A DNA stretch of 64,000 nt from Thermodesulfovibrio sp. N1 (lineage in GTDB: Bacteria > Nitrospirota > Thermodesulfovibrionia > Thermodesulfovibrionales > Thermodesulfovibrionaceae): assembly GCF_001707915.1 (NCBI RefSeq), contig NZ_MAVV01000002.1, positions 1 to 64,000 of the forward strand. Direction: 5' to 3'. Shown in pieces: positions 1 to 64,000 of this stretch. Numbering within the stretch: the stretch's first letter is position 1; every line of letters begins with the position of its first letter. The notes under the pieces are model-generated. The model did no database searches and was not told the DNA's origin. It saw only the letters and a program-made list of their open reading frames with translations. The position numbers and the translations under genes are program-made.

Positions 1-1507
1 CACCCTCCACTACTATATCTATGTCTTGACTTGGAATGCGCATTAACAGATCCCTAACAGAACCTCCAACAAGATAAGCACCATAACCTAATTCATCGGC
101 AAGTTCACCAGCTATTTTTAAAATTTCAAAGAATTCCTGTGGTAAGAACTCTCTCATTAATTTTGCAACATTTCTTCTTATCTCATCAGAAGATTCCTCC
201 TTTGGCTGTGAAATCTTAAATTTTCTCATAAGTTCTTCATACAAATTCCTTAGTATATCCGTTCTTGTAATGACTCCCAAAACATGCTCATCTTTTAAAA
301 TCGGAACAAATCTTTGATTTAGTTCTACCATATTTTTTTCAATTTCCATTATTGGCGTTTCTTCCTCTGCTGTATAAGCATCAGTAGTTGTAAAATCAAA
401 GACCTTTGATTTTTTTAAACCATGAAAAATCGCTTTTTCTACCACCCCTCGTGTAATAATACCAATATACTTTCTATCTTTTATAACAGGCATAGCATTT
501 ATGCCATATTTGGTCATTATTTCCTCAACTTCCTTGATAGTTTTATCCCATTGAACAGAAATTACAGGAGTGGTCATTAAATCTTTAGCTAATTTTATAG
601 GTTTTACTTGTTCTTTAATAGCCTTTAAAAGTTCATCAATCAATAAATTTACAGGCATGTCTTTAATAGTAGCACTTCCAGCTGCCCAATGCCCACCTCC
701 ATTAAAAGATGAAAGAATCATACCAATATCAATTTCTGGGATGTTACTTCTTCCAATTATTATTAGTTTGTCTGCCATTCCAATTATGATAAAAAGAGCA
801 TCTGTATCAATAAGATCCATTACTTTATGAGCAATATGGGATATATCTTGAGATTCTTCCATAATACCATAAGCAATATGTATTCTTTTCCCTTCAATTA
901 TGTATTCTTGAAGGGAATTTAAAAGTTCATTTAAAAGAGAAATTTCCTCCCGAGAAAGGTCTTCTTTTAAAAATTGTGAAACTAAATTTAAATTTGCCCC
1001 TCTCTTAAGTAAATAAGCTACAGCCTCTACATCTCTTGGTGTAGTTGATGGAAAAAGAAGACATCCTGTTTCCTCATAAATTCCAAGACAAAGAAGAGTG
1101 GATTCAATTGGTGAAAGGAAAATATTTTTTTTACGAAAAATTTCAGTAAATAGTGATGAAAGGGCACCAATTTGTTCAATGATTTGAAAATCTGCTTTAA
1201 TATCATCATCTGCTGGTGGATGGTGATCATAGAGATGAACTTTACCAGCTTTTTTTAGCAATTTTGACATTTCTCCAATTCTTTGTATACTTCTTGTATC
1301 AACAATTATTAATTTTTCAATTGGTTCAGATTCTATTTCTTTCATCTTTTTTATATCAAAGGGCTTAAAGGTATCAAAAAATAATTTAACTCTTCTTTCC
1401 ATAGATCCAGGAAGTACAACATAGGCAGATGGATAAAGCTTTTTTGCTGCCATACAGGATGCTAAAGAGTCAAAATCAGCATTAAGATGAGTAGTTATTA
1501 TTTGCAT
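1..1507 (-). CDS. DHH / CBS-CBS / tRNA nucleotidyltransferase fusion (C-terminus outside window)
   Basis: Read directly on the minus strand; about 502 residues are visible and the gene runs off the left edge. The N-terminus is a DHH phosphoesterase: HLNADFD at 7-13, VDTR near 69, DHH at 95-97 and a DHHA1-type GGGH near 272. Two CBS domains follow (about 305-430). The head of a class II poly(A) polymerase/CCA-adding domain then begins with GGSVRDLL near 475 and a DID metal motif. This order is known in bacteria as an A-adding tRNA nucleotidyltransferase, acting on tRNA 3' ends. The CBS pair probably binds adenine nucleotides. The ATG abuts the stop of the upstream NrpR-like gene (TAA then ATG), so the two are likely cotranscribed. 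Confidence 0.88.
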   Translation of the reverse strand, partial: MQIITTHLNADFDSLASCMAAKKLYPSAYVVLPGSMERRVKLFFDTFKPFDIKKMKEIESEPIEKLIIVDTRSIQRIGEMSKLLKKAGKVHLYDHHPPADDDIKADFQIIEQIGALSSLFTEIFRKKNIFLSPIESTLLCLGIYEETGCLLFPSTTPRDVEAVAYLLKRGANLNLVSQFLKEDLSREEISLLNELLNSLQEYIIEGKRIHIAYGIMEESQDISHIAHKVMDLIDTDALFIIIGMADKLIIIGRSNIPEIDIGMILSSFNGGGHWAAGSATIKDMPVNLLIDELLKAIKEQVKPIKLAKDLMTTPVISVQWDKTIKEVEEIMTKYGINAMPVIKDRKYIGIITRGVVEKAIFHGLKKSKVFDFTTTDAYTAEEETPIMEIEKNMVELNQRFVPILKDEHVLGVITRTDILRNLYEELMRKFKISQPKEESSDEIRRNVAKLMREFLPQEFFEILKIAGELADELGYGAYLVGGSVRDLLMRIPSQDIDIVVEG

Positions 1508-2486
1508 TTATTTAAATTTCTCAAAAGCACTATTAAAATCTAAGAGTTCATTGTAATCGTAAAGAACAGATATGGCTGAGGTATCTGTCTGTATGTTATT
1601 TTCTTCAAGGGCAGCAATAGGATTAAGACCACCAACAACTATGATTCCTACTCTATCAATTCCTACAGGAATATCAAGCAGAGGTTGATTAGGATCACCA
1701 AACATAAGAATTCCCTTGAATCCCTTTTTCTGCATAACTTTGTAAATTTCTTTAACTTTATCAAGGCACACAGGGGATTTCTCTAAAACTTGCAAGAATT
1801 CTTCCAAAACCATTCTTTATTGCTCCGATAACATCAGTCATTTTGCCCCTCATAAATATTTCAAGGGGGTCCAAAGAAGTTCCGTCATAACTTATTAAAG
1901 CACCAAACTTATAAGGCTGACCATCTCTTACTTCAAGAACACCACCAAATTTTGAAATTATAGGAATTCCAGCTTTAAGTAAAATAGCGTTTAAAGTTAC
2001 ACTGCATATTGTTCCAATGCATATGTGATCTTTTGGTACAAGAATATTTTCTGTATCTTTTTCAAGAATAAGTACTTTATGACCCATAACATAGGGAGAA
2101 TTAAAAACATTTTCCATCACTTTAAAAGCTTTCTTTATTTTACTTTCATGGATGTATGTAATGTTTAAAATTAATCTTCCTTTTAAAGAATTAATATCAA
2201 AATCTGATAGATAACTCAATGACTCAATCTTATTTATAATAAAACCGACCTTTTCAACAGTGCTGGCAGTTTCAAGCTCTTTTCTGCCTTTTTCAGTGAT
2301 TTTTCTTCCTTCTTTACCAAAAACTTTTGTTAATCCTCTTTCATCAAGAATTTTTAAATGATATCTAACAGTTCTCTCTGAAAGGTTTATTCCGTGCATT
2401 TTAAGTTTCTTAGAAATTTCCTTTGAACCTATAATTTTATTTTCTTTTGATAAAATTTTTAAGATAGACAAAAGTGTTCGATTCAT
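1508..2486 (-). CDS. NrpR-like regulator (winged helix + DUF128), interrupted by an apparent frameshift
   Basis: Residues 1-70 form a winged-helix domain (SKEISKKL, then LSERTVRYHLKILDERGL). A DUF128/NrpR effector domain follows. The first frame ends at 1761 just after FGRILASFREIP, which is mid-domain. The rest of the domain (GDPNQPLLDIPVGIDRVG, VVVGGLNPIAALEE) continues in another frame to 1508. Joining the frames needs one +1 shift at or just before CCT-TGA (1761-1766). Family members carry both halves in one chain. NrpR is best known as a nitrogen repressor in archaea; the effector here is unknown. A good AAAGGAG site precedes the ATG. It may be a recoded gene, a recent pseudogene or a sequencing error. 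Confidence 0.75.
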
Positions 2487-2567
2487 CTTCCACTCCTTTT
2501 CGAGATTCTCTATTAAAAATTATTAATTTTAAACCTTTTAGTCTATTTACAATTATAACATGGCTTG

Positions 2568-2585
2568 ATTTTTATCATAAAAAAT
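2568..2585. promoter_or_regulatory. Inverted repeat in the regulator/permease divergent region (candidate operator)
   Basis: TTTTTAT-C-ATAAAAA is a perfect 7-1-7 inverted repeat between the divergent NrpR-like gene and the lactate permease gene. A dyad here could be the regulator's site. It is AT-only apart from the centre, so chance is a real alternative. I could not fix a convincing -35/-10 pair for the permease. Confidence 0.25.
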
Positions 2586-2642
2586 AGTTTACACTATATA
2601 CGTTTTTCAATTATTGTCATATTTTTTCAGGAGGGTTAAAAA

Positions 2643-4229
2643 GTGGATTTCTTTTTGTCTATATTTCCTATTTTAGTAGTTCTAATTGGTATGCTTGTTT
2701 TTTATCGTTCTGGAACTTTTGTTTCTGTAGTAGGATGGATTCTTGCTGTCTTATTAGCCATGTATTATTTTAAAACACCCTGGGAAGTTGTATGGGGTGC
2801 TACTTTAATGGGGGTTGTAAAAGCTCTTGGTATAACCTTGGCTGTTGTATTTACTATGTTTCTTATTTTTCTTATGAGAGAGACAGGAGCATTGAAAAAA
2901 ATCATAGACTACGTTAAGGGTATTGCAAAGACAAAGGAAGAACAAACCCTTTTTATTGGAATGGGATTTGGTTCCTTAAGTACAGCTTTAGGGATGGTTA
3001 CTCCTGCAATGTTTCCACCAATTTTTTTATTATTAGGTTTTTCCCCTGTTGCAGCCATAGGTGTAAGCATTCTATGTTATGATCCTCTTACTTCATTTGC
3101 CCTATTTACTATCCCTCTTACTCTTCCTTCAAAAGTTGCTATGGCTTTTGGAATTAAACCGCCTGGGATTGAAAGCCTAAATGATTTTATATGGGATTTC
3201 ACCTTTAAAGTAACTGTTTTGCTACCTGTAATATCTGTAATTTTTGCCTTTTTAATGCTTAAAGTTGTTGGAGGAAAAGAAGCTATTAAGTCTAACTGGA
3301 AAGCAGCATTAATTGCGGGATTGACGTTGTCTATTTCTGCTTTGGTAATTGCTACATTTAGAATCCTACCAGTAGAAATTATTGGAATTGTATCAGGATT
3401 TGTAACAATGACAGCTGTTTATATAATTTATAAAAAGCATAATGGAGGACAATTGGAAAACAAACCTAAATTTGATAAAAAAATGCTGAATGCCTGTATG
3501 CCCTTTATTTTATTGATTATAATCTCTCTTATTGTTAACATCCCGTTCATAAAATTAAAGTTTGAAAGCCTTCTTGGACATACAGAAGTAATAAAAATTA
3601 TTGCTGATAAAAAGGAAGATTTAAATATTCTTGGAAATGTATGGTTTTGGATAATGATTGTATCTTTTATGTCAATTTTTATACTTAAACCATCGACAAA
3701 TCAATTAAAAAATGCAGTTAAACTTTGGTTAACAAGAATCTGGGGTCCCTTTTTAGCATACTCTTTATTCTTTGCTGTAGCCTTTATCATGGCATGGTCA
3801 GCCATGGAAGTTGCAAATGGTAAGCTTGTTCCATCTCAGTATTTTGCCCAATACAATATGGATAGAATTATCGGAATTACTCTTGCAAATGTTTTTGGAC
3901 CTGCCTATCCATTTATTTCACCATTTCTTGGACTCTTCGGAGCCTTTGTTGGTGGAAGTGAGACAGCATCAAATGTTCTTTTTGCAAAAATTCAATGGGA
4001 AGCAACTCTTTCAACTGTTGGAGCAGAAGCTTTTATGTGGATTTATGCAGCCCATGCAGTCGGTGGTGGTATAGCCTCAGCAATTACACCATCAAAAATC
4101 ACAAATGCTGCTGCAACAATAGGTGTTGGCGGTAGAGAAGAAGCTTACTTTATAAAAGCTGTTTTAGTTCCTGTCTTAATAATGTGTGCTATTACTGGTG
4201 CAATGGTTATGGCAATTATATATCTTTAA
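2643..4229 (+). CDS. lctP: L-lactate permease family transporter (LctP)
   Basis: This is a 528-residue, strongly hydrophobic protein with about 13 membrane segments. It carries LctP-family signatures: GFGSLSTALGMVTPAMFPPIFLLLGFSP early, and FGPAYPFISPFLGLFGAFVGGSETASNVLF followed by ITPSKITNAAATIGVGGREE near the end. Members import lactate or glycolate with protons. The GTG start is supported by AGGAGGG at 2629-2635, seven bases upstream. It is transcribed away from the broken NrpR-like regulator, which may control it. A strong hairpin follows the stop. Length matches the family (about 530-560). Confidence 0.9.
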   Translation: MDFFLSIFPILVVLIGMLVFYRSGTFVSVVGWILAVLLAMYYFKTPWEVVWGATLMGVVKALGITLAVVFTMFLIFLMRETGALKKIIDYVKGIAKTKEEQTLFIGMGFGSLSTALGMVTPAMFPPIFLLLGFSPVAAIGVSILCYDPLTSFALFTIPLTLPSKVAMAFGIKPPGIESLNDFIWDFTFKVTVLLPVISVIFAFLMLKVVGGKEAIKSNWKAALIAGLTLSISALVIATFRILPVEIIGIVSGFVTMTAVYIIYKKHNGGQLENKPKFDKKMLNACMPFILLIIISLIVNIPFIKLKFESLLGHTEVIKIIADKKEDLNILGNVWFWIMIVSFMSIFILKPSTNQLKNAVKLWLTRIWGPFLAYSLFFAVAFIMAWSAMEVANGKLVPSQYFAQYNMDRIIGITLANVFGPAYPFISPFLGLFGAFVGGSETASNVLFAKIQWEATLSTVGAEAFMWIYAAHAVGGGIASAITPSKITNAAATIGVGGREEAYFIKAVLVPVLIMCAITGAMVMAIIYL

Positions 4230-4240
4230 ATAAACAATTC

Positions 4241-4271
4241 AAATGCTGAAGGGTTAGACCCTTCAGCATTT
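4241..4271. terminator. Bidirectional terminator hairpin
   Basis: A perfect 14-bp stem (AAATGCTGAAGGGT and its complement) closes a 3-nt loop (TAG). It sits between the converging stops of lctP and the DUF2148 gene, so it can serve both strands. A-rich sequence on the left and T-rich sequence on the right support this. Confidence 0.8.
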
Positions 4272-4274
4272 AAT

Positions 4275-4826
4275 CTACAAAGGTTTTCTATCAAAGAAAA
4301 TATTTTTCCCTTTAACACTTAAAGGAATACCAAGTATTATTTGTGCTTCCATTAATCCGAGTTTCCTTGCCGCAACACCAATTGAATACATTACTCTGTT
4401 GTCAACTGAAAATTCCTTTGCTACAGAAACCAGTGAACCAATTGCAATTCCAAGGTCTATAGCTCTAATTGTGCATACAGGTCCTAAATAATCAATTTCA
4501 TTGGTTTTTTGCTTAAGTATAGTATTACAGTCAAAACCACAGGCACCGCAATTTACACCAACAGGCTTTTTGAAATTAAGTCCAACAAGTATTACCATCT
4601 CAGAGTCTCTTACATTTTGAGCGTCTCTTTTGAAAAACTTAAAAGCCTCTCCCCTTTCTCCTATAAAATCCATTTCTTTGGCAATCTTTTCTTTTTCTTC
4701 AGGACTAAGAATTCCTGTCACTATCTCATCTTCTCCCTTTGCTTTCGGTGCAGTTCTTGCAGAAATAAGCATTATTTTTGCTACTATTTCGATAATTTCT
4801 TTCTCTGGATTAATTTTCAATTGCAC
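4275..4826 (-). CDS. DUF2148 domain (ferredoxin-like) protein
   Basis: This 183-residue protein has the cysteine-rich signature GVNCGACGFDC in the middle and a later GPVCTIRAIDLGIAIGSLVSVAKE segment, matching DUF2148. The family occurs in anaerobes, often near redox enzymes; its biochemical role is not established. The cysteine spacing suggests metal or Fe-S binding (inference). AGGAGG precedes the ATG. The left end of the decayed insertion sequence lies only 17 bp upstream of the start, so the gene's original promoter may have been displaced. Confidence 0.75.
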   Translation of the reverse strand: MQLKINPEKEIIEIVAKIMLISARTAPKAKGEDEIVTGILSPEEKEKIAKEMDFIGERGEAFKFFKRDAQNVRDSEMVILVGLNFKKPVGVNCGACGFDCNTILKQKTNEIDYLGPVCTIRAIDLGIAIGSLVSVAKEFSVDNRVMYSIGVAARKLGLMEAQIILGIPLSVKGKNIFFDRKPL

Positions 4827-4928
4827 ACCTCCTTATTTATACAGAGACTGTTCAAAAACTTACAGATGTTTGAAAATCAAACTTCTGTAAGCCATTATTT
4901 TTTTCTATTACCGCAAACATTCTAAATT

Positions 4929-4971
4929 AAAATATCTAAATTTATCAACAAAAATATCTAAATTTATCAAC
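4929..4971 (+). repeat. Tandem 21-bp duplication in the IS leader
   Basis: Two copies of AAAATATCTAAATTTATCAAC (22-bp period) lie just upstream of the transposase ribosome-binding site GGAGGT (4975-4980). They may be transposase binding sites or replication slippage within the element. Confidence 0.6.
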
Positions 4972-4986
4972 ATTGGAGGTCAATAT

Positions 4987-5847
4987 ATGAGAAAAACTAT
5001 TCAACCTTCTTTTGCTGACCTTACAATAGCAAATATGATTCCTGCCGATAACCCTCTTAAAATAATCTTTGAAAGCATTGATTTTTCTTTCATCTATGAA
5101 CTTTGCAAAAACAAATACTCTCAGTGTGGAAGACAAGGATTTAATCCTAAAAGCCTCTTTAAAGCCTTGCTCCTTATTTATCTTGGCTATGCTTCTTCTG
5201 AAAGAGAACTTGCAAGAAAACTCAGGTTGACACTTTCGGCTTAGCCTCAGGAAAATGTTTCGCATTTTGATGGTAGACTCTGTTATCTTTGTGAGCTCTA
5301 CCATGGAAACACTCCTAAGCATAACACCTTTCACTACTTTAGAATGAGACTTGGGGAAGAAGTATTTTATGAAATACTTCTTAATCTTATAGCCCAAGCT
5401 GTGTGCCTTGTTAAAAACAAAAATCTTAAGCTTTCCATAGATTCCTCTCATATAGAGGCATTTAATACTGATAAAGATGCTAAGTGGGGATATAAATCTA
5501 AGGATTTTAGCTTTTTTGGTTACAAAGTTCATCTTGAGGTAACTCAAGGAGCATTTCCTATCCCTGTTAGTGTAAAAGTTACAGAGGGTAATAAATGGGA
5601 TGGACATTATCTTGTAGAACTTACAGAGTCTGCTTGTAAACACCTTTCTGATAAAGGAAAAAATATAAAGGCAGTTATAGCAGATGCTGGATATGATAGT
5701 GTAAAGACTGCTAAGTATCTTCTTCAGAAAAACATTACACCAATTATTGCTCAGGGCAAACTGCTTTGTCCTGCAGGAGTTGAACTTTGTTACTGGGGCA
5801 GAAAGCATAAAAGAGGCAGAATTAAATTCCGTTGTAGATTTTACTGA
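4987..5847 (+). pseudogene. Transposase remnant (DUF772-type N-terminus, IS4/IS5-like DDE)
   Basis: The first 85 residues match transposase N-termini (RQGFNPKSLFKALLLIYLGYASSERELARKL). An in-frame TAG at 5242 interrupts the chain and the same frame resumes with YHGNTPKHNTFHYFRMRLGEE. The catalytic region follows: DSSHIEAFN (first Asp) and VIADAGYDS (second Asp). The frame ends at 5847 after WGRKHKRGRIKFRC, before the expected C-terminal Glu region. About 45 bp around the TAG look like extra sequence relative to the family, including a small hairpin (AAAATG-TTTCG-CATTTT). The 342-codon antisense frame is a shadow of this gene. Confidence 0.8.
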
Positions 5848-6004
5848 GCTTATGCAGGTAATAAATTGATTTTTAATTAAAATAAAGATAAAAATCGGGT
5901 GAAATGAAACTTTATGAACTGAAAAATTTTTACTGAAGCCTCTTAAAATTTTTTCAACCAAGTATTTATCCATAAATCTCTCCTGTTATTGAACAGCCTC
6001 TTTG

Positions 6005-7120
6005 TTATTTGCCCATGATCTGCAAATACCTTGCAATACCATTACGGGTAATCAGACCTGTGATTTTATCTTCTTCCTTGACTACAAGCCTGCCTGTATC
6101 CTCTCTTATCATAGTTTCAAGGGCTTTTATTGCATCTTCTTCAGGTGATATCTCCCAATGCTTTTTGTGTTTAACATAAACATCAGAGACCTTTGTATCC
6201 TCAAAAGCATTTTTGGGGATATCTTTTATTTCTTTGAGTGTTATCATACCAAGATACTTCCCATCAGAGACCACAGGGAAGCCTCCGTAACCATATCTTA
6301 AGAAGTAGTTATTTACAGCCTCACCAATTGTGATGGATGGGCTAATTGTTACTATATCTTTTTCTCTTATCATTATGTCTTTGACCTTAATTCCTGATAA
6401 TACTTCTTGAATAGTTGATTGTTGATAACTTGCCCCTGCTGCTGAATAAAGAAACCATCCTATAAGAATAAGCCATAATCCTGCAGGTATTCTTGCAAAT
6501 AGAGAGAATATTCCGAAAAAGATGAAAAACAATGCTATCTTCTGTCCAATGCTTGCTGCCTTCTGTGTGGCGTAGAAAAAGTTCTTTTTCTTTTGCCATA
6601 TAATTGATCTTAATACTCTACCACCATCCATCGGAAAACCAGGGATGAGATTAAAGATTCCTAATATTAAATTAATTTGGGTAAGATAAGAGAAAAGAGC
6701 ATTCAAACTACCGATTGTATTTTTAGATAGGAAAAAGAAAATGATCGCAAGAAAGAAGCTTGATAATGGTCCAGCAATAGCTATCTCAAATTCTGCCCGT
6801 GGATGAGGTGGTTCTCCTTTCATTTGAGCAACACCTCCAAAGATAAAAAGCGTAATGCTTTCTATCGAGATTTTATATCTCATTGCAATCAAAGAATGGG
6901 CAAGTTCATGGAAGGCTACAGAAATAAATAGTAGAATGGCTGCAAGAGCACCTTTAATCCAGTAAGATGTCAAAGGAAGATCAGGAGCTACCATTGGAAA
7001 ATAGAAAGTGGAAAGTGACCATGTGATTAAACCAAAAATAATAAGCCATGTAAAATGGACTCGGATAGGTATCCCAATTATTGTACCGATTTTCCATGAA
7101 CCCTGAAATAATCCATTCAT
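6005..7120 (-). CDS. Membrane site-2-type metalloprotease (M50) with two CBS domains
   Basis: This 371-residue protein has membrane segments carrying the zinc motif HELAH at 71-75 and the second motif NLIPGFPMDGG at 157-167, whose Asp is the third ligand. Two CBS domains fill the C-terminus from about 246 (VKDIMIREKDI; VSDVYVKHKK). M50 proteases of this layout cleave substrates within the membrane, and the CBS pair usually senses adenylates. The substrate is unknown. The ATG overlaps the stop of a 50-codon ORF upstream (ATGA), and a PsiE-like gene precedes that, so the three look like one operon. Confidence 0.9.
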   Translation of the reverse strand: MNGLFQGSWKIGTIIGIPIRVHFTWLIIFGLITWSLSTFYFPMVAPDLPLTSYWIKGALAAILLFISVAFHELAHSLIAMRYKISIESITLFIFGGVAQMKGEPPHPRAEFEIAIAGPLSSFFLAIIFFFLSKNTIGSLNALFSYLTQINLILGIFNLIPGFPMDGGRVLRSIIWQKKKNFFYATQKAASIGQKIALFFIFFGIFSLFARIPAGLWLILIGWFLYSAAGASYQQSTIQEVLSGIKVKDIMIREKDIVTISPSITIGEAVNNYFLRYGYGGFPVVSDGKYLGMITLKEIKDIPKNAFEDTKVSDVYVKHKKHWEISPEEDAIKALETMIREDTGRLVVKEEDKITGLITRNGIARYLQIMGK

Positions 7121-7269
7121 AATCTTCTCCTTTGCTCGTTTGGAGTTTTATAGGGTATTTCTATTTCAACTGCTGTTCCGTAGAAGCATGCTGCTCGAAT
7201 ACCAAATGTTATTAATAATGACAACGCAGAGATGTTAATTATGTAATAATATCTTTTTCTTTCAAACAT
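7117..7269 (-). CDS. Small hypothetical membrane protein (50 aa)
   Basis: Read by eye: ATG at 7269, TGA at 7117-7119, giving 50 codons starting MFERKRYYYIINISALSLLI with one hydrophobic stretch (about residues 8-23) and a basic C-terminus (EQRRRL). It starts 2 nt after the PsiE-like stop and its TGA overlaps the protease ATG (ATGA), which is typical of translational coupling. No Shine-Dalgarno site is obvious. I recognise no family; tight packing is the main support. Confidence 0.5.
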   Translation of the reverse strand: MFERKRYYYIINISALSLLITFGIRAACFYGTAVEIEIPYKTPNEQRRRL

Positions 7270-7271
7270 TT

Positions 7272-7556
7272 CTATCTCAAGCAGAGGCTATTTGTTTCTT
7301 TTTCTATTATATAATATCCCACAGCAAGGGCAAGAATGATTGCCGCTATTCCGATAAGTGAAAGTCCCGATAAATCTTCAACATCAAGGATAATAACTTT
7401 ACGGAATATGGCAATCATTGCAACTGCTATTACAACTTCAACATTATTGACAGGTTCAGATAGATAGGTTTTCACTATGGTTTCTAGTAATTCTATACCT
7501 ATTATGACCAGCATAAATAGACTAAAAATTTCTAAAAGTTCATTAATATCGAGCAA
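7272..7556 (-). CDS. PsiE-like phosphate-starvation family membrane protein (short)
   Basis: This 94-residue hydrophobic protein has the PsiE-type pattern: LLEIFSLFMLVIIGIELLETI, then VEVVIAVAMIAIFRKVIILD, then a last membrane helix. The only in-frame start is TTG at 7556, with a TAA three codons upstream and an AAAGGAA sequence about 16 nt before the TTG. PsiE proteins are usually 130-170 residues, so the N-terminal helix is missing. It may be a genuinely short form or a truncated gene. Its role is unknown beyond membrane location. Confidence 0.6.
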   Translation of the reverse strand: MLDINELLEIFSLFMLVIIGIELLETIVKTYLSEPVNNVEVVIAVAMIAIFRKVIILDVEDLSGLSLIGIAAIILALAVGYYIIEKETNSLCLR

Positions 7557-8374
7557 AATAATCGCTTACTTTGTTCCTTTTTTATCAGCTATTTATTAAT
7601 CTCTACAACTACCATAATAATAGCAGAAAACATAATTGTCTGCAACCACTACATAGTCAAGAGTCTATACATAATACAAGATATACAAGAGGGTGATATG
7701 GAAGTATTACGTTTTAAAGCCTTGATAAATTGGGCTTGCATTTAAGAAAACTTTTTACTTAACAGTTAAAAAAGATTTAGTCACGAAGATAAATAATTCA
7801 TATGTTTACATGGTAAAGTAAAAATTTTCATGAATCAAAACAAGAAAGGAAAGAATCTTCAAAAATACGGAATAGTATCTTGGATAAAGTAAGTATCTCA
7901 AACAATGTGATATCATGTATTAAATATGATATCCTCGACAAAAATTCAGTTATATCCTCAGCTGAGTAAATAAAAATCAAAATTATTGAAGAATTAGTCA
8001 GGATTTTTACAGAAAAAAAGAGCAAGATAAAAATTCTTGAAATAAATAGTGAAAAAAATTGAACTATTTCAATTACCTAACAAGCAAACCTCTTTAATTT
8101 CTTTGTTTTTTTATAAAATTGCAGTCCTTATACTTGCTTAAGATACTAATTGTCTTTTTGGACGGAAAGACAGTGAGAGATAAAATATTTTTTATATTAA
8201 GAGATTATTACTTAATAAGGACCACTAATATAGAGATGAAGCTTTGATAAAAACAAACTGCTACAGCGGATATAAGTTTTTCTTGAGGTGTTTTATTACA
8301 AACTTATTTGAATTGAGCAATTTTATTTAAATATGTGTTAAATTAGAACAAAATTTGATAGGAAAAATTAAACT
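7557..8374. other. Gene-poor region
   Basis: About 820 bp with no convincing gene. Visible items: TTGACT on the minus strand at 7655-7660 followed by AT-rich sequence (possible promoter for the PsiE-M50 operon); a plus-strand frame open from 7817 with a TAA at 7967 and more open sequence to 8048, which could be a decayed coding remnant; and a hairpin TGTCTTT/AAAGACA (8151-8157 and 8166-8172). The 65-codon minus-strand frame at 7828-8025 lacks a start site and looks like a shadow. Confidence 0.6.
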
Positions 8375-9040
8375 ATGATTGAAGGTTTGTTAGGGATAAT
8401 TTTAGCTATTGTGATCTTTATTTTAGTTTTGTTTTTTGTAAAAAGGAAACCCGATCAAAAAATTGCCTCTGAAATTAACAGGGTTATGACATCTCTTGGA
8501 TTTATAAATTTAGAGCTCTCAAATCCTAAGATTAAAGAAATTAGAGAAGCTTTCAGATTAACTGCTCCTTATCCAGTTTACTTGGAACAAGTATTTCATA
8601 GAATTAAGGAAGATTTAATTGTTTGTTGGATTACCACAACCACAGAGAGCAATAATAATGCTTTAGTATCGATAATTCCTCAAAAAATCAGAACTGGGAA
8701 ATGGATTCTCTCTAATATTCCATCTGTTAAGGGCAAGATTGCTAATATAATTAGCAAAAGCTATGAATTATCACTTTCATCTTTGAATTTTACTAAAGTT
8801 AATAATCATTTTTTCGGTCAATCAAATAATCATTTTACGCTTTATGTTCATAAAAATGATAATTTACCATCTTTTAAAAGTGAATTTTTCAATGTTCTCG
8901 AGCAATGTGGAGATGTGATAATTCGATCATCTGGAACAATTGTTTTAATAGAGAGAATTTCGGTTGTTAGAGATGAGCCCTTGGAGAAGGAAGCTAAAGA
9001 GCTTGTTCGTATAACGCAACTGCTGGATACAATTTTCTAA
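8375..9040 (+). CDS. Hypothetical protein with N-terminal membrane anchor
   Basis: This 221-residue protein starts with one membrane helix (residues 4-23, ending FFVKRK), followed by a soluble domain I do not recognise. The soluble part has the alternating pattern of an alpha/beta fold. The ATG is preceded by AGGA about 10 nt upstream. It is flanked by a gene-poor region and by a double hairpin, so it is probably a single-gene unit. Confidence 0.7.
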   Translation: MIEGLLGIILAIVIFILVLFFVKRKPDQKIASEINRVMTSLGFINLELSNPKIKEIREAFRLTAPYPVYLEQVFHRIKEDLIVCWITTTTESNNNALVSIIPQKIRTGKWILSNIPSVKGKIANIISKSYELSLSSLNFTKVNNHFFGQSNNHFTLYVHKNDNLPSFKSEFFNVLEQCGDVIIRSSGTIVLIERISVVRDEPLEKEAKELVRITQLLDTIF

Positions 9041-9088
9041 CCTGAAAATATTTGAACTTTTTGTACTGAATTTTATAAAATTTACTAT

Positions 9089-9150
9089 CCTGTCCTGAAG
9101 GACAGTTTAAAGCCATGAAGGCATAAAAGAAGCTTTCATGGTTTTTTATT
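9089..9150 (+). terminator. Double hairpin (terminator or attenuator, copy A)
   Basis: CTGTCC-TGAA-GGACAG (6 bp) is followed by a longer hairpin pairing AAGCCATGAA with TTTCATGGTT, then a T-run. It lies after the hypothetical gene and immediately before tonB. The second hairpin closely resembles the element at 18089-18152, with a compensating base-pair change, so it may be more than a simple terminator. Confidence 0.65.
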
Positions 9151-9153
9151 TTG

Positions 9154-9817
9154 ATGATTGTTGCAAGTAAAAATAAATTAACAAAATTTTTATTGTTATC
9201 ATTGATGTTTCACTTTTTTATTTTTCTTGCCTGCTCAAGCTTTGCTTTTTTTAACAAAGCAAAATCAGGAATTTGAAGTATTCATTTTTAATGATTCTGT
9301 TTCTTCAAAGGATTTCCATAAAATAGAAAAGAAACATAAATTTAAAAATACAGAGAGGCAATCAAAAATTTCTTTAAAAAATGAAAAAGAAATATCTGTT
9401 TTAAAGAGTGATATTAAAGAAACAAAATTAGAACAGTCTGTTGAAATCAATTTTTCCTCAGATTCATCTGCATCTTCTTCCATTTTTCTTCAGGAAGGTT
9501 CAAAGGAGGGGAAGGGAGAAAAAATAATTGATACGGAGTTTGGTTCAACTTATGGACCCAAATTTATATATCGAGAAATTCCTCAATATCCTCAGATAGC
9601 AAGAAGGCTCGGAAAAGAAGGAAGGGTTGTATTAAGGCTTACTTTAAATGAAAGGGGAGATTTATTAAATATTGAAGTTTTAGAATCAGCTCCGTACGGA
9701 TTTACAGAATCTGCTCTGGAAGCAGTAAAAAAGTCAAAATTTGCACCTGCCCAAAGAGATGGCAAACCAATTGCTTGTAGAGCAATTCTTCCTATAAGAT
9801 TTGTTCTAAAAAATTAA
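9154..9817 (+). CDS. tonB: TonB-family protein with apparent frameshift in or near the membrane anchor
   Basis: The C-terminus (about 90 residues) is a TonB domain: REIPQYPQIARRLGKEGRVVLRLTLNERGDL, LESAPYGFTESALEAVKKSKFAPA, LPIRFVLKN. A hydrophobic anchor typical of TonB (FLLLSLMFHFFIFLA) is encoded from ATG 9154 in a different frame that runs to a stop soon after 9270. The TonB frame by itself would have to start with TTG at 9227 and lack an anchor. Dropping one T from the T7 run at 9246-9252 fuses the frames. TonB transmits proton-motive energy from ExbBD to outer-membrane receptors; no exbBD is in the window. No Shine-Dalgarno sequence precedes 9154. Confidence 0.7.
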
Positions 9818-9821
9818 TCAA

Positions 9822-9848
9822 TTGACTATTTCCTTAAAAATATATTAG
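9822..9848 (+). promoter_or_regulatory. Possible promoter for the radical SAM gene
   Basis: TTGACT at 9822-9827 and TATTAG at 9843-9848 (15-bp spacer, short). The -10-like box ends 8 nt before the ATG at 9857, and no Shine-Dalgarno sequence is present. Confidence 0.35.
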
Positions 9849-9856
9849 AAAAAACT

Positions 9857-10795
9857 ATGACAAAGCGTTATTACTCTTTCGGTGAATATCTAAAAGAAAT
9901 ATTTGGCAAAAAGGTCTACAAAGTGAATGTGGATGCGGGATTTACATGCCCAAATAGAGACGGAACCTTGGGCTATGGTGGATGCATTTATTGTAATAAT
10001 TCCTCTTTCAGACCTCCAAGCTGTGCTCCAGAAATTTCTTTAACTGAACAAATTTCAAGGGGTATAGACCATGTAAAGAAAAAATATAAAGCTAAAGCTT
10101 TTCTTGTTTATTTTCAACCCTATACAAACACCTACGCACCGGTTGAAAAACTTGAAAGACTTTACAGAGAAGCTCTTTCTTTTCCAGAAGTTATAGGACT
10201 TGCCATTGGAACAAGACCTGACTGTGTTGATGAAGAAAAACTTCATTTACTCAAAGAACTTTCAAAAACTCATTTAATAATTATTGAATACGGATTACAG
10301 TCAATTTACGATAAATCTCTTAAATTCATTCGAAGAGGACATGATTATCAAAGATTTCTTAAAGCAGTCTATGATACTTATGAAAAGGATATTCTTGTAG
10401 GAGCTCATATAATTGTAGGACTTCCAACTGAAACAAAAGAAGAATCCCTAAAGATGGCAGATGAGATAAATCGTCATCCAATTAAATTTCTAAAAATTCA
10501 TCAACTTCAGATTGTAAAAGATACTCCTCTTGCAAAAATTTATGAGAGAGAACCTTTCAAAGTTTTCGATTACGAGGAATATCTTGATTTCGTTGTTGAT
10601 TTTCTTGAAAGAATCCGTCCAGACATTGTAATTCAAAGACTTTTTGCAACCTCTCCCGATGAAATTCTAATCGCACCAAAATGGAGCAGAACAAAACAGC
10701 AGATTTTAAATGATATAGAAAAAAAGCTTGAGGAAAGAAATGCTCGCCAGGGTTCAAAGTGCGCATCTGTTAGGGATAGAGCCTTATTGGGTTGA
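9857..10795 (+). CDS. TIGR01212-family radical SAM protein (YhcC-like)
   Basis: This 312-residue protein has the atypical cluster motif FTCPNRDGTLGYGGCIYCNNSSF (Cys near 29, 41, 44) that marks the YhcC/TIGR01212 radical SAM group. Downstream it has GLAIGTRPDCV and GAHIIVGLPTETKEE, as in the HemN-like half of the superfamily. The reaction is not known. The last 56 bp overlap the start of comM. The start is an ATG with no ribosome-binding site and a -10-like box 8 nt upstream. Confidence 0.85.
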   Translation: MTKRYYSFGEYLKEIFGKKVYKVNVDAGFTCPNRDGTLGYGGCIYCNNSSFRPPSCAPEISLTEQISRGIDHVKKKYKAKAFLVYFQPYTNTYAPVEKLERLYREALSFPEVIGLAIGTRPDCVDEEKLHLLKELSKTHLIIIEYGLQSIYDKSLKFIRRGHDYQRFLKAVYDTYEKDILVGAHIIVGLPTETKEESLKMADEINRHPIKFLKIHQLQIVKDTPLAKIYEREPFKVFDYEEYLDFVVDFLERIRPDIVIQRLFATSPDEILIAPKWSRTKQQILNDIEKKLEERNARQGSKCASVRDRALLG

Positions 10796-12269
10796 AGTAG
10801 AAGTTGATATTGCTCAAAAGGGGCTTCCTTATTTTAGTATTGTCGGACTTCCTGATACTACTGTAAAGGAATCACGTGACAGAATTAAAGCTGCTTTTAA
10901 AAATACAGGATTCCCCTTCCCTATAAAACAGATTACCGTAAATCTTGCTCCAGCTGATTTAAAAAAAGAAGGCTCCTCCTTTGACCTTCCAATTGCAATA
11001 GGAATTCTTTCAGCAGAAGGACATATTCCAAATAAAATATTAAAAGATTATTTACTTGTTGGAGAACTCTCTTTAGAGGGAAAATTAAGACCTGTCAAAG
11101 GTGTTCTCTGTATTGCATCAAAACTTGTTGAATCGGGTATAAAGAAATTAATTATTCCAAAAGAAAATGCTTCTGAAGCATCTGTTGTAAAAGATATAGA
11201 AGTTTACGCTTTAAATGATTTAGTAGAAGTTGTAGAATTTTTAAAAGGAGAAAAGACTATAGAACCTTTTAAAAGAGAGATAGAGCTTTCTGATTCAGAT
11301 TTTTACGAAGATCTTGCTGATGTTAAAGGACAGTTTTATGCAAAGAGAGCTCTTGAAATAGCAGCTTCAGGTGGACATAACATTTTATTTGTTGGACCTC
11401 CTGGAAGTGGAAAAAGTATGCTTGCTCGAAGATTACCTGGAATACTGCCTCCGATGACGCTTCAAGAAGCCATTGAGACAACCAAGATTCATTCTGTGGC
11501 AGGACTTCTTTATGAAGGAGTTGGTTTAGTTCTAAAAAGGCCTTTCAGATCTCCCCATCATTCAGCTAGTGACATAGCTTTAATAGGCGGTGGACAGATT
11601 CCAAAGCCAGGAGAAGTCTCTTTAGCCCATAATGGAGTACTTTTCCTTGATGAACTTCCTGAGTTTAAGAGAAATGTTTTGGAGGTTTTAAGACAACCCC
11701 TTGAAGATGGCTATGTTACAGTTGCTCGTAGTTATGCTACTGTGCAGTTTCCAGCAAGATTTTTGCTTGTAGCAGCAATGAATCCATGCCCCTGTGGTCA
11801 TTACGGAGACACTCTAAAACCTTGCACCTGCACTCCAAACATGATTATGCGATATCGTTCAAAGGTTTCAGGACCTCTTCTTGATAGAATCGATATTCAT
11901 ATTGAAGTGCCAAGAGTAAATTACGATGATTTAAGAGATGACTCTCCTTCTGAATCTTCAAAAAGCATTTGTGAAAGAGTGATTAAGGCAAGACAGATTC
12001 AGCTTAAAAGATTTCAAGAGGAAGGAATTTTTTCAAATGCACATATGAAAACAAAGCATCTTAAAAAGTTTTGCAAACTTGATGAAGACTCTCACAGTCT
12101 TCTTAAAAATGCAATGGAAAAATTGGGGTTAAGTGCAAGGGCTCATTCAAAGATCATAAAGGTGGCAAGAACAATAGCTGACCTTGAAGGCTCTGAAAAT
12201 ATAAAATACCATCATATTGCAGAAGCAATTCAATATCGCAGCTTTGAAAGACAAATTTTTAATACTTAA
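10740..12269 (+). CDS. comM: ComM/YifB AAA+ ATPase (Mg-chelatase-like)
   Basis: This 509-residue protein starts MLARVQSAHLLGIEPYWVEV, the standard ComM N-terminus. The ATG is preceded by GAGG six bases upstream; a TTG four codons earlier is in frame but less likely. It has Walker A GPPGSGKS at about 219-226, LFLDELPEF as Walker B, and the zinc-like segment CPCGHYGDTLKPCTC. ComM is a hexameric helicase that aids branch migration when transformed DNA recombines. A comEC gene elsewhere in the window fits a DNA-uptake capacity. The gene overlaps the radical SAM gene by 56 bp and converges on trpB2. Confidence 0.92.
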   Translation: MLARVQSAHLLGIEPYWVEVEVDIAQKGLPYFSIVGLPDTTVKESRDRIKAAFKNTGFPFPIKQITVNLAPADLKKEGSSFDLPIAIGILSAEGHIPNKILKDYLLVGELSLEGKLRPVKGVLCIASKLVESGIKKLIIPKENASEASVVKDIEVYALNDLVEVVEFLKGEKTIEPFKREIELSDSDFYEDLADVKGQFYAKRALEIAASGGHNILFVGPPGSGKSMLARRLPGILPPMTLQEAIETTKIHSVAGLLYEGVGLVLKRPFRSPHHSASDIALIGGGQIPKPGEVSLAHNGVLFLDELPEFKRNVLEVLRQPLEDGYVTVARSYATVQFPARFLLVAAMNPCPCGHYGDTLKPCTCTPNMIMRYRSKVSGPLLDRIDIHIEVPRVNYDDLRDDSPSESSKSICERVIKARQIQLKRFQEEGIFSNAHMKTKHLKKFCKLDEDSHSLLKNAMEKLGLSARAHSKIIKVARTIADLEGSENIKYHHIAEAIQYRSFERQIFNT

Positions 12270-12280
12270 GCTTTTTTCTT

Positions 12281-13633
12281 TTAAAGTTTAATCTCTGGTA
12301 ATTTGCACAATGATTCCTTTATTTTTTCATCGGGATATTCAAAATCAATAAGTTTCCCCGATAAATAAGCCTCATAGGATGGCAAATCAAGGAACCCTAT
12401 CCCGCTAAGATTAAAAAGTATAACCTTTTCCTTACCTTCTTCTTTTGCTTTTAATGCCTCATCTATGGCTATTTTTATGGCATGGGCACTTTCAGGTGCA
12501 GGAATTATGCCTTCTGTTCTTGCAAATAGTATGGCAGACTCAAAAACCGCAGTCTGTCCAACTGCCTGTGCCTCTATTAAACCATCATGATAAAGCTGGC
12601 TGACTAAAGGAGAATCACCATGATATCTAAGCCCTCCTGCATGAATTCCTGGAGGAACAAAATCATGACCAAGAGTATACATCATAAGAAGTGGAGTAAG
12701 TCCTGCAGTGTCTCCATAATCATATCTGAATTCTCCTTTTGTAAGGGTTGGACATGAGGATGGTTCAACAGCTATTACTCTTAAATCTCTTCCATGAATT
12801 TTATCATAAATAAATGGAAAGCTAATGCCTCCAAGATTACTTCCTCCACCACAGCAACCTATAACAATATCTGGATAATCTCCTATTATTTCAAATTGTT
12901 TTTTGCATTCAAGCCCAATTATTGTTTGATGAAGTAAAACATGATTAAGCACTGAACCAAGAGCATAGTTTGTATCAGGATGAGTTGCTGCATCTTCCAC
13001 TGCCTCTGAAATTGCTATCCCTAAGGTGCCAGGGTGATCGGGTTCCTCAGAAAGAATTTTTCTGCCTGCTTCAGTTTTATCAGATGGTGATGGATAAACC
13101 TTTGCTCCCCATGTCTCCATCATTATTCTTCTATAAGGTTTTTGTTCATAGCTAACCCTTACCATATAAACTGTAATTTCTATTCCCATTAATGCACCTG
13201 CTAAGGACAATGCAGACCCCCATTGTCCTGCACCTGTTTCTGTTGCAATTCTTTTTATTCCTTCTTGTTTGTTGTAATATGCCTGTGGTATTGATGTGTT
13301 TGTTTTATGGCTTCCAGCAGGCCCAAATCCTTCATGTTTGAAATAAATCTTTGCAGGTGTTTTTAAAGCCTTTTCCAATCCAAAAGCTCTAAAAAGAGGT
13401 GTTGGTCTAAAACTTGCATAAATATCTAAAACTTCCTCCGGAATAGAAATCCATCTTTCAGTGCTTACTTCTTGTTCGATTAGAGACATTGGAAATATTA
13501 CTTTTAAATCATCTGGTGAAACAGGTTTTTGCGTTTTAGGATTAAGTGGCAGTGGAGGTAGATTTGGCATATCTGCCTGTATGTTATACCAATGTTTTGG
13601 CAAATCTTTTTCTGATAAAACAATTTTCCGCAT
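12281..13633 (-). CDS. trpB: Tryptophan synthase beta-like, TrpB2 type
   Basis: This PLP enzyme joins indole and serine to make tryptophan. The PLP lysine lies in [11 protein letters not shown] (Lys110 from my start), and the phosphate-binding loop is [11 protein letters not shown]. The long N-terminal extension ([21 protein letters not shown]) and overall size of 450 residues identify the TrpB2 subgroup rather than TrpB1. I use ATG 13633 because GGAGG directly precedes it; the ATG at 13645 lies upstream of that site. No trpA or other trp gene is adjacent, which is common for TrpB2. Confidence 0.93.
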
Positions 13634-13777
13634 TTTCGCCTCCATTAGAGATATAGTTTTTTATTATGAAATAAGTTGTAAATTTTTTCAATAACTTTTT
13701 TATCCTTAGAAATCAAAGCTTGTTGATTTTGATATCATTAGCTTTTTATAAAATCATTGAAAGTTTTAGTTATTAGG

Positions 13778-13812
13778 AATTATTGACAAAATAGGAATAA
13801 TTACTATATCAT
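13778..13812 (+). promoter_or_regulatory. Promoter with overlapping operator-like repeat, Fur/PerR gene
   Basis: TTGACA at 13783-13788 is followed by TATCAT at 13807-13812 (18-bp spacer; TATATC at 13805 gives 16). The -10 ends 7 nt before the ATG, and there is no Shine-Dalgarno sequence, so the mRNA would start at or near the ATG. An inverted repeat AATTATT (13778-13784) / AATAATT (13796-13802) spans the promoter and is a candidate autoregulatory site. Confidence 0.55.
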
Positions 13813-13819
13813 ATTAATT

Positions 13820-14263
13820 ATGAAAAAACAAAAAATGAGTACATTATTGACCAATTTTTATAACATTTGCGAAAAAAATAAAATAAAAATTACTCCTCAA
13901 AGAATCGAAATATTTAAGGAACTTATAAAAAACAATGACCATCCTTCTGTTACAAAAATTTATCAAAGAGTAAAGAAAAAGTATCCAAATATATCCTTCG
14001 ATACAGTTAATAGAACATTACAAAAATTTGTTGAGATTGGTATTGCAAGGGTTGTTGAAGATTTTGAAGACCTTAGAAGATATGATGGATTGATTGAAAA
14101 TCATCATCATTTTCATTGCATTAAATGTCATAGAATCATTGATATTTATGATGAAAAATTTAAAGAAGTTGAAATCCCAAAGACACTAAGGGATAGATTT
14201 AATATCTTAGAATCAAAAATTGTTTTTACAGGATTATGTGAAAAATGTAAGCCTGATGAATAG
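13820..14263 (+). CDS. Fur-family metal/peroxide regulator (PerR-like by context)
   Basis: This 147-residue protein has a winged-helix N-terminus (ITPQRIEIFKELIKNNDHPSVTKIYQRVKKKYPNISFDTVNRTL) and a metal-binding C-terminus: HHHFHCIKCHRIIDI carries the His and first CxxC, and GLCEKCKPDE the second CxxC. This is the standard Fur fold of 130-150 residues. It sits 58 bp upstream of katG on the same strand, the usual setting for a PerR-type peroxide sensor. Sequence alone does not separate PerR from Fur. The start lacks a Shine-Dalgarno sequence and lies 7 nt after a -10 box. Confidence 0.88.
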   Translation: MKKQKMSTLLTNFYNICEKNKIKITPQRIEIFKELIKNNDHPSVTKIYQRVKKKYPNISFDTVNRTLQKFVEIGIARVVEDFEDLRRYDGLIENHHHFHCIKCHRIIDIYDEKFKEVEIPKTLRDRFNILESKIVFTGLCEKCKPDE

Positions 14264-14275
14264 TTTTATTTGTAT

Positions 14276-14289
14276 TACCCTTAAGGGTA
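14276..14289 (+). promoter_or_regulatory. Perfect palindrome between the Fur-family gene and katG
   Basis: TACCCTTAAGGGTA is a perfect 14-bp palindrome 33 bp upstream of katG. With no real loop and no T-run directly after, an operator or a weak intercistronic hairpin fits better than a terminator. Confidence 0.4.
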
Positions 14290-14318
14290 TTGTTTTAAAA
14301 ATTTTTCGTAGGAGGTAA

Positions 14319-16505
<2,187 letters not shown>

Positions 16506-16513
16506 AATTTATC

Positions 16514-16544
16514 TTCAGTGGCTGGTATAATGCCAGCCACTGAA
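16514..16544 (+). terminator. Terminator hairpin after katG
   Basis: A perfect 12-bp stem TTCAGTGGCTGG/CCAGCCACTGAA with a 7-nt loop, ending 39 bp after the katG stop. Only a short AT-rich tail follows, without a long T-run. Confidence 0.75.
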
Positions 16545-16590
16545 TTATATATCTACTCAAATTAATCTTAAGGAAAACTTAATTAATTTT

Positions 16591-16599
16591 TGATATAAT
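16591..16599 (+). promoter_or_regulatory. Extended -10 promoter for the B12 radical SAM gene
   Basis: TGATATAAT gives a TGN-TATAAT extended -10 box (TATAAT at 16594-16599) with no good -35. It would give a leader of about 40 nt. Confidence 0.45.
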
Positions 16600-16642
16600 T
16601 TAAAAAAATTAGAGAAATTTTTAGAAGAGGTTAGTCTTAAAT

Positions 16643-18034
16643 ATGTTAATTAATAGAATTTCCATGATTGAAGCGGGTTCAATATGGCCACACTTATATA
16701 AAAAATTTCCTATTCCCAGATTAGGTGTAGTTCTTCTTGGCACTATACTTAAAAATCACGGCTTTGATGTAAAAATTTTTGTTGAAGACATATCTGAAAT
16801 AAATTGGTCATTTGTGGAATCTTCTGACCTTGTAGGTATTTCAACTATAACTTCTACTGCTCCAAGAGCCTATGCTCTTGCAGATTTAATTAGAAAAAAG
16901 GGTATTCCTGTTATAATGGGTGGAATTCATCCTACTTTTATGCCTGAAGAGGCTCTCCAACATGCTGACTATGTTGTCAGAGGCGAAGCAGACCTTACTT
17001 TTATATCTTTGATAAATTATCTAAGAAAAGGATCTCCCAATATTAATGACATAAAAGGGATTAGTTTTAAGGATTCTTTAGGAAAAATATATCATAACCC
17101 TATACCTGACCTGATCGACAACCTTGATATTCTACCTTCTCCTGATTTTTCTTTATTAAAAGGTTTTAGATCCAATAATATATATCCAATTTCAACATCA
17201 AGAGGATGTCCATTTGATTGTAAATTCTGCTCTGTAATACAAATGTTTGGAAGAAGATACAGATTTAGATCAGTAGAAAAGACTTTGATAGATATAAAAA
17301 TGGCAATTAAATCATCTAATGGCATTATATTTTTTGTAGATGACAATTTTTCAGCTCATAAAGGAAGGACAAAAGATATACTTAAGGGAATGATTGAGGA
17401 AAAGATAAAAGCAAGATGGTCTGCTCAGGTAAGGATTGATGTAGCCAAGGATGAAGAATTACTAAGGCTTATGGCAGAATCAGGATGTAGTACTCTTTAT
17501 GTAGGTTTTGAATCTATAAATCCACAAACACTAAAATACTACAACAAAAAGCAAGATTTAAATGATATTGTTAATTCTATAAAAAATATAAAGAGTGCTG
17601 GTATCCATATTCATGGAATGTTTGTTCTTGGTGCTGATACAGATGATATTGAAACAATAAAAAGGACTGCTGATTTCGCTATTACTAACGGAATAGATAC
17701 AGTTCAATTTATGATACTAACTCCTTTACCAGGAACACCATTCTTTTTTGAGATGCAAGATTCTGGTAGATTAATACACATGGATTGGAGTAGATATGAT
17801 GGACATCATGTTGTATTTAAACCCAAGATGAATATAGAGATGTTGCAAATTGAAACAATCCAAGCAATGAAAAAATTCTATTCATGGAAATATATTATAA
17901 AAAATTTTGTTAATTTAAATTTTTATTATGCATTAATAGGACTTTACGGAAAAATACTGATTAACAAGACTTTAAAAAACATCGGGGAATATTTAGAATC
18001 CATTCATTCTCTATCCTTTGAAAAAACTGTCTAA
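16643..18034 (+). CDS. Cobalamin-binding radical SAM protein
   Basis: This 463-residue protein has a B12-binding fold at 1-150 (RLGVVLLGTILKNHGFDVKIF; VGISTITSTAPRAYALAD; GGIHPTFMPEEAL). The radical SAM cluster is CPFDCKFC at 189-196, and the body continues with IIFFVDDNFSAHKGRTKDIL and GCSTLYVGFESINPQTLKYYNKKQ. Relatives act as B12-dependent methylases or cyclases (BchE-, hopanoid- or lipid-modifying groups). The substrate cannot be read from sequence. The B12 domain lacks an obvious DxHxxG motif, as in several members of this class. It appears to be transcribed alone, ending at the hairpin element at 18089. Confidence 0.85.
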   Translation: MLINRISMIEAGSIWPHLYKKFPIPRLGVVLLGTILKNHGFDVKIFVEDISEINWSFVESSDLVGISTITSTAPRAYALADLIRKKGIPVIMGGIHPTFMPEEALQHADYVVRGEADLTFISLINYLRKGSPNINDIKGISFKDSLGKIYHNPIPDLIDNLDILPSPDFSLLKGFRSNNIYPISTSRGCPFDCKFCSVIQMFGRRYRFRSVEKTLIDIKMAIKSSNGIIFFVDDNFSAHKGRTKDILKGMIEEKIKARWSAQVRIDVAKDEELLRLMAESGCSTLYVGFESINPQTLKYYNKKQDLNDIVNSIKNIKSAGIHIHGMFVLGADTDDIETIKRTADFAITNGIDTVQFMILTPLPGTPFFFEMQDSGRLIHMDWSRYDGHHVVFKPKMNIEMLQIETIQAMKKFYSWKYIIKNFVNLNFYYALIGLYGKILINKTLKNIGEYLESIHSLSFEKTV

Positions 18035-18088
18035 AAAAAATATAAAATTTCATATTGAATTTTTAGTGATCTGTATGATAGAATTTTT

Positions 18089-18152
18089 TCAAGCCACGAA
18101 GGCTTGAAATAGCTCAGAAGAGCTGAATTTTTAAGCTTTCGTGGCTTTTTTA
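18089..18152 (+). promoter_or_regulatory. Branched hairpin with T-run (terminator/attenuator, copy B) before the nickel operon
   Basis: A 15-bp outer stem (AAGCCACGAAGGCTT with AAGCTTTCGTGGCTT, one G-U pair) encloses a 5-bp hairpin AGCTC-AGAA-GAGCT, followed by a run of Ts. The 5' strand can instead fold on itself as AAGCC-ACGAA-GGCTT, which would break the outer stem. This is a plausible switch. It ends about 25 nt before the porin ATG and shares its core with the element at 9109-9147. Confidence 0.6.
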
Positions 18153-18177
18153 TTTTAAAATTTTTTGGAGGTGTTTG

Positions 18178-19284
18178 ATGAAAAAAGCTTTAATTTTATT
18201 GGTTTTTTTAATTTTTCCGAAGTCAGTTTTTTCTGCTGATGTGACCGATTGGCTTTCAGTATCAGGTTCAGCAACTGGAGTTTATCAATGGCTTAACAAA
18301 ACTCAAGGTGATATTGAAAACAAAGACAGAGGTTCTACAGTTATTGATTTTAATGTATCAATCAAACCGATTGAAAATAGTGAAATTTTTTTAAGGGCAA
18401 GTTTTGCAAAGGGAAGTGGTCTTAAAGATATTAATCCTTTTATACTTTCACCAAATGCTGATGATTTATTCAGTGACTTAAAAAACATCAATGGTCATCC
18501 AAGGGATCATCTACTTGAACTATGGTATTCTCACAAGTTTCCAATTGAAAAAGAAATCTTTCTTAAATTTACAGCAGGAATAATTGATTCAACAGCTTTT
18601 ATTGATGACAATATTTATGCAAATGATGAGTTAGGACAGTTTATGAATGAAGCTTTTGTTAACAATCCCCTTGCAAATTTACCAAGTTATGATGCTGGAG
18701 TATCAGTAGAGTTTGAGTGGGATAAAATTCATCTTAGATTAGTAGGGATGCGTTCAAAGAATGATTATGAGAGGAGATTCAACTGGATTGGAGCACAAGT
18801 AGGATATAAACTTGAAACAACCTTAGGAGAGGGAAATTACAGACTTTATGCTTATACAACTAACAAGAGATTTAAAAACTGGGATTCAGATGGATACAAG
18901 AGTTTAAAAGGAATTGGGTTATCCTTTGACCAGCAACTTATAAAGGATACATTGGGAGCATTCTTCCGTGCAGGATTACAGGATGACTCAGCAGTGATTG
19001 ATTATAACAGAATGGTTTCCTTTGGATTTAATCTAAACGGAAGCATATGGGGAAGAAAAGATGATGAAATAGGGATTGGCTATGCTTATTTAAAGTCACC
19101 ACCAAAAAATGATGCTTTTTCAAGAAGTCAGATATTTGAGTCCTATTTGAAGTTTAAGCTTTTTAGCTACAAAGCAATATCCTCTGACATAACCCTTGAT
19201 TATCAATATATACAGGATAAAACTCCTCAAGAAGGTTCAATGGCAGGAAATATATATGGAATTAGATTTAGTCTGAATTTTTAA
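18178..19284 (+). CDS. OprB-like outer-membrane porin, first gene of the nickel-uptake operon
   Basis: This 368-residue protein has a signal peptide (MKKALILLVFLIFPKSVFSA, cleavage after about residue 20) and a beta-barrel pattern ending with aromatic Phe (RFSLNF). The segment FIDDNIYANDELGQFMNEAFVNNP is characteristic of the OprB carbohydrate-porin family. I take ATG 18178 because GGAGG ends six bases upstream. It heads the nik genes, so it is more likely a nickel or nickel-chelate channel than a sugar porin (inference). A remnant of a dispersed palindromic repeat lies in the gap before the next gene. Confidence 0.75.
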   Translation: MKKALILLVFLIFPKSVFSADVTDWLSVSGSATGVYQWLNKTQGDIENKDRGSTVIDFNVSIKPIENSEIFLRASFAKGSGLKDINPFILSPNADDLFSDLKNINGHPRDHLLELWYSHKFPIEKEIFLKFTAGIIDSTAFIDDNIYANDELGQFMNEAFVNNPLANLPSYDAGVSVEFEWDKIHLRLVGMRSKNDYERRFNWIGAQVGYKLETTLGEGNYRLYAYTTNKRFKNWDSDGYKSLKGIGLSFDQQLIKDTLGAFFRAGLQDDSAVIDYNRMVSFGFNLNGSIWGRKDDEIGIGYAYLKSPPKNDAFSRSQIFESYLKFKLFSYKAISSDITLDYQYIQDKTPQEGSMAGNIYGIRFSLNF

Positions 19285-19310
19285 TGGAGGATGGAGCCAT
19301 AGGAAAGAAA

Positions 19311-19343
19311 GAGATTCTTCGGCACTTTTTGCCTCAGAATGAC
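19311..19343. repeat. Half-copy of a dispersed palindromic repeat
   Basis: GAGATTCTTCGG ... CAGAATGAC pairs with itself and matches the arms of the larger copies at 22815-22916 and 61860-61930. It lies inside the nickel operon between the porin and NikK genes. Confidence 0.7.
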
Positions 19344-19363
19344 ATCAAAAAGGAGGTTTGATA

Positions 19364-20134
19364 ATGAAAGGATTTACAAAATTCTTAATTAGTATGGTTT
19401 TTGTATTGTTTCTTGCAACAACCGCTTTTGCTCATTTTGGAGTAATAATGCCTTCTGATGATATTATTGGTGAAAAGGATCAGAAAAAGATTACTTTAAA
19501 AGTTTATTTCATGCATCCCTTTGAGCAGGAATGGCTTAATATGGAAAAACCAAAGGCATTCAGTGTAATGATTGGTGATGAAAAAATCGATCTTTTATCT
19601 ACCCTTATAAATAAAAAAGTAAAAGGAAAAAATACATGGGAAACTCAGTTTACTATAAAACGTCCAGGGGATTATATCTTTTATCTTGAGCCTCAGCCTT
19701 ACTGGGAACCTGCAGAGGAAAAGTTCATAGCTCACTATCCAAAGGTTGTTGTTCAGGCTTTTGGAAAGGAGGAAGGTTGGGATAAAGAAATTGGACTTCC
19801 AATTGAAATAATTCCTCTTACAAGGCCCTATGGATTGTGGGTTGGAAATGTATTTCAGGGAATTGTTAAAATCAATGGAAAACCCTTGCCCTTTGCAGAA
19901 GTTGAAGTAGAGTATTTTAATGAAGGGGGTAAAGTTAAAGCACCAAAAGAGCCTTATATAACACAGGCTATAAAGGCTGATGCAAATGGTGTATTCACTT
20001 ATGCAATTCCTAAGGCTGGATGGTGGGGATTTGCAGCATTAACTGAAGCTTCATATAAAATCAAAAAAGACGGTAAAGAATATCCAGTTGAAATCGGTGG
20101 TATTATATGGGTTAAGGCAAGGGAGATGAAATAA
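19364..20134 (+). CDS. nikK: NikK-like periplasmic DUF4198 protein
   Basis: This 256-residue protein has a clear signal peptide ending TTAFA, so the mature protein would begin with His ([10 protein letters not shown]), a common metal-binding N-terminus. The DUF4198 body has beta-sheet repeats and the segment [28 protein letters not shown]. NikK proteins accompany NikM/L/Q/O nickel transporters and are thought to bind nickel in the periplasm. The start is ATG 19364 with AGGAGG eight bases before; the upstream TTG is weaker. The stop overlaps the NikM ATG by one base (TAATG). Confidence 0.82.
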
Positions 20135-20727
20135 TGCATATATCAGAAGGAGTTCTTTCAGCGCCAGTACTGCTTGCTGGCGCTGTTTTATCTTTAGCTG
20201 GACTTACACTCGGACTTAGAAAAATAAAAAATGAAGATATCCCAAAAGTTGCTGTACTTTCCTCTGCTTTTTTCGTTGCCTCTCTAATTCATATACCAGT
20301 CGGACCAACTTCAGCACATCTTGTTTTAAATGGGCTTGTTGGAATGCTTCTTGGATGGTCAGCCTTTCCAGCAATATTTGTAGGGCTTGTTCTACAGGCT
20401 TTACTTTTTCAATTCGGTGGGCTTACAACTCTTGGCATAAACACCTTTGCAATGTCAATGCCTGCAGTGCTTTCATATTATATTTTCAGAAAAATGCTAA
20501 AAAAAAGCAGAAATATTGCTTTTATTGGTGGAGCTTTTGGAGGAACTTCTGCTGTGCTCATCGGCACTTTATTTATAAGCATGGCTTTAATTGAAACTGA
20601 AAAAAGTTTTTTTGGAGTTGCGATAACTCTTTTTACAATGCATCTTCCAGTTGCTTTGATAGAAGGAATTATCACAGGCTTTGTTGTCCTTTATCTTAAA
20701 AAAGTAAAACCGGAGGCATTGGGATGA
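20134..20727 (+). CDS. nikM: Nickel/cobalt ECF transporter substrate-binding membrane protein (NikM/CbiM)
   Basis: This 197-residue integral membrane protein begins [11 protein letters not shown], the CbiM/NikM N-terminus in which His2 and the amino terminus coordinate the metal. It has HIPVGPTSAHLVLNGLVGMLLGW and FGGLTTLGINTFAM further on and about six membrane helices. The adjacent NikK and NikL genes favour nickel over cobalt. It overlaps its neighbours by 1 bp (NikK) and 4 bp (NikL, ATGA). Confidence 0.92.
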   Translation: MHISEGVLSAPVLLAGAVLSLAGLTLGLRKIKNEDIPKVAVLSSAFFVASLIHIPVGPTSAHLVLNGLVGMLLGWSAFPAIFVGLVLQALLFQFGGLTTLGINTFAMSMPAVLSYYIFRKMLKKSRNIAFIGGAFGGTSAVLIGTLFISMALIETEKSFFGVAITLFTMHLPVALIEGIITGFVVLYLKKVKPEALG

Positions 20728-21296
20728 AAAGAATTATTTTTATGATTATAATTTCTTTTTTTATTTGCACTAATACTTTAGAGGCTCACAAAGTAAGTGC
20801 CTATGCCTATAGAGAAGGAGATAAAGTAGCTGGTGAATGCTATTTTGTTGATGGTTCACCATGTAAAAACTCCATTGTTGCAGTTTATGACAGCAAAGGG
20901 AAAAAGCTCTTACAGACTACTACAGATGAAAAAGGCAAATTTAGTTTTAAAACACAAGAAACAGGAGAGTTAAAAATAGTAATTTCCGCTGGAGAGGGGC
21001 ACACAGCAGAATATAGACTTGAAGCATCAGAAAAGTCAGAAAAAAAGGAAATAAAAAAACAAGAACCTTTTAAAGAAGCTGAGAAAAAGCAAGCTCCTTC
21101 AATAAACAGAGATGAAATGAAACAAATTATTGATGAAGTAATGGATGCAAAGCTTCAAGGAATAAAAAATGAAATATTGGATTTAAGAAAACAGATGGAT
21201 AAAATCAATATAAGAGACATAATTGGAGGAATTGGATACATTTTTGGATTATGGGGATTAATAATGTTAATTAAGAGAAGAAAAAATGCATCTTGA
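20724..21296 (+). CDS. nikL: NikL-like accessory protein of the nickel ECF transporter
   Basis: This 190-residue protein has a signal peptide (FFICTNTLEA) giving a mature N-terminus HKVSAYAYREGDKVAGECYFVDGSP, the NikL pattern. A Lys/Glu-rich linker follows (about 105-135), then a predicted coiled coil (IDEVMDAKLQGIKNEILDLRKQMDKI) and a C-terminal membrane helix (GYIFGLWGLIMLI). It probably stabilises or loads NikM in the periplasm. It overlaps NikM by 4 bp and NikQ by 11 bp. Confidence 0.82.
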   Translation: MKRIIFMIIISFFICTNTLEAHKVSAYAYREGDKVAGECYFVDGSPCKNSIVAVYDSKGKKLLQTTTDEKGKFSFKTQETGELKIVISAGEGHTAEYRLEASEKSEKKEIKKQEPFKEAEKKQAPSINRDEMKQIIDEVMDAKLQGIKNEILDLRKQMDKINIRDIIGGIGYIFGLWGLIMLIKRRKNAS

Positions 21297-22029
21297 AGAG
21301 TTTTCCGAGGGAAACTCTTTTTTACATAAGGCAGACCCAAGGCTAAAAATTATTGTTTTTTCAATATTCAGTATCCTATGCGCTACTGCTCATGGATTGA
21401 AAACACCAGCTTTGTTTTTAATTTATTCTGTCTTTTCTATTTTTATTGCCCATTTAAAATTAAGAAAGCTTTTTTCAAGACTCTTTATTGCAAATTTTTT
21501 TATATTTTTTATCTGGATTTTTTTACCAATAAGTTATCCCGGTAATCCTTACATTGAGCTTTGGCAGATAAAAATCAGCCATGAAGGCTTTATTTATGCT
21601 CTTTCAATAACTATAAAAGCAAATGCAATTATTGTTGCAACAATAACTCTTTTAGGAACATCTTCTGTTAATTCTTTAGCCCATGCAATGCTTCATCTTA
21701 AAGCACCTAAAAAACTTGTAACAGTTTTTTTTCTTTTTTATCGCTATATTACGGTTATTCATGATGAATATTTGAAAATAAAAAGGACTGTCTATGCCCG
21801 TGGTTTTGTCCCAAAATCAAATCTCCACACCTATAGGACATATGCTTACATTGTTGGTGGTATGCTTATAAAAAGCTATGAAAAGGCTGAGGAAATTTAC
21901 AAGGCAATGCTTTGTAGAGGCTTTCAAGGATTTTTTCCCCTCTTTGAGCATTTTCAAACAAGAAAAATTGATATAATATTCAGTGTGTTATCAATTTTTA
22001 TCTTTATTTTATTCTGGTTTAAAACATGA
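21286..22029 (+). CDS. nikQ: ECF transporter transmembrane T-component (NikQ/CbiQ)
   Basis: This 247-residue membrane protein has the T-component N-terminus (SFLHKADPRLKIIVFSIFSI) and the paired ATPase-coupling motif near the C-terminus (KRTVYARGF; then YKAMLCRGFQG, the ARG/CRG coupling helices). Five or so membrane helices are visible. It links NikM to the NikO ATPase. The ATG lies inside the end of nikL. The stop overlaps the NikO start by 4 bp (ATGA). Confidence 0.9.
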   Translation: MHLEEFSEGNSFLHKADPRLKIIVFSIFSILCATAHGLKTPALFLIYSVFSIFIAHLKLRKLFSRLFIANFFIFFIWIFLPISYPGNPYIELWQIKISHEGFIYALSITIKANAIIVATITLLGTSSVNSLAHAMLHLKAPKKLVTVFFLFYRYITVIHDEYLKIKRTVYARGFVPKSNLHTYRTYAYIVGGMLIKSYEKAEEIYKAMLCRGFQGFFPLFEHFQTRKIDIIFSVLSIFIFILFWFKT

Positions 22030-22685
22030 AGAAACCACTTATAAGATTGAACAATATTTATTTTTATTATGATGGCAGAGTTGTCCTAAAAAATCTCAAC
22101 CTTGATATTCATGAAGGAGATAGGGTAGGACTTATGGGACCAAATGGTTCAGGTAAAACAACTCTTTTATACATTATAATGGGACTTTTAAAACCATCAT
22201 CTGGGACTGTTGAGATCTTTGGGAAAATAAGGCAAAAAGAAAAAGATTTTATTGAAGTAAGACAGAAGATAGGATTACTTTTTCAAGATTCAGACAGTCA
22301 GCTTTTCTGTCCCACAGTTAAAGAAGACATAGCCTTCGGTCCTCTTAATCTTGGTAAATCAAAGGAAGAAGCTTTAAATATTGTAAAAGAAACTTGTGAT
22401 ATTTTAGGTTTAAAGGGATTCGAAGACAGAGTTACTTATAAGCTTTCAGGAGGTGAAAAAAAACTTGTGGCACTGGCTACAGTCATTGCAATGAATCCAT
22501 TATGCTATCTCTTAGATGAACCTTCAGCAGGACTTGATGAGAAAACAATAGATAGACTCACTAATTATCTTTTAAATAAAGCTAATACATATCTTGTAGT
22601 TTCCCATGATAAAGAATTTTTATCACGGACAACTCAAAAAATCTATTATATTCAAAATGGAACAATCTCTAAGAGTGTCGAATAG
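22026..22685 (+). CDS. nikO: ECF transporter ATP-binding protein (NikO/CbiO)
   Basis: This 219-residue ABC ATPase has Walker A GPNGSGKTT (about 39-47), Q-loop GLLFQDSDSQLF, signature LSGGEKKLVALATV, Walker B CYLLDEPSAGLD and switch His in VVSHD. It is shorter than usual CbiO (about 270), lacking the C-terminal extension. It is the last gene of the nickel operon; a repeat-bearing intergenic region follows. Confidence 0.92.
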   Translation: MKKPLIRLNNIYFYYDGRVVLKNLNLDIHEGDRVGLMGPNGSGKTTLLYIIMGLLKPSSGTVEIFGKIRQKEKDFIEVRQKIGLLFQDSDSQLFCPTVKEDIAFGPLNLGKSKEEALNIVKETCDILGLKGFEDRVTYKLSGGEKKLVALATVIAMNPLCYLLDEPSAGLDEKTIDRLTNYLLNKANTYLVVSHDKEFLSRTTQKIYYIQNGTISKSVE

Positions 22686-22960
22686 AAAATTCTAATTCTA
22701 TAAAGGGAAATACAAAATTTCATTATTATGACATTTTTATTCTCTCTGAAAGGATTGTTAAATTTGTAATTTAGAATTTTCACTCAAAATTGCCGATAGA
22801 AAAACACTGATTTTGTCATTCCGAAGGAGCGTAAGCGACTAAGGAATCTCCTCCTTTTTCACCAGATAGATTCTTTAATGAGAGATTCCTCGGGGTATTG
22901 AACCCCTCGGAATGACTGCATAAACGAAATATTGCCTTTATCTCTATCGGCAATTTCAGG
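22685..22960. repeat. Nested inverted-repeat element (MITE-like) between nikO and the MFS gene
   Basis: Outermost are GAAAATTCTAA (22685-22695) and its exact complement (22771-22781). Next, AAATTGCCGATAGA (22787-22800) pairs with TCTATCGGCAATTT (22943-22956). Inside sits a dispersed palindromic repeat at 22815-22916 with arms GTCATTCCGA and TCGGAATGAC and two inner hairpins. No gene is visible. The motif TCTATCGGCAATTTCAGG recurs exactly at 60201-60218. Confidence 0.75.
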
Positions 22961-23001
22961 AATTTTCAGAATGTTATTGCTAACTTACAATAAAATTTTT
23001 A

Positions 23002-23007
23002 TATAAT
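23002..23007 (+). promoter_or_regulatory. -10 box of a leaderless-type promoter, MFS gene
   Basis: A consensus TATAAT lies 6 nt before the ATG at 23014. A weak TTGCTA at 22977-22982 could be the -35 (19-bp spacer). There is no Shine-Dalgarno sequence. Confidence 0.55.
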
Positions 23008-23013
23008 ATTCAA

Positions 23014-24522
23014 ATGAAAAGATTCTGGATTGTATTGACTGTAATGCTTCCGACATTTATAGAAATTCTTGATACTACAGTTAATAATGTAGCCTTAAGA
23101 CACATTCAAGATGACCTGTCTGCTGGAATAGATGAATCAACCTGGATTATTACATCATATCTTGTTGCAAATGCAATTGTAATCCCCATGGCTGGATGGT
23201 TAAGTAGAATTTTTGGCAGGAAAAATTATCTTATATTTTCAATTGCACTCTTTACTATTTCATCTTTCCTTTGTGCAATATCTTGGAATCTTCAATCATT
23301 ATTGCTTTTTAGAATTCTTCAAGGAATTGGGGGAGGTGGATTACAGCCACTTAGTCAAAGTATTCTTTTAGAGGTTTTTCCAAAAGAACAATACGGAAAA
23401 GCAATGGCAATCTATGGAACGGGTATAATTTTAGCTCCTATTTTAGGTCCTATGTTTGGTGGATGGATTGCAGATAATTTTTCATGGCGCTGGATTTATT
23501 ACATAAACATTCCTATTGGCATTATTTCTATATTAATGACGTATTTAGTAATTGAAGATCCACCATATTTGAAACGAGAAAAACTAAAAATTAATTATCC
23601 TGGTTTAATTTTTCTCTCTTTAGGGATAGGATGTCTTCAGATTGTTCTTGATAAAGGCGAAAGGGAGGATTGGTTTGAATCGAATTTTATTGTTACCTTA
23701 TCTATTATAAGTTTTATAAGTTTAATTTTACTTGTTTGGTGGGAACTTAAAAAAGCTAAAAATCCTATTGTTGATTTAAGACTTTTTAAGGACAGAAATT
23801 TTCTATTTGGCAATATTGTCATGTTTTTTACCTTTGTTAATCTCTTTGGTAGCATAATTCTACTTCCAATTTATGTCCAAAACTTGATGGGATATACAGC
23901 TTTTCTTGCAGGACTTGTTTTAGGTCCTGCTGGTGTACTTCAATTAATTGCTTTTCCACTTAGCGGGAAAATAACCGACCGAATTAATCCAAAAATACCA
24001 TTAACTTTTGGTATTATTTTTTGTGCCTATTCAACTTACCTTATGAGCTTATTCAATCTTCAAGTAGATTTCTGGAGTCTTGTTTATCCAAGAGGAGTCC
24101 TGGCTATAGGAATGGCTTTTGTAATAACTCCCCTTGCTGTTATGACCATGGCTTTTATTCCAAAGGAAAAAATGCAGGATGCCACGCCAATCAGTGCTGT
24201 TATAAGAAATATAGGAGGTTCTGTTGGCACGGCAATAGTTACTACAATTGTATCTCAAAGATCTCAACTTCACCAGCATAGATTAGTTGAAAATCTTACG
24301 CCCTATGATTTTTCATACCAGATGGCAATTGAAAAATTAAACGAATATCTCTTTTTAAAAGCTCCTGTTCCTTCAGAAGGAGTAATTTACAGAGAATTAA
24401 TAAGACAGTCCCAGGCAATTGCCTTTAATGAAGCTTTTTGGATCTTAAGCGTTGCCATGATTTCAATGCTTCTTACAGTTTTATTTTTCCGGGTAAGAAA
24501 ATATTCAAAGAATAAAATGTAA
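23014..24522 (+). CDS. DHA2-family MFS drug exporter (EmrB/QacA type)
   Basis: This 502-residue protein with about 14 membrane helices exports toxic compounds using protons. Motif D1 appears as LDTTVNNVALRHIQDDL, motif A as GWLSRIFGRKNYL, and motif C as GTGIILAPILGPMFGGWIADNFSWRWIYYINIPIG, all typical of the EmrB family. No EmrA or TolC partner gene is adjacent, although EmrB-type pumps usually have one. The ATG lies 6 nt after a consensus -10 box and has no ribosome-binding site. Confidence 0.92.
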   Translation: MKRFWIVLTVMLPTFIEILDTTVNNVALRHIQDDLSAGIDESTWIITSYLVANAIVIPMAGWLSRIFGRKNYLIFSIALFTISSFLCAISWNLQSLLLFRILQGIGGGGLQPLSQSILLEVFPKEQYGKAMAIYGTGIILAPILGPMFGGWIADNFSWRWIYYINIPIGIISILMTYLVIEDPPYLKREKLKINYPGLIFLSLGIGCLQIVLDKGEREDWFESNFIVTLSIISFISLILLVWWELKKAKNPIVDLRLFKDRNFLFGNIVMFFTFVNLFGSIILLPIYVQNLMGYTAFLAGLVLGPAGVLQLIAFPLSGKITDRINPKIPLTFGIIFCAYSTYLMSLFNLQVDFWSLVYPRGVLAIGMAFVITPLAVMTMAFIPKEKMQDATPISAVIRNIGGSVGTAIVTTIVSQRSQLHQHRLVENLTPYDFSYQMAIEKLNEYLFLKAPVPSEGVIYRELIRQSQAIAFNEAFWILSVAMISMLLTVLFFRVRKYSKNKM

Positions 24523-24542
24523 GCCTAAATGTATTAATGAAA

Positions 24543-24571
24543 TTGAATATTTTGATATGATATAGTATTAT
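24543..24571 (+). promoter_or_regulatory. Promoter for the NifU-like gene
   Basis: TTGAAT (24543-24548), a 17-bp spacer, then TATTAT (24566-24571). This predicts a leader of about 20 nt containing the TAGGAGG ribosome-binding site of the ATG at 24599. Confidence 0.55.
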
Positions 24572-24598
24572 AACTTATAAAATTTTAGGAGGCTTTTT

Positions 24599-24823
24599 AT
24601 GATTGATAGGGCTAAAGTAGAAAAGGTTTTAGGTAAAATTAGAGTAGGACTTATGGCTGATGGAGGGAATATTGACCTTGTAGATATTAAAGATAATGTA
24701 ATTTATGTAAAACTTAAAGGGGCCTGTGGAACCTGTCCAATGGCAACTCTTACCTTAAAAAACTGGGTAGAAAAAACTTTAAAAAGCGAGATTCCAGAAG
24801 TAAAAGAAGTTGTAGCAGTATAA
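24599..24823 (+). CDS. NifU C-terminal-like Fe-S scaffold protein
   Basis: This 74-residue stand-alone NifU-like domain has LMADGGNIDLVDI and the cluster-binding CxxC in GACGTCPMATLTLKN (Cys43, Cys46). Such Nfu-type proteins carry Fe-S clusters to apo-proteins. Its promoter and TAGGAGG site are clear. The amidase gene begins 12 bp after its stop. Confidence 0.9.
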   Translation: MIDRAKVEKVLGKIRVGLMADGGNIDLVDIKDNVIYVKLKGACGTCPMATLTLKNWVEKTLKSEIPEVKEVVAV

Positions 24824-24835
24824 TCTAATGATGAA

Positions 24836-26047
24836 ATGATAAGATTTTTCATAATTTTATTAATTTTTCTTCCCCTATCTGGTATCTGGGCAGATGAAAG
24901 AATTCAGGTAAGGGAAATAAGGTATTACGAACTTTCAAAGGGCTTCAGAACAGTAATTGAAACAAATGGGATTGTTGAGTTTACTAAAGGACAATTAAAA
25001 AATCCAGAAAGACTTTTCTTTGATATTAAAAACGCTTCGTTAAATAAAGAACTAAAAAGGGAATACATTTTAAATAGCAATATTGTTAATAAAATTAGAA
25101 TTGGACAATTTGACAGCGCCACAGTAAGAATTGTTTTTGAATTAATTAAATCCAATTACGAATTTAAAGTTATTCAAATAGAAGATCCTTTCAGGTTAGT
25201 AATAGATATATATTCAGACGAAACAAAAAAACAAACAGAAAGTCAAATTGAAAAATCTCAAAATAATAAAAGTAATATAAAAAGAAAAATTGTTATTGAT
25301 CCGGGACATGGAGGAAAGGATCCCGGTGCAATTGGTCCGAGAGGTTTAATGGAAAAAGATGTGGTTTTAGACATTGCACTGAAAGTAAAGGAACTCTTTA
25401 AAAAAGAACCTAATTATGAGATTATTCTTACAAGGGAAAAGGATGTTTTCATCCCTTTAAATGAAAGAACAGAGATTGCTAACAGAGTTGGAGCAGATCT
25501 TTTCCTTTCAATTCACACCAATGCATCAACAAATAATTATGCAAAGGGAATTGAGACATATATTCTTAACTGGACTGATGACGAAGAAGCAATAAGGGTT
25601 GCAGCAAGGGAAAATGCTATCTCTCTTAAAAGAATGAAAGAGTTAAAAGGTGAGCTTGGCTTTATGCTTGCATCCCTTGAAAGAGAGGCAAAGAGAGATG
25701 ATTCAGTAAAATTAGCTGGATATATTCATAATTCTATGGTTGAAAAATTAAACAAGGAATTTTATAGGCATGACAATGGTGTAAAACAGGCACTTTTTTA
25801 TGTTTTATTTGGTGCTCAGATGCCTTCTTGTTTACTAGAAATTTCTTATATTAGTAATCCTGAAGAAGAAATCCTTCTTTCTCAGGAAACCTACAGAATG
25901 CAAATAGCCCAAGCAATTGTTGATGGAATAAAAAATTATTTTTCAAAATCTTACCAGATCAGAGAAGTGAAATATACAAATCATTTCATTGTAAGAGAAA
26001 ACAGTAAAAAAACAAACAATAAAAAAAATAAGATAAATAAATTATAA
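24836..26047 (+). CDS. N-acetylmuramoyl-L-alanine amidase (AmiC-like, AMIN + Amidase_3)
   Basis: This 403-residue secreted protein has a signal peptide (FFIILLIFLPLSGIWA), an AMIN localisation domain (about 20-130), a linker, then a zinc amidase domain beginning IVIDPGHGGKDPGAIGPRG with ligands in PGHGG, EKDV, and LSIHTNAS. It cuts the peptide stem from peptidoglycan in the periplasm. No ribosome-binding site is evident at the ATG (TATAAT lies 12 nt upstream). The next two genes also act on peptide-like amide bonds, so a cell-wall recycling set is plausible. Confidence 0.92.
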   Translation: MIRFFIILLIFLPLSGIWADERIQVREIRYYELSKGFRTVIETNGIVEFTKGQLKNPERLFFDIKNASLNKELKREYILNSNIVNKIRIGQFDSATVRIVFELIKSNYEFKVIQIEDPFRLVIDIYSDETKKQTESQIEKSQNNKSNIKRKIVIDPGHGGKDPGAIGPRGLMEKDVVLDIALKVKELFKKEPNYEIILTREKDVFIPLNERTEIANRVGADLFLSIHTNASTNNYAKGIETYILNWTDDEEAIRVAARENAISLKRMKELKGELGFMLASLEREAKRDDSVKLAGYIHNSMVEKLNKEFYRHDNGVKQALFYVLFGAQMPSCLLEISYISNPEEEILLSQETYRMQIAQAIVDGIKNYFSKSYQIREVKYTNHFIVRENSKKTNNKKNKINKL

Positions 26048-26048
26048 G

Positions 26049-27602
26049 ATGGACCTATTCATTAAAAACGCCTCTATTGTTAATGGCATAGGTAAAAGTA
26101 TTTTCAAGGCCAATGTTGGAATAAAAGAGGATAAAATTATTTATATTGGGCAAGAAAATTTTTCTTCTAAAATAACAATAAACGCCAATGAATTAATTCT
26201 TACGCCCGGGTTTATTGATACCCATTCCCATTCAGATTTCACCATTATTGCAGACCCTCAGGCTGAAGGCAAAATTACTCAGGGAATAACTACTGAAATA
26301 AACGGTAACTGTGGATTATCAGCTTTCCCAATGCTTGAAGAAACCTTAGAAAGAAGACTTCCTGAACTTAAAGCATTAGGCTTACCAAAATGGAATAGCA
26401 TTGATGAATACATCTCTTTACTTAAAAATGTCAACCCATCGATTAATTTTGCAACTTTATGTGGACACGGTAATATAAGAGGCTCAGTCATTGGATATAA
26501 AAATGTTATTGCAGACAAAGCAAAATTATCTAAAATGAGGAATCTTCTTAAAAAACAGTTTTTCTATAAAGTTAAAGGACTATCAACAGGACTTATTTAT
26601 CCTCCAGGAATCTTTGCAAACACTGAAGAATTAATAGAATTTGCAAAAGTTTTACATCCTAATAAAGGTGTTTATGCAACCCATTTAAGAAGTGAAGGAG
26701 AAAGATTAATTTCAGCTTTGGAAGAAGCAATTTTGATTGGTAAAAAGGCAAAAATACCTATTCATATATCACATCTTAAAACATCGGGTAGAGAAAACTG
26801 GTGGAAAATTGATACTGTTTTGTCTCTCATAGAGTCTGCTCAAAGGGAAGGTATAAAAATTACTGCTGATAGCTACCCTTATACTGCATCTGCAACAGAT
26901 CTTGATGTCTTTCTTCCCCAATGGATAATTGAAGGCAGTAGAGAAGACATTGTAAGTAGATTAAAAAGGGAATCTATAAGAAAAGAGATAGCAAAATATA
27001 TCAAAACAAGAGGGAAAAATTTTTTAGATAGTCTTTTAATATCTGAAGTTGCCTTTGAAAAAGATAGAGACTTTGAAGGTAAAAAATTAGGAGATATAAC
27101 AAAATTTGAAAATGCTCACAATTTTATATGTGACCTTCTGATTCGGTCAGATTTATATGTAGCGGTAATATATTTTGGTATGAGTGAGGAAAATCTTATA
27201 AAGATTTTGTCAAAACCCTATGTAGTGATTGGTACTGATAGTTCTTCAAGAAGTACAAAGGGAATTACTGCAAGAGGCAAACCTCATCCACGAGGATTTG
27301 GTAGTTTTCCAAGGTTTATAAGAAAATATGTTTTAGAAAAAGAAATATTAAGCCTTGAAGAAGCTATAAGAAAAATAACATATTTACCGGCTAAAATTTT
27401 TAAAATCCATAAAAGAGGTTTAATAAAGGAAGGTTATTATGCTGATATTGTGCTTTTTGATCCTTCAGAAATCGAAGATACCGCAACCTTTGAAAATCCC
27501 TTCGGCATCTCAAAGGGGATAAAATACGTTATCATAAATGGTAAAATTGCCGTTGAAAATGGTTTAATTACTGATATCAGAAATGGAAGAATACTTTTAT
27601 GA
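26049..27602 (+). CDS. D-aminoacylase / N-acyl-D-amino-acid deacylase family amidohydrolase
   Basis: This 517-residue protein of the amidohydrolase superfamily has metal motif GFIDTHSHSDF, then GITTEINGNCGLSAFP, IHISHLKTSGRENW and GTDSSSRSTKGI, matching D-aminoacylases. It hydrolyses N-acyl-D-amino acids or related amides. It starts one base after the amidase stop and ends overlapping the next gene (ATGA). With its neighbours it may degrade D-amino-acid-containing peptides released from the cell wall (inference). Confidence 0.85.
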   Translation: MDLFIKNASIVNGIGKSIFKANVGIKEDKIIYIGQENFSSKITINANELILTPGFIDTHSHSDFTIIADPQAEGKITQGITTEINGNCGLSAFPMLEETLERRLPELKALGLPKWNSIDEYISLLKNVNPSINFATLCGHGNIRGSVIGYKNVIADKAKLSKMRNLLKKQFFYKVKGLSTGLIYPPGIFANTEELIEFAKVLHPNKGVYATHLRSEGERLISALEEAILIGKKAKIPIHISHLKTSGRENWWKIDTVLSLIESAQREGIKITADSYPYTASATDLDVFLPQWIIEGSREDIVSRLKRESIRKEIAKYIKTRGKNFLDSLLISEVAFEKDRDFEGKKLGDITKFENAHNFICDLLIRSDLYVAVIYFGMSEENLIKILSKPYVVIGTDSSSRSTKGITARGKPHPRGFGSFPRFIRKYVLEKEILSLEEAIRKITYLPAKIFKIHKRGLIKEGYYADIVLFDPSEIEDTATFENPFGISKGIKYVIINGKIAVENGLITDIRNGRILL

Positions 27603-28264
27603 AACTCATTGGGATTACCTGTAGTGTTGATGAAAAAAAACTTTACTTAAACAGAGATTATATACAAGTTATTGTAAAATCAGGGTTTATACCCTTTATA
27701 ATCTCACCAGAAATGGTCATTTCAGAGGATACTGTTCGTCATGATTTAATAAAAAATTTAACAAAAAAAATCTCAGGATTAATAATTTCTGGTGGAGGAG
27801 ATATAAACCCTCAATTTTATGGAGAACAAAATATCTCATGTAGAGAAATTGTTCCTGATGATAGAATAAAAGCTGAATTGGCTCTAATTGAGTCTTTTTT
27901 AGTCTCAAATAAGCCATTATTAGGCATTTGTTATGGAATGCAGATTATGAATATATTTTTTGGTGGAACTCTCTATCAAGATATAAATACATCAATAAAT
28001 CATAAAACAGGGGAACACGAAATAGAAGTTTTTGATAGTTTTCTTTTTAAAAAGGATACTTATACAGTAAATAGCTCTCATCATCAGGCAGTAAATAAAA
28101 TTGGAGAGGGTCTAAAAGTTTTTTGCAAAGCAAAAGACGACATTATAGAGGGTTTTTATCTAAAAGGGCATAAATTTTTTGTTGGTGTCCAATGGCACCC
28201 TGAAAGAGACAATGGTATAGCCTCAAAATACCTTTGGCAAATCTTTTTAAAAAAGATAAAATAA
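27599..28264 (+). CDS. Peptidase C26 / gamma-glutamyl hydrolase (PuuD-like)
   Basis: This 221-residue class I glutamine-amidotransferase-like hydrolase has nucleophile Cys111 in GICYGMQ and His200/Glu202 in QWHPERDN. ISGGGDINPQFYGE is typical of the PuuD/C26 group, which cleaves gamma-glutamyl amide bonds. No polyamine genes are nearby. Cotranscription with amidase and D-aminoacylase suggests action on gamma-D-Glu peptides instead (inference). Confidence 0.83.
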   Translation: MKLIGITCSVDEKKLYLNRDYIQVIVKSGFIPFIISPEMVISEDTVRHDLIKNLTKKISGLIISGGGDINPQFYGEQNISCREIVPDDRIKAELALIESFLVSNKPLLGICYGMQIMNIFFGGTLYQDINTSINHKTGEHEIEVFDSFLFKKDTYTVNSSHHQAVNKIGEGLKVFCKAKDDIIEGFYLKGHKFFVGVQWHPERDNGIASKYLWQIFLKKIK

Positions 28265-28267
28265 ATT

Positions 28268-29341
28268 ATGGGCCCGTCACGGAAATATAGAATCTCCCTT
28301 GAAAGAAATTTTTATATGTGGATTTTGTTATTGTTTATAGGAATACTTGGATATCTTAATTATCAGATTTTAAAATCCTTTTTTGCCTCTGCGGGATGGG
28401 CAATAGTTATTGCTTTAGTATTTCATCCTGTTTTTGATTTTACTCAAAAATTTTTAAAATATAAAGGATTGTCTGCTCTTGTAACAATTGTTCTAGTTAT
28501 AATCCTCTTTCTTTTCCCCTTTGTTTTTATTTCTTATCAAATAATTTTAGAAACAGGTGAACTTATAAAGAAAATCAACATAACAGAACTTTTAAATAAG
28601 ATAACAACTAATCCTATACTCTCAAAAATACTTGAAAAACTTAGTTTTGTTACAGGAGGTGATATATCAGCCCTTGAAACTCTTATCAAAAATGAATTTG
28701 GGAATTTATTGAAAGAGGGCGCACTTAAAATTGCCCATGGTTTTGGTGATGTTTTGACATTAACAATAAATCTTGTTTTGACTTTTTTTATTGCCTTTTT
28801 CTTTTTAAAGGATGGTGATAATTTCGTAAGAAAAATTTCTGAATTTTTACCCTTTGCAGATACAGACAAAGTTTCAATAATAAATCAGATTAAAAATATC
28901 ATCTATACAACCTTTTACGGTGGAATTTTAATTGCCATACTTCAAGGAACAATACTTGGTATAACCTTTTATTTTCTTGAAATTCCATCAGCTACATTGT
29001 GGGGATTTGCTACAGCAGTTGCTTCTTTTATTCCTGTATTAGGTGCTTTTGCTGTATGGGGACCTGGAGCAATATATCTTTTAGTTAATGGATATATTAT
29101 CAAAGGAATTGTTCTTGCTTTAGTGGGAGCATTAATTATAAGTTCCATTGACAATGTTTTGAAACCTCTCATAATAAAGGGTAGAGTTAATTTACCACTC
29201 ATATTTATTTTTCTTTCTGTTCTGGGAGGTATCAAAGTTTTCGGACTAATTGGTTTTATACTTGGTCCTCTTATATTTAGTCTTTTTGTTTCATTTCTTG
29301 AGATTCTTAAAAATTTTATAGGAGGTGGGGAAAATGTTTGA
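28268..29341 (+). CDS. AI-2E family transporter (PerM/YdiK-like)
   Basis: This 357-residue membrane protein has the family pattern: two N-terminal helices, a cytoplasmic helical stretch, then TLTINLVLTFFIAFFFLKDGD, GILIAILQGTILGITFYFLEIPSATLWGFATAVASFIPVLGAFAVWGPGAIYL and PLIIKGRVNLPLIFIFLSVLGGIKVFGLIGFILGPLI. Members export varied substrates (AI-2, sodium/protons); none can be chosen here. It starts 3 bp after the C26 gene and overlaps the next by 8 bp. Confidence 0.85.
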   Translation: MGPSRKYRISLERNFYMWILLLFIGILGYLNYQILKSFFASAGWAIVIALVFHPVFDFTQKFLKYKGLSALVTIVLVIILFLFPFVFISYQIILETGELIKKINITELLNKITTNPILSKILEKLSFVTGGDISALETLIKNEFGNLLKEGALKIAHGFGDVLTLTINLVLTFFIAFFFLKDGDNFVRKISEFLPFADTDKVSIINQIKNIIYTTFYGGILIAILQGTILGITFYFLEIPSATLWGFATAVASFIPVLGAFAVWGPGAIYLLVNGYIIKGIVLALVGALIISSIDNVLKPLIIKGRVNLPLIFIFLSVLGGIKVFGLIGFILGPLIFSLFVSFLEILKNFIGGGENV

Positions 29342-30452
29342 CAGAAAAGATTTGGAGGAGCTTGAGAAAATTAAATGGAATGATACCCTTGTAGTAAGCC
29401 TTTTTCTTAATGTTTCGCCACAGGAAAGAAAAAAGCAGGCTTATATTTCAAAATTTAAAAATCTCGTAAAATCTATAACAGAAGAAAATTATAATACTTG
29501 CAAGGAAGATATTGAAAAAATAGAATCCTTTTTACAGAGTGATAGAGAATCTTTCAAAAAATCAATTGTTATTTATAGTTGTACTAAAAAAGATTTTTGG
29601 GTTCGATATGATCTAAATGTTGAAGTTAAGGATAATTTAATTATCGATAAAACACCATTTACAAGCCCTCTTTTTGATTTACTTGATAATTATCAGAAAT
29701 ATGGGGTGCTTCTTGTTGACAAACGAGCTGCAAGAGTATTTCAAGTTTTCTTAGGTGATATTGAAGAGTATGGAATGGTTGAGCATGAAGATGTCCCAGG
29801 AAAACATAAAAAAGGTGGATGGTTTGCCCTTGCAGAGAAAAGATATGAAAGACACATTGACTATCATGTAAAAAACCATCTTAAAGATGTTATTGAAAGA
29901 TTTGGTGATTTTCTTAAGGATAAAAACATCCGAAGACTTATTGTTGCAGGACCTGATGAGGCAATTTCTGAATTAATGAACATTATTCCTGATGAAATAA
30001 AACAAAAAATAGTAGGAAGGGCAAATATAGAAAAGTATGCCTCAAAAGAAGAAGTTTTACAAAAGGTTCTTCCAATAATTGAGGAATATGAAAAATCTAA
30101 GGAAAAAGAGACTGTTTCTGAGCTCATTATAAAAACATTAAAAAATCAAAGTGCTGTAACAGGCATTGATGATACTTTGAAATATTTAAGAGACAGAAGG
30201 GTAATGAAACTTGTTATAGCTAAGGATTATGCTGTAGAAGGTTTTATTTGTGAAAATTGCGGATTTGCAACAACTCAACATATTGAATGCTGTATGGAAT
30301 GTGGCAACTGTGTAATTAAAACTGATAACTTAATAGAAAAAGCCACAGAAATGGCAATTGAGCAGTCTGCCCTTGTTGAAGTTGTAAAGGAGGAAAAAGA
30401 CAGGCAACGACTTCTTCAGTATGGTGGTATTGGTGCTTTTTTAAGGTTTTAG
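29334..30452 (+). CDS. Bacterial eRF1-like (baeRF/VLRF-type) protein, putative peptidyl-tRNA release factor
   Basis: This 372-residue protein has eRF1 domain 2/3 architecture: a GVLLVDKRAARVFQVFLGDIEE strand pattern, the loop KKGGWFALAEKRYERHIDYHVKNH (GGW at 161-163, in the position of the eRF1 GGQ loop), RLIVAGPDE, and a C-terminal zinc-like cluster CENCGFATTQHIECCMECGNC followed by GGIGAFLRF. Related baeRF and Vms1-type proteins free peptides from stalled ribosomes. I use ATG 29334, since the GTG nine bases earlier lies within its GGAGGTG site. It converges on uvrA, overlapping its end by 12 bp. Confidence 0.75.
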   Translation: MFDRKDLEELEKIKWNDTLVVSLFLNVSPQERKKQAYISKFKNLVKSITEENYNTCKEDIEKIESFLQSDRESFKKSIVIYSCTKKDFWVRYDLNVEVKDNLIIDKTPFTSPLFDLLDNYQKYGVLLVDKRAARVFQVFLGDIEEYGMVEHEDVPGKHKKGGWFALAEKRYERHIDYHVKNHLKDVIERFGDFLKDKNIRRLIVAGPDEAISELMNIIPDEIKQKIVGRANIEKYASKEEVLQKVLPIIEEYEKSKEKETVSELIIKTLKNQSAVTGIDDTLKYLRDRRVMKLVIAKDYAVEGFICENCGFATTQHIECCMECGNCVIKTDNLIEKATEMAIEQSALVEVVKEEKDRQRLLQYGGIGAFLRF

Positions 30453-33242
30453 ATATTCTCTTAAATATTTGGCAGTATAGGATTTGTTAACTTTAAGGAA
30501 GTCAGGGAGGCTTCCTTCATAAATAAGGTAGCCTCCTTCATCTCCTCCCTCAGGTCCAAGGTCAATAATCCAGTCTGCATGGTAAATTACATCAAGATTG
30601 TGTTCAATTATTATGACTGTAGCGGATCTATCAATGAGCCTTCTTATAACATTGAGAAATTTTTTTACATCTTCATGATGTAATCCTACTGTTGGTTCAT
30701 CAAGAATATAAAGGAAGCCTTTTAGAGAAGATTTAGTTTTTGATGTAAGTGAATTCAAAATTTCTGCACAGATTTTTAATCTTTGAGCTTCTCCTCCTGA
30801 TAGGGTCGTTGCAGGTTGTCCTAATCTAAGATACCCAAGTCCAAGTTCCCTTATAATATCTATTTTTTCTCTTAGTAAGTTTTCTTCCTCAAAGAAATCA
30901 TAGGCTTCGTCAAAACTCATAGATAAAACTTCATGGATATTTTTATCTCTATATTTGATCTCTAATACTTCTTTTTTAAATCTTTTACCTTCACATTCAT
31001 CACAGGGTAAAAATAAATCTTCAAAAAAATACATTTCTACTCTTACAAATCCTTCGCCTTTACATACAGGACATTGTCCTAAGGGACTATTTAAAGAGAA
31101 ATGTCCTGAAGAAAATTTCCTTTGTTTCGCCTCCTTTTGGGATGCAAATACTTCTCTAATTTTGTTGTAAATCCCCAGGTAGGTAACAGGAATTGATTTA
31201 GGAGTTCTTCCAATTGGAGATTGATCGATAAGTTTCACTGTTTTTATGCTTTGTATTCCTTCAATGTTTTCAAAATATAGAGGTTCTTGAGTATCAAGAC
31301 CGAGTTTTTTTGAAAGTCCTCTATATAGTGTATCAACTATTAATGAGCTTTTCCCTGAGCCAGAGACTCCTGTAACTACAGTAAGAGCATTTAAAGGAAA
31401 GGAGACAGTTATATTTTTAAGATTATGTCCCTTTGCTCCTTTAAGGGTTATAAAATTGTATTTTTTTTGAATTTCTTTGTTAAGACATAGTTTTTTATGA
31501 AAATTTATATATTCCTTTGATTTAATATAATTTGCAGTAGGTGAGATTGTATTCAAAAAATTTTCAATTGTTCCTGAGTATATTACTCTTCCACCTTCTC
31601 TTCCACCTCCAGGACCTAACTCAACAATCCAGTCTGCTTGAGATATAACATCTCTATCATGTTCGACAACTACAACTGTATTGCCATAATTGGTAATTTC
31701 TTTTAAAACTTTAATAATTTTATCTGTATCTCGAGGATGTAATCCCACTGTTGGTTCATCTAAAACATAAAGGGTTGAGGTAAGTCTGTTGGCAAGTTGA
31801 TTTGAAATATTTAATCTTTGATATTCACCGCCAGAGAGAGTTTTAATTTGTCTGTCAAGGGTTAAATAACTTAGTCCAACTGTTTCTAAAAAATTAAGTT
31901 TTTGTAATATCTGTTCTATTGCTTCTTGAACCACTTTATTTTCTTCAGAGGATAAATCTAAAGATTGAATCCACTGTTTTAACTGTTTTACTGTCATAAA
32001 GTTTAGATCTCCTATATCTTTTCCATTTAATTTGTAAGTTAGAGAAGTCCCTTTAAGTCTTTTGCCTTTACAAAGGGGGCATAAAAAGGGCTTTCTTATT
32101 TTTGATAGAAAGACCCTTACATGAATTTTGTATCTTTTTCTTTCAAGTTCCTCAAAAAAATCTTTTATTCCATAAAAATACTGGTTTCCTGAAAAAATTA
32201 ATTCTTTATGTTCTTTTGGTAATGATTTATAAGGAGAATAAATATTTATTCCTGAAAGAATGGCTCCTTTAATTAATTGTTTTTTCCACCATCTAAGTGC
32301 GGGTTTTTCAAATATCTCAATAGCTCCTTCATTGATAGATAACTCTTTATCGGGAATTATTAAATTTTCATCATAAGTGAGAATGTAACCAAAACCTTTG
32401 CACTCAGGACATGCTCCCTGGGGATGATTAAAAGAAAATGTAGCAGGATTTGGTTCTTCAAATTTTGTATTACAATTTGGACATTTAAGCTCCTTCGGAA
32501 AGTTTATTAAAATATTATCATCAACAATATAAACTTTTACATCCCCCATTTTGAAAGCTATTTCAAGGGAATCAACGAGTCTTGATTTATCATTAATTTT
32601 TAATCGGTCAGTAATAATTAAGAAAGACTCTATAGTTTCAGTTTGCTTAATGTAATCTTGTAAATCCTTTACATAGTGATTGTTATCTTCAATTACAAAA
32701 AGTCTTGTAAATCCCTTTGAAATAAGTTTTTCTGGATTTTCCTTTGTTTCAAACATTATGAATACTCTTTTACCATAGTATTTATTTAAAAGTTCCACTG
32801 AAACTGCAGAGGGATTCCATTTTTTTATTTCGACTTGACAATTTAGACAAAAGAGTTTTGATATCTTTGAAAAAATTATTCTCAGATAATCATAAATTTC
32901 CGTATGTGTTCCCACTGTTGCCCGAGAACCTTTTACAGGATTTCTCTGTTCAAGGGCAATTGAGGGTTTGAGATTATCAATTAGGTCTACATCAGGTCTT
33001 GGAAGTTTTTCTATAAAAACCCTTGCATAACTTGACATACACTCTATAAATCTCCATTGTCCCTCTGCATAAATTGTGTCAAAGGCAAGGGAAGACTTTC
33101 CAGAACCAGAGATACCTGTTATAACAGTTAGCCTATTATGGGGAATTAATAAATCAATATTTTGTAAATTATTCTGTCTTGCTCCCTTAATTATTAGATA
33201 TTCCTCTTCTATGTTATTGGTATTTTCTATGGAAATGACCAT
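30441..33242 (-). CDS. uvrA: Excinuclease ABC subunit A
   Basis: This 933-residue twin ABC ATPase recognises damaged DNA for nucleotide excision repair. The first Walker A is GISGSGKSSLAFDT and the second GVSGSGKSSLIVDT. Signatures are LSGGEYQRLNISNQLA and LSGGEAQRLKICAEIL. Zinc-binding cysteines occur in CPNCNTKFEEPNP/CPECKGFG and CPVCKGEGF/CDECEGKRF. I use ATG 33242, which lies 5 nt after a TACAAT -10-like box with no nearby Shine-Dalgarno sequence; an upstream in-frame ATG at 33278 is possible but adds an atypical tail. No uvrB or uvrC is adjacent. Confidence 0.93.
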   Translation of the reverse strand: MVISIENTNNIEEEYLIIKGARQNNLQNIDLLIPHNRLTVITGISGSGKSSLAFDTIYAEGQWRFIECMSSYARVFIEKLPRPDVDLIDNLKPSIALEQRNPVKGSRATVGTHTEIYDYLRIIFSKISKLFCLNCQVEIKKWNPSAVSVELLNKYYGKRVFIMFETKENPEKLISKGFTRLFVIEDNNHYVKDLQDYIKQTETIESFLIITDRLKINDKSRLVDSLEIAFKMGDVKVYIVDDNILINFPKELKCPNCNTKFEEPNPATFSFNHPQGACPECKGFGYILTYDENLIIPDKELSINEGAIEIFEKPALRWWKKQLIKGAILSGINIYSPYKSLPKEHKELIFSGNQYFYGIKDFFEELERKRYKIHVRVFLSKIRKPFLCPLCKGKRLKGTSLTYKLNGKDIGDLNFMTVKQLKQWIQSLDLSSEENKVVQEAIEQILQKLNFLETVGLSYLTLDRQIKTLSGGEYQRLNISNQLANRLTSTLYVLDEPTVGLHPRDTDKIIKVLKEITNYGNTVVVVEHDRDVISQADWIVELGPGGGREGGRVIYSGTIENFLNTISPTANYIKSKEYINFHKKLCLNKEIQKKYNFITLKGAKGHNLKNITVSFPLNALTVVTGVSGSGKSSLIVDTLYRGLSKKLGLDTQEPLYFENIEGIQSIKTVKLIDQSPIGRTPKSIPVTYLGIYNKIREVFASQKEAKQRKFSSGHFSLNSPLGQCPVCKGEGFVRVEMYFFEDLFLPCDECEGKRFKKEVLEIKYRDKNIHEVLSMSFDEAYDFFEEENLLREKIDIIRELGLGYLRLGQPATTLSGGEAQRLKICAEILNSLTSKTKSSLKGFLYILDEPTVGLHHEDVKKFLNVIRRLIDRSATVIIIEHNLDVIYHADWIIDLGPEGGDEGGYLIYEGSLPDFLKVNKSYTAKYLREYLKP

Positions 33243-33301
33243 TCTATATTGTAACCTTATGTTAAAATACATAATCAATCCTGTATAAGGAGGAGGTTAT
33301 T

Positions 33302-33517
33302 ATGAATACAGCCAAATTAATATGTATACTGGTTTTAGTAATTCTTCTCGGAATAGTTTTCATTCAAAATCTTGAGCCAATAAAAATTCATTTTCTTTTC
33401 ATCACTATAGAGATGCCACATATTCTTTTGTTACTATTTACTGCAGCAGGAGGATTCGCTCTTGGCTTGCTCACTGCTTTGTTAAACAGATCCAGTAAGG
33501 ACAAAAAGAATCGATAA
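33302..33517 (+). CDS. LapA-domain (DUF1049) small membrane protein
   Basis: This 71-residue protein has two membrane helices (5-22 and 40-62) separated by QNLEPIKIHFLFITIEMP, the LapA/DUF1049 pattern, and a basic tail (NRSSKDKKNR). LapA works with LapB in controlling lipopolysaccharide synthesis in enterobacteria; whether that holds here is not known. AGGAGGAGG precedes the ATG. Confidence 0.8.
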   Translation: MNTAKLICILVLVILLGIVFIQNLEPIKIHFLFITIEMPHILLLLFTAAGGFALGLLTALLNRSSKDKKNR

Positions 33518-33579
33518 AAATTATTTCAAATCCGATAACGCCAGCCCGAATGATTTTCATCTAATATGGGACAGTAATT

Positions 33580-33845
33580 TCATAAAGGTCCACTCCAAAC
33601 CAAGGGCAAAGCATAAAATCCTGCACTAACCTTTAGCCACTGTTTGTTAAGGAAATCAACTGTTTCAGAATCAAAATCTATACCAAGTGGCAAGAACAAC
33701 AGATTCAATAGTAAATATCCGTACTTCATGAATAATTCTATGACGGACATAAAAGCAGTAAATATCAGAGAATATAGGATGAACCTATCATTCCGAACAT
33801 TTTGATTCTACCAAGGGCACTGAAAAAGAGAGGGAAAAAATTCAT
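33580..33845 (-). pseudogene. Frameshifted small membrane protein gene (two short ORFs)
   Basis: Read by eye on the minus strand. ATG at 33845 opens a 26-codon frame (MNFFPLFFSALGRIKMFGMI...) that stops at 33765. A different frame then encodes IFTAFMSVIELFMKYGYLLLNLLFLPLGIDFDSETVDFLNKQWLKV and onward to a TGA at 33580; its internal ATG at 33729 gives 49 residues. The second part has a hydrophobic helix and a soluble tail of normal protein-like composition. Both parts lie directly after ispDF on the same strand, as if they were its last operon gene. No family is recognised. Confidence 0.45.
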
Positions 33846-33861
33846 AAAGATGGGTATTAAA

Positions 33862-35052
33862 TTAAAAGATAACTCTACTTAAACAGATTGCATGGGAAGC
33901 AATACCTTCTTGTCTTCCAATGAATCCCATACCTTCATTAGTTTTTGCTTTTATGTTTATTGTCAATCCTAAGGATTTAAGTTTTTCTGTCATTGCTGGA
34001 ATGAATGGAGCCATTTTTGGCTTTTCTGCAAAAATTGTGCAATCAATCCATACTGGCTTTATTTGATTGGATTTCGCTATTTTTAAAGTTTCCTCAAGTA
34101 AAAGAATGCTTGAAATATTTTTATATTTTGGGTCTGTGTCTGGAAAATGTTTTCCTATATCACCTAATCCTGCTGAACCTAAAATTGCATCAATTATTGC
34201 ATGGATTAAAACATCACCATCTGAATGTCCATAAAGACCTTTTTGATAAGGGATTTCAACTCCTCCTATTATTAGTTTTCTTCCTTCAACAAGTCTGTGA
34301 CTATCATAGCCTATTCCAATTCTTATTGAATTAAAAAAACTATTCATTTTTTCTTGATGGCTTTTAAAAAACAACTGAATTTTTTTAAAATCATCCTTTG
34401 TTGTAATTTTAATGTTACTTTCTTCTCCTTGCACTGCTATTATTGTTCCTCCATATCTTTCAATTAGAGAAGCATCATCTGTTCCATAAAAACCTTCTTC
34501 ATAGGCTTTTTTATAGACTTCCATGATTCTTTCAAACCAAAATATCTGAGGGGTCTGAACCGCCTTTAAAATATCTCTGTTGAGAGTCCCACCAATAACA
34601 TTTCTTCTTTTAATCCACTTAATGGTATCATTTATAGAAATTACAGGGATAACGCCATCGATATGAGAATTAATCGCATTCAATAATCTTATTACCAATT
34701 CTTTACTTAATAAAGGTCTTGCTGCATCATGGATTAATACAATATTAGTATCCTCAGGTAAAGATTTCAATGCATTATATACAGAGTCTTGTCTTTCTAA
34801 ACCACCTTCAACAATTCCTTCAACTTTTTTAAAATTAAATTTATTTAGATAGTAATTAACTTTTTCAATCATCTCTTTTCTTGTAACAATCCATAAATAA
34901 TCAACTTCTTCTAATTTTTCAAAAATTTCAGCAGACCAAATAAAAAGAGGTTTTCCCTCTAACTCTATGAAAACCTTATCTGGTGAACCAAATCTTCTGC
35001 CTATTCCAGCTGAAAGGATTATGGCTCTAATCTTAGATAACTTTTTATTCAT
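33862..35052 (-). CDS. ispDF: Bifunctional IspD-IspF (MEP isoprenoid pathway)
   Basis: This 396-residue fusion has an N-terminal cytidylyltransferase (IspD, 1-225): [15 protein letters not shown] and [10 protein letters not shown]. The C-terminal MECDP synthase (IspF, about 230-396) shows [25 protein letters not shown] and a [19 protein letters not shown] ending. Together they carry out two non-consecutive steps (separated by IspE) of isoprenoid precursor synthesis. It overlaps the PIN/TRAM gene by 8 bp, the same neighbour pair seen in many bacteria. Confidence 0.95.
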
Positions 35053-36052
35053 CCTCTGATTCGTCTTTATTAGTAAAATCTAATTTCGGTTTACCAAATA
35101 TCATTCTGCCTGTTGAAGTCTGAAGTACACTGTGAATTACTACATCAATTGTCTTACCAATATAATTTCTTCCACCCTCAACTACTACCATTGTCCCGTC
35201 ATCAAGATAAGCAACTCCTTGATCATGCTCCTTACCCTCTTTGACTATAAATAGACTTAAGGCTTCCCCTGGTAGCACAGGAGGTCTCATAGCCTGAGCT
35301 AATTCATTTAAATTCAAAACAGGAACTCCTCTAAGTTGAGCAATTTTTATTAGGTTTAAATCATTTGTAATAATTGTTCCCTTTATGCCTCGAGTAAACT
35401 CAATAAGCTTTATATCAACTTCTTTTATTTCTGGAATATCTTTTTCAATTATCTCTAATTTTAATTTGTCTGAACTTTGAATTCTTTGAAGTATATCCAG
35501 TGCTCGCTTACCCTTTGCTCTTCTTAAAGGATCAGGAGAATCAGCAATATACTGAATTTCTCGTAGTATAAATCTTGGTATTAAAATTGTTCCTTTTATA
35601 AATCCAAGTTCTACAAGGTCTGCTATTCTTCCATCAATTAATACATTTGTATCTAAAATTTTCGGCTCCTCCCAAAGAGATTCTTTTTTTATGAAAAGCA
35701 AAAGGTCTGAAATTTTTATTCTACTTCCACTTTGTAAACCAAAAATGGCACCACCATATCCAAAACTAATCATTACTATGAAGGCGATAAATTTCAGCTC
35801 CGATGACAGAATTAATAAAGGTAAACTCAAAAGAAAGCCCGTGAAAATACCTAAAAAAAGACCTATCAGGGTAAATAAAATTTGCGAGTTATTTAATTTT
35901 TTGAGTTTAAAGTATACAAAAAAACTTAATATAAGAGCACCTAAGAATATTATAGAGCCCTTTACAAAAGGTTGAAAATCAGTAACATATTTTTCTTCTA
36001 CATATATACCAAAAACAAGACTTATTATAAAAAGTAATATTAAAAGATTCAT
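35045..36052 (-). CDS. PIN/TRAM-domain integral membrane protein (YacL-like)
   Basis: This 335-residue protein has four N-terminal membrane helices (1-110), then a PIN nuclease domain with acidic residues in [39 protein letters not shown] and [11 protein letters not shown], then a C-terminal TRAM domain ([31 protein letters not shown]). It is probably an RNA-acting enzyme tethered to the membrane; the target is unknown. The ATG overlaps the HtrA stop by 4 bp and its stop overlaps ispDF. Confidence 0.9.
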
Positions 36053-37482
36053 GATGTTGAAAGTATTGTATAAAATTTTTTACCGCCTCTGTTTATGAGA
36101 ACCAAAATATCACCTTTTGAAATTTTCTGCATAACCCTTTGAAAATCAGAAGAATTTACAATTCTCTGTCTTTCTATTTCCATTATAAGATCTCCCTTTC
36201 GAAATCCTGAATTTTCAGCAGGTGAGCCTGGTTCAATCCTGTAAACCACTACTCCTCTGTCCTCAGGCTCAACTCCAATCTGTTTTGCCATTGATGGGTC
36301 AAGGTCAATTACTGAAAGACCCTTGAAGGGATTTTCTGATTCTGTATAATTTTTTCGATAGATTTTTGATTCAATAAACTGATCTGAAGGAAGTTGTTCA
36401 ATTGTAATAGGTATAATGTAGACTCTACCATCCCTCGAAATTTTTAAATTTGCTATAGTACCTATTTTACTCTGTGCAACAAGATTCCGCAAGATAGCAC
36501 TCTCTGTAATTTTTTTTCCGTCAAATTCAAGTATTATATCACCTCTTTTTAAACCTGCTTTATAGGCAGGGCTTTGTTTAGTTACATCTGTGATTATGAT
36601 TCCGTAAGGTTCTTTATGGTTAAACTTTTCTGCAAGTTCTGCTGTTAAGTCCTGAACCATAACTCCAATCCATCCTCTAACTACTTTCCCATCCTTTATG
36701 AGACTGTCTTTTATAATCCGCGCCATATTGCTTGGCACTGCAAAACCAATTCCCTGATATCCTCCTGTTCGGGAAAATATAGCGGTATTGATTCCAATAA
36801 TTTCTCCTTTGATATTAACAAGAGGTCCACCAGAGTTTCCCGGATTTATTGCCGCATCTGTTTGAATAAAATCTTCATAATCAGCTATTCCAACATCTGC
36901 TCTTCCTGTTGCACTTATTATTCCCATTGTAACAGTATGAGTTAAACCATAAGGATTCCCAATAGCAAGGACAAAATCTCCCACTTGAAGCTTATCTGAA
37001 TCTCCCCATGAAGCAATTGGTAAATCCTTTGCATCTATTTTAATTACTGCAAGGTCGGTTTTAGGATCAACACCAACGATTTTTGCTTTGAAAGTTCTTC
37101 TATCATATAATGTTACTTTAATATCCTCTGCCTGTTCAATAACATGATAATTTGTAAGAATGTATCCATCAGATGAAACCACAACACCAGAACCCATACT
37201 CATTTCTTTCCATTTTTTACCCTGTGAATTACCATAGGGAGGTAGAGATTCAAATAAATCTTCAAGAGTTGGAGGAACCTGTAATGTTCTCATCGTTGAA
37301 ATATTAGCAACAGAGGGAGATACAGCCTTTACTATTTCAGAAAAACTTTTAACTGGTTCTGTAAAGTCTCTATAAATAGGAATTGACTGTTTAGGAGTTT
37401 TAACAAAATTAAAAATTATAATCCCTGAGATAATACCCAAAACAAAAAATAAAATAAAAAATGTAATCTTTTTCTTTGTCAC
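36049..37482 (-). CDS. Periplasmic serine protease of the HtrA/DegP family
   Basis: This 477-residue protein has an N-terminal membrane anchor (ITFFILFFVLGIISGIIIF), a trypsin-like domain with His113 (TNYHVIE), Asp143 (KTDLAVIK) and Ser217 (NPGNSGGP), and two PDZ domains (about 265-360 and 385-475). It handles misfolded envelope proteins. Its place directly behind selB (2-bp gap) makes it part of the long minus-strand operon. Confidence 0.93.
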   Translation of the reverse strand: MTKKKITFFILFFVLGIISGIIIFNFVKTPKQSIPIYRDFTEPVKSFSEIVKAVSPSVANISTMRTLQVPPTLEDLFESLPPYGNSQGKKWKEMSMGSGVVVSSDGYILTNYHVIEQAEDIKVTLYDRRTFKAKIVGVDPKTDLAVIKIDAKDLPIASWGDSDKLQVGDFVLAIGNPYGLTHTVTMGIISATGRADVGIADYEDFIQTDAAINPGNSGGPLVNIKGEIIGINTAIFSRTGGYQGIGFAVPSNMARIIKDSLIKDGKVVRGWIGVMVQDLTAELAEKFNHKEPYGIIITDVTKQSPAYKAGLKRGDIILEFDGKKITESAILRNLVAQSKIGTIANLKISRDGRVYIIPITIEQLPSDQFIESKIYRKNYTESENPFKGLSVIDLDPSMAKQIGVEPEDRGVVVYRIEPGSPAENSGFRKGDLIMEIERQRIVNSSDFQRVMQKISKGDILVLINRGGKKFYTILSTS

Positions 37483-37484
37483 TT

Positions 37485-39359
37485 CTATCCTCTTTTAACT
37501 AACTTTCTAACCTCACCAACTCTCAAGGTTATTTTATTTGAATCAAGATATTCAAGATATAAAATAGCATATCTTCTTGTAGTATTAAGCATAGTTCTGA
37601 ACTCTGAAACAGTTATCTCTGTTTTTTTTGAAAAAAAATCTTTTAAAAGATTTAGCATTTTTTCATAGTTTTCCTTTGTAAGATATAGGCTATCATTTAT
37701 TCTAACTATCTTGCCTTTTTTAGCAATTATTTTCAATAGGTCATCCAATCTGGTTTCCTTAATGTTAAGAATACTTGAAAGCTCATCTTTGAAAGGTGGC
37801 TGAAACTCTCTAAGGGTCAACTCTTTTAGTATTCTTTCTTCTATAACTGGGTCAATATCCTGTTTAGTTTGAGATTTTAATTTTACTAAACTCCCCTCAA
37901 TAAGAATTTCATCAATCTTTGGCAGTAGCATTAAAATCTCAGGGAATCTCTCAAGAGAGAGTTTATTCTTTAACTCTTCCTTAGGTAAGCCTTCTTTAAA
38001 GGGATTATTGGCATGAAAATCTTTAAGTAAATTTAGAAGAATCTGTTTAAAATTTTCAAAAATGTCTATATGAAAAAGTCTATTTTCAACTTTTATAACT
38101 TTCTTCTTCCCTAAAAGTTTTTCAACAGCAGTGTGAATCTGACTGATATCAGTATTTATCCATCCTTCGATTTCTTCCACTGACATGCCTTTCATCCCCT
38201 TTCTTTTAATCTTAACTTCAAGACATTCAGAAAGGTCACCACTGTAAAGAATATGGAGATGTTCAGGTTCTATATCCTTCTTTTTTATTGGTGGTTGAGG
38301 GTCAAGAACTACACCTCCCCCTAAAGTCTCAAGAGGAGAAAAACGTCTTATAACAAATCTATCTTTAGCCATGGCAATTATAGGGTCTTTTAATTTTATA
38401 TGAGCAAAAGCTTCCTGCCCAGGTAAAACTTCATTTTTATCAATTAGTTTAACCTTACCTACTGTCTCAGAGGTAGTTAAATAAAAATGGATGGGTGCAT
38501 TATTTTTTAGCGTTGTAGCATCTTTAAGAAGTTTTATTCTTGCCTCAATAAAATATGTAGGCTTTAGTTTATTCGGAATTGTGACAATATCACCTCTTTT
38601 TAAGTCTTCCTTTGATAGTCCTTGCAGATTTATACCGACCCTTTGTCCAGCAAAGGCTTCTTTAATTGATTGTCCATGACTTTGAAGTCCTCTTACCTTT
38701 GAATTAACTCCTGTTGGAAGAACCTCAACAGGAGTATCCACAGAGATACTCCCGCTTAAAACCGTTCCTGTTACAACAGTTCCAAAACCTTTAAGGGTGA
38801 ATACCCTATCAATAGGCATTCTAAATAAACCACCAGATGATTTTTCTTGAATTTTATCTGCAATTTCTCTTATTTTTTCTTTTAATAACTCAATATTATA
38901 TCCTGTTTTTGCTGAAACGGGAATTATTTCTGCATTCTCAAGAAATGTATCCTTTACAGCTTCCTTTACATCTTCTTTTGCAAGTTCTAAAGTTTCTTCA
39001 TCAATCAAATCTACTTTATTTAAAACAATAATTCCTGCTTTTATTTTGAGAAGATCACATATTGCAAGATGTTCCTTTGTCTGAGGCATCACTCCTTCAT
39101 CAGCAGCAACAACAAGCATAACCATATCAATTCCACCTACACCTGCAAGCATGTTTCTTATTAATCTTTCATGTCCTGGAACATCAATAATTCCAACGAT
39201 AAGGTCAGGATAAAAAATATTTGCAAACCCGAGGTCTATTGTAATTCCTCTTTCCTTTTCTTCTTTAAGTCTATCTGGGTCTATACCTGTGAGGGCTTTT
39301 ACAACAGAACTTTTTCCGTGATCAATGTGACCGGCAGTTCCTAAAATAACTTTTTTCAT
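37485..39359 (-). CDS. selB: Selenocysteine-specific elongation factor SelB
   Basis: This 624-residue GTPase delivers selenocysteyl-tRNA to UGA codons. G-domain motifs are [19 protein letters not shown] and VLNKVDL, with EF-Tu-like domains next and four winged-helix repeats in the C-terminal third (about 375-624), which bind the SECIS hairpin. Length and C-terminus distinguish it from EF-Tu. No selA, selD or selenoprotein gene is visible in the window. It overlaps hisH by 4 bp. Confidence 0.92.
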
Positions 39360-39967
39360 CGAATTTGCTGAACAAAATTACTTAAAAGTTTTAGACCCAT
39401 CTTCTGAGATTTTTCAGGATGAAACTGGGTGGCGAAAATATTTTCATATTGTATTATTGATGTAAATTCAATGCCGTAATCAGTAACACCCGCTATAACC
39501 TTCGGTTCATCCGGTATTACATAATAGGAATGAACAAAATAAAAATATGAGTTATCTAAAAGGGGATCTAAAATTTTATTTTTTTTCTTTATTCTAACCA
39601 TATTCCATCCCATGTGAGGTATTTTATATTCCTTTGGTAAATTGAATCTCACAACCCTGCCTTTTAGTAAATCCATACCTTTACATATCCCAAATTCTTC
39701 AGATTCAGTAAAAAGAATTTGCATTCCAAGACATATTCCAAAATAGGGCTTACCTTTTAGTATTTCATCTTTGATAACAGAAAGCAGTTCAAGTTGTGAA
39801 AGATTTGTCATACAATCTTTAAAAGCTCCTACGCCTGGAAGTACTATTGCTTTTGCTTTTTGAATATCTTCAGCATTCTGAGTAATTAAAACCTGAGCAC
39901 CGACTGTTTCAAGGGCTTTACATACACTTCTAATATTTCCCATTCCATAGTCAATTAAAGCTATCAT
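39356..39967 (-). CDS. hisH: Imidazole glycerol phosphate synthase, glutaminase subunit HisH
   Basis: This 203-residue class I amidotransferase has the triad Cys79 (YFGICLGMQ) and His183/Glu185 (QFHPEKS). It frees ammonia from glutamine for HisF in histidine synthesis. The oxyanion strand PGVGAF is present. It stands apart from other his genes, which must lie elsewhere. It sits between comEC (9-bp gap) and selB. Confidence 0.93.
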   Translation of the reverse strand: MIALIDYGMGNIRSVCKALETVGAQVLITQNAEDIQKAKAIVLPGVGAFKDCMTNLSQLELLSVIKDEILKGKPYFGICLGMQILFTESEEFGICKGMDLLKGRVVRFNLPKEYKIPHMGWNMVRIKKKNKILDPLLDNSYFYFVHSYYVIPDEPKVIAGVTDYGIEFTSIIQYENIFATQFHPEKSQKMGLKLLSNFVQQIR

Positions 39968-39976
39968 GGCTTAATT

Positions 39977-42238
39977 CTACCATAAAATAAACATTTTTTT
40001 TAAATTCTCAATATCTCTGTAAGGTTTAAAACGACTTTCTTCAAAGCTTTGTATATTGATGTTGCCAAAATTGTCTTCTTTAATCTGAATGGCACCTTCA
40101 ATATCTGTTCTGTAAATTCTGCATATTTTACTTAAATACTCAATAACTTCCCTGTGGGGATGTCCATAGGGATTACTCTTTCCTGCGCTGATTATGCAAA
40201 TATCAGGCATAACTGATTTGTAAAAATCTTCATAAAAGGAATGCTTACTGCCATGATGGGGGATTTTCACTAAATCTGTTTTTAAATATTCAAGTGGAAG
40301 ATTCTCTATAGCAGATTTCCCAGCATCTGATAAAAAAAGATATTCTCTCTTGAAACACTTAAATTTGAAAATTAAACTTAATTCATTACTATCTTTTGTT
40401 AGTGAACTGACATAAAATCCCCTATATGGATGAAGCACAGTAAACTCGCAATTGCCAACCTTTAAAACATCACCCCTTTCAAGATGTCTTAAATTCAAAG
40501 GTGCTTTTATATTGTAGATTGTATGTCCATTATCCCATATTTCATTTACATTAAATCTATTTAAAATTCTCAAAAATCCTCCTGCATGATCTCTTTGTTC
40601 ATGACTAATGATTAAAGCAACTAAATCTTTATATCCCTTAGCTTTTAAAAACTGTTCAGATTCAAATCCTGTTTTGCCAGTATCAACAATAAAGACACCC
40701 GATGGAGTTTCAATGATCGAAGAGTCTGCCTGACCAACATCAAGAAAAGTTATTTTAAGAAAATTTTGTTCTTCTTTTATTTTGAGATAACCTATTAACA
40801 GAGCAAAAAAAATTAACAAAAATGAAAAAGATAACAAAATCCTTCTCTTCCATCTCTTAGCCATGTAAAAGCTTAAGACCATTATAAATAAAGAAAAATA
40901 AGACAAAAAAACTGTAAATAGCGGAAAAGCAGGTACATCGAATGCGGAATATTTAAATGAGGCAAGCAGATGCATCACATAAAATGAAAATTTAGCAATA
41001 TATTCAATAAGTTCTGGGAAGGGATAAAAGCCTGTTATAAGAAATAGAATAATAAAAATTAAATTCAAAGGAAAAAGAATCATCCCTATAAGTAATCCTG
41101 CTGAAATGTTTGCAAAGGGACTGATTAAAGATAAATAGTGAAATTTATAGGCTATAATTGGTGCTGTGAATAATACCGCTGAAATACTAACAAGAAGACT
41201 TAAAAAAATATAAGAAACAAGCCTATTACTAATTTTATCTTTGAACTCCTTGAAAATGTCAGTTGCAAATCCTATCCCTGCTGTAGCAAGGAAGCTAAGC
41301 TGAAAGGAAATATCAAAGATAGCATCTGGTTCAATAATTAGGATTATAAGACATGCGATGCTGACAGTAATAAACCATAATGATTTTCTTTCTGTAAGAA
41401 CTCCTATCATAAAAAATGTAGCCATAATAAATGCCCTTGAGGAAGGATAGTTTGGCTCAACTAAAAAGAAATATCCTATTACAATTGGAAAACACAAAAT
41501 AATAGCTAATTGAGAAGGTTTCATATATTGGGTAAGATAAACTAAAGCCCGATATGGTAGATTCTTAAGAAAAAATCTAAAAATTAGAAAAAAGAAAGTA
41601 AAAATAAGACTAAAATGTGCTCCTGAGATACTTAAAAGATGAATAAGCCCTGTTTTCTGAAAATCCTCTCTAATTTGATTTGATATTTCATGGCGATATC
41701 CAACTGTCATAGCAATCAAAACATTTGCAGTATCACCGCTAAGTTTTTCTTTTAACTCTTTATTAATCTTATTTCTGAGACTATCAAAAAATGTAAATTT
41801 TAAATGACCCTTTTCTTCTATTTTTTGGGGAAAACAAAAAGGATTTTTACTAATCATTGAAAAAGGATTTTTATGTTCTTCAATCCTTTTACATTCAACT
41901 TCATAAACTTTTTGTTCCCTTAAAGGTTTTTCAAAGTAAATTTTTATTGTTTTTCCTTCAGTTGTTTTAAACCAGTAAAAATTGTTGCTTTGAGCGATTA
42001 TGTAACCTTCGAAAATTATAGTTTTATTGTTTTCATCTGATAAAGTCTTACTTTGATGCATATTTACATAAAAAATACTCGTTAATGCAAGAATAAGACA
42101 GACAATACTTGATAAATATTTATTCTTTAAAAAGAGATACAAGGAAGGAGTGAGGGCAAAAAGAATTGAAAAGACAGGGAAATAGATGAAAAATGAACCT
42201 GAAAAAATACCAGATAAAAGGGCAAATAAATATGGCAT
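39977..42238 (-). CDS. comEC: ComEC/Rec2-type DNA uptake channel
   Basis: This 753-residue protein has an N-terminal soluble domain between early membrane helices, a competence-type membrane core (GLIHLLSISGAHFSLIFTFFF; YPSSRAFIMATFFMIGVL) and a C-terminal metallo-beta-lactamase-like domain (ITFLDVGQADSSIIETPSG; ISHEQRDHAGGFL; KIPHHGSKHS). ComEC carries single-stranded DNA across the inner membrane. The HxxxDH metal motif is intact except that the first position reads SHEQRDHAGG. A comM gene in the window supports competence. Confidence 0.92.
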   Translation of the reverse strand: MPYLFALLSGIFSGSFFIYFPVFSILFALTPSLYLFLKNKYLSSIVCLILALTSIFYVNMHQSKTLSDENNKTIIFEGYIIAQSNNFYWFKTTEGKTIKIYFEKPLREQKVYEVECKRIEEHKNPFSMISKNPFCFPQKIEEKGHLKFTFFDSLRNKINKELKEKLSGDTANVLIAMTVGYRHEISNQIREDFQKTGLIHLLSISGAHFSLIFTFFFLIFRFFLKNLPYRALVYLTQYMKPSQLAIILCFPIVIGYFFLVEPNYPSSRAFIMATFFMIGVLTERKSLWFITVSIACLIILIIEPDAIFDISFQLSFLATAGIGFATDIFKEFKDKISNRLVSYIFLSLLVSISAVLFTAPIIAYKFHYLSLISPFANISAGLLIGMILFPLNLIFIILFLITGFYPFPELIEYIAKFSFYVMHLLASFKYSAFDVPAFPLFTVFLSYFSLFIMVLSFYMAKRWKRRILLSFSFLLIFFALLIGYLKIKEEQNFLKITFLDVGQADSSIIETPSGVFIVDTGKTGFESEQFLKAKGYKDLVALIISHEQRDHAGGFLRILNRFNVNEIWDNGHTIYNIKAPLNLRHLERGDVLKVGNCEFTVLHPYRGFYVSSLTKDSNELSLIFKFKCFKREYLFLSDAGKSAIENLPLEYLKTDLVKIPHHGSKHSFYEDFYKSVMPDICIISAGKSNPYGHPHREVIEYLSKICRIYRTDIEGAIQIKEDNFGNINIQSFEESRFKPYRDIENLKKMFILW

Positions 42239-43635
42239 TACATGGCAAGCAACTTTTTTGTTATATTCTCAAGTTCTTCAGAAATTTTTAATACTTTTTC
42301 TGAATCTTCTTCTTCTACCATTATTCTTATCTTCGGTTCTGTTCCAGAGGGTCTTATCACTATTCTTCCTTTCATTTGTTTTTCAAGTTTTTTTGCAATC
42401 TCTTTTATACTTTCAACTACATCATTTATTTTGTCCTTTGGGAAAGAATCTGGAATTTTGATGTTTCTTAGAACTTGAGGATATCGGGGAATATTTTTTA
42501 TAAGTTCACTCAAATTTTTTTCTTTTCTTTTCATTATATATGCTATCTGAACTGCTGTAATAGGACCATCACCTGTATTTGTATAGTCAAGACAAACTAT
42601 GTGTCCTGACTGTTCTCCTCCAAGAGTGTATCCACCTTTGAGCATTTCTTCAACAACATATTTATCTCCAACCTTTGTTCTTATTATTTTTATTCCACAG
42701 TTTTTTAAATAGTTTTCAACTCCCATGTTTGTCATTATTGTTGTAACAACAGTATTTTTTTTCAATCTCTTATGTTCTTTAAGTTCCTTTGCCCATACTG
42801 TAATAATAAAATCACCATCTATTATTTGTCCCCTTTCATCTACAAAGATAGTTCTGTCAGCATCTCCGTCATGGGCAATACCAAGATGAGCTCCAAATTC
42901 AACAACTTTTTTTGCTAATGATTGAGGATAAAGAGCACCACATTCTTTGTTAATATTGAGTCCATCGGGTTTGTCATTAATTGTTATAACTTCTGCGCCT
43001 AATTCATGGAAAAGGGTGGGAGTAATTTTATAGGCTGCTCCATTAGCAGGATCAATTACAACCCTCAATCCTTCAAGATTTGAATCCTTTGGTAAAGTTG
43101 ACTTCACAAACTCTATATATCTACCCTGAGCATCCTCAATTCTGTATGCCTTACCTAAAAAATGGGCAGAAGGTCTATTTTCTGGAAAATTAGATTTATT
43201 AATTAAAATCTCGATATTTCTTTCAATTTCTTCAGAAAGTTTAAAACCATTGTTTGAAAATATTTTTATTCCGTTATCATAAAAAGGATTATGGGATGCT
43301 GATATTACTACTCCTGCATCAACACGCATGCTTTTTACAAGAAAAGCAACTGCTGGAGTTGGAATAGGTCCTACAAGATATACATCTCCACCCATTGAAG
43401 TTATACCAGCAGTCAAAGCTGATTCTATAGCATAACCAGATATTCTTGTATCCTTTCCTATTAAAATTTTTGGTTTATGGGAAAGTCTTTCTTTTAAGAG
43501 AAAACATAATGCCATTCCGACTTTTAAACATATTTCTGGTAACATAGGATAAAGGTTTATTGTTCCTCTTATTCCATCTGTTCCAAAAAGTAAATTTTGA
43601 CTCTCCTTCATAGATGAATTAGCTATAAATTCCAC
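42238..43635 (-). CDS. glmM: Phosphoglucosamine mutase
   Basis: This 465-residue enzyme converts glucosamine-6-P to glucosamine-1-P for cell-wall and LPS precursors. The phosphoserine is Ser114 in VISASHNPFYDNG, the metal loop is DGDADRT, and the substrate loop GEQSGHI is present. It starts with GTG behind GGAGGAA. It sits after cdaA and cdaR; this trio is widely conserved, and c-di-AMP signalling restrains GlmM in Gram-positives. It overlaps both neighbours by one base. Confidence 0.95.
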   Translation of the reverse strand: MEFIANSSMKESQNLLFGTDGIRGTINLYPMLPEICLKVGMALCFLLKERLSHKPKILIGKDTRISGYAIESALTAGITSMGGDVYLVGPIPTPAVAFLVKSMRVDAGVVISASHNPFYDNGIKIFSNNGFKLSEEIERNIEILINKSNFPENRPSAHFLGKAYRIEDAQGRYIEFVKSTLPKDSNLEGLRVVIDPANGAAYKITPTLFHELGAEVITINDKPDGLNINKECGALYPQSLAKKVVEFGAHLGIAHDGDADRTIFVDERGQIIDGDFIITVWAKELKEHKRLKKNTVVTTIMTNMGVENYLKNCGIKIIRTKVGDKYVVEEMLKGGYTLGGEQSGHIVCLDYTNTGDGPITAVQIAYIMKRKEKNLSELIKNIPRYPQVLRNIKIPDSFPKDKINDVVESIKEIAKKLEKQMKGRIVIRPSGTEPKIRIMVEEEDSEKVLKISEELENITKKLLAM

Positions 43636-44291
43636 TAATTCCTCCTCCTTACCTCAATTTTTACATTAATTATATCTTTATCACTTCTAAAAATCTTGCC
43701 TTCAGGGTCTATTTTAGTTTGAATGGATATATTTTCTTTAATTCCTTCAATATCAATTGGTTCTGTTTTAATAATTTGGATTCTGTCAAGCTCCTTTTTG
43801 GCTCCTTCAATATTTATTTGTGATGGCTCTAACTCAACTGAACGAATGATAAATCCTTTTTCGGGATTTCCAACAATTACTGCTTTAACAGGAACCATTT
43901 TCTGAGATTTTTTATCTAAGTGAACTTTAACTATTGAAGGTTCAATCCTAAGAATTTCAACTCCTCTTGGAATCTTTATAGATGATTTAGTGATTGGTAT
44001 TGAATTTTCTCCAAGCTTTGCATTAGATAAGTCAATAATTACTCTTATGTTATTTTGTGCAATCTCTCTAATTATTCTTTCTCGCGCAGAAATTGATATG
44101 TTTATTTTTTTTACATTCTGTTTCAAAATTTCCATTCCCGCTGGAACTCCTTTAAACTCAATGGGAATCTCCACATAGGTCTCTGTCTGACCTTTAAAGG
44201 TTACAAAAAACCAAAGAAAAACAGCTAATGCAATAGAAATTAATTTAAATGTAAGATTTTCTGCTATAAGATTTTTAAAAAATTTTTTCAT
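43635..44291 (-). CDS. cdaR: YbbR-domain protein CdaR, regulator of diadenylate cyclase
   Basis: This 218-residue protein has one N-terminal membrane helix (LTFKLISIALAVFLWFFVTF) followed by YbbR repeats on the outer face (IPIEFKGVPAGMEIL; VPVKAVIVGNPEKGFIIRSVELEPSQINIEGA). CdaR binds CdaA and modulates c-di-AMP production. It overlaps cdaA by 4 bp (ATGA). Confidence 0.88.
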   Translation of the reverse strand: MKKFFKNLIAENLTFKLISIALAVFLWFFVTFKGQTETYVEIPIEFKGVPAGMEILKQNVKKINISISARERIIREIAQNNIRVIIDLSNAKLGENSIPITKSSIKIPRGVEILRIEPSIVKVHLDKKSQKMVPVKAVIVGNPEKGFIIRSVELEPSQINIEGAKKELDRIQIIKTEPIDIEGIKENISIQTKIDPEGKIFRSDKDIINVKIEVRRRN

Positions 44292-45055
44292 CTTTTTTGC
44301 CTCTCTGTTGTAAAGAGATTTGTAAGGGACTGTCTTAATTTTCCTATGTCAAGATTTATCTCAAGTTGACCATTAACTGCCAAAGAAATTGCTCCTGTCT
44401 CTTCTGATACAATTACAGCAACAGCATCGGTTTCCTCTGTAATACCTAATGCAGCTCTATGTCTTGTGCCATAGGTTTTTTTTAAATCTGCTCCAAGCTT
44501 TATGGGAAGAAAACAGCCTGCAGCTAAAATTTTATTTCCCTTAATTATTACAGCACCATCATGAATAGGGCTTGTGGGATGAAATATGCTTATTAAAAGT
44601 TCCTTTGTAACTTTTGCATCAAGGGGTACACCAATTTCAATGTATTCACCAAGGCTTACATCTCTCTCAAAAACAATTAAAGCACCTATTTTTTTGTTAG
44701 CAAGTGACTGTGCAGCTTTGACTATTTCTTCAATAGTTTTCATCTCTCCAGCAGAACTAAACCTATGGAAAAGAGGAGTTTCCCCCATCTGAGCAAGAGC
44801 CTTTCTAATTTCAGGTTGAAAAAGAATTATTAAAACAATAATAATCTGTGTCCAGAAACTCTGGATAAGCCAGTCAAGGGTGTATAATTCAAGAAATCTT
44901 GAAAAAAGAGATAAAGCAAGTAATACACCTACACCAATGAGCATTCTTGCAGCACGGGTGCCTTTAACGAGAATAAAAATTTTGTAAATAATAAAAGAAA
45001 CAACCGCAATATCTATTAAATCCTGCCATCTCAGTTGACTGAAAAATTTTTCCAT
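44288..45055 (-). CDS. cdaA: Diadenylate cyclase CdaA (c-di-AMP synthase)
   Basis: This 255-residue protein has three N-terminal membrane helices and a DAC domain with the catalytic DGA (166-168, SPIHDGAVII) and RHR (GTRHRAALG, 196-200) motifs, plus SEETGAISLAVNG. It makes c-di-AMP from two ATP. It starts one base after the SurA_N gene's stop. Its presence with cdaR and glmM in a Gram-negative-type genome shows c-di-AMP signalling here. Confidence 0.95.
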   Translation of the reverse strand: MEKFFSQLRWQDLIDIAVVSFIIYKIFILVKGTRAARMLIGVGVLLALSLFSRFLELYTLDWLIQSFWTQIIIVLIILFQPEIRKALAQMGETPLFHRFSSAGEMKTIEEIVKAAQSLANKKIGALIVFERDVSLGEYIEIGVPLDAKVTKELLISIFHPTSPIHDGAVIIKGNKILAAGCFLPIKLGADLKKTYGTRHRAALGITEETDAVAVIVSEETGAISLAVNGQLEINLDIGKLRQSLTNLFTTERQKR

Positions 45056-45056
45056 T

Positions 45057-45647
45057 CTATGAAATTGCCTCTTTATTTATCTTTATGGGAATATTCTCTT
45101 TAACTGATTTTAAAAAGGCTTTAATAAAAACTTCATCAGATATTTCATTTTTACCCTTAGCAGAAGCAATTAACTGAAGAGTTTTACCTATTGTTATTTC
45201 TCTTTTAAGATAGGCTTCATATTGAGCAGGCGTCATTCTATTCAATTTTAAGATTTGAAAATATATATCTTTTTGAAAAACACCATTTCGCATAAATCTT
45301 GGATCATTTATTATTGCATTTTGAACTTCTTTGTCAGTTGCTTCTATGTCATATTTTTTTGCAATCCACAAAAGAACTTCTTCATTAATTAAATCCTCTA
45401 AAACTCTCTCCTTTAAATCCTTATCCATTTCTGAAGCTTTCTCTCCAAATACTTCACGATAAGCTCTTCTTAGTTCTTCATAATTTCTCCAAAATTTTTC
45501 AGCATAAATCTTCTGTCCATCAACTTCTGCTACATATTCTATTTTAGGTTTGTCAACAGTTCCAACTCCCCAAAATACAAAAGTAATTATCACTAAAAAA
45601 AATAGAAAATAGAAATATTTAGCCTTTTCCCTAAGTGTTTTTAGCAC
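45057..45647 (-). CDS. SurA N-terminal-domain membrane-anchored chaperone-like protein
   Basis: This 196-residue protein has one membrane helix (FYFLFFLVIITFVFWGVG) and a SurA/PpiD-type N-terminal domain (EVDGQKIYAEKFWRNYEELRRAYRE; LEDLINEEVLLWIAKKYDIEATDKEVQNAI). It resembles PpiD or SurA cut short before the prolyl isomerase domain, so it probably binds unfolded periplasmic proteins without isomerase activity. GTG start with GGAGG five bases upstream. First gene of the long minus-strand operon. Confidence 0.8.
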   Translation of the reverse strand: MLKTLREKAKYFYFLFFLVIITFVFWGVGTVDKPKIEYVAEVDGQKIYAEKFWRNYEELRRAYREVFGEKASEMDKDLKERVLEDLINEEVLLWIAKKYDIEATDKEVQNAIINDPRFMRNGVFQKDIYFQILKLNRMTPAQYEAYLKREITIGKTLQLIASAKGKNEISDEVFIKAFLKSVKENIPIKINKEAIS

Positions 45648-45714
45648 ATTATCCTCCTACGAAAAATTTTTATCATATTTACTTTAAAAGAATTTTTAGG
45701 TATAAGGCAAGCTA

Positions 45715-45723
45715 TGATATAAT
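45715..45723 (+). promoter_or_regulatory. Extended -10 promoter for the zinc-ribbon gene
   Basis: TGATATAAT supplies a TGN-TATAAT extended -10 box (TATAAT at 45718-45723) with no strong -35. It lies about 38 nt before the ATG at 45761. Confidence 0.45.
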
Positions 45724-45760
45724 AAAAATGCTTAAATTACTCTCTTAAAGAGGTGATAGA

Positions 45761-45961
45761 ATGCCTATATATGAATATTTATGCAAAAAGTGTGGAGAAA
45801 ATTTTGAAGTCCTCCTTTTTGGCAACAAAACAGTAACCTGTCCAAAGTGTAACTCCCATGAAATATTTAAAAAAATGTCTTCTTTTTCAATGAAAGGGGT
45901 TCAAAAGGGTAATTCTGCCTGTACATCCTGTAAATCTTCGTCATGTAGTTCTTGTAAATGA
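45761..45961 (+). CDS. FmdB-family zinc-ribbon protein
   Basis: This 66-residue protein begins [17 protein letters not shown], the FmdB-type regulatory zinc ribbon. Zinc ligands are Cys8, Cys11, Cys27 and Cys30. The tail is Ser/Cys rich with four extra cysteines. The family was named for a formamidase operon regulator, but most members have no known function. AGAGGTGAT precedes the ATG. gyrA follows after 53 bp. Confidence 0.88.
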
Positions 45962-46014
45962 ATTTTTTGCTCCAAAATTTTAATAAATCCTATGAAAAAT
46001 AAAAGAGGTAAGGC

Positions 46015-48495
46015 ATGTCAAATATTCTGAAAGTCAATATTGAAGAGGAAATGAAGGTTAGTTACCTTGATTACGCCATGAGCGTAATCATAGGTAGAGC
46101 ACTTCCAGATATAAGAGATGGACTTAAACCAGTACAAAGAAGAATTCTATATGCCATGTTTAGAGAAGGACTTCTTGCTGGTAAAAAGTATTCAAAATGC
46201 GCTGGTGTTGTTGGTGAAGTTTTAAAGAAATATCATCCCCATGGAGACCAAGCTGTTTATGATGCTTTAGTAAGACTGGCTCAGGATTTCAATATGCGTT
46301 ATCCTCTTATTGATGGACAGGGTAATTTTGGTTCTATTGATGGTGATCCTCCAGCAGCATATCGTTATACTGAAGCAAGGCTTACAAAAATAGCTGAAGA
46401 ACTTCTTCAGGACATAGATAAGGAAACAGTTCCTTTTGTTCCTAATTTTGACGGAACAACTGAAGAACCCCTTGTTTTACCGACAAGAATTCCTAATCTT
46501 TTAATAAACGGTTCCTCAGGAATAGCTGTTGGAATGGCAACAAATATTCCACCTCATAATCTTAACGAAATTGTAAATGCCCTGATTAATCTTCTTGAAA
46601 AACCTGAGATTTCAATTGAAGAACTCACAAATATTGTCAAAGGACCTGATTTCCCAACGGGTGGAACAATTTATGGTATTGATGGTATAAAGGACCTCTA
46701 CTTAACAGGTAGAGGACTTATAAAAGTCCGAGCTAAGGCAAAGGTAGAAAAAGAAGCAAAGGGTAAAAAAGCAAAAGAGCCATATCTTTTTGAGACAGAT
46801 TCAGAAGGTAAGTCTTTTAAAGAAAGAATTGTAATAACAGAAATTCCTTATCAGGTTAACAAAGCAAGATTAATAGAGAAAATTGCTGAACTTGTAAGGG
46901 AAAAGAAGATCGAAGGAATCACTGAAATAAGAGATGAATCAAACAGAGAAGGCATAAGAGTAGTTCTTGAACTTAAAAAAGGTGAAATGCCCGAAGTTAT
47001 CCTTAATAATCTTTATAAACATACTCAAATGGAAACTACTTTTGGAGCAATAATGCTTGCAATTGTTGATGGACAACCAAGAATACTAAACCTTAAAGAA
47101 ACCTTATGGGAGTTTCTTAAACACAGAAAAGATGTTGTCCTAAAAAGAACAGCCTTTGATTTAAAAAAGGCTGAACATCAGGCACACATATTACTTGGAC
47201 TTAAAATCGCCGTTGAAAATCTTGATGAAGTAATTTCAATTATCAGAAAATCTCAAAATCCAGAAGAAGCAAAAACACGACTTATGAATAGATTTCCTTT
47301 AACAGAGATTCAAGCACAGGCAATACTTGATATGAGACTACAGAGACTTACAGGACTTGAAAGAGAAAAAATAATTCATGATTATGAAGAAATGCTCAAA
47401 GAAATTGAAAGACTAAAAGCAATCCTTGAAAGTGAAGAACTTGTTAAAAATATTATTAAAGAGGAGTTGATTGAGATAAAACAAAAATATGGAGATGAAA
47501 GAAGAACTCAAATAGTTACTGAAACAAAAGAAATAAGAATAGAAGACCTTATTACTGAAGAAGACATGGTAATTACCCTTACCAATCTTGGTTATATTAA
47601 GAGAACGTCTCTTTCCGATTATCGCAGTCAGAAAAGGGGTGGTAAGGGGCTTACTCCTATGGAAACTGTTTCAGAAGATTATCTTACCGATGTTTTAGTT
47701 GGTTCAACTCACGATCATATTCTATTTTTCAGCAATTTTGGGAGAGTTTACTGCCTTAAAATTTACCAAATACCAGAGGCAGGAAGGCTCTCTCGTGGAA
47801 AGGCAATTGTAAATCTACTACCATTAAATGAAGGGGAAAAGATTACTACCGCTTTGGTATGTAAAGATCTTGAAGAAGGTTTTCTTACAATGTTTACAAA
47901 AAAAGGATTTGTAAAGAAAACATCCCTTGAAGAGTTTAAAAATATCCGAAGTAAAGGAGTTATTGCAATAGATATTGATGAAGGAGATGAATTGATATCA
48001 GTAGTAAAAACCAATGGGAAAAACCATCTTATAATTGCAACTAAAAAAGGAATGTCAATAAGATTTGATGAATCTAATGTAAGAGCTATGGGAAGAACAG
48101 CCAGAGGAGTTATTGGAATAAGATTTTCCGAATCAGGTGATGAAGTAGTCTCTGCAGATGTTGTATCTGAAGGCTCCTATGTTCTTACAATTACAGAAAA
48201 AGGAATTGGAAAGAAAACACCGATTGAAGAGTATCGACTTCAACATAGAGGAGGAACAGGAGTAAAAAACATTAAGCTTTCCCCAAAAACAGGTAATGTT
48301 GTAGCATCTTTACAGGTTAAAGATGATGATGAAATTATTATATGTAGTAGTAGCAAAATGATTAGACTTAAAGTTTCTCAAATTCGTCCACAGGGAAGAG
48401 CTACAACAGGTGTTAGATTAATTGACCTCACTCAAGATGATAAAGTAGTAAGTGTTGGTAGAATTTTAGAAGGAGAGGAAAATGTCAATTTATAA
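46015..48495 (+). CDS. gyrA: DNA gyrase subunit A
   Basis: This 826-residue type II topoisomerase subunit has catalytic Tyr118 (AYRYTEARL), a winged-helix region with [20 protein letters not shown], and six C-terminal beta-propeller repeats. The GyrA box appears as SQKRGGKG near 540, supporting GyrA rather than ParC. At the position of E. coli Ser83 this protein has Gln79 ([10 protein letters not shown]). A Lys-rich insert (about 243-262) interrupts the tower region. AGAGGTAAGG precedes the ATG. It overlaps the next gene by 14 bp. Confidence 0.94.
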
Positions 48496-51178
48496 TCTTG
48501 AATATTTTTTCAACCCAAGAAGAATTGCGGTAATAGGAGCCGATGACAAGCCAGGAAGCATTGGCTATACTGTTTTTAGAAATCTTATTGGTGAAGGATA
48601 CAGGGGGATTGTTTATCCTGTTAATCCAAGGACAGATTCTGTTCAAGGAGTTGAAGCATACAAAAACTTAAGTGATATTTCAAAAGAGATTGACCTTGTT
48701 GTCTTAGCAGAAGAATGTGGTTCAGATGTTTTGACTGTTTTAGAAGAATGTGGGCAGAAGGCAGTAAAGGGAGTTATCCTGCTTTGTCCTGACTTTAGAA
48801 CAAAGGTCAGAGAAGCAATTCACCTTGAAGAAGAAATAGAGAAAATTCATAGAAAATACGGCTTCAGGCTCTTAGGTCCGAATACTCTTGGATTTATCAG
48901 ACCAGGAATTAATTTGAATGTAAGCCTTTTTAGAAGAAGACTTAATAAAGGTAATATTGCATTAATAGCCCAGAGTGCTACTCTTTCTGTTGCCCTTTTA
49001 GATAGAGCCTCTGATAAAAATATCGGATTCAGTTATTTTGTCTCTCTTGGTTCAGACATAGATATAGATTTCGCTGATCTTATAGATTTTTTTGGTGTTG
49101 ATCCCTCTACAAGAGCAATTGTCATATACATGCAATCTATTAAAAATGGAAGAAAATTTATGACATCTGCTCGTTCCTTTGCTTTTTCAAAACCTATAGT
49201 CATAGTAAAATCAGGTAAATTTGTAGAATCTCTTGAAGTTGCTTTAACTCACTCAGGATTACTTGCAGGTGAAGATAAAGTTTATGATGCTGCCTTTAAA
49301 AGAGCTGGTGCTGTAAGGGTTGATGAAACCCTTGATATGTTTTACATTACAGAAACTCTTTCAAAGCAGAGAAGACCGAGAGGTAAAAGGCTTGCAATAA
49401 TTACAAATGCTGGTGCTCCAGCTGTTACTGCTGTTGACAGCCTTCTTAAATTAGGAGGAGAACTTGCTGAATTTTCAGAAGAAACATTAAGGGAACTCGA
49501 AGGGAATGTACCAACTCGATTTATTAGAAATCCCCTTGATTTAGTTTCAGATGCAAAACCTGATTATTATGAAAAGGCTTTAAGCGTAATAATTAAAGAT
49601 AAAAATGTAGATGCTGTTTTAGTTATGCTAACACCTTCCTTAGGAGCAGATCCTGCCATTACAGCTCAAAGAGTTATAAAAATAGCAAAAGAAAATCCCT
49701 ATAAACCTGTTCTTACAAACTGGATGGGGGCAACATTGGTAGAGGAAGCAAGAGAATTATTAAATTCAAATGGAATTCCTACCTTTGTAACACCAGAACA
49801 GGCAGTAAGATCATTTATGTATATGTATCGTTATGATTTTAACCTCAAGCTTCTTCTGGAGACACCTCAAACAATTCTTAAGGATGTTAAGTTTGATACT
49901 GAAAAGGTACAAACAATAATAGAAAAAGCAATATCAGAAGGAAGATCTATTCCAACTTTCTTTGAAGCCTCTGAAATTCTTTCTGCCTACGGGATTCCTG
50001 TTATTCTTACAAAAAGAGCAAATACAATAGAGGAACTAAAAAAAGCAATCGCTGAAATAGGATATCCAGTTGTTCTAAAAATAGATACACCTAAAATAAT
50101 TCACAAATTTAAAAAAGGAGGAGTAATCCTTGATGTAAGAGATGAATTAGAAGCAGTAGAGGGATTTAAATGGCTTAAAAAACTCGCTACAGAACATGGA
50201 GACCCCGAAGCCTCTATTATAGTTCAACCGATGGTTATAACATACGGATATGAAATTGCATTAGGAGCTAAAAAAGACCCAACCTTTGGCTCAGTTATCC
50301 TATTTGGGACAGGTGGGAATCTTCTTGAGGCATTGGAAGACTATTCAATAGGTCTTCCTCCATTAAATCAGACCCTTGCAAAAAGATTAATGGAAGAAAC
50401 AAAAATCTATAGATATCTTAGTAAATATCCCTATTATGAAGATATTTTACGCAGACTTGAAGAGACTGTTGTAAAATTCTCTTATTTAATTTCTGATTTT
50501 CCACAGATTAAAGAGTTTGACATTAATCCAGTATTTATTACTGATTCAGAAATATTCGCCTTAGACTGTAGTATAATTTTTGATAAAACAGCACCAAAGA
50601 AAAAAGCAGTTATAAAAGGAGAGTTTTGTCCACCTCATTTAAGTATATGTCCTTATCCTATTCATCTTTACAAAGAAATGGAGTTGAAGGATGGAACAAA
50701 AGCAATTGTAAGACCAATTAAAGCTGAAGATGAAGCCCTTATAGCAGATTTGCTTGGAAGATGTTCAGAAAGAACAATAAGTTTAAGATTTTTCCAGAGA
50801 GCAATAGATTTAAGGCATGAAAATCTTGTTAAATTCTGTCAGGTTGACTATGATAGAGAATTAGCATTTATATGTGTTATTAAGGATGGAGATGAAGAAA
50901 AAATTGTTGGAGATGTAAGATTATCAAAGGATCCAGATGGTTTGGATGCTGAAATGGCAATATTAGTTGAAGATGCCTGGCAAGGTAAAGGAGTAGGAAA
51001 AGTCCTTTGCAGTTATGCCATTGAGGTAGCAAAGGACTTAGGTGTAAAAAGAATATGGATGGACATATTAAGAATCAATACTTACATGCTTGGTCTCTCA
51101 GAAAGATTAGGATTTAAAAAACATCATGTAGAAGAAGATAGTATTAAAGTATTATTAAACCTTGACAATACTTCATGA
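48482..51178 (+). CDS. ADP-forming acyl-CoA synthetase fused to a GNAT acetyltransferase (Pat-like)
   Basis: This 898-residue protein has a CoA-binding domain (about 1-140, [23 protein letters not shown]), succinyl-CoA ligase-like domains with [22 protein letters not shown], an ATP-grasp domain (about 480-710, [22 protein letters not shown]) and a C-terminal GNAT domain (about 735-895, [23 protein letters not shown]). Fusions of this type include PatZ lysine acetyltransferases, in which the synthetase part can be inactive, and true acetate-CoA ligases. The His in LTHSG suggests a working phospho-His site, but I cannot decide between the two roles. Confidence 0.88.
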
Positions 51179-52518
51179 GTGAAAGAATTCTTATAGTAGA
51201 TGGAGATGACTCTTTAAGGGAAAATTTAAGTAATTATCTAAAAAAACAGGGTTTTATTGTAGATTCAGTAGCAACCTTTCAAGAAGCAATAAATACTTAT
51301 GCATCCTATATTCATGACTTTGTAATTGTTGAAATAGAACTTCCAGATGGTGATGGATTAGAATTTGTAAGCAAAATTAAATCTTTAAACACCGATGTAA
51401 AAGTTATTGTGACTACTTCCTATCCTTCTTTAAGTTCTGCTTTGAAAGCTTTGAAACTTAAAGTAGATGATTATCTTACAAAACCCTTTGTTTATGATGA
51501 AGTATTGACATCTTGTAGGGAACTTACAAAGAAAACAATTTTAAAGGAAACTGAAAAAATTACACAAGCCACTAAGGAGAACTTTTTTTTAATAATTGGT
51601 GAGTCATTAGAAATTAAACTTTTGCTTGAAAAAATTAAAAAAATAGCAAACACTCCGACAAACATTTTACTTCTTGGAGAAACAGGTACTGGTAAGGAGC
51701 TTTTTGCAAGAGCAATTCATGAGTCAAGTTACAGAAAGAAAAAACCCTTTGTAGCAATAAATTGTGCAAGTTTACCAGAGAATCTTCTTGAATCAGAACT
51801 TTTTGGTTTTGTAAAAGGAGCATTCACAGGTGCTACATCAGATAAAAAGGGACTTCTTGAAATAGCTGATGGAGGTACAGTATTTCTTGATGAGATTGGA
51901 GACTTACCCTTAAGTCTACAGGCAAAACTTCTGCGAGTTATTGAGGACAAGGAAATTCGTCCTCTTGGTAGTGTTATAAGTAAAAAAGTAGACTTGAGGT
52001 TTATTTCAGCTACTAATAAAAATTTGATAGAAGCAGTGAAAGAGGGTAATTTTAGAGAAGATTTATATTTCAGACTCAATGTTATTACCCTTCAAATCCC
52101 ACCATTAAGGCAACGAGGGAAAGATATTGAAATCCTTGCCTATCATTTTATGAGAAAATTTGCAATAAAAATGGGGAAAAATATTAAAAAAATTGAACCC
52201 CAAGCAATACAAATTTTACTTAAATACCCTTGGCCTGGTAATATCAGAGAGCTTCAGAATGTAATAGAACAGGCAGTTGTTTTTACAGAATCTGACACAA
52301 TAACTTTAGAAGACCTTCCTGAATACTTAAGAGAACCTGAAATAACTTCTGAAAAACATAAGGAAATTCCCATATTGTCAATTGAGGAATTTACCAAAGA
52401 ATTTATCTTAAAATATCAATCAATGTATACGGAACAAGAACTTGCAGATATGCTTGGAATTACAAGAAAAGCTTTATGGGAAAAAAGAAAAAAATGGGGT
52501 ATTCCACGACTTTCTTAG
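51175..52518 (+). CDS. Sigma-54 activator with a degenerate receiver domain
   Basis: This 447-residue protein has a receiver (1-120), an AAA+ core (Walker A GETGTGKE at 168-175; sigma-54-contact loop GAFTGA near 217) and a Fis-type HTH (YTEQELADMLGITRKALWEKRKK). The receiver is unusual: the phospho-acceptor Asp is replaced by Glu53 (FVIVEIELPDGDG) and the acidic pocket reads VDGDDS. Thr80/81 and Lys103 are kept. It overlaps the synthetase gene by 4 bp (ATGA). No cognate kinase is adjacent. Confidence 0.9.
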   Translation: MSERILIVDGDDSLRENLSNYLKKQGFIVDSVATFQEAINTYASYIHDFVIVEIELPDGDGLEFVSKIKSLNTDVKVIVTTSYPSLSSALKALKLKVDDYLTKPFVYDEVLTSCRELTKKTILKETEKITQATKENFFLIIGESLEIKLLLEKIKKIANTPTNILLLGETGTGKELFARAIHESSYRKKKPFVAINCASLPENLLESELFGFVKGAFTGATSDKKGLLEIADGGTVFLDEIGDLPLSLQAKLLRVIEDKEIRPLGSVISKKVDLRFISATNKNLIEAVKEGNFREDLYFRLNVITLQIPPLRQRGKDIEILAYHFMRKFAIKMGKNIKKIEPQAIQILLKYPWPGNIRELQNVIEQAVVFTESDTITLEDLPEYLREPEITSEKHKEIPILSIEEFTKEFILKYQSMYTEQELADMLGITRKALWEKRKKWGIPRLS

Positions 52519-52527
52519 AATATTTTA

Positions 52528-53178
52528 TTAGTTTGCTTTATTTCTCTGTTCACTTTCTAAAAACTTCTTTGCAATAGATGCAAAGGGCGAATTAGGATAC
52601 TTATCTATAATCATTTTGTAATATTTCATTGCCTCCTGTCTTTTGTCTTTTTCATAAATTTTAGCAAGTTGAAACATTGCAAAATCCTTTAAAGTATCTG
52701 AATTGCCATTTATGATATCCATTAGATATTTTTCCGTTAAATCCTGTTCATTATATTTTAGATGAATCATTGCGATTTTTACCTTTGCGAGATTGGAAAA
52801 ATTAGGGTCACCAGATTTAACTACTTTATTTAAAATTTCAAGAGATTTTTCTTTTTGTTGAGCCATATCATAGGCATATCCTGCATTTAAAAGATAAGAG
52901 AGATTTTTTTTCTTTTCGTAAGCTTTAAGAAAAAATTCTGCGGACTTTAAAAATCTTTGTTCCTGTGAGAGATCTGTGTTCTTTATTAATCCAAAGTAAT
53001 ATCTGTATGCCTCTGCCTCAAGTTCTTTTGCATCACTTTCTTGTTTTACATTGTATATGTAACTACCCATGATTATCACAACTGTAGAAATAAAAATTAT
53101 AGCTATGGTTAAAAGTTTTTTTCTCTGAGACATGAGCTTTTCCTTGAAACTCTCTATGTGTTCTTCTTGTTTTTTCAT
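52528..53178 (-). CDS. TPR protein with N-terminal membrane anchor (YfgM-like)
   Basis: This 216-residue protein has one membrane helix (LLTIAIIFISTVVIIMGSYIY) and then tetratricopeptide-like repeats (about 75-205). Size and layout resemble YfgM, a periplasmic chaperone-associated protein. It is the last gene of the nine-gene operon, overlapping the PHP gene by 4 bp. Confidence 0.75.
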   Translation of the reverse strand: MKKQEEHIESFKEKLMSQRKKLLTIAIIFISTVVIIMGSYIYNVKQESDAKELEAEAYRYYFGLIKNTDLSQEQRFLKSAEFFLKAYEKKKNLSYLLNAGYAYDMAQQKEKSLEILNKVVKSGDPNFSNLAKVKIAMIHLKYNEQDLTEKYLMDIINGNSDTLKDFAMFQLAKIYEKDKRQEAMKYYKMIIDKYPNSPFASIAKKFLESEQRNKAN

Positions 53179-53825
53179 ACTACTTTCCTCCTTACAATTT
53201 CTTCCATGTTTTTGAAAACCTCTTCTATCTGACTTTCATTAAGTCCAGAACCTTTTAATATTTTAAAAGCAAAATTCTTGGAAATCAGATCATTAGGTGA
53301 GTGTGAATCTGTGTTTATTACTAATTTTGCACCATAAAGCAAAGCAAGTTTAGCAACATGACCATTGCTTAAAGAATGCCCCCTTCTTGATGTTATTTCA
53401 AGAAAGATATCTTTTTCTTTTGCAACTTTTACTTCATCTTCTGAGATAAGTCCAGGGTGAGCAAGGATATCTATATCAGACTGAACTGCCATAGCATTTG
53501 TCCCCTCTTTGACTGGTTCAACAAGAGTTTCTCCATGAACAATAATAATTTTTGCTCCTAAAGACCTTGCTTCCTTTGCTAAATCTGGAATAAGTTTAGG
53601 CGGTACATGGGTTAACTCAATACCAGGAATTAAAACCACTGAAGTATATGGTTGAATTTCTTTTATAATCTTTACAATTCGAGGAATAATAAAATCAATG
53701 TTTGAATGGTCAGCATGATCAGTAATTGATAATGCCCTATATCCCAATGATTCAGCTCTTCTAATAATTTCTGCTGGAATAAGCTCTCCATCGCTAAAAA
53801 CACTGTGAATATGAAAATCTATCAT
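53175..53825 (-). CDS. PHP-domain phosphoesterase
   Basis: This 216-residue protein has PHP metal motifs: DFHIHSVFSDGE at the N-terminus, SITDHADH, ELTHVPP, HPGLISEDEV and NTDSHSP near the C-terminus. It resembles histidinol-phosphatase-like and YcdX-like enzymes; the substrate is unknown. It overlaps both neighbours by 4 bp. Confidence 0.87.
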   Translation of the reverse strand: MIDFHIHSVFSDGELIPAEIIRRAESLGYRALSITDHADHSNIDFIIPRIVKIIKEIQPYTSVVLIPGIELTHVPPKLIPDLAKEARSLGAKIIIVHGETLVEPVKEGTNAMAVQSDIDILAHPGLISEDEVKVAKEKDIFLEITSRRGHSLSNGHVAKLALLYGAKLVINTDSHSPNDLISKNFAFKILKGSGLNESQIEEVFKNMEEIVRRKVV

Positions 53826-54382
53826 TTTACAAACTCCAGCATTGCTTTAAATTGAGGTGTACCTGCTTTCTTTAAAATTTGAAATATAATTGTTTCAGTG
53901 CAGGTAATAATTCCGCCTGCTTCCTTTATAAGGTCAATACCTACCTTCCAGTCATCCTTCCTTCTGCTACAAACTGCATCTTTTGGCAAAAAGACCCTGT
54001 AATCTCTCATAAGAAAATCAAGAGCAGTCTGAAATACACAAACATGCGCTTCCATACCTACAAGAACAACTTGATTTCTATTTAACTGTCTTATTTTTTC
54101 TATAAATTTTTCTTCATTAAGACAGCTAAAATGAATTTTTTCAATAGCTGGTTCGTCTATCAGATTTTTAATTTCATTTAATGTTTGACCTAAACCCTTT
54201 GGATACTGCTCTGTCAATAAAATTGGAATACCGTGTATTTTAAACAAATGTATAAGTTTTAGAGTGTTTTTTAATGTAGATTCTAATACATCCCTTTTCA
54301 TCGCATTTGCAAGTTTTTCTTGAAAATCAATTACTACTAATAAAGCTTTCTGTGGTTCAATTAAAAATTTTTCAATAACCAT
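53822..54382 (-). CDS. Isochorismatase-family cysteine hydrolase
   Basis: This 186-residue protein has the triad Asp (VVIDFQEK), Lys/cis-peptide loop region (LTEQYPKGLG) and nucleophile Cys (GMEAHVCVFQTALDF). The family includes nicotinamidase-like and other amide hydrolases. I use ATG 54382 because GAGGTG, which overlaps the response-regulator stop, ends six bases before it; GTG 54391 lies within that site. Confidence 0.87.
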   Translation of the reverse strand: MVIEKFLIEPQKALLVVIDFQEKLANAMKRDVLESTLKNTLKLIHLFKIHGIPILLTEQYPKGLGQTLNEIKNLIDEPAIEKIHFSCLNEEKFIEKIRQLNRNQVVLVGMEAHVCVFQTALDFLMRDYRVFLPKDAVCSRRKDDWKVGIDLIKEAGGIITCTETIIFQILKKAGTPQFKAMLEFVK

Positions 54383-54393
54383 TAAACTCACCT

Positions 54394-54759
54394 CTAAGCA
54401 ATTTCCCTTAAAAGTTTTATTATATCATCTATCTTAAATGGTTTGGTAATATACCATTTTACTCCAAGTTCTTTTGCAGTCTGTCTGTCAATCTCCTGTC
54501 CCTTTGCTGTAAGCATAATTATATTCATATCCCATGTGGGAGGTTCAGCTTTAAATATTCTGCATATTTCAAATCCATTTAGTTTTGGCATCATTATATC
54601 AAGAAATACTATATCGGGCTTTTCTTTTTTTATGAGTTCTAAAGCCTCTAATCCGTCAGCTGCCTCAAAAGTTTGAATCTCCATATCCTCTATCTCATCA
54701 ATGACCTGTAAAATGAGTTCCCTTATAATTGCCTCATCATCAACTATTAATATTTTCAT
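54394..54759 (-). CDS. Single-domain response regulator
   Basis: This 121-residue receiver domain has the full set of active residues: acidic pair in IVDDE, phospho-acceptor Asp54 (VFLDIMMPKLNG), Thr in MLTAKG and Lys106 (ITKPF). It has no output domain, so it acts through another protein. It follows the sensor kinase after 3 bp and is very likely its partner. Confidence 0.92.
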   Translation of the reverse strand: MKILIVDDEAIIRELILQVIDEIEDMEIQTFEAADGLEALELIKKEKPDIVFLDIMMPKLNGFEICRIFKAEPPTWDMNIIMLTAKGQEIDRQTAKELGVKWYITKPFKIDDIIKLLREIA

Positions 54760-54762
54760 TAT

Positions 54763-56613
54763 TTATTCCCTCCTTTTCGTTAAAGGAATAGTAAAGTAAA
54801 AAATGCTTCCCCTTCCATATTCACTTTTTACCCATATTTTTCCGCCATGAGCTTCAATAATCTGTTTTGAAATAGGAAGGCCCAATCCTGTGCCTTTAGG
54901 TTTATTTCTCATAATATCTCCTACCTGTTTGAATTTTTCAAATATAGTATCTATTTCCTCTTCTGGAATACCAACGCCTGTATCTTGAACTTTTACTAAT
55001 AATTCATTATTTGATAGTTCTGCTGAGCATTTAATAAATCCTTTTTCAGTAAATTTTAAAGCATTTGAAAATAAGTTGATCATTACCTGAATAAGCCTTT
55101 CTCTGTCAGCGTTAATTTTAGGGAGATTAGGTTGAATTTCTAAATTAAAAAGAATTCCTTTTTGCTCAAATAAAGATGAAAGAGCTTTATAGGCATTTTC
55201 AATTACATCTTCAATAGATATTTCTTCAAAGTTCCATTTGACTGTTCCTGATTCAAGTTTTGAAATGTCAAGAATATCATTTATAAGAGATGTTATTCTT
55301 TCTCCTTCCGAAAGAATTATATCGAAATTTCGTTCAATTTTATTTATAACTTTTGTAATTTTTTGATTGTTCAAATCAATATTGGGAATAATAGTATCTT
55401 TAAACTTTCTTTCAATCATTTCAACAAATCCAAGTATTGAAGTCAGGGGTGTTCGTAATTCATGACTTACAATTGTTATGAACTCTGTTTTCAGCTTGTC
55501 TACTTGTTTTTCCTGTGTTATATCTCTTATCAGAATAACCGAGCCAAGAATTCCTTTTGCTTCAGAATCTTCAGCAAAGTACTCCTTTTTTATGCTTTTT
55601 GCAACTGCCTTACCAAATCTGTTTCTTGTAAGATTTATCTCTGTTGTGACTATCTCTTCAGTATTTAAAGATTTTCTTGATAACTCAATAAAATTTTTCC
55701 CTAATATTTCAATATTTTTACCCATCATCTCATGCTCTGCAAGCCCAAACATTTCTGATGCTGCTGGGTTTATATGATTTATAATACCATCTTTATCAAC
55801 AACAATGAGTCCATCTGCCATATTATCTATAATTGTAGTTAAGTAAGCCAAAGTATCCTGAAGTTCTAAGACAGCATCTTTAAGAGCATATTCATAGCGA
55901 TCAAATACTTCATTGATATTGTTTGCCATGGATTGCATTGTATTTGCTAAAAGTCCTATTTCATCTTTAGATTTAATATCCACCTTTGCACTGAAATCAT
56001 GGTTAAGAAGTTTTTTAGCATACTCAGTAAGTTCATTCAACGGTTGCGATATTTTATTGACCATAAAATATGCAAGAAATACACTAAGAACAAAAATAGC
56101 TGATAACAAGGCAATCTGTCTTCCTATGACAGCCCACATTTTCTTGTTTATTATGTTTTTATTCATCCCAACATGGACAAAACCAATGGCTCCTTCTGTA
56201 ATTGGTGCAACAACATCTAAAAATTCACCCATCCCATGTATTGATATGTCTTTTATTTCACTTTTATGAGTATCTGCTATTTCTAATATTTCAATGGGAA
56301 TAGTTGGCGTAAAGGTATGGGAAATTATCTGCCCTGAGGAATCTCTTACAAAAACATAGGAAACCCCTTCTATCTCAAGAAATTGGTCTATCATTGCTTG
56401 GACAGTTGCAGAGTCAAGATTTAGGATTGTCTCAACAGAAGATGATGCTATACTGCTTGCTATAGCAGTACCTTTTGATTTATATTCTTCTTTTAAGTTG
56501 TCGTATAAATGCCATCCAGAAAAAATGCTTATAGTTATGAATATTATTAGAAAAAGAAAAATTATACTAATTAAAGTTTTCTGGAAAAGTTTGGACATTT
56601 TCATTTTTTCCAC
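54763..56613 (-). CDS. Membrane sensor histidine kinase (HAMP-PAS-HisKA-HATPase)
   Basis: This 616-residue protein has two membrane helices (about 13-32 and 170-192) around a periplasmic sensor domain of about 135 residues, HAMP, a PAS domain (about 265-370), then HisKA with SHELRTPLTSILGF near 385 and an ATP-binding domain (N box NLFSNALKFTEKG; DTGVGIPEEE; GTGLGLPISK). Its start overlaps the end of a periplasmic binding-protein gene by 13 bp, suggesting the binding protein presents the ligand to the kinase. Confidence 0.92.
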   Translation of the reverse strand: MEKMKMSKLFQKTLISIIFLFLIIFITISIFSGWHLYDNLKEEYKSKGTAIASSIASSSVETILNLDSATVQAMIDQFLEIEGVSYVFVRDSSGQIISHTFTPTIPIEILEIADTHKSEIKDISIHGMGEFLDVVAPITEGAIGFVHVGMNKNIINKKMWAVIGRQIALLSAIFVLSVFLAYFMVNKISQPLNELTEYAKKLLNHDFSAKVDIKSKDEIGLLANTMQSMANNINEVFDRYEYALKDAVLELQDTLAYLTTIIDNMADGLIVVDKDGIINHINPAASEMFGLAEHEMMGKNIEILGKNFIELSRKSLNTEEIVTTEINLTRNRFGKAVAKSIKKEYFAEDSEAKGILGSVILIRDITQEKQVDKLKTEFITIVSHELRTPLTSILGFVEMIERKFKDTIIPNIDLNNQKITKVINKIERNFDIILSEGERITSLINDILDISKLESGTVKWNFEEISIEDVIENAYKALSSLFEQKGILFNLEIQPNLPKINADRERLIQVMINLFSNALKFTEKGFIKCSAELSNNELLVKVQDTGVGIPEEEIDTIFEKFKQVGDIMRNKPKGTGLGLPISKQIIEAHGGKIWVKSEYGRGSIFYFTIPLTKRRE

Positions 56614-57839
56614 TCACTCCAGTCATTCAAAGGAACAAATTTGCCGTTCTTGTATGTTGTATAGTAAACTTTTTGCAAAGCCTGATGCCTTGTCTTAGAA
56701 AAACTTATTTTTTCGTCAATTCCTATATCCAAGTCTTTTATGCTTTCCACAGTTTCTTTTATTTTTTCTCTCTTTGGTTCTTTTCCTAATCTTTTAATTA
56801 TTTCTACCATAACCTTTGCATTTAAAAACCCTTCGAAACTTACAAAACTGTATCTCAAAGGCTTATAATCTTTATCAGTTAAATCTGCGGGAATCTGTGG
56901 ATTATATTTATCCATTAATTCCCTGTATTGTCTTACTGCTTTAAGTCCCATATCTTCGTAACTTGGAACAACCTGAGCATTTATTAAATTTTTTGTATAT
57001 ACATTACCTGTTTTTCTTTCTTCTTCTAAAAGAAGATTTATCATAAATTCACTACCTACAAAGGATACATTGGCAATAGGAACATCCCATCCTAAATTTC
57101 GAGCATCCCTTATGAAACCAGCACAGGCAGCATAGGCACCTACAGAAATTATTGCCTCTGCTCCAGAGTTCTTTAAAATTTCAACTTGTCTTACGAAACT
57201 GTCAGAGTACTTAGCTCCCCTTTTGTATGTAGCTTCACCAACTATTTTAAGTCCGTGTTTTGCAAGAGTTTTTCTTACACCCTCCCATCCGCTTCTTCCA
57301 TAGGCATCAACTTGATAAAAATATCCAATTTTTTTTCTTCCAATCTTTAAAAAATTTTCAACTAATCCTCCAGTTTCTTGTTCATAGGATGCTCTTAAGT
57401 TGAAAACATATTCATCGTAAGGTGGTTTTCTATGAGGCATTGCACCAGTAAAGGGGAAGAAAAGATAAATGTTTCTGTCGCTGTTACTTTTCAGAATTGG
57501 TAGTATCCTTGTTACAGTTGGAGTTCCTACATAATTAAAAAGAGCAAAAACCTTATCTTCTTCTATAAATTTTATTGTATTCTTTATCGTAGGTATGGGG
57601 TTATAGCCATCGTCATAAGCTTTTATTAAAATTTTCTTACCATTAATCCCACCATTTCTGTTTATGTGCTCAAAGTAAGCCATAGCTCCCCTGTAAAGCT
57701 CCGAACCTAATCCTCCTGTAGGACCTTTAAAAGCTGCCGACATACCCAAAACAATTGTATCTTCTGATTGAGCAAAAATCGTAAAGGGGAGCAAAAGAAG
57801 AAAACAAAATAATAAAAATTTTAAAATTGTACCTGACAT
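56601..57839 (-). CDS. Periplasmic ligand-binding protein (Leu/Ile/Val-type, Peripla_BP_6)
   Basis: This 412-residue protein has a signal peptide (FLLFCFLLLLPFTIFA) and a type I binding-protein fold: DTIVLGMSAAFKGPTGGLGSELYRGAMAYFEHINRNGGINGKKI, GTPTVTRILPIL, KKIGYFYQVDAYGRSGWEGVRKTL, DLTDKDYKPLRYSFVSFEGFLNAKVMVE. Such proteins normally feed ABC importers of amino acids or amides, but no permease or ATPase gene is present here. The kinase gene overlaps its 3' end. It overlaps tusA by 19 bp. Confidence 0.88.
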   Translation of the reverse strand: MSGTILKFLLFCFLLLLPFTIFAQSEDTIVLGMSAAFKGPTGGLGSELYRGAMAYFEHINRNGGINGKKILIKAYDDGYNPIPTIKNTIKFIEEDKVFALFNYVGTPTVTRILPILKSNSDRNIYLFFPFTGAMPHRKPPYDEYVFNLRASYEQETGGLVENFLKIGRKKIGYFYQVDAYGRSGWEGVRKTLAKHGLKIVGEATYKRGAKYSDSFVRQVEILKNSGAEAIISVGAYAACAGFIRDARNLGWDVPIANVSFVGSEFMINLLLEEERKTGNVYTKNLINAQVVPSYEDMGLKAVRQYRELMDKYNPQIPADLTDKDYKPLRYSFVSFEGFLNAKVMVEIIKRLGKEPKREKIKETVESIKDLDIGIDEKISFSKTRHQALQKVYYTTYKNGKFVPLNDWSEWKK

Positions 57840-58045
57840 CTCTTTATACCATTACCTTCATCTCTTATCCATAAAAGAGTCTTGTTGTTTCTGCGACACC
57901 AGTTTTTAACATCATTTTCAAAGGTAGGACAATCAGCTACAACTTCAAGTATATCACCCTTTTTCATCTTTAATGCCTTGATCGTCATCTGAATTGTTGG
58001 TTGGGGACATTTTAAACCACAAGCATCAAATACAATAACTGCCAT
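57821..58045 (-). CDS. tusA: TusA-family sulfur carrier
   Basis: This 74-residue protein has the TusA/SirA motif CGLKCPQPT with active Cys13 and a KGDILEVVADCPTFENDVKNWC body. It carries persulfide sulfur between enzymes. The adjacent HdrA-like flavoprotein, overlapped by 20 bp, matches a link between TusA and Hdr-like complexes known in sulfur metabolism. Confidence 0.9.
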   Translation of the reverse strand: MAVIVFDACGLKCPQPTIQMTIKALKMKKGDILEVVADCPTFENDVKNWCRRNNKTLLWIRDEGNGIKRCQVQF

Positions 58046-59858
58046 TGTCTAACCTCCTTAATGAACTTAGGATTCCTTCCATTTCCGATACTATCTGATC
58101 ATAAGTAAAGCCCTCTAATTCAATTGCCTTTGAAGGACATGATGGTACACATGTTCCACATCCTTCGCAAATACTATCAATGATTTTTATTTCATTAATA
58201 TTTAATTCTATTGCTTTGTAAGGACATTGAAGTACACAAATTCCGCAATTTGTACATATATTATAATCTATTCTTGCAATTGTAGGAGATTTTATTATTT
58301 TTTTGTTAACTTTAAGTTCTGTCATTAACCTACTACATATAGACAGAGAATCTGTTACAGCTTCTTCAACAGTCATTGCTTCTTTGGCTGAACCAGTTAA
58401 AAATACTCCATTAATTTCTTCAAATTTTGAACTTTGCTGAATTATTGCTGGACAGAGAATGATAATATCACAGGGAATTTTTTCATTTTTATATAAAATA
58501 CTTAGAGATTCTTCCTTATTGACAGTCAAATCTTTAATTGATTCATAACGGATTATTTTTACATTTTTATCTTTTTTAGCATTCAAGTAAAGATTATAGG
58601 CATTTTTCCCTGGTAAAACTATCTCTCTAACAAAATGTAAAATTTCTACATCTGGTATAGTTTGTCTAATCATGCAATTAAACTTAAAGGCATATTGACA
58701 GCAGATTTTACTACAGTAGGGGTAATATTCTTCATCAAGGCTTCCTACACAATGAATTATCCCAATTTTTTTTGGAGTTTCTCCAAACTCTGTAATAATC
58801 TCTCCCTTTGTCGGTCCTTCACTGTTTAAGATTTCTTCGAAATCTAAAGCATTGTATACATTTTTAAAGATTCCGTAGCCAAGATTTGGAAATTTTCTGC
58901 AATCAATTAAACTGAATCCTGTTGATAATAATACTGCTCCAATATTTAAATTTTCTTCTCTCTCTCTATCATTAAAATTTATTGTTCCTGAAACAGGACA
59001 TGCTGTTATACAAGAATCACACTCCTGTCCCTTTATTCTTAAACATTTTTCAGTGTCAATTTTTGCAATTGCTGGTAATCTCATAGGTTCTACTTTAATT
59101 GCTTTGGCTGGACAGACATCCTCACAGGCTGAACAGCCAATGCATTTTTTAGGATTCACATAAGTTGGCTTTGAAATAATATTTGCAAATAAATTACCAA
59201 AAAAACCTTTTAATTCTTTTAATTCTCCATTTAATCTAACTTCAACTTCACTATTTAAAATATCTTCAATCATTGGATTAACAAAACAAGGAGCACATGT
59301 TAAATCAGGGAAAAGTTTTTCATATCTTACTATTTTGCCACCTAATGAATAATCTTTCTCAATTAAATGAACCCTGTATCCAGCCTTTGAAAGATTAATC
59401 GAAGCTGTAATACCTGCAATACCTCCACCAACAACTAAAATATCACTTAAAACAGGAAATTCTAAATCTGAAAGAGGCTTTTGTTTTTTTAATCTCTCTA
59501 AGGCTCCTTTAAAAAGAGCATAGGCTTTTTTAGTTGCTCGATTTTTATCTTCTGTAACCCATGCAACCTGCTCTCTTATATTGACAAAATTTATCATATA
59601 TTTATTAACACCAGACCGTTGGGCGATGGTATTAAAAAATGAACCTTTATTATTGGAAGAGCAACCAATAATAATTAAACCATTGGGTTTTCTTTGAATG
59701 AGGAATTCAATAAGGTCCTTCTGAGACTCCTCTGAACAAGCAAGATTAAAATTTTCAATCCATTCAACTTGATTATTAATTAATTCCTTTAATTTTTCAA
59801 AGGAAATTTTTTCAGTTATTTGCCCTGCACAACTGCAGAAAATAACTCCAATACTCAA
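58026..59858 (-). CDS. HdrA-like FAD/Fe-S oxidoreductase subunit
   Basis: This 610-residue protein has an N-terminal Hdr-specific region (GVIFCSCAGQI), an FAD Rossmann motif (ILVVGGGIAGITASINLSKAGYRVHLIEK), a thioredoxin-reductase-like body with inserted 4Fe-4S clusters (CIGCSACEDVCPAKAI; CDSCITACP), and a C-terminal ferredoxin pair (CTNCGICVLQCP; CEGCGTCVPSCP). HdrA proteins bifurcate or relay electrons among ferredoxin, hydride and disulfide partners. HdrB and HdrC are not adjacent. The only usable start is TTG 59858, with AAGGGG about 11 nt before. A ferredoxin gene precedes it. Confidence 0.88.
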   Translation of the reverse strand: MSIGVIFCSCAGQITEKISFEKLKELINNQVEWIENFNLACSEESQKDLIEFLIQRKPNGLIIIGCSSNNKGSFFNTIAQRSGVNKYMINFVNIREQVAWVTEDKNRATKKAYALFKGALERLKKQKPLSDLEFPVLSDILVVGGGIAGITASINLSKAGYRVHLIEKDYSLGGKIVRYEKLFPDLTCAPCFVNPMIEDILNSEVEVRLNGELKELKGFFGNLFANIISKPTYVNPKKCIGCSACEDVCPAKAIKVEPMRLPAIAKIDTEKCLRIKGQECDSCITACPVSGTINFNDREREENLNIGAVLLSTGFSLIDCRKFPNLGYGIFKNVYNALDFEEILNSEGPTKGEIITEFGETPKKIGIIHCVGSLDEEYYPYCSKICCQYAFKFNCMIRQTIPDVEILHFVREIVLPGKNAYNLYLNAKKDKNVKIIRYESIKDLTVNKEESLSILYKNEKIPCDIIILCPAIIQQSSKFEEINGVFLTGSAKEAMTVEEAVTDSLSICSRLMTELKVNKKIIKSPTIARIDYNICTNCGICVLQCPYKAIELNINEIKIIDSICEGCGTCVPSCPSKAIELEGFTYDQIVSEMEGILSSLRRLDNGSYCI

Positions 59859-59912
59859 ACAAAATACCCCTTAAATGAGAAATTTTTTGAAGATATTTTA
59901 ACACAGAAGGAG

Positions 59913-60140
59913 TTATTCTTCTACAAAAACCTCTATTGCTATTTCAGGGCAGACAACTGCACACATAGTACAGCCTATGCATTTTTCAGAATTGGAAAAT
60001 TGGGCTGGGTAATAGCCTGACGAATTAAAATTTGAAGAAAGCTCTATACAACCTTTAGGGCATGTCAAAATACAATATTTGCAACCTTTGCATCTTTCTA
60101 TATCTATTTCTATAATACCCTTTTTAACCTTTGTTTGCAT
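59913..60140 (-). CDS. 2[4Fe-4S] ferredoxin
   Basis: This 75-residue protein has two CxxCxxCxxxCP cluster motifs (CKGCKYCILTCP and CIGCTMCAVVCP) and a loop typical of delta subunits of 2-oxoacid oxidoreductases (SSGYYPAQF). It probably supplies electrons to, or takes them from, the HdrA-like protein downstream. I use ATG 60140 rather than 60158: a TAAAAT -10 box ends 7 nt before 60140 and there is no Shine-Dalgarno sequence for either. Confidence 0.85.
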   Translation of the reverse strand: MQTKVKKGIIEIDIERCKGCKYCILTCPKGCIELSSNFNSSGYYPAQFSNSEKCIGCTMCAVVCPEIAIEVFVEE

Positions 60141-60147
60141 AAAAACA

Positions 60148-60177
60148 ATTTTAATCATTTCATTGATAATAAGTCAA
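60148..60177 (-). promoter_or_regulatory. Promoter of the ferredoxin/hdrA operon
   Basis: On the minus strand, TTGACT (60177-60172), an 18-bp spacer and TAAAAT (60153-60148), ending 7 nt before the ATG. This predicts a leaderless transcript. Confidence 0.6.
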
Positions 60178-60192
60178 ATTTTAATTTTATCA

Positions 60193-60218
60193 CTGAAATT
60201 TCTATCGGCAATTTCAGG
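60193..60218. repeat. Inverted repeat between divergent promoters; shared with 22943-22960
   Basis: CTGAAATT (60193-60200) and AATTTCAG (60210-60217) pair around a 9-nt loop. TCTATCGGCAATTTCAGG (60201-60218) is identical to 22943-22960. It lies midway between the ferredoxin and activator promoters, so it is either an operator or a repeat remnant. Confidence 0.55.
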
Positions 60219-60233
60219 GTTATTTTTAAATAG

Positions 60234-60263
60234 TTGACATAGTAAAGATAAATGTTCTATTTT
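60234..60263 (+). promoter_or_regulatory. Promoter of the sigma-54 activator gene
   Basis: TTGACA (60234-60239), an 18-bp spacer and TATTTT (60258-60263). The -10 ends 7 nt before the ATG at 60271, with no Shine-Dalgarno sequence (leaderless pattern). Confidence 0.5.
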
Positions 60264-60270
60264 AACTTAC

Positions 60271-61560
60271 ATGGCTTTCTTACGGTCATTTAATGTCCTT
60301 GTTATATCTGAAGAAGCAGATAAACTTTACAGGATTTTCGACTCCATTGGTATCACATTTAGAAAGTCAAATAAAGCTAAATCTTCTTCGAAGGATTTTT
60401 CTAACTATGACATAGCCTTTCTTGACATTGATTCAGAAGGATGGGAAAAGAGACTGAATGAACTTAAACAATACATGCCCGTGATTGCTTTTGGTAAGCA
60501 AGATATTAAAAAAGCAGTTGAAGCAATGAAGCTTGGTGCTATTGATTTTTTACAAAAACCCTTAAAAAATGATGCAGTTTTTGAAATTTTTGAAAAATTC
60601 AAAGACAAACCCAAAGTTGAAGTACCTGGACTTATAGGAATAAGTAGAATTATGGAAGATGTTTATTGTGGTATCAGGAAAGCGGCTCTTACAGATAGCA
60701 ATGTACTAATTACAGGAGAGTCTGGTACGGGGAAAGAACTTGTTGCGAGAGCAATTCATAATTTAAGTGAAAGAAAAGATAATCCATTCATAGTTATAAA
60801 CTGTTCAGCTATACCAGATACTCTTCTTGAATCAGAGCTTTTTGGATTTGAAAAGGGAGCCTTTACTGGAGCAAATTATACAAAAAAAGGACTTATTGAA
60901 TGGGCTCATCATGGAACTCTCTTTTTTGATGAAATAGGTGATGTATCTCCTCTTTTTCAGACAAAAATTTTAAGGGTTATTCAGGAAGGAGAGTTTATAA
61001 GAATTGGTGGAGCTCAACCAATAAAAGTAGATGTTAGATTTATCGCAGCTACAAATAAAGATCTCTTAAAGGCATGTAAAGAGGGCTCTTTCAGAGAAGA
61101 CCTTTTTTATAGATTAAATGTAATTCATATAGAACTTCCACCTTTAAGAAATAGAAAGGAAGACATACCATCCTTAGTAGATTTCTTTATCAAAAAACAT
61201 TCATCTAAAAGAAAAGATATTTATATTAAAGGCATTACAGAAGAAGCCCTTAATTTATTGATGAATTACTCTTTTCCCGGAAATGTCCGTGAACTTGAAA
61301 ATATTATAGAAAGAGCAATAGCCTTTACCAACTCAGCGGAAATAACAGTTAAAGACTTGCCTTCCTACTTAATAAAAACATCTACTACTAAAAAAACAAT
61401 GCAGGGAAGCTTACGAGAAGCTGTTGATAACTTTGAAAAGGAACTCATTTGGTCAGCTTTGCAGAAAAGCAGAGGCAATATTTCAAAGGCAGCAGAGTTT
61501 CTGGGAATTCACAGACAGCAACTTCAAAGAAAACTGAAACAATTCAAAATTGCCACATAA
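60271..61560 (+). CDS. NtrC-type sigma-54 activator with atypical receiver
   Basis: This 429-residue protein has a receiver-like domain (1-115), an AAA+ core (Walker A GESGTGKE at 149-156; GAFTGAN loop; Walker B LFFDEIGDV) and a Fis-type HTH (GNISKAAEFLGIHRQQLQRKLK). Asp52 and Lys96 of the receiver are kept, but the acidic pair is replaced (VISEE) and the conserved Thr is missing (IAFGK), so phosphorylation control is doubtful. Matched inverted repeats and a sigma-54 promoter directly follow, pointing to the TSUP genes as its target. Confidence 0.9.
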   Translation: MAFLRSFNVLVISEEADKLYRIFDSIGITFRKSNKAKSSSKDFSNYDIAFLDIDSEGWEKRLNELKQYMPVIAFGKQDIKKAVEAMKLGAIDFLQKPLKNDAVFEIFEKFKDKPKVEVPGLIGISRIMEDVYCGIRKAALTDSNVLITGESGTGKELVARAIHNLSERKDNPFIVINCSAIPDTLLESELFGFEKGAFTGANYTKKGLIEWAHHGTLFFDEIGDVSPLFQTKILRVIQEGEFIRIGGAQPIKVDVRFIAATNKDLLKACKEGSFREDLFYRLNVIHIELPPLRNRKEDIPSLVDFFIKKHSSKRKDIYIKGITEEALNLLMNYSFPGNVRELENIIERAIAFTNSAEITVKDLPSYLIKTSTTKKTMQGSLREAVDNFEKELIWSALQKSRGNISKAAEFLGIHRQQLQRKLKQFKIAT

Positions 61561-61567
61561 TTTTTTC

Positions 61568-61586
61568 ATGCAATATTTTATTGCAT
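61568..61586 (+). promoter_or_regulatory. Upstream activator site 1
   Basis: ATGCAATATTTTATTGCAT is a perfect 8-bp inverted repeat with a 3-bp centre, about 150 bp before the predicted sigma-54 start. Site 2 matches it at 15 of 19 positions. Confidence 0.65.
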
Positions 61587-61631
61587 TCAATATCCCGTTT
61601 TAAAGCTAAAAAATTTTTAAAAAGCAGTAAA

Positions 61632-61650
61632 ATGCAATAATATGTTGCAA
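61632..61650 (+). promoter_or_regulatory. Upstream activator site 2
   Basis: ATGCAATAATATGTTGCAA resembles site 1. The two centres are 64 bp apart, close to six helical turns, so both would face the same side of DNA. It lies about 86 bp before the predicted start. Confidence 0.6.
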
Positions 61651-61700
61651 CAAAAAAAATCTCAATAGCTTAAAAGCTTTACTATTCTTTATTTTGTATC

Positions 61701-61716
61701 TGGCAAATTTATTGCA
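61701..61716 (+). promoter_or_regulatory. Sigma-54 promoter (-24/-12)
   Basis: TGGCAAATTTATTGCA matches the sigma-54 layout TGGCA-N6-TTGCW, with GG and GC exactly at the required spacing. The predicted start is about 61727. It faces the TSUP operon. Confidence 0.8.
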
Positions 61717-61729
61717 TAAGAACATTATA

Positions 61730-61915
61730 ATGAAAAAACTTTGGAAGAAGATGAAAAATTTGCTTGTATCAATAACATTTTCAAAACCTAAGGAGTTTGA
61801 TAGGCTTTGTGAGAAGAAAAAAAGCAAAAAGGAATCTTCAACAAGTAAAAAAACAAAATGTCATTCTGAGGAGTTTGATATCTCGAGGAATCTCAAAAAA
61901 AGAGAGGATTCTTAG
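61730..61915 (+). CDS. Small basic ORF at the sigma-54 start site (61 aa)
   Basis: ATG 61730 lies about 3 nt after the predicted sigma-54 start, so its mRNA would be nearly leaderless. It encodes MKKLWKKMKNLLVSITFSKP and onward, a Lys-rich 61-residue protein whose last 18 residues come from a dispersed palindromic repeat. No family is recognised. It may be a real leader protein truncated by the repeat, or chance. Confidence 0.3.
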   Translation: MKKLWKKMKNLLVSITFSKPKEFDRLCEKKKSKKESSTSKKTKCHSEEFDISRNLKKREDS

Positions 61916-61930
61916 TTTGCGCAGAATGAC
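61860..61930. repeat. Dispersed palindromic repeat with TGTCATTCTG ends
   Basis: The ends GTCATTCTG and CAGAATGAC are exact inverted repeats. Inside, GAGGAATCTC and GAGAGGATTCTTAG form a second dyad. It is a third copy of the family at 19311-19343 and 22815-22916, here lying inside the leader of the sigma-54 transcript. Confidence 0.75.
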
Positions 61931-61946
61931 AGAATAGAGAAGTAAG

Positions 61947-62051
61947 ATGATAAAAGGACGACCAAAATTTTACTTAGGAGAAATTAAGAGAGTAAATGAA
62001 AATTTGCAACAAAATAAAAAAAGAAGGGGGGTGAGAAGAAAAAGGGGTTAA
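61947..62051 (+). CDS. Very small basic ORF (34 aa)
   Basis: ATG 61947 to TAA 62051 encodes MIKGRPKFYLGEIKRVNENL then a run rich in Lys and Arg (NKKRRGVRRKRG). A purine-rich stretch (AGAGAAGTAAG) precedes it. KGRPK resembles an AT-hook core. No homologue is known to me. It lies within the TSUP leader and could be chance in a purine-rich region. Confidence 0.25.
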   Translation: MIKGRPKFYLGEIKRVNENLQQNKKRRGVRRKRG

Positions 62052-62115
62052 GGGGTTTTGTTTAATGTTATGATTTTTTGTTAGAAACAAAAATTAAAAA
62101 GGAGGAGGCTGTGGA

Positions 62116-63384
62116 ATGAGTAAGTTAAGAAAACTTTATGAACTTATGATGGCTGGTGCTATTTACCAGGCAAAGTGGGAAAAGCAGATGTCCGATAACA
62201 TTCTGAAAAACAAAAAGAGGTTACTGATTTTAATTGCACTGATTTCTCCAATTCTTCTTGTATCCTTTCTTGGAGCAGCAGATTTTTTAGGTGGTAAATC
62301 AGCCTATGCACCATCTCATTACACCACAACTGTCTTTATTGCATCAATTGCAGTTGGTTTAGCAGCAGGTCTTATCACAGGATGTATAGGTGCAGGGGGT
62401 GGATTTATTATTGCACCAGCCTTAATGGCAGCAGGTGTTAAGGGAATTTTGGCAGTAGGAACAGACCAGTTTCATATTTTTGCAAAAGCAATAATGGGAA
62501 CAGTAATTCATAAGAAACTTGGTAATGTATGCGTTGGATTAGCAGTTGCCTTTGTTATTGGCTCTGTATTGGGAGCTACAACAGGCGGTTATATTCAAAG
62601 AACAATATATAATTGGGATCCTGTAGCAAGTGAAGCTTTTATTAGCGTAATTTACGCTATAATACTTGGCTTCCTCGGGTTTTACGGATTAAGAGACTAC
62701 ATAAAACTAAGCAAAGCTCGTAAAAAAGGGGGGCAAGCAGGAGGAGATGCTCATGGAGATGCTCATGGTGGTCCTATGACAACTACTCAACTTGCACTTA
62801 ATATTCAGAAAATTAAAATCCCTCCGATGATTTATTTTGATGAAGATTTTGGTGGAAGAAGAATCTCTTGGCTTTTTGTTGCTGCCTGCGGATTTTTAGT
62901 GGGGATTCTTGCAGCAGTCATGGGAGTTGGTGGTGGATTTATTACATTTCCTCTCTTTGTCTATGTTCTTGGTGTATCAACTCCTACAACAGTTGGAACT
63001 GATATTTTACAGATTATTTTCACTGCTGGCTACTCTTCAATAACTCAGTATGCAATATACGGATATGTATTTTACACACTTGCAATGGGACTTCTTTTGG
63101 GTTCACTTATAGGAATTCAGATTGGTGCTCTTACAACAAAGGTTGTTCCTGGTATGGTAATCAGAGGATTCTGGGTTTTGACAATACTTGCAGGTTTTGC
63201 GAACAGAGCCAGTGTTATTCCTGATAAATTAAGAAGTCTTGAACTTTGGTCAATATCAAAAGCAGCCTGTGACATAATAATTCTTATTGGAAATGTTGTA
63301 TTCTGGGCAGCAGTAGGTGGTTTCGCAGTATGGGTAATTGGAAGTTTCTTTAAGAATTTAAAGGCGTTAAGAGAGGAGGGATAA
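62116..63384 (+). CDS. TSUP (TauE/SafE, DUF81) family transporter
   Basis: This 422-residue membrane protein has two TSUP repeats: GLAAGLITGCIGAGGGFIIAPALMAAGVKGILAVGTDQFHIF and LVGILAAVMGVGGGFITFPLFVYVLGVSTPTTVGTDILQIIF. A cytoplasmic or external loop between them is rich in Gly/His/Asp (GGDAHGDAHGG, near 212-222) and could bind metal. TSUP proteins move sulfite, sulfonates or organic acids. In a sulfate reducer, sulfite or a related sulfur anion is the natural guess. AAGGAGGAGG precedes the ATG. It is driven by the sigma-54 promoter upstream. Confidence 0.88.
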   Translation: MSKLRKLYELMMAGAIYQAKWEKQMSDNILKNKKRLLILIALISPILLVSFLGAADFLGGKSAYAPSHYTTTVFIASIAVGLAAGLITGCIGAGGGFIIAPALMAAGVKGILAVGTDQFHIFAKAIMGTVIHKKLGNVCVGLAVAFVIGSVLGATTGGYIQRTIYNWDPVASEAFISVIYAIILGFLGFYGLRDYIKLSKARKKGGQAGGDAHGDAHGGPMTTTQLALNIQKIKIPPMIYFDEDFGGRRISWLFVAACGFLVGILAAVMGVGGGFITFPLFVYVLGVSTPTTVGTDILQIIFTAGYSSITQYAIYGYVFYTLAMGLLLGSLIGIQIGALTTKVVPGMVIRGFWVLTILAGFANRASVIPDKLRSLELWSISKAACDIIILIGNVVFWAAVGGFAVWVIGSFFKNLKALREEG

Positions 63385-63385
63385 G

Positions 63386-64000
63386 ATGGCAGCTGATAAA
63401 AAACATCTAACTTGGGGATTGATTTTACTTGTAAGCTTTGTTGGTGTATTAATACTTATCTTTGCACCAATTTATGGAGAGGGAATGAATGGTTTGGAAT
63501 ACAGTGACGAATTATTTAACAAACTCTCGAAGGGCTCAGCCTATCAGATTCCTAAACTAAAGAAAGATGTAGAAAAATACAAAGGTAAACCTCTTGATGT
63601 AGTAATTGATGTTAAAAAATCTGGGGATAAACCAGGTGATGCTGAAAAGAGAGCAGAAAGGATTGCGAAGGTTATGACAATTAATGGTGCTAAGGCTGAA
63701 GTTGATGGTTCGAAGGTTCATATAACTGCAGATTTTGGAGCTCTTATGGCAGCAGCTCTTGAAGATGCTGATCAGATGTATAAAAACAATGGAGATTACA
63801 TCAAGAAAAAATATGATGTTACCGACGATGAAAAAATGAAGCAGATGTTCAGGCAGTGGCATAATGCACTTTCACTTATCAACAAGAGGCTCACTCTTGA
63901 CAAAAAGGCTGAAGACGCAAACTTTGTTAAAAAGATTATGACAGCAGCAATTGAGCCTGCTTACAATTTCTACGGAATTGATGCTGTTAAGATATCTGAA
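63386..64000 (+). CDS. Membrane-anchored protein of the TSUP operon (C-terminus outside window)
   Basis: ATG 63386 follows the TSUP stop by one base, with GAGGAGGG upstream. About 205 residues are visible: a membrane helix (LTWGLILLVSFVGVLILIFAPIYG) followed by a soluble domain (LEYSDELFNKLSKGSAYQIPKLKKDVEKYKGKPLDVVIDVKK; FGALMAAALEDADQMYKNNGDYI; RLTLDKKAEDANFVKKIM). I do not know its function. Tight coupling implies it works with the transporter, probably from the outer face of the membrane. The antisense frame at 63557-63862 is a shadow. Confidence 0.8.
   Translation, partial: MAADKKHLTWGLILLVSFVGVLILIFAPIYGEGMNGLEYSDELFNKLSKGSAYQIPKLKKDVEKYKGKPLDVVIDVKKSGDKPGDAEKRAERIAKVMTINGAKAEVDGSKVHITADFGALMAAALEDADQMYKNNGDYIKKKYDVTDDEKMKQMFRQWHNALSLINKRLTLDKKAEDANFVKKIMTAAIEPAYNFYGIDAVKISE

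Follow-up and report, generated by a model that had tools for sequence, protein, structure and literature searches.

A porin-led nickel-import operon of Thermodesulfovibrio and a conserved leader RNA proposed to stand in for NikR

The NiCo (czcD) riboswitch is a metal-linked leader RNA known for efflux genes, and ANTAR-dependent antitermination employs two hairpins, one of which overlaps a terminator, with a hexaloop rule. The NikKMLQO nickel ECF transporter is likewise known, and the available portions of the two papers concerned describe delta-proteobacterial NikKMLQO operons as carrying NikR sites (Rodionov 2004, PMC545781; Zhang 2009, PMC2667541). In Geobacter sulfurreducens, an OprB-family porin precedes feoAB, is placed under FUR and is predicted to serve ferrous iron (Rodionov 2004, PMC545781, available portion). 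The locus described here lies in a window of 64,000 nucleotides from Thermodesulfovibrio sp. N1 (contig NZ_MAVV01000002.1, positions 1 to 64,000). It contains the same NikK, NikM, NikL, NikQ and NikO genes as the known transporter, and differs from the operons in those portions by an outer-membrane porin in first place, the absence of NikR and an RNA leader in front. It resembles the G. sulfurreducens arrangement in that an OprB-family porin leads a divalent-metal importer, and departs from what that portion describes in that near-identical porins, homogenised within the genome, occur in both a nik and a feo operon. We consider it reasonably probable that this is a nickel-import operon with a metal-ion porin of the outer membrane at its head, and that a leader RNA of a new family controls it in place of NikR.

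Gene content of the porin-nik operon

The original prediction of six genes on one strand, from the porin through NikK, NikM, NikL and NikQ to NikO, is confirmed at the positions it gave (Table 1). Its description of them as overlapping or nearly abutting is accurate from NikK to NikO, where genes are contiguous or overlap, by at most 11 bases; it is generous for the porin and NikK, because 79 bases separate them. The ECF gene set is complete, with NikK (DUF4198, 1.2e-62), NikM (CbiM, 1.9e-58), NikL (NF058648 NikL family, 178 bits for a cut-off of 100), the CbiQ-type T component NikQ (TIGR02454, 139 bits for a cut-off of 111.8) and the ABC ATPase NikO (1e-29) side by side. From the gene names, the available portion of Zhang 2009 (PMC2667541) and the NikR exclusion presented below, we infer that it is a nickel transporter.

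Table 1. Positions of the features in the window, with the evidence for each
Feature	Position	Strand	Evidence
tonB leader, first hairpin CUGUCC-UGAA-GGACAG	9090..9105	+	sequence, fold
tonB leader, GCCAUGAAGGC ... GCUUUCAUGG and U-tract	9110..9147	+	two-arm pattern, genus conservation
tonB	9227..9817	+	TonB_C 1.6e-21
Sigma-70-like promoter TTGAAT-N18-TAGAAT	18055..18084	+	from sequence
porin-nik RNA leader: 5' arm GCCACGAAGGC, hairpin GCUC-AGAA-GAGC, 3' arm GCUUUCGUGGC, U-tract	18091..18150	+	
OprB-fold outer-membrane porin	18178..19284	+	Pfam OprB, AlphaFold model, Foldseek
NikK (DUF4198, secreted)	19364..20134	+	DUF4198 match
NikM (CbiM-family substrate-specific subunit)	20134..20727	+	CbiM match
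NikL	20724..21296	+	NF058648
NikQ (CbiQ-family T component)	21286..22029	+	TIGR02454
NikO (ABC ATPase)	22026..22685	+	ABC ATPase match

A covarying leader RNA and its distribution

The leader, about 55 bases in size, lies just 3' of the promoter and has the shape of an intrinsic terminator; GCCAYGAAGGC is followed by a hairpin that covaries, then by the 3' arm, which can pair, and by a U-tract. In 9 of 11 genus leaders a script places the end of a -10-like hexamer 6 to 9 bases before the leader GCC; in the other 2 the hexamer was recognised by eye. For the region 18060-18180 the folding energy is -38.4 kcal/mol (z -5.28), a value attained by none of 200 shuffles; deprived of its 3' arm the nik leader folds into two hairpins (-12.4), and the full leader forms a long stem (-35.2 kcal/mol). 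Across the 1.9 Mb genome, a strict two-arm pattern is matched by the nik and tonB leaders only, with no match in the backward control, and a looser one adds a single place. The loose pattern turns up in 15/16 genus genomes, its backward control in 0/16. Of the genus porin-nik loci, 10 have a readable upstream region, and 9 of these have the leader; it also precedes three more porins that are cut by contig ends, and is absent before the feo-type loci inspected. The prediction of a related hairpin ahead of tonB is borne out, and the hairpin is conserved within the genus, where tonB follows this class of leader in 13/13 loci. In 7 genomes a third genus class precedes ubiX-hemH, and in 3 it precedes an mfd-like gene, the RNA being kept while the downstream gene changes (10 loci). 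In each of the three classes there are two or three hairpins whose loops are (A)NGAA-like and whose order differs. A DNA operator was rejected, as the spacing of the two arms ranges between 25 and 51 bases (loose pattern) and the inner pairs covary. A leader peptide that would begin with the AUG of GCCAUGAAGG was discarded, most nik leaders having ACG at that place.

In a MAFFT alignment of 21 leaders, covariation reaches 0.288 for 0.136 in shuffled alignments, with 0 of 500 shuffles as high, and the inner hairpin changes on both sides in 4 of 5 pairs. The result is repeated (0.257 for 0.169, 0/500; 4 of 4 inner pairs) on 18 sequences that were found with the model, though not used for building it. 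Covariation within the genus alone is weak, one pair changing on both sides and 338 of 500 shuffles scoring as high. Among the matches listed, 112 leaders were picked from 220 after removal of mirror-strand matches, of duplicates where two loci covered one place, and of the majority of matches below 35 bits; the 5' arm is near-invariant in 105 of the 112, and the 3' arm takes 50 forms as counted on a crude slice. A near-invariant 5' arm facing a variable 3' arm is expected if the former also forms an antiterminator. Some matches are of poor quality: one (L305) looks like a plain terminator, and two others (L295 and L301) have a gene company that is hard to read. In family f10, a second switch helix, pairing the 3' arm with a downstream GCCGCGGGAAAGG across the U-tract, was noticed by eye; it has one informative position, does not fit L204 and does not appear in the minimum-energy structure predicted for L193 together with its downstream part, and is left as a lead.

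Within the order, 109 of 176 genomes have the leader; at E 1e-4 it is present in 99 of 395 genomes from the phylum. The original prediction, correct about a leader shared by nik and tonB, undervalued what proved to be a phylum-wide RNA element. In the order it precedes CbiM/NikM, other channels, TonB and TonB receptors. First downstream genes (n=91, with no first gene in reach for 16 leaders) comprise CbiM (26), PF13557 outer-membrane proteins (13), OprB (8, largely loci used for building the model), TonB (6) and TonB receptors (5); 9 of the 91 are methyltransferases, not obviously nickel genes. CbiM (16), CbiQ (8), ExbB (7) and TonB receptors (6) appear among the second genes (n=73, a few short genes at contig ends being omitted). 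A CooT gene and two PF01497 binding proteins are also targets. Plasmid records contain no DNA similar to the leader, and no prior report of it was found within the open-access literature searched.

NikR (PF08753) is found in 0/16 genus genomes, with matches in 5/14 control genomes, and was rejected as regulator of the operon on account of this absence. In the order, NikR and the leader are nearly mutually exclusive: the leader occurs in 1 of the 36 genomes (among 176) that have NikR and in 108 of the 140 others, with a Fisher p of 3.7e-17 that ignores relatedness, because NikR and the leader largely follow families; 32 of the 176 genomes have neither. Genomes of both kinds are present only within families f2, f6, f7, f9 and f12, the f7 leader being weak (E 9e-4). 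The leader is found in relatives without NikR and therefore looks like an RNA replacement for this nickel regulator.

Possible modes of action of the leader

The best reading of the leader is that of a putative nickel-responsive transcription attenuator. We propose that transcription would start at or beside the leader and that the nascent RNA would first form two small hairpins, GCC-AYGAA-GGC and a second with a (A/U)GNA or related loop. Once completed, the 3' arm could pair with the whole 5' arm and create the terminator, unless something held the 5' arm in its own hairpin, in which case the polymerase would read through. Read-through would occur when nickel is scarce, so that the outer-membrane porin, NikKMLQO and TonB would be made on demand, and the leader would fill the role played by NikR elsewhere in the order. 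The porin may then admit the metal ion to the periplasm, where NikK and NikL may help to hand it over for import by NikM-NikQ-NikO.

What holds the 5' arm can be conceived in two ways. Quite possibly, a nickel-sensing RNA-binding protein of another family grips the two similar-loop hairpins in the manner of ANTAR proteins, and the third genus copy, independent of the gene behind it, would be a stand-alone RNA titrating this protein. The recurrence of such loops in the three leader classes speaks for this, as does the RNA kept under changing genes in the third class, although this stand-alone part is based on 10 loci. The likeness to ANTAR antitermination lies in the two hairpins, one overlapping the terminator; however, the loops deviate from the hexaloop rule, and ANTAR itself was rejected as regulator in the genus because ANTAR-domain proteins are absent from all 16 genus genomes (2 of 61 relatives have one). 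The other conception, possible although we hold it with some doubt, is a direct metal-sensing riboswitch, in which both hairpins enclose Ni2+ (or Co2+) as they fold and the ion chooses between antiterminator and terminator, no protein being involved. It agrees with the near-invariant residues in short hairpins and loops, with the complementarity to NikR, which points to nickel, and with the lack of ANTAR-type regulators in the genus; against it, the element is very small, its conserved parts are simple hairpins offering no obvious metal pocket, and the leaders scanned have no Rfam NiCo match. Like the NiCo riboswitch, this is a leader RNA with a metal link, but it precedes uptake genes, not efflux genes. 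With Rfam 15, cmscan returned no match in the window at gathering thresholds and only chance-like matches, far below gathering scores, in 18000-18250 at E up to 10; the L135 stretch likewise gave chance-like matches only, seven relatives' loci gave only TPP and tRNA (elsewhere in L131), and neither NiCo nor cobalamin riboswitches matched the leaders scanned.

It is unlikely that the signal is cobalt or cobalamin instead of nickel. CbiM-family permeases, TonB receptors and the two PF01497 proteins would suit B12 or cobalt uptake, but no cobalamin-biosynthesis family is seen among the 25 of 30 first-gene families listed or the 23 second-gene families, and the NikK and NikL companions, the NikR exclusion and the CooT target argue for nickel. 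That the hairpins are ordinary intrinsic terminators of upstream genes, devoid of any role for the operon, is very improbable: their terminator shape is perfect and their position intergenic, but each of the 11 genus leaders inspected has a promoter immediately before it, different families keep the loops and the 5' arm, and the non-random gene company and the NikR complementarity also speak against this reading.

A porin common to nickel and iron operons

The porin belongs to OprB both by Pfam (PF04966, 55.3 bits for a cut-off of 22.9) and by its predicted barrel (AlphaFold pLDDT 89.8), whose best Foldseek match is P. putida OprB (4gey, E 7.9e-16, TMq 0.69) at 12% identity. In 49 of 79 relatives, nik, feo, cbiM or znu genes lie at most 4 genes away. 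The genomic link between nik genes and the porin clade, which the original prediction had set as a test, is strong and extends across phyla. A second, near-identical copy heads a feoAAB operon in the same genome. In 4 of the 5 species with both copies readable, nik and feo copies are 95-99% identical, with at least 17% difference between species, and the porin tree (without four loci copied from genomes already present and rows below 300 residues) contains many interchanges between the two contexts. Porin relatives occur in 5 plasmid records, all below 60% identity.

The copies look homogenised by gene conversion. The idea of an outer-membrane nickel channel is upheld as to its conserved nik association; its nickel-specificity is not supported as worded, since the homogenised copy heads a ferrous-iron operon and the contexts interchange. 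We read the porin as one metal-ion channel probably common to several importers. That it is a sugar porin present in the operon by chance is scarcely credible: the Pfam name and best structural match recall OprB, but the 12% identity and the homogenised feo copy speak against it, as do the four kinds of metal importer next to 49 of 79 relatives, a gene company that also argues against sugar selectivity. The name FeoE from the literature was rejected for such a porin, as it designates an iron exporter. No report of a porin leading nik operons was found within the open-access literature searched.

The porin bears on a practical question, the passage of divalent metals across the outer membrane in these anaerobes, and that a single channel looks homogenised across the nik and feo operons suggests porosity on demand, selectivity being left to the inner membrane. 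For the leader, it can tentatively be hypothesised that it represents a new class of nickel riboswitch, turning uptake on at scarcity and replacing NikR across Nitrospirota, one genus having a stand-alone copy for which action in trans is conceivable. The leader is short, would form the 5' end of the mRNA and carries its own putative terminator, and its proposed nickel response can therefore be tested in a tube. If the proposal is true, a nickel-uptake leader RNA would replace NikR in lineages to which no nickel regulator is assigned here.

The porin and its two kinds of operon

The porin heads a six-gene operon (see the table) whose transporter is assigned by sequence to the NikKMLQO type. 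Two PF04966 genes are present in the Thermodesulfovibrio sp. N1 genome, and fold and profile place the porin in the OprB family. Among solved structures, Pseudomonas putida OprB comes closest to its AlphaFold model (48 aligned sequences as input; mean pLDDT 89.8, pTM 0.85), at 12% identity, E 7.9e-16 and a query-based TM of 0.69, and many general porins score almost as well; the OprB match in a sequence-profile search of the PDB was weak (E 0.067). Several acidic residues, D143, D172, D251 and E321 among them, are invariant in all 48 aligned sequences.

Features with coordinates
Feature	Position	Strand	Remark
Leader	18091-18150 of the window	+	
porin-NikK-NikM-NikL-NikQ-NikO operon	18178-22685 of the window	+	OprB-family porin first
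Repeat between porin and nikK	19295-19345 of the window		apparent piece of dispersed palindromic repeat-like sequence
Repeat 3' of nikO	22815-22925 of the window		dispersed palindromic repeat-like sequence
Fur-family regulator gene directly 5' of catalase-peroxidase gene	13820-16505 of the window		seen by eye; putative PerR-katG type
Overlapping ORFs	4945-5973 of the window	both	look like decayed transposase
DUF2325-porin-feoA-feoA-feoB operon	7955-12016 of locus L005 (G000:C6)		second porin copy
Methyltransferase gene 3' of a leader	177-3009 of locus L227		next comes a long gene, as large as one for a TonB receptor

The second porin copy, on another contig, is identical to the window copy at 1035 of 1067 bases (97% in DNA), with a difference-free run of about 550 bases. 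The porin is encoded in all 16 Thermodesulfovibrio genomes searched, and its 25 loci in the genus neighbour nik genes (12), feo genes (7), DUF2325 only (3, one also holding a scrap of feoA) or no labelled gene in reach (3). DUF2325 lies 5' of the porin in most feo-type loci of the genus. In the five species with both copies readable, codon identity between the nik and feo copies is 95, 99, 98, 96 and 71%, and in the first four the likeness starts right behind the signal peptide; copies of different species share at most 83%. A sixth genome carries the same porin tail at the ends of one nik contig and one feo contig, a pattern that identical copies could leave in an assembly. The copies are homogenised, and we propose that gene conversion between them may be at work.

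When the neighbour labels are mapped onto a tree of 84 porins, nik (counted together with cbi and znu) takes 17 changes against a shuffled mean of 25.2, and feo takes 18 against 21.6 (13 of 500 shuffles as low); for nik and feo alone, at least 13 interchanges are required. The porin alignment, used as query against the collection, gave 80 loci, of which 79 were counted with a reach of four genes: the nearest labelled neighbour was nik in 23, feo in 22, cbiM in 2, znu in 2 and none in 30, some of these last being cut by contig ends. By our estimate, no more than a few percent of random genes would lie near such metal-uptake genes. In Geobacter sulfurreducens, an OprB-family porin encoded ahead of feoAB was proposed to be part of ferrous iron uptake, in passages that make no mention of porins beside nik genes (Rodionov 2004, PMC545781). 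It can be hypothesised that metal would flow through the porin described here, which nickel and iron uptake would then have in common.

Position and structure of the leader

Upstream of the operon, a promoter (TTGAAT-N18-TAGAAT) is followed by a long hairpin with a U-tract. This leader precedes 9 of the 10 porin-nik operons of the genus with readable upstream sequence, as well as three porins cut off on the downstream side; it is absent from the tenth operon (L010), where a DUF2325 gene takes its place, and from the feo-type porin loci inspected in the genus. The gap between a -10-like hexamer and the leader GCC 3' of it is 6 to 9 bases (9 of 11 by script, 2 of 11 by eye), so that the 5' arm is expected to form the start of the RNA.

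A genus search with model R1, built from 11 leaders, and a loose pattern found matches in 15 of 16 genomes, and none in the backward control. Apart from one stray match, they fall into three classes: 12 loci stand before the porin and 13 before tonB (confirmed 3' in all 13), and 11 make up a third class. Ten of the latter were inspected for the downstream gene, which is ubiX-hemH in seven genomes and an mfd-like gene in three (a Pfam call for one of the three). As the RNA is conserved while the downstream gene differs, this third class is perhaps a stand-alone RNA. Its leaders show three NGAA-loop hairpins with a second terminator-like hairpin behind (seen at L090, L091, L104, L080, L081, L082, L083, L093, L105 and L107).

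The covariation test is weak with the genus leaders alone. A sequence-based alignment of 21 leaders of two families has 95.0% of its cells paired and six pairs with changes on both sides (reached by 2 of 500 shuffles); its covariation score is 0.288 versus 0.136 shuffled (0 of 500 as high). For 18 leaders of other orders and families, which were outside model building but found with the model, the corresponding values are 90.2% of cells, again six such pairs (6 of 500) and 0.257 versus 0.169 (0 of 500), the number of further pair types not being special (51 of 500). Both sides have changed in four of five inner-hairpin pairs in the first set and in four of four in the second. Most inner loops have the sequence AGNA or UGAA, and we take these to be tetraloops of the (A/U)GNN type.

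Of 112 leaders selected from 220 model matches, 105 share the 5' arm GCCAYGAAGGC, whereas the 3' arm takes 50 forms among them, and in family f10 the 5'-arm A is kept even with a partner that no longer pairs (8 of 21); the 5' arm is therefore held by more than pairing. The transcript lacking the 3' arm is predicted to fold into a GCC-AYGAA-GGC hairpin and a second hairpin, and the complete transcript into the terminator stem; the extra constraint could be the hairpin fold made before the 3' arm. Two leader-like elements stand in tandem before one gene at L243, L262, L279, L284, L302 and L304.

An Rfam 15 cmscan matched no family, and the leader belongs to none of those tested; no description of it was found in the portions of the literature searched, including PMC545781, PMC11247825, PMC2667541, PMC7005843 and PMC7762939.

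Gene company and the relation to NikR

At E 0.001, model R2 has matches in 109 of the order's 176 genomes (55 of 85 genera), and at E 0.0001 in 99 of 395 of the phylum (61 of 170 genera). The first downstream gene (n=91) is CbiM in 26 cases, the outer-membrane family PF13557 in 13, PDGLE in 12, a methyltransferase in 9, OprB in 8, TonB in 6, a TonB receptor in 5, CbiQ in 2, and DUF4198, ExbB and CooT in one each; the OprB count is partly circular, most of those loci having trained the model, and the CbiM count is not. The second gene (n=73) is PDGLE in 19, CbiM in 16, CbiQ in 8, ExbB in 7, a TonB receptor in 6, DUF4198 in 3 and PF01497 in 2. The PF13557 protein apparently substitutes for the porin as another type of outer-membrane channel. 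Such proteins, with the mature start AHPLITDD, were seen directly 3' of the leader at L217, L200, L204, L206, L225 and others, often with CbiM next. The leader-linked methyltransferases (also at L236, L250, L265 and L243) possibly serve metallophore or metal-chelate handling.

Among 16 loci outside the order, a CbiM-type gene comes first in five and a 237-residue membrane protein, presumably a UreH/NicO-like nickel permease (PF13386 match below cut-off only), in six; two have unclear company and one (L305) looks like a plain terminator. At the remaining two (L302 and L304) the leader is followed by an OprB porin (7.8e-34 and 1.7e-33) with NikK, NikL and NikM, and there leader and porin meet independently, because a protein search had, by itself, already turned up both porins.

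Many genomes that carry NikABCDE have been noted to lack NikR (Zhang 2009, PMC2667541). NikR (PF08753) was found in none of the 16 genus genomes and in 36 of the 176 of the order, where it and the leader nearly exclude each other: NikR stands alone in 35 genomes and the leader in 108, while one genome has both and 32 neither (Fisher p 3.7e-17, kinship of genomes ignored). The sole genome with both (G436) has 6% contamination and belongs to f12, alongside five NikR-only genomes. Leader-only and NikR-only genomes number 1 and 9 in f2, 9 and 1 in f6, 1 and 11 in f7, where the leader is weak (E 0.0009), and 22 and 2 in f9. It is mainly because of this replacement pattern that we name nickel as the probable signal; the leader would work like an attenuator, with the start site and termination proposed here and read-through at low nickel.
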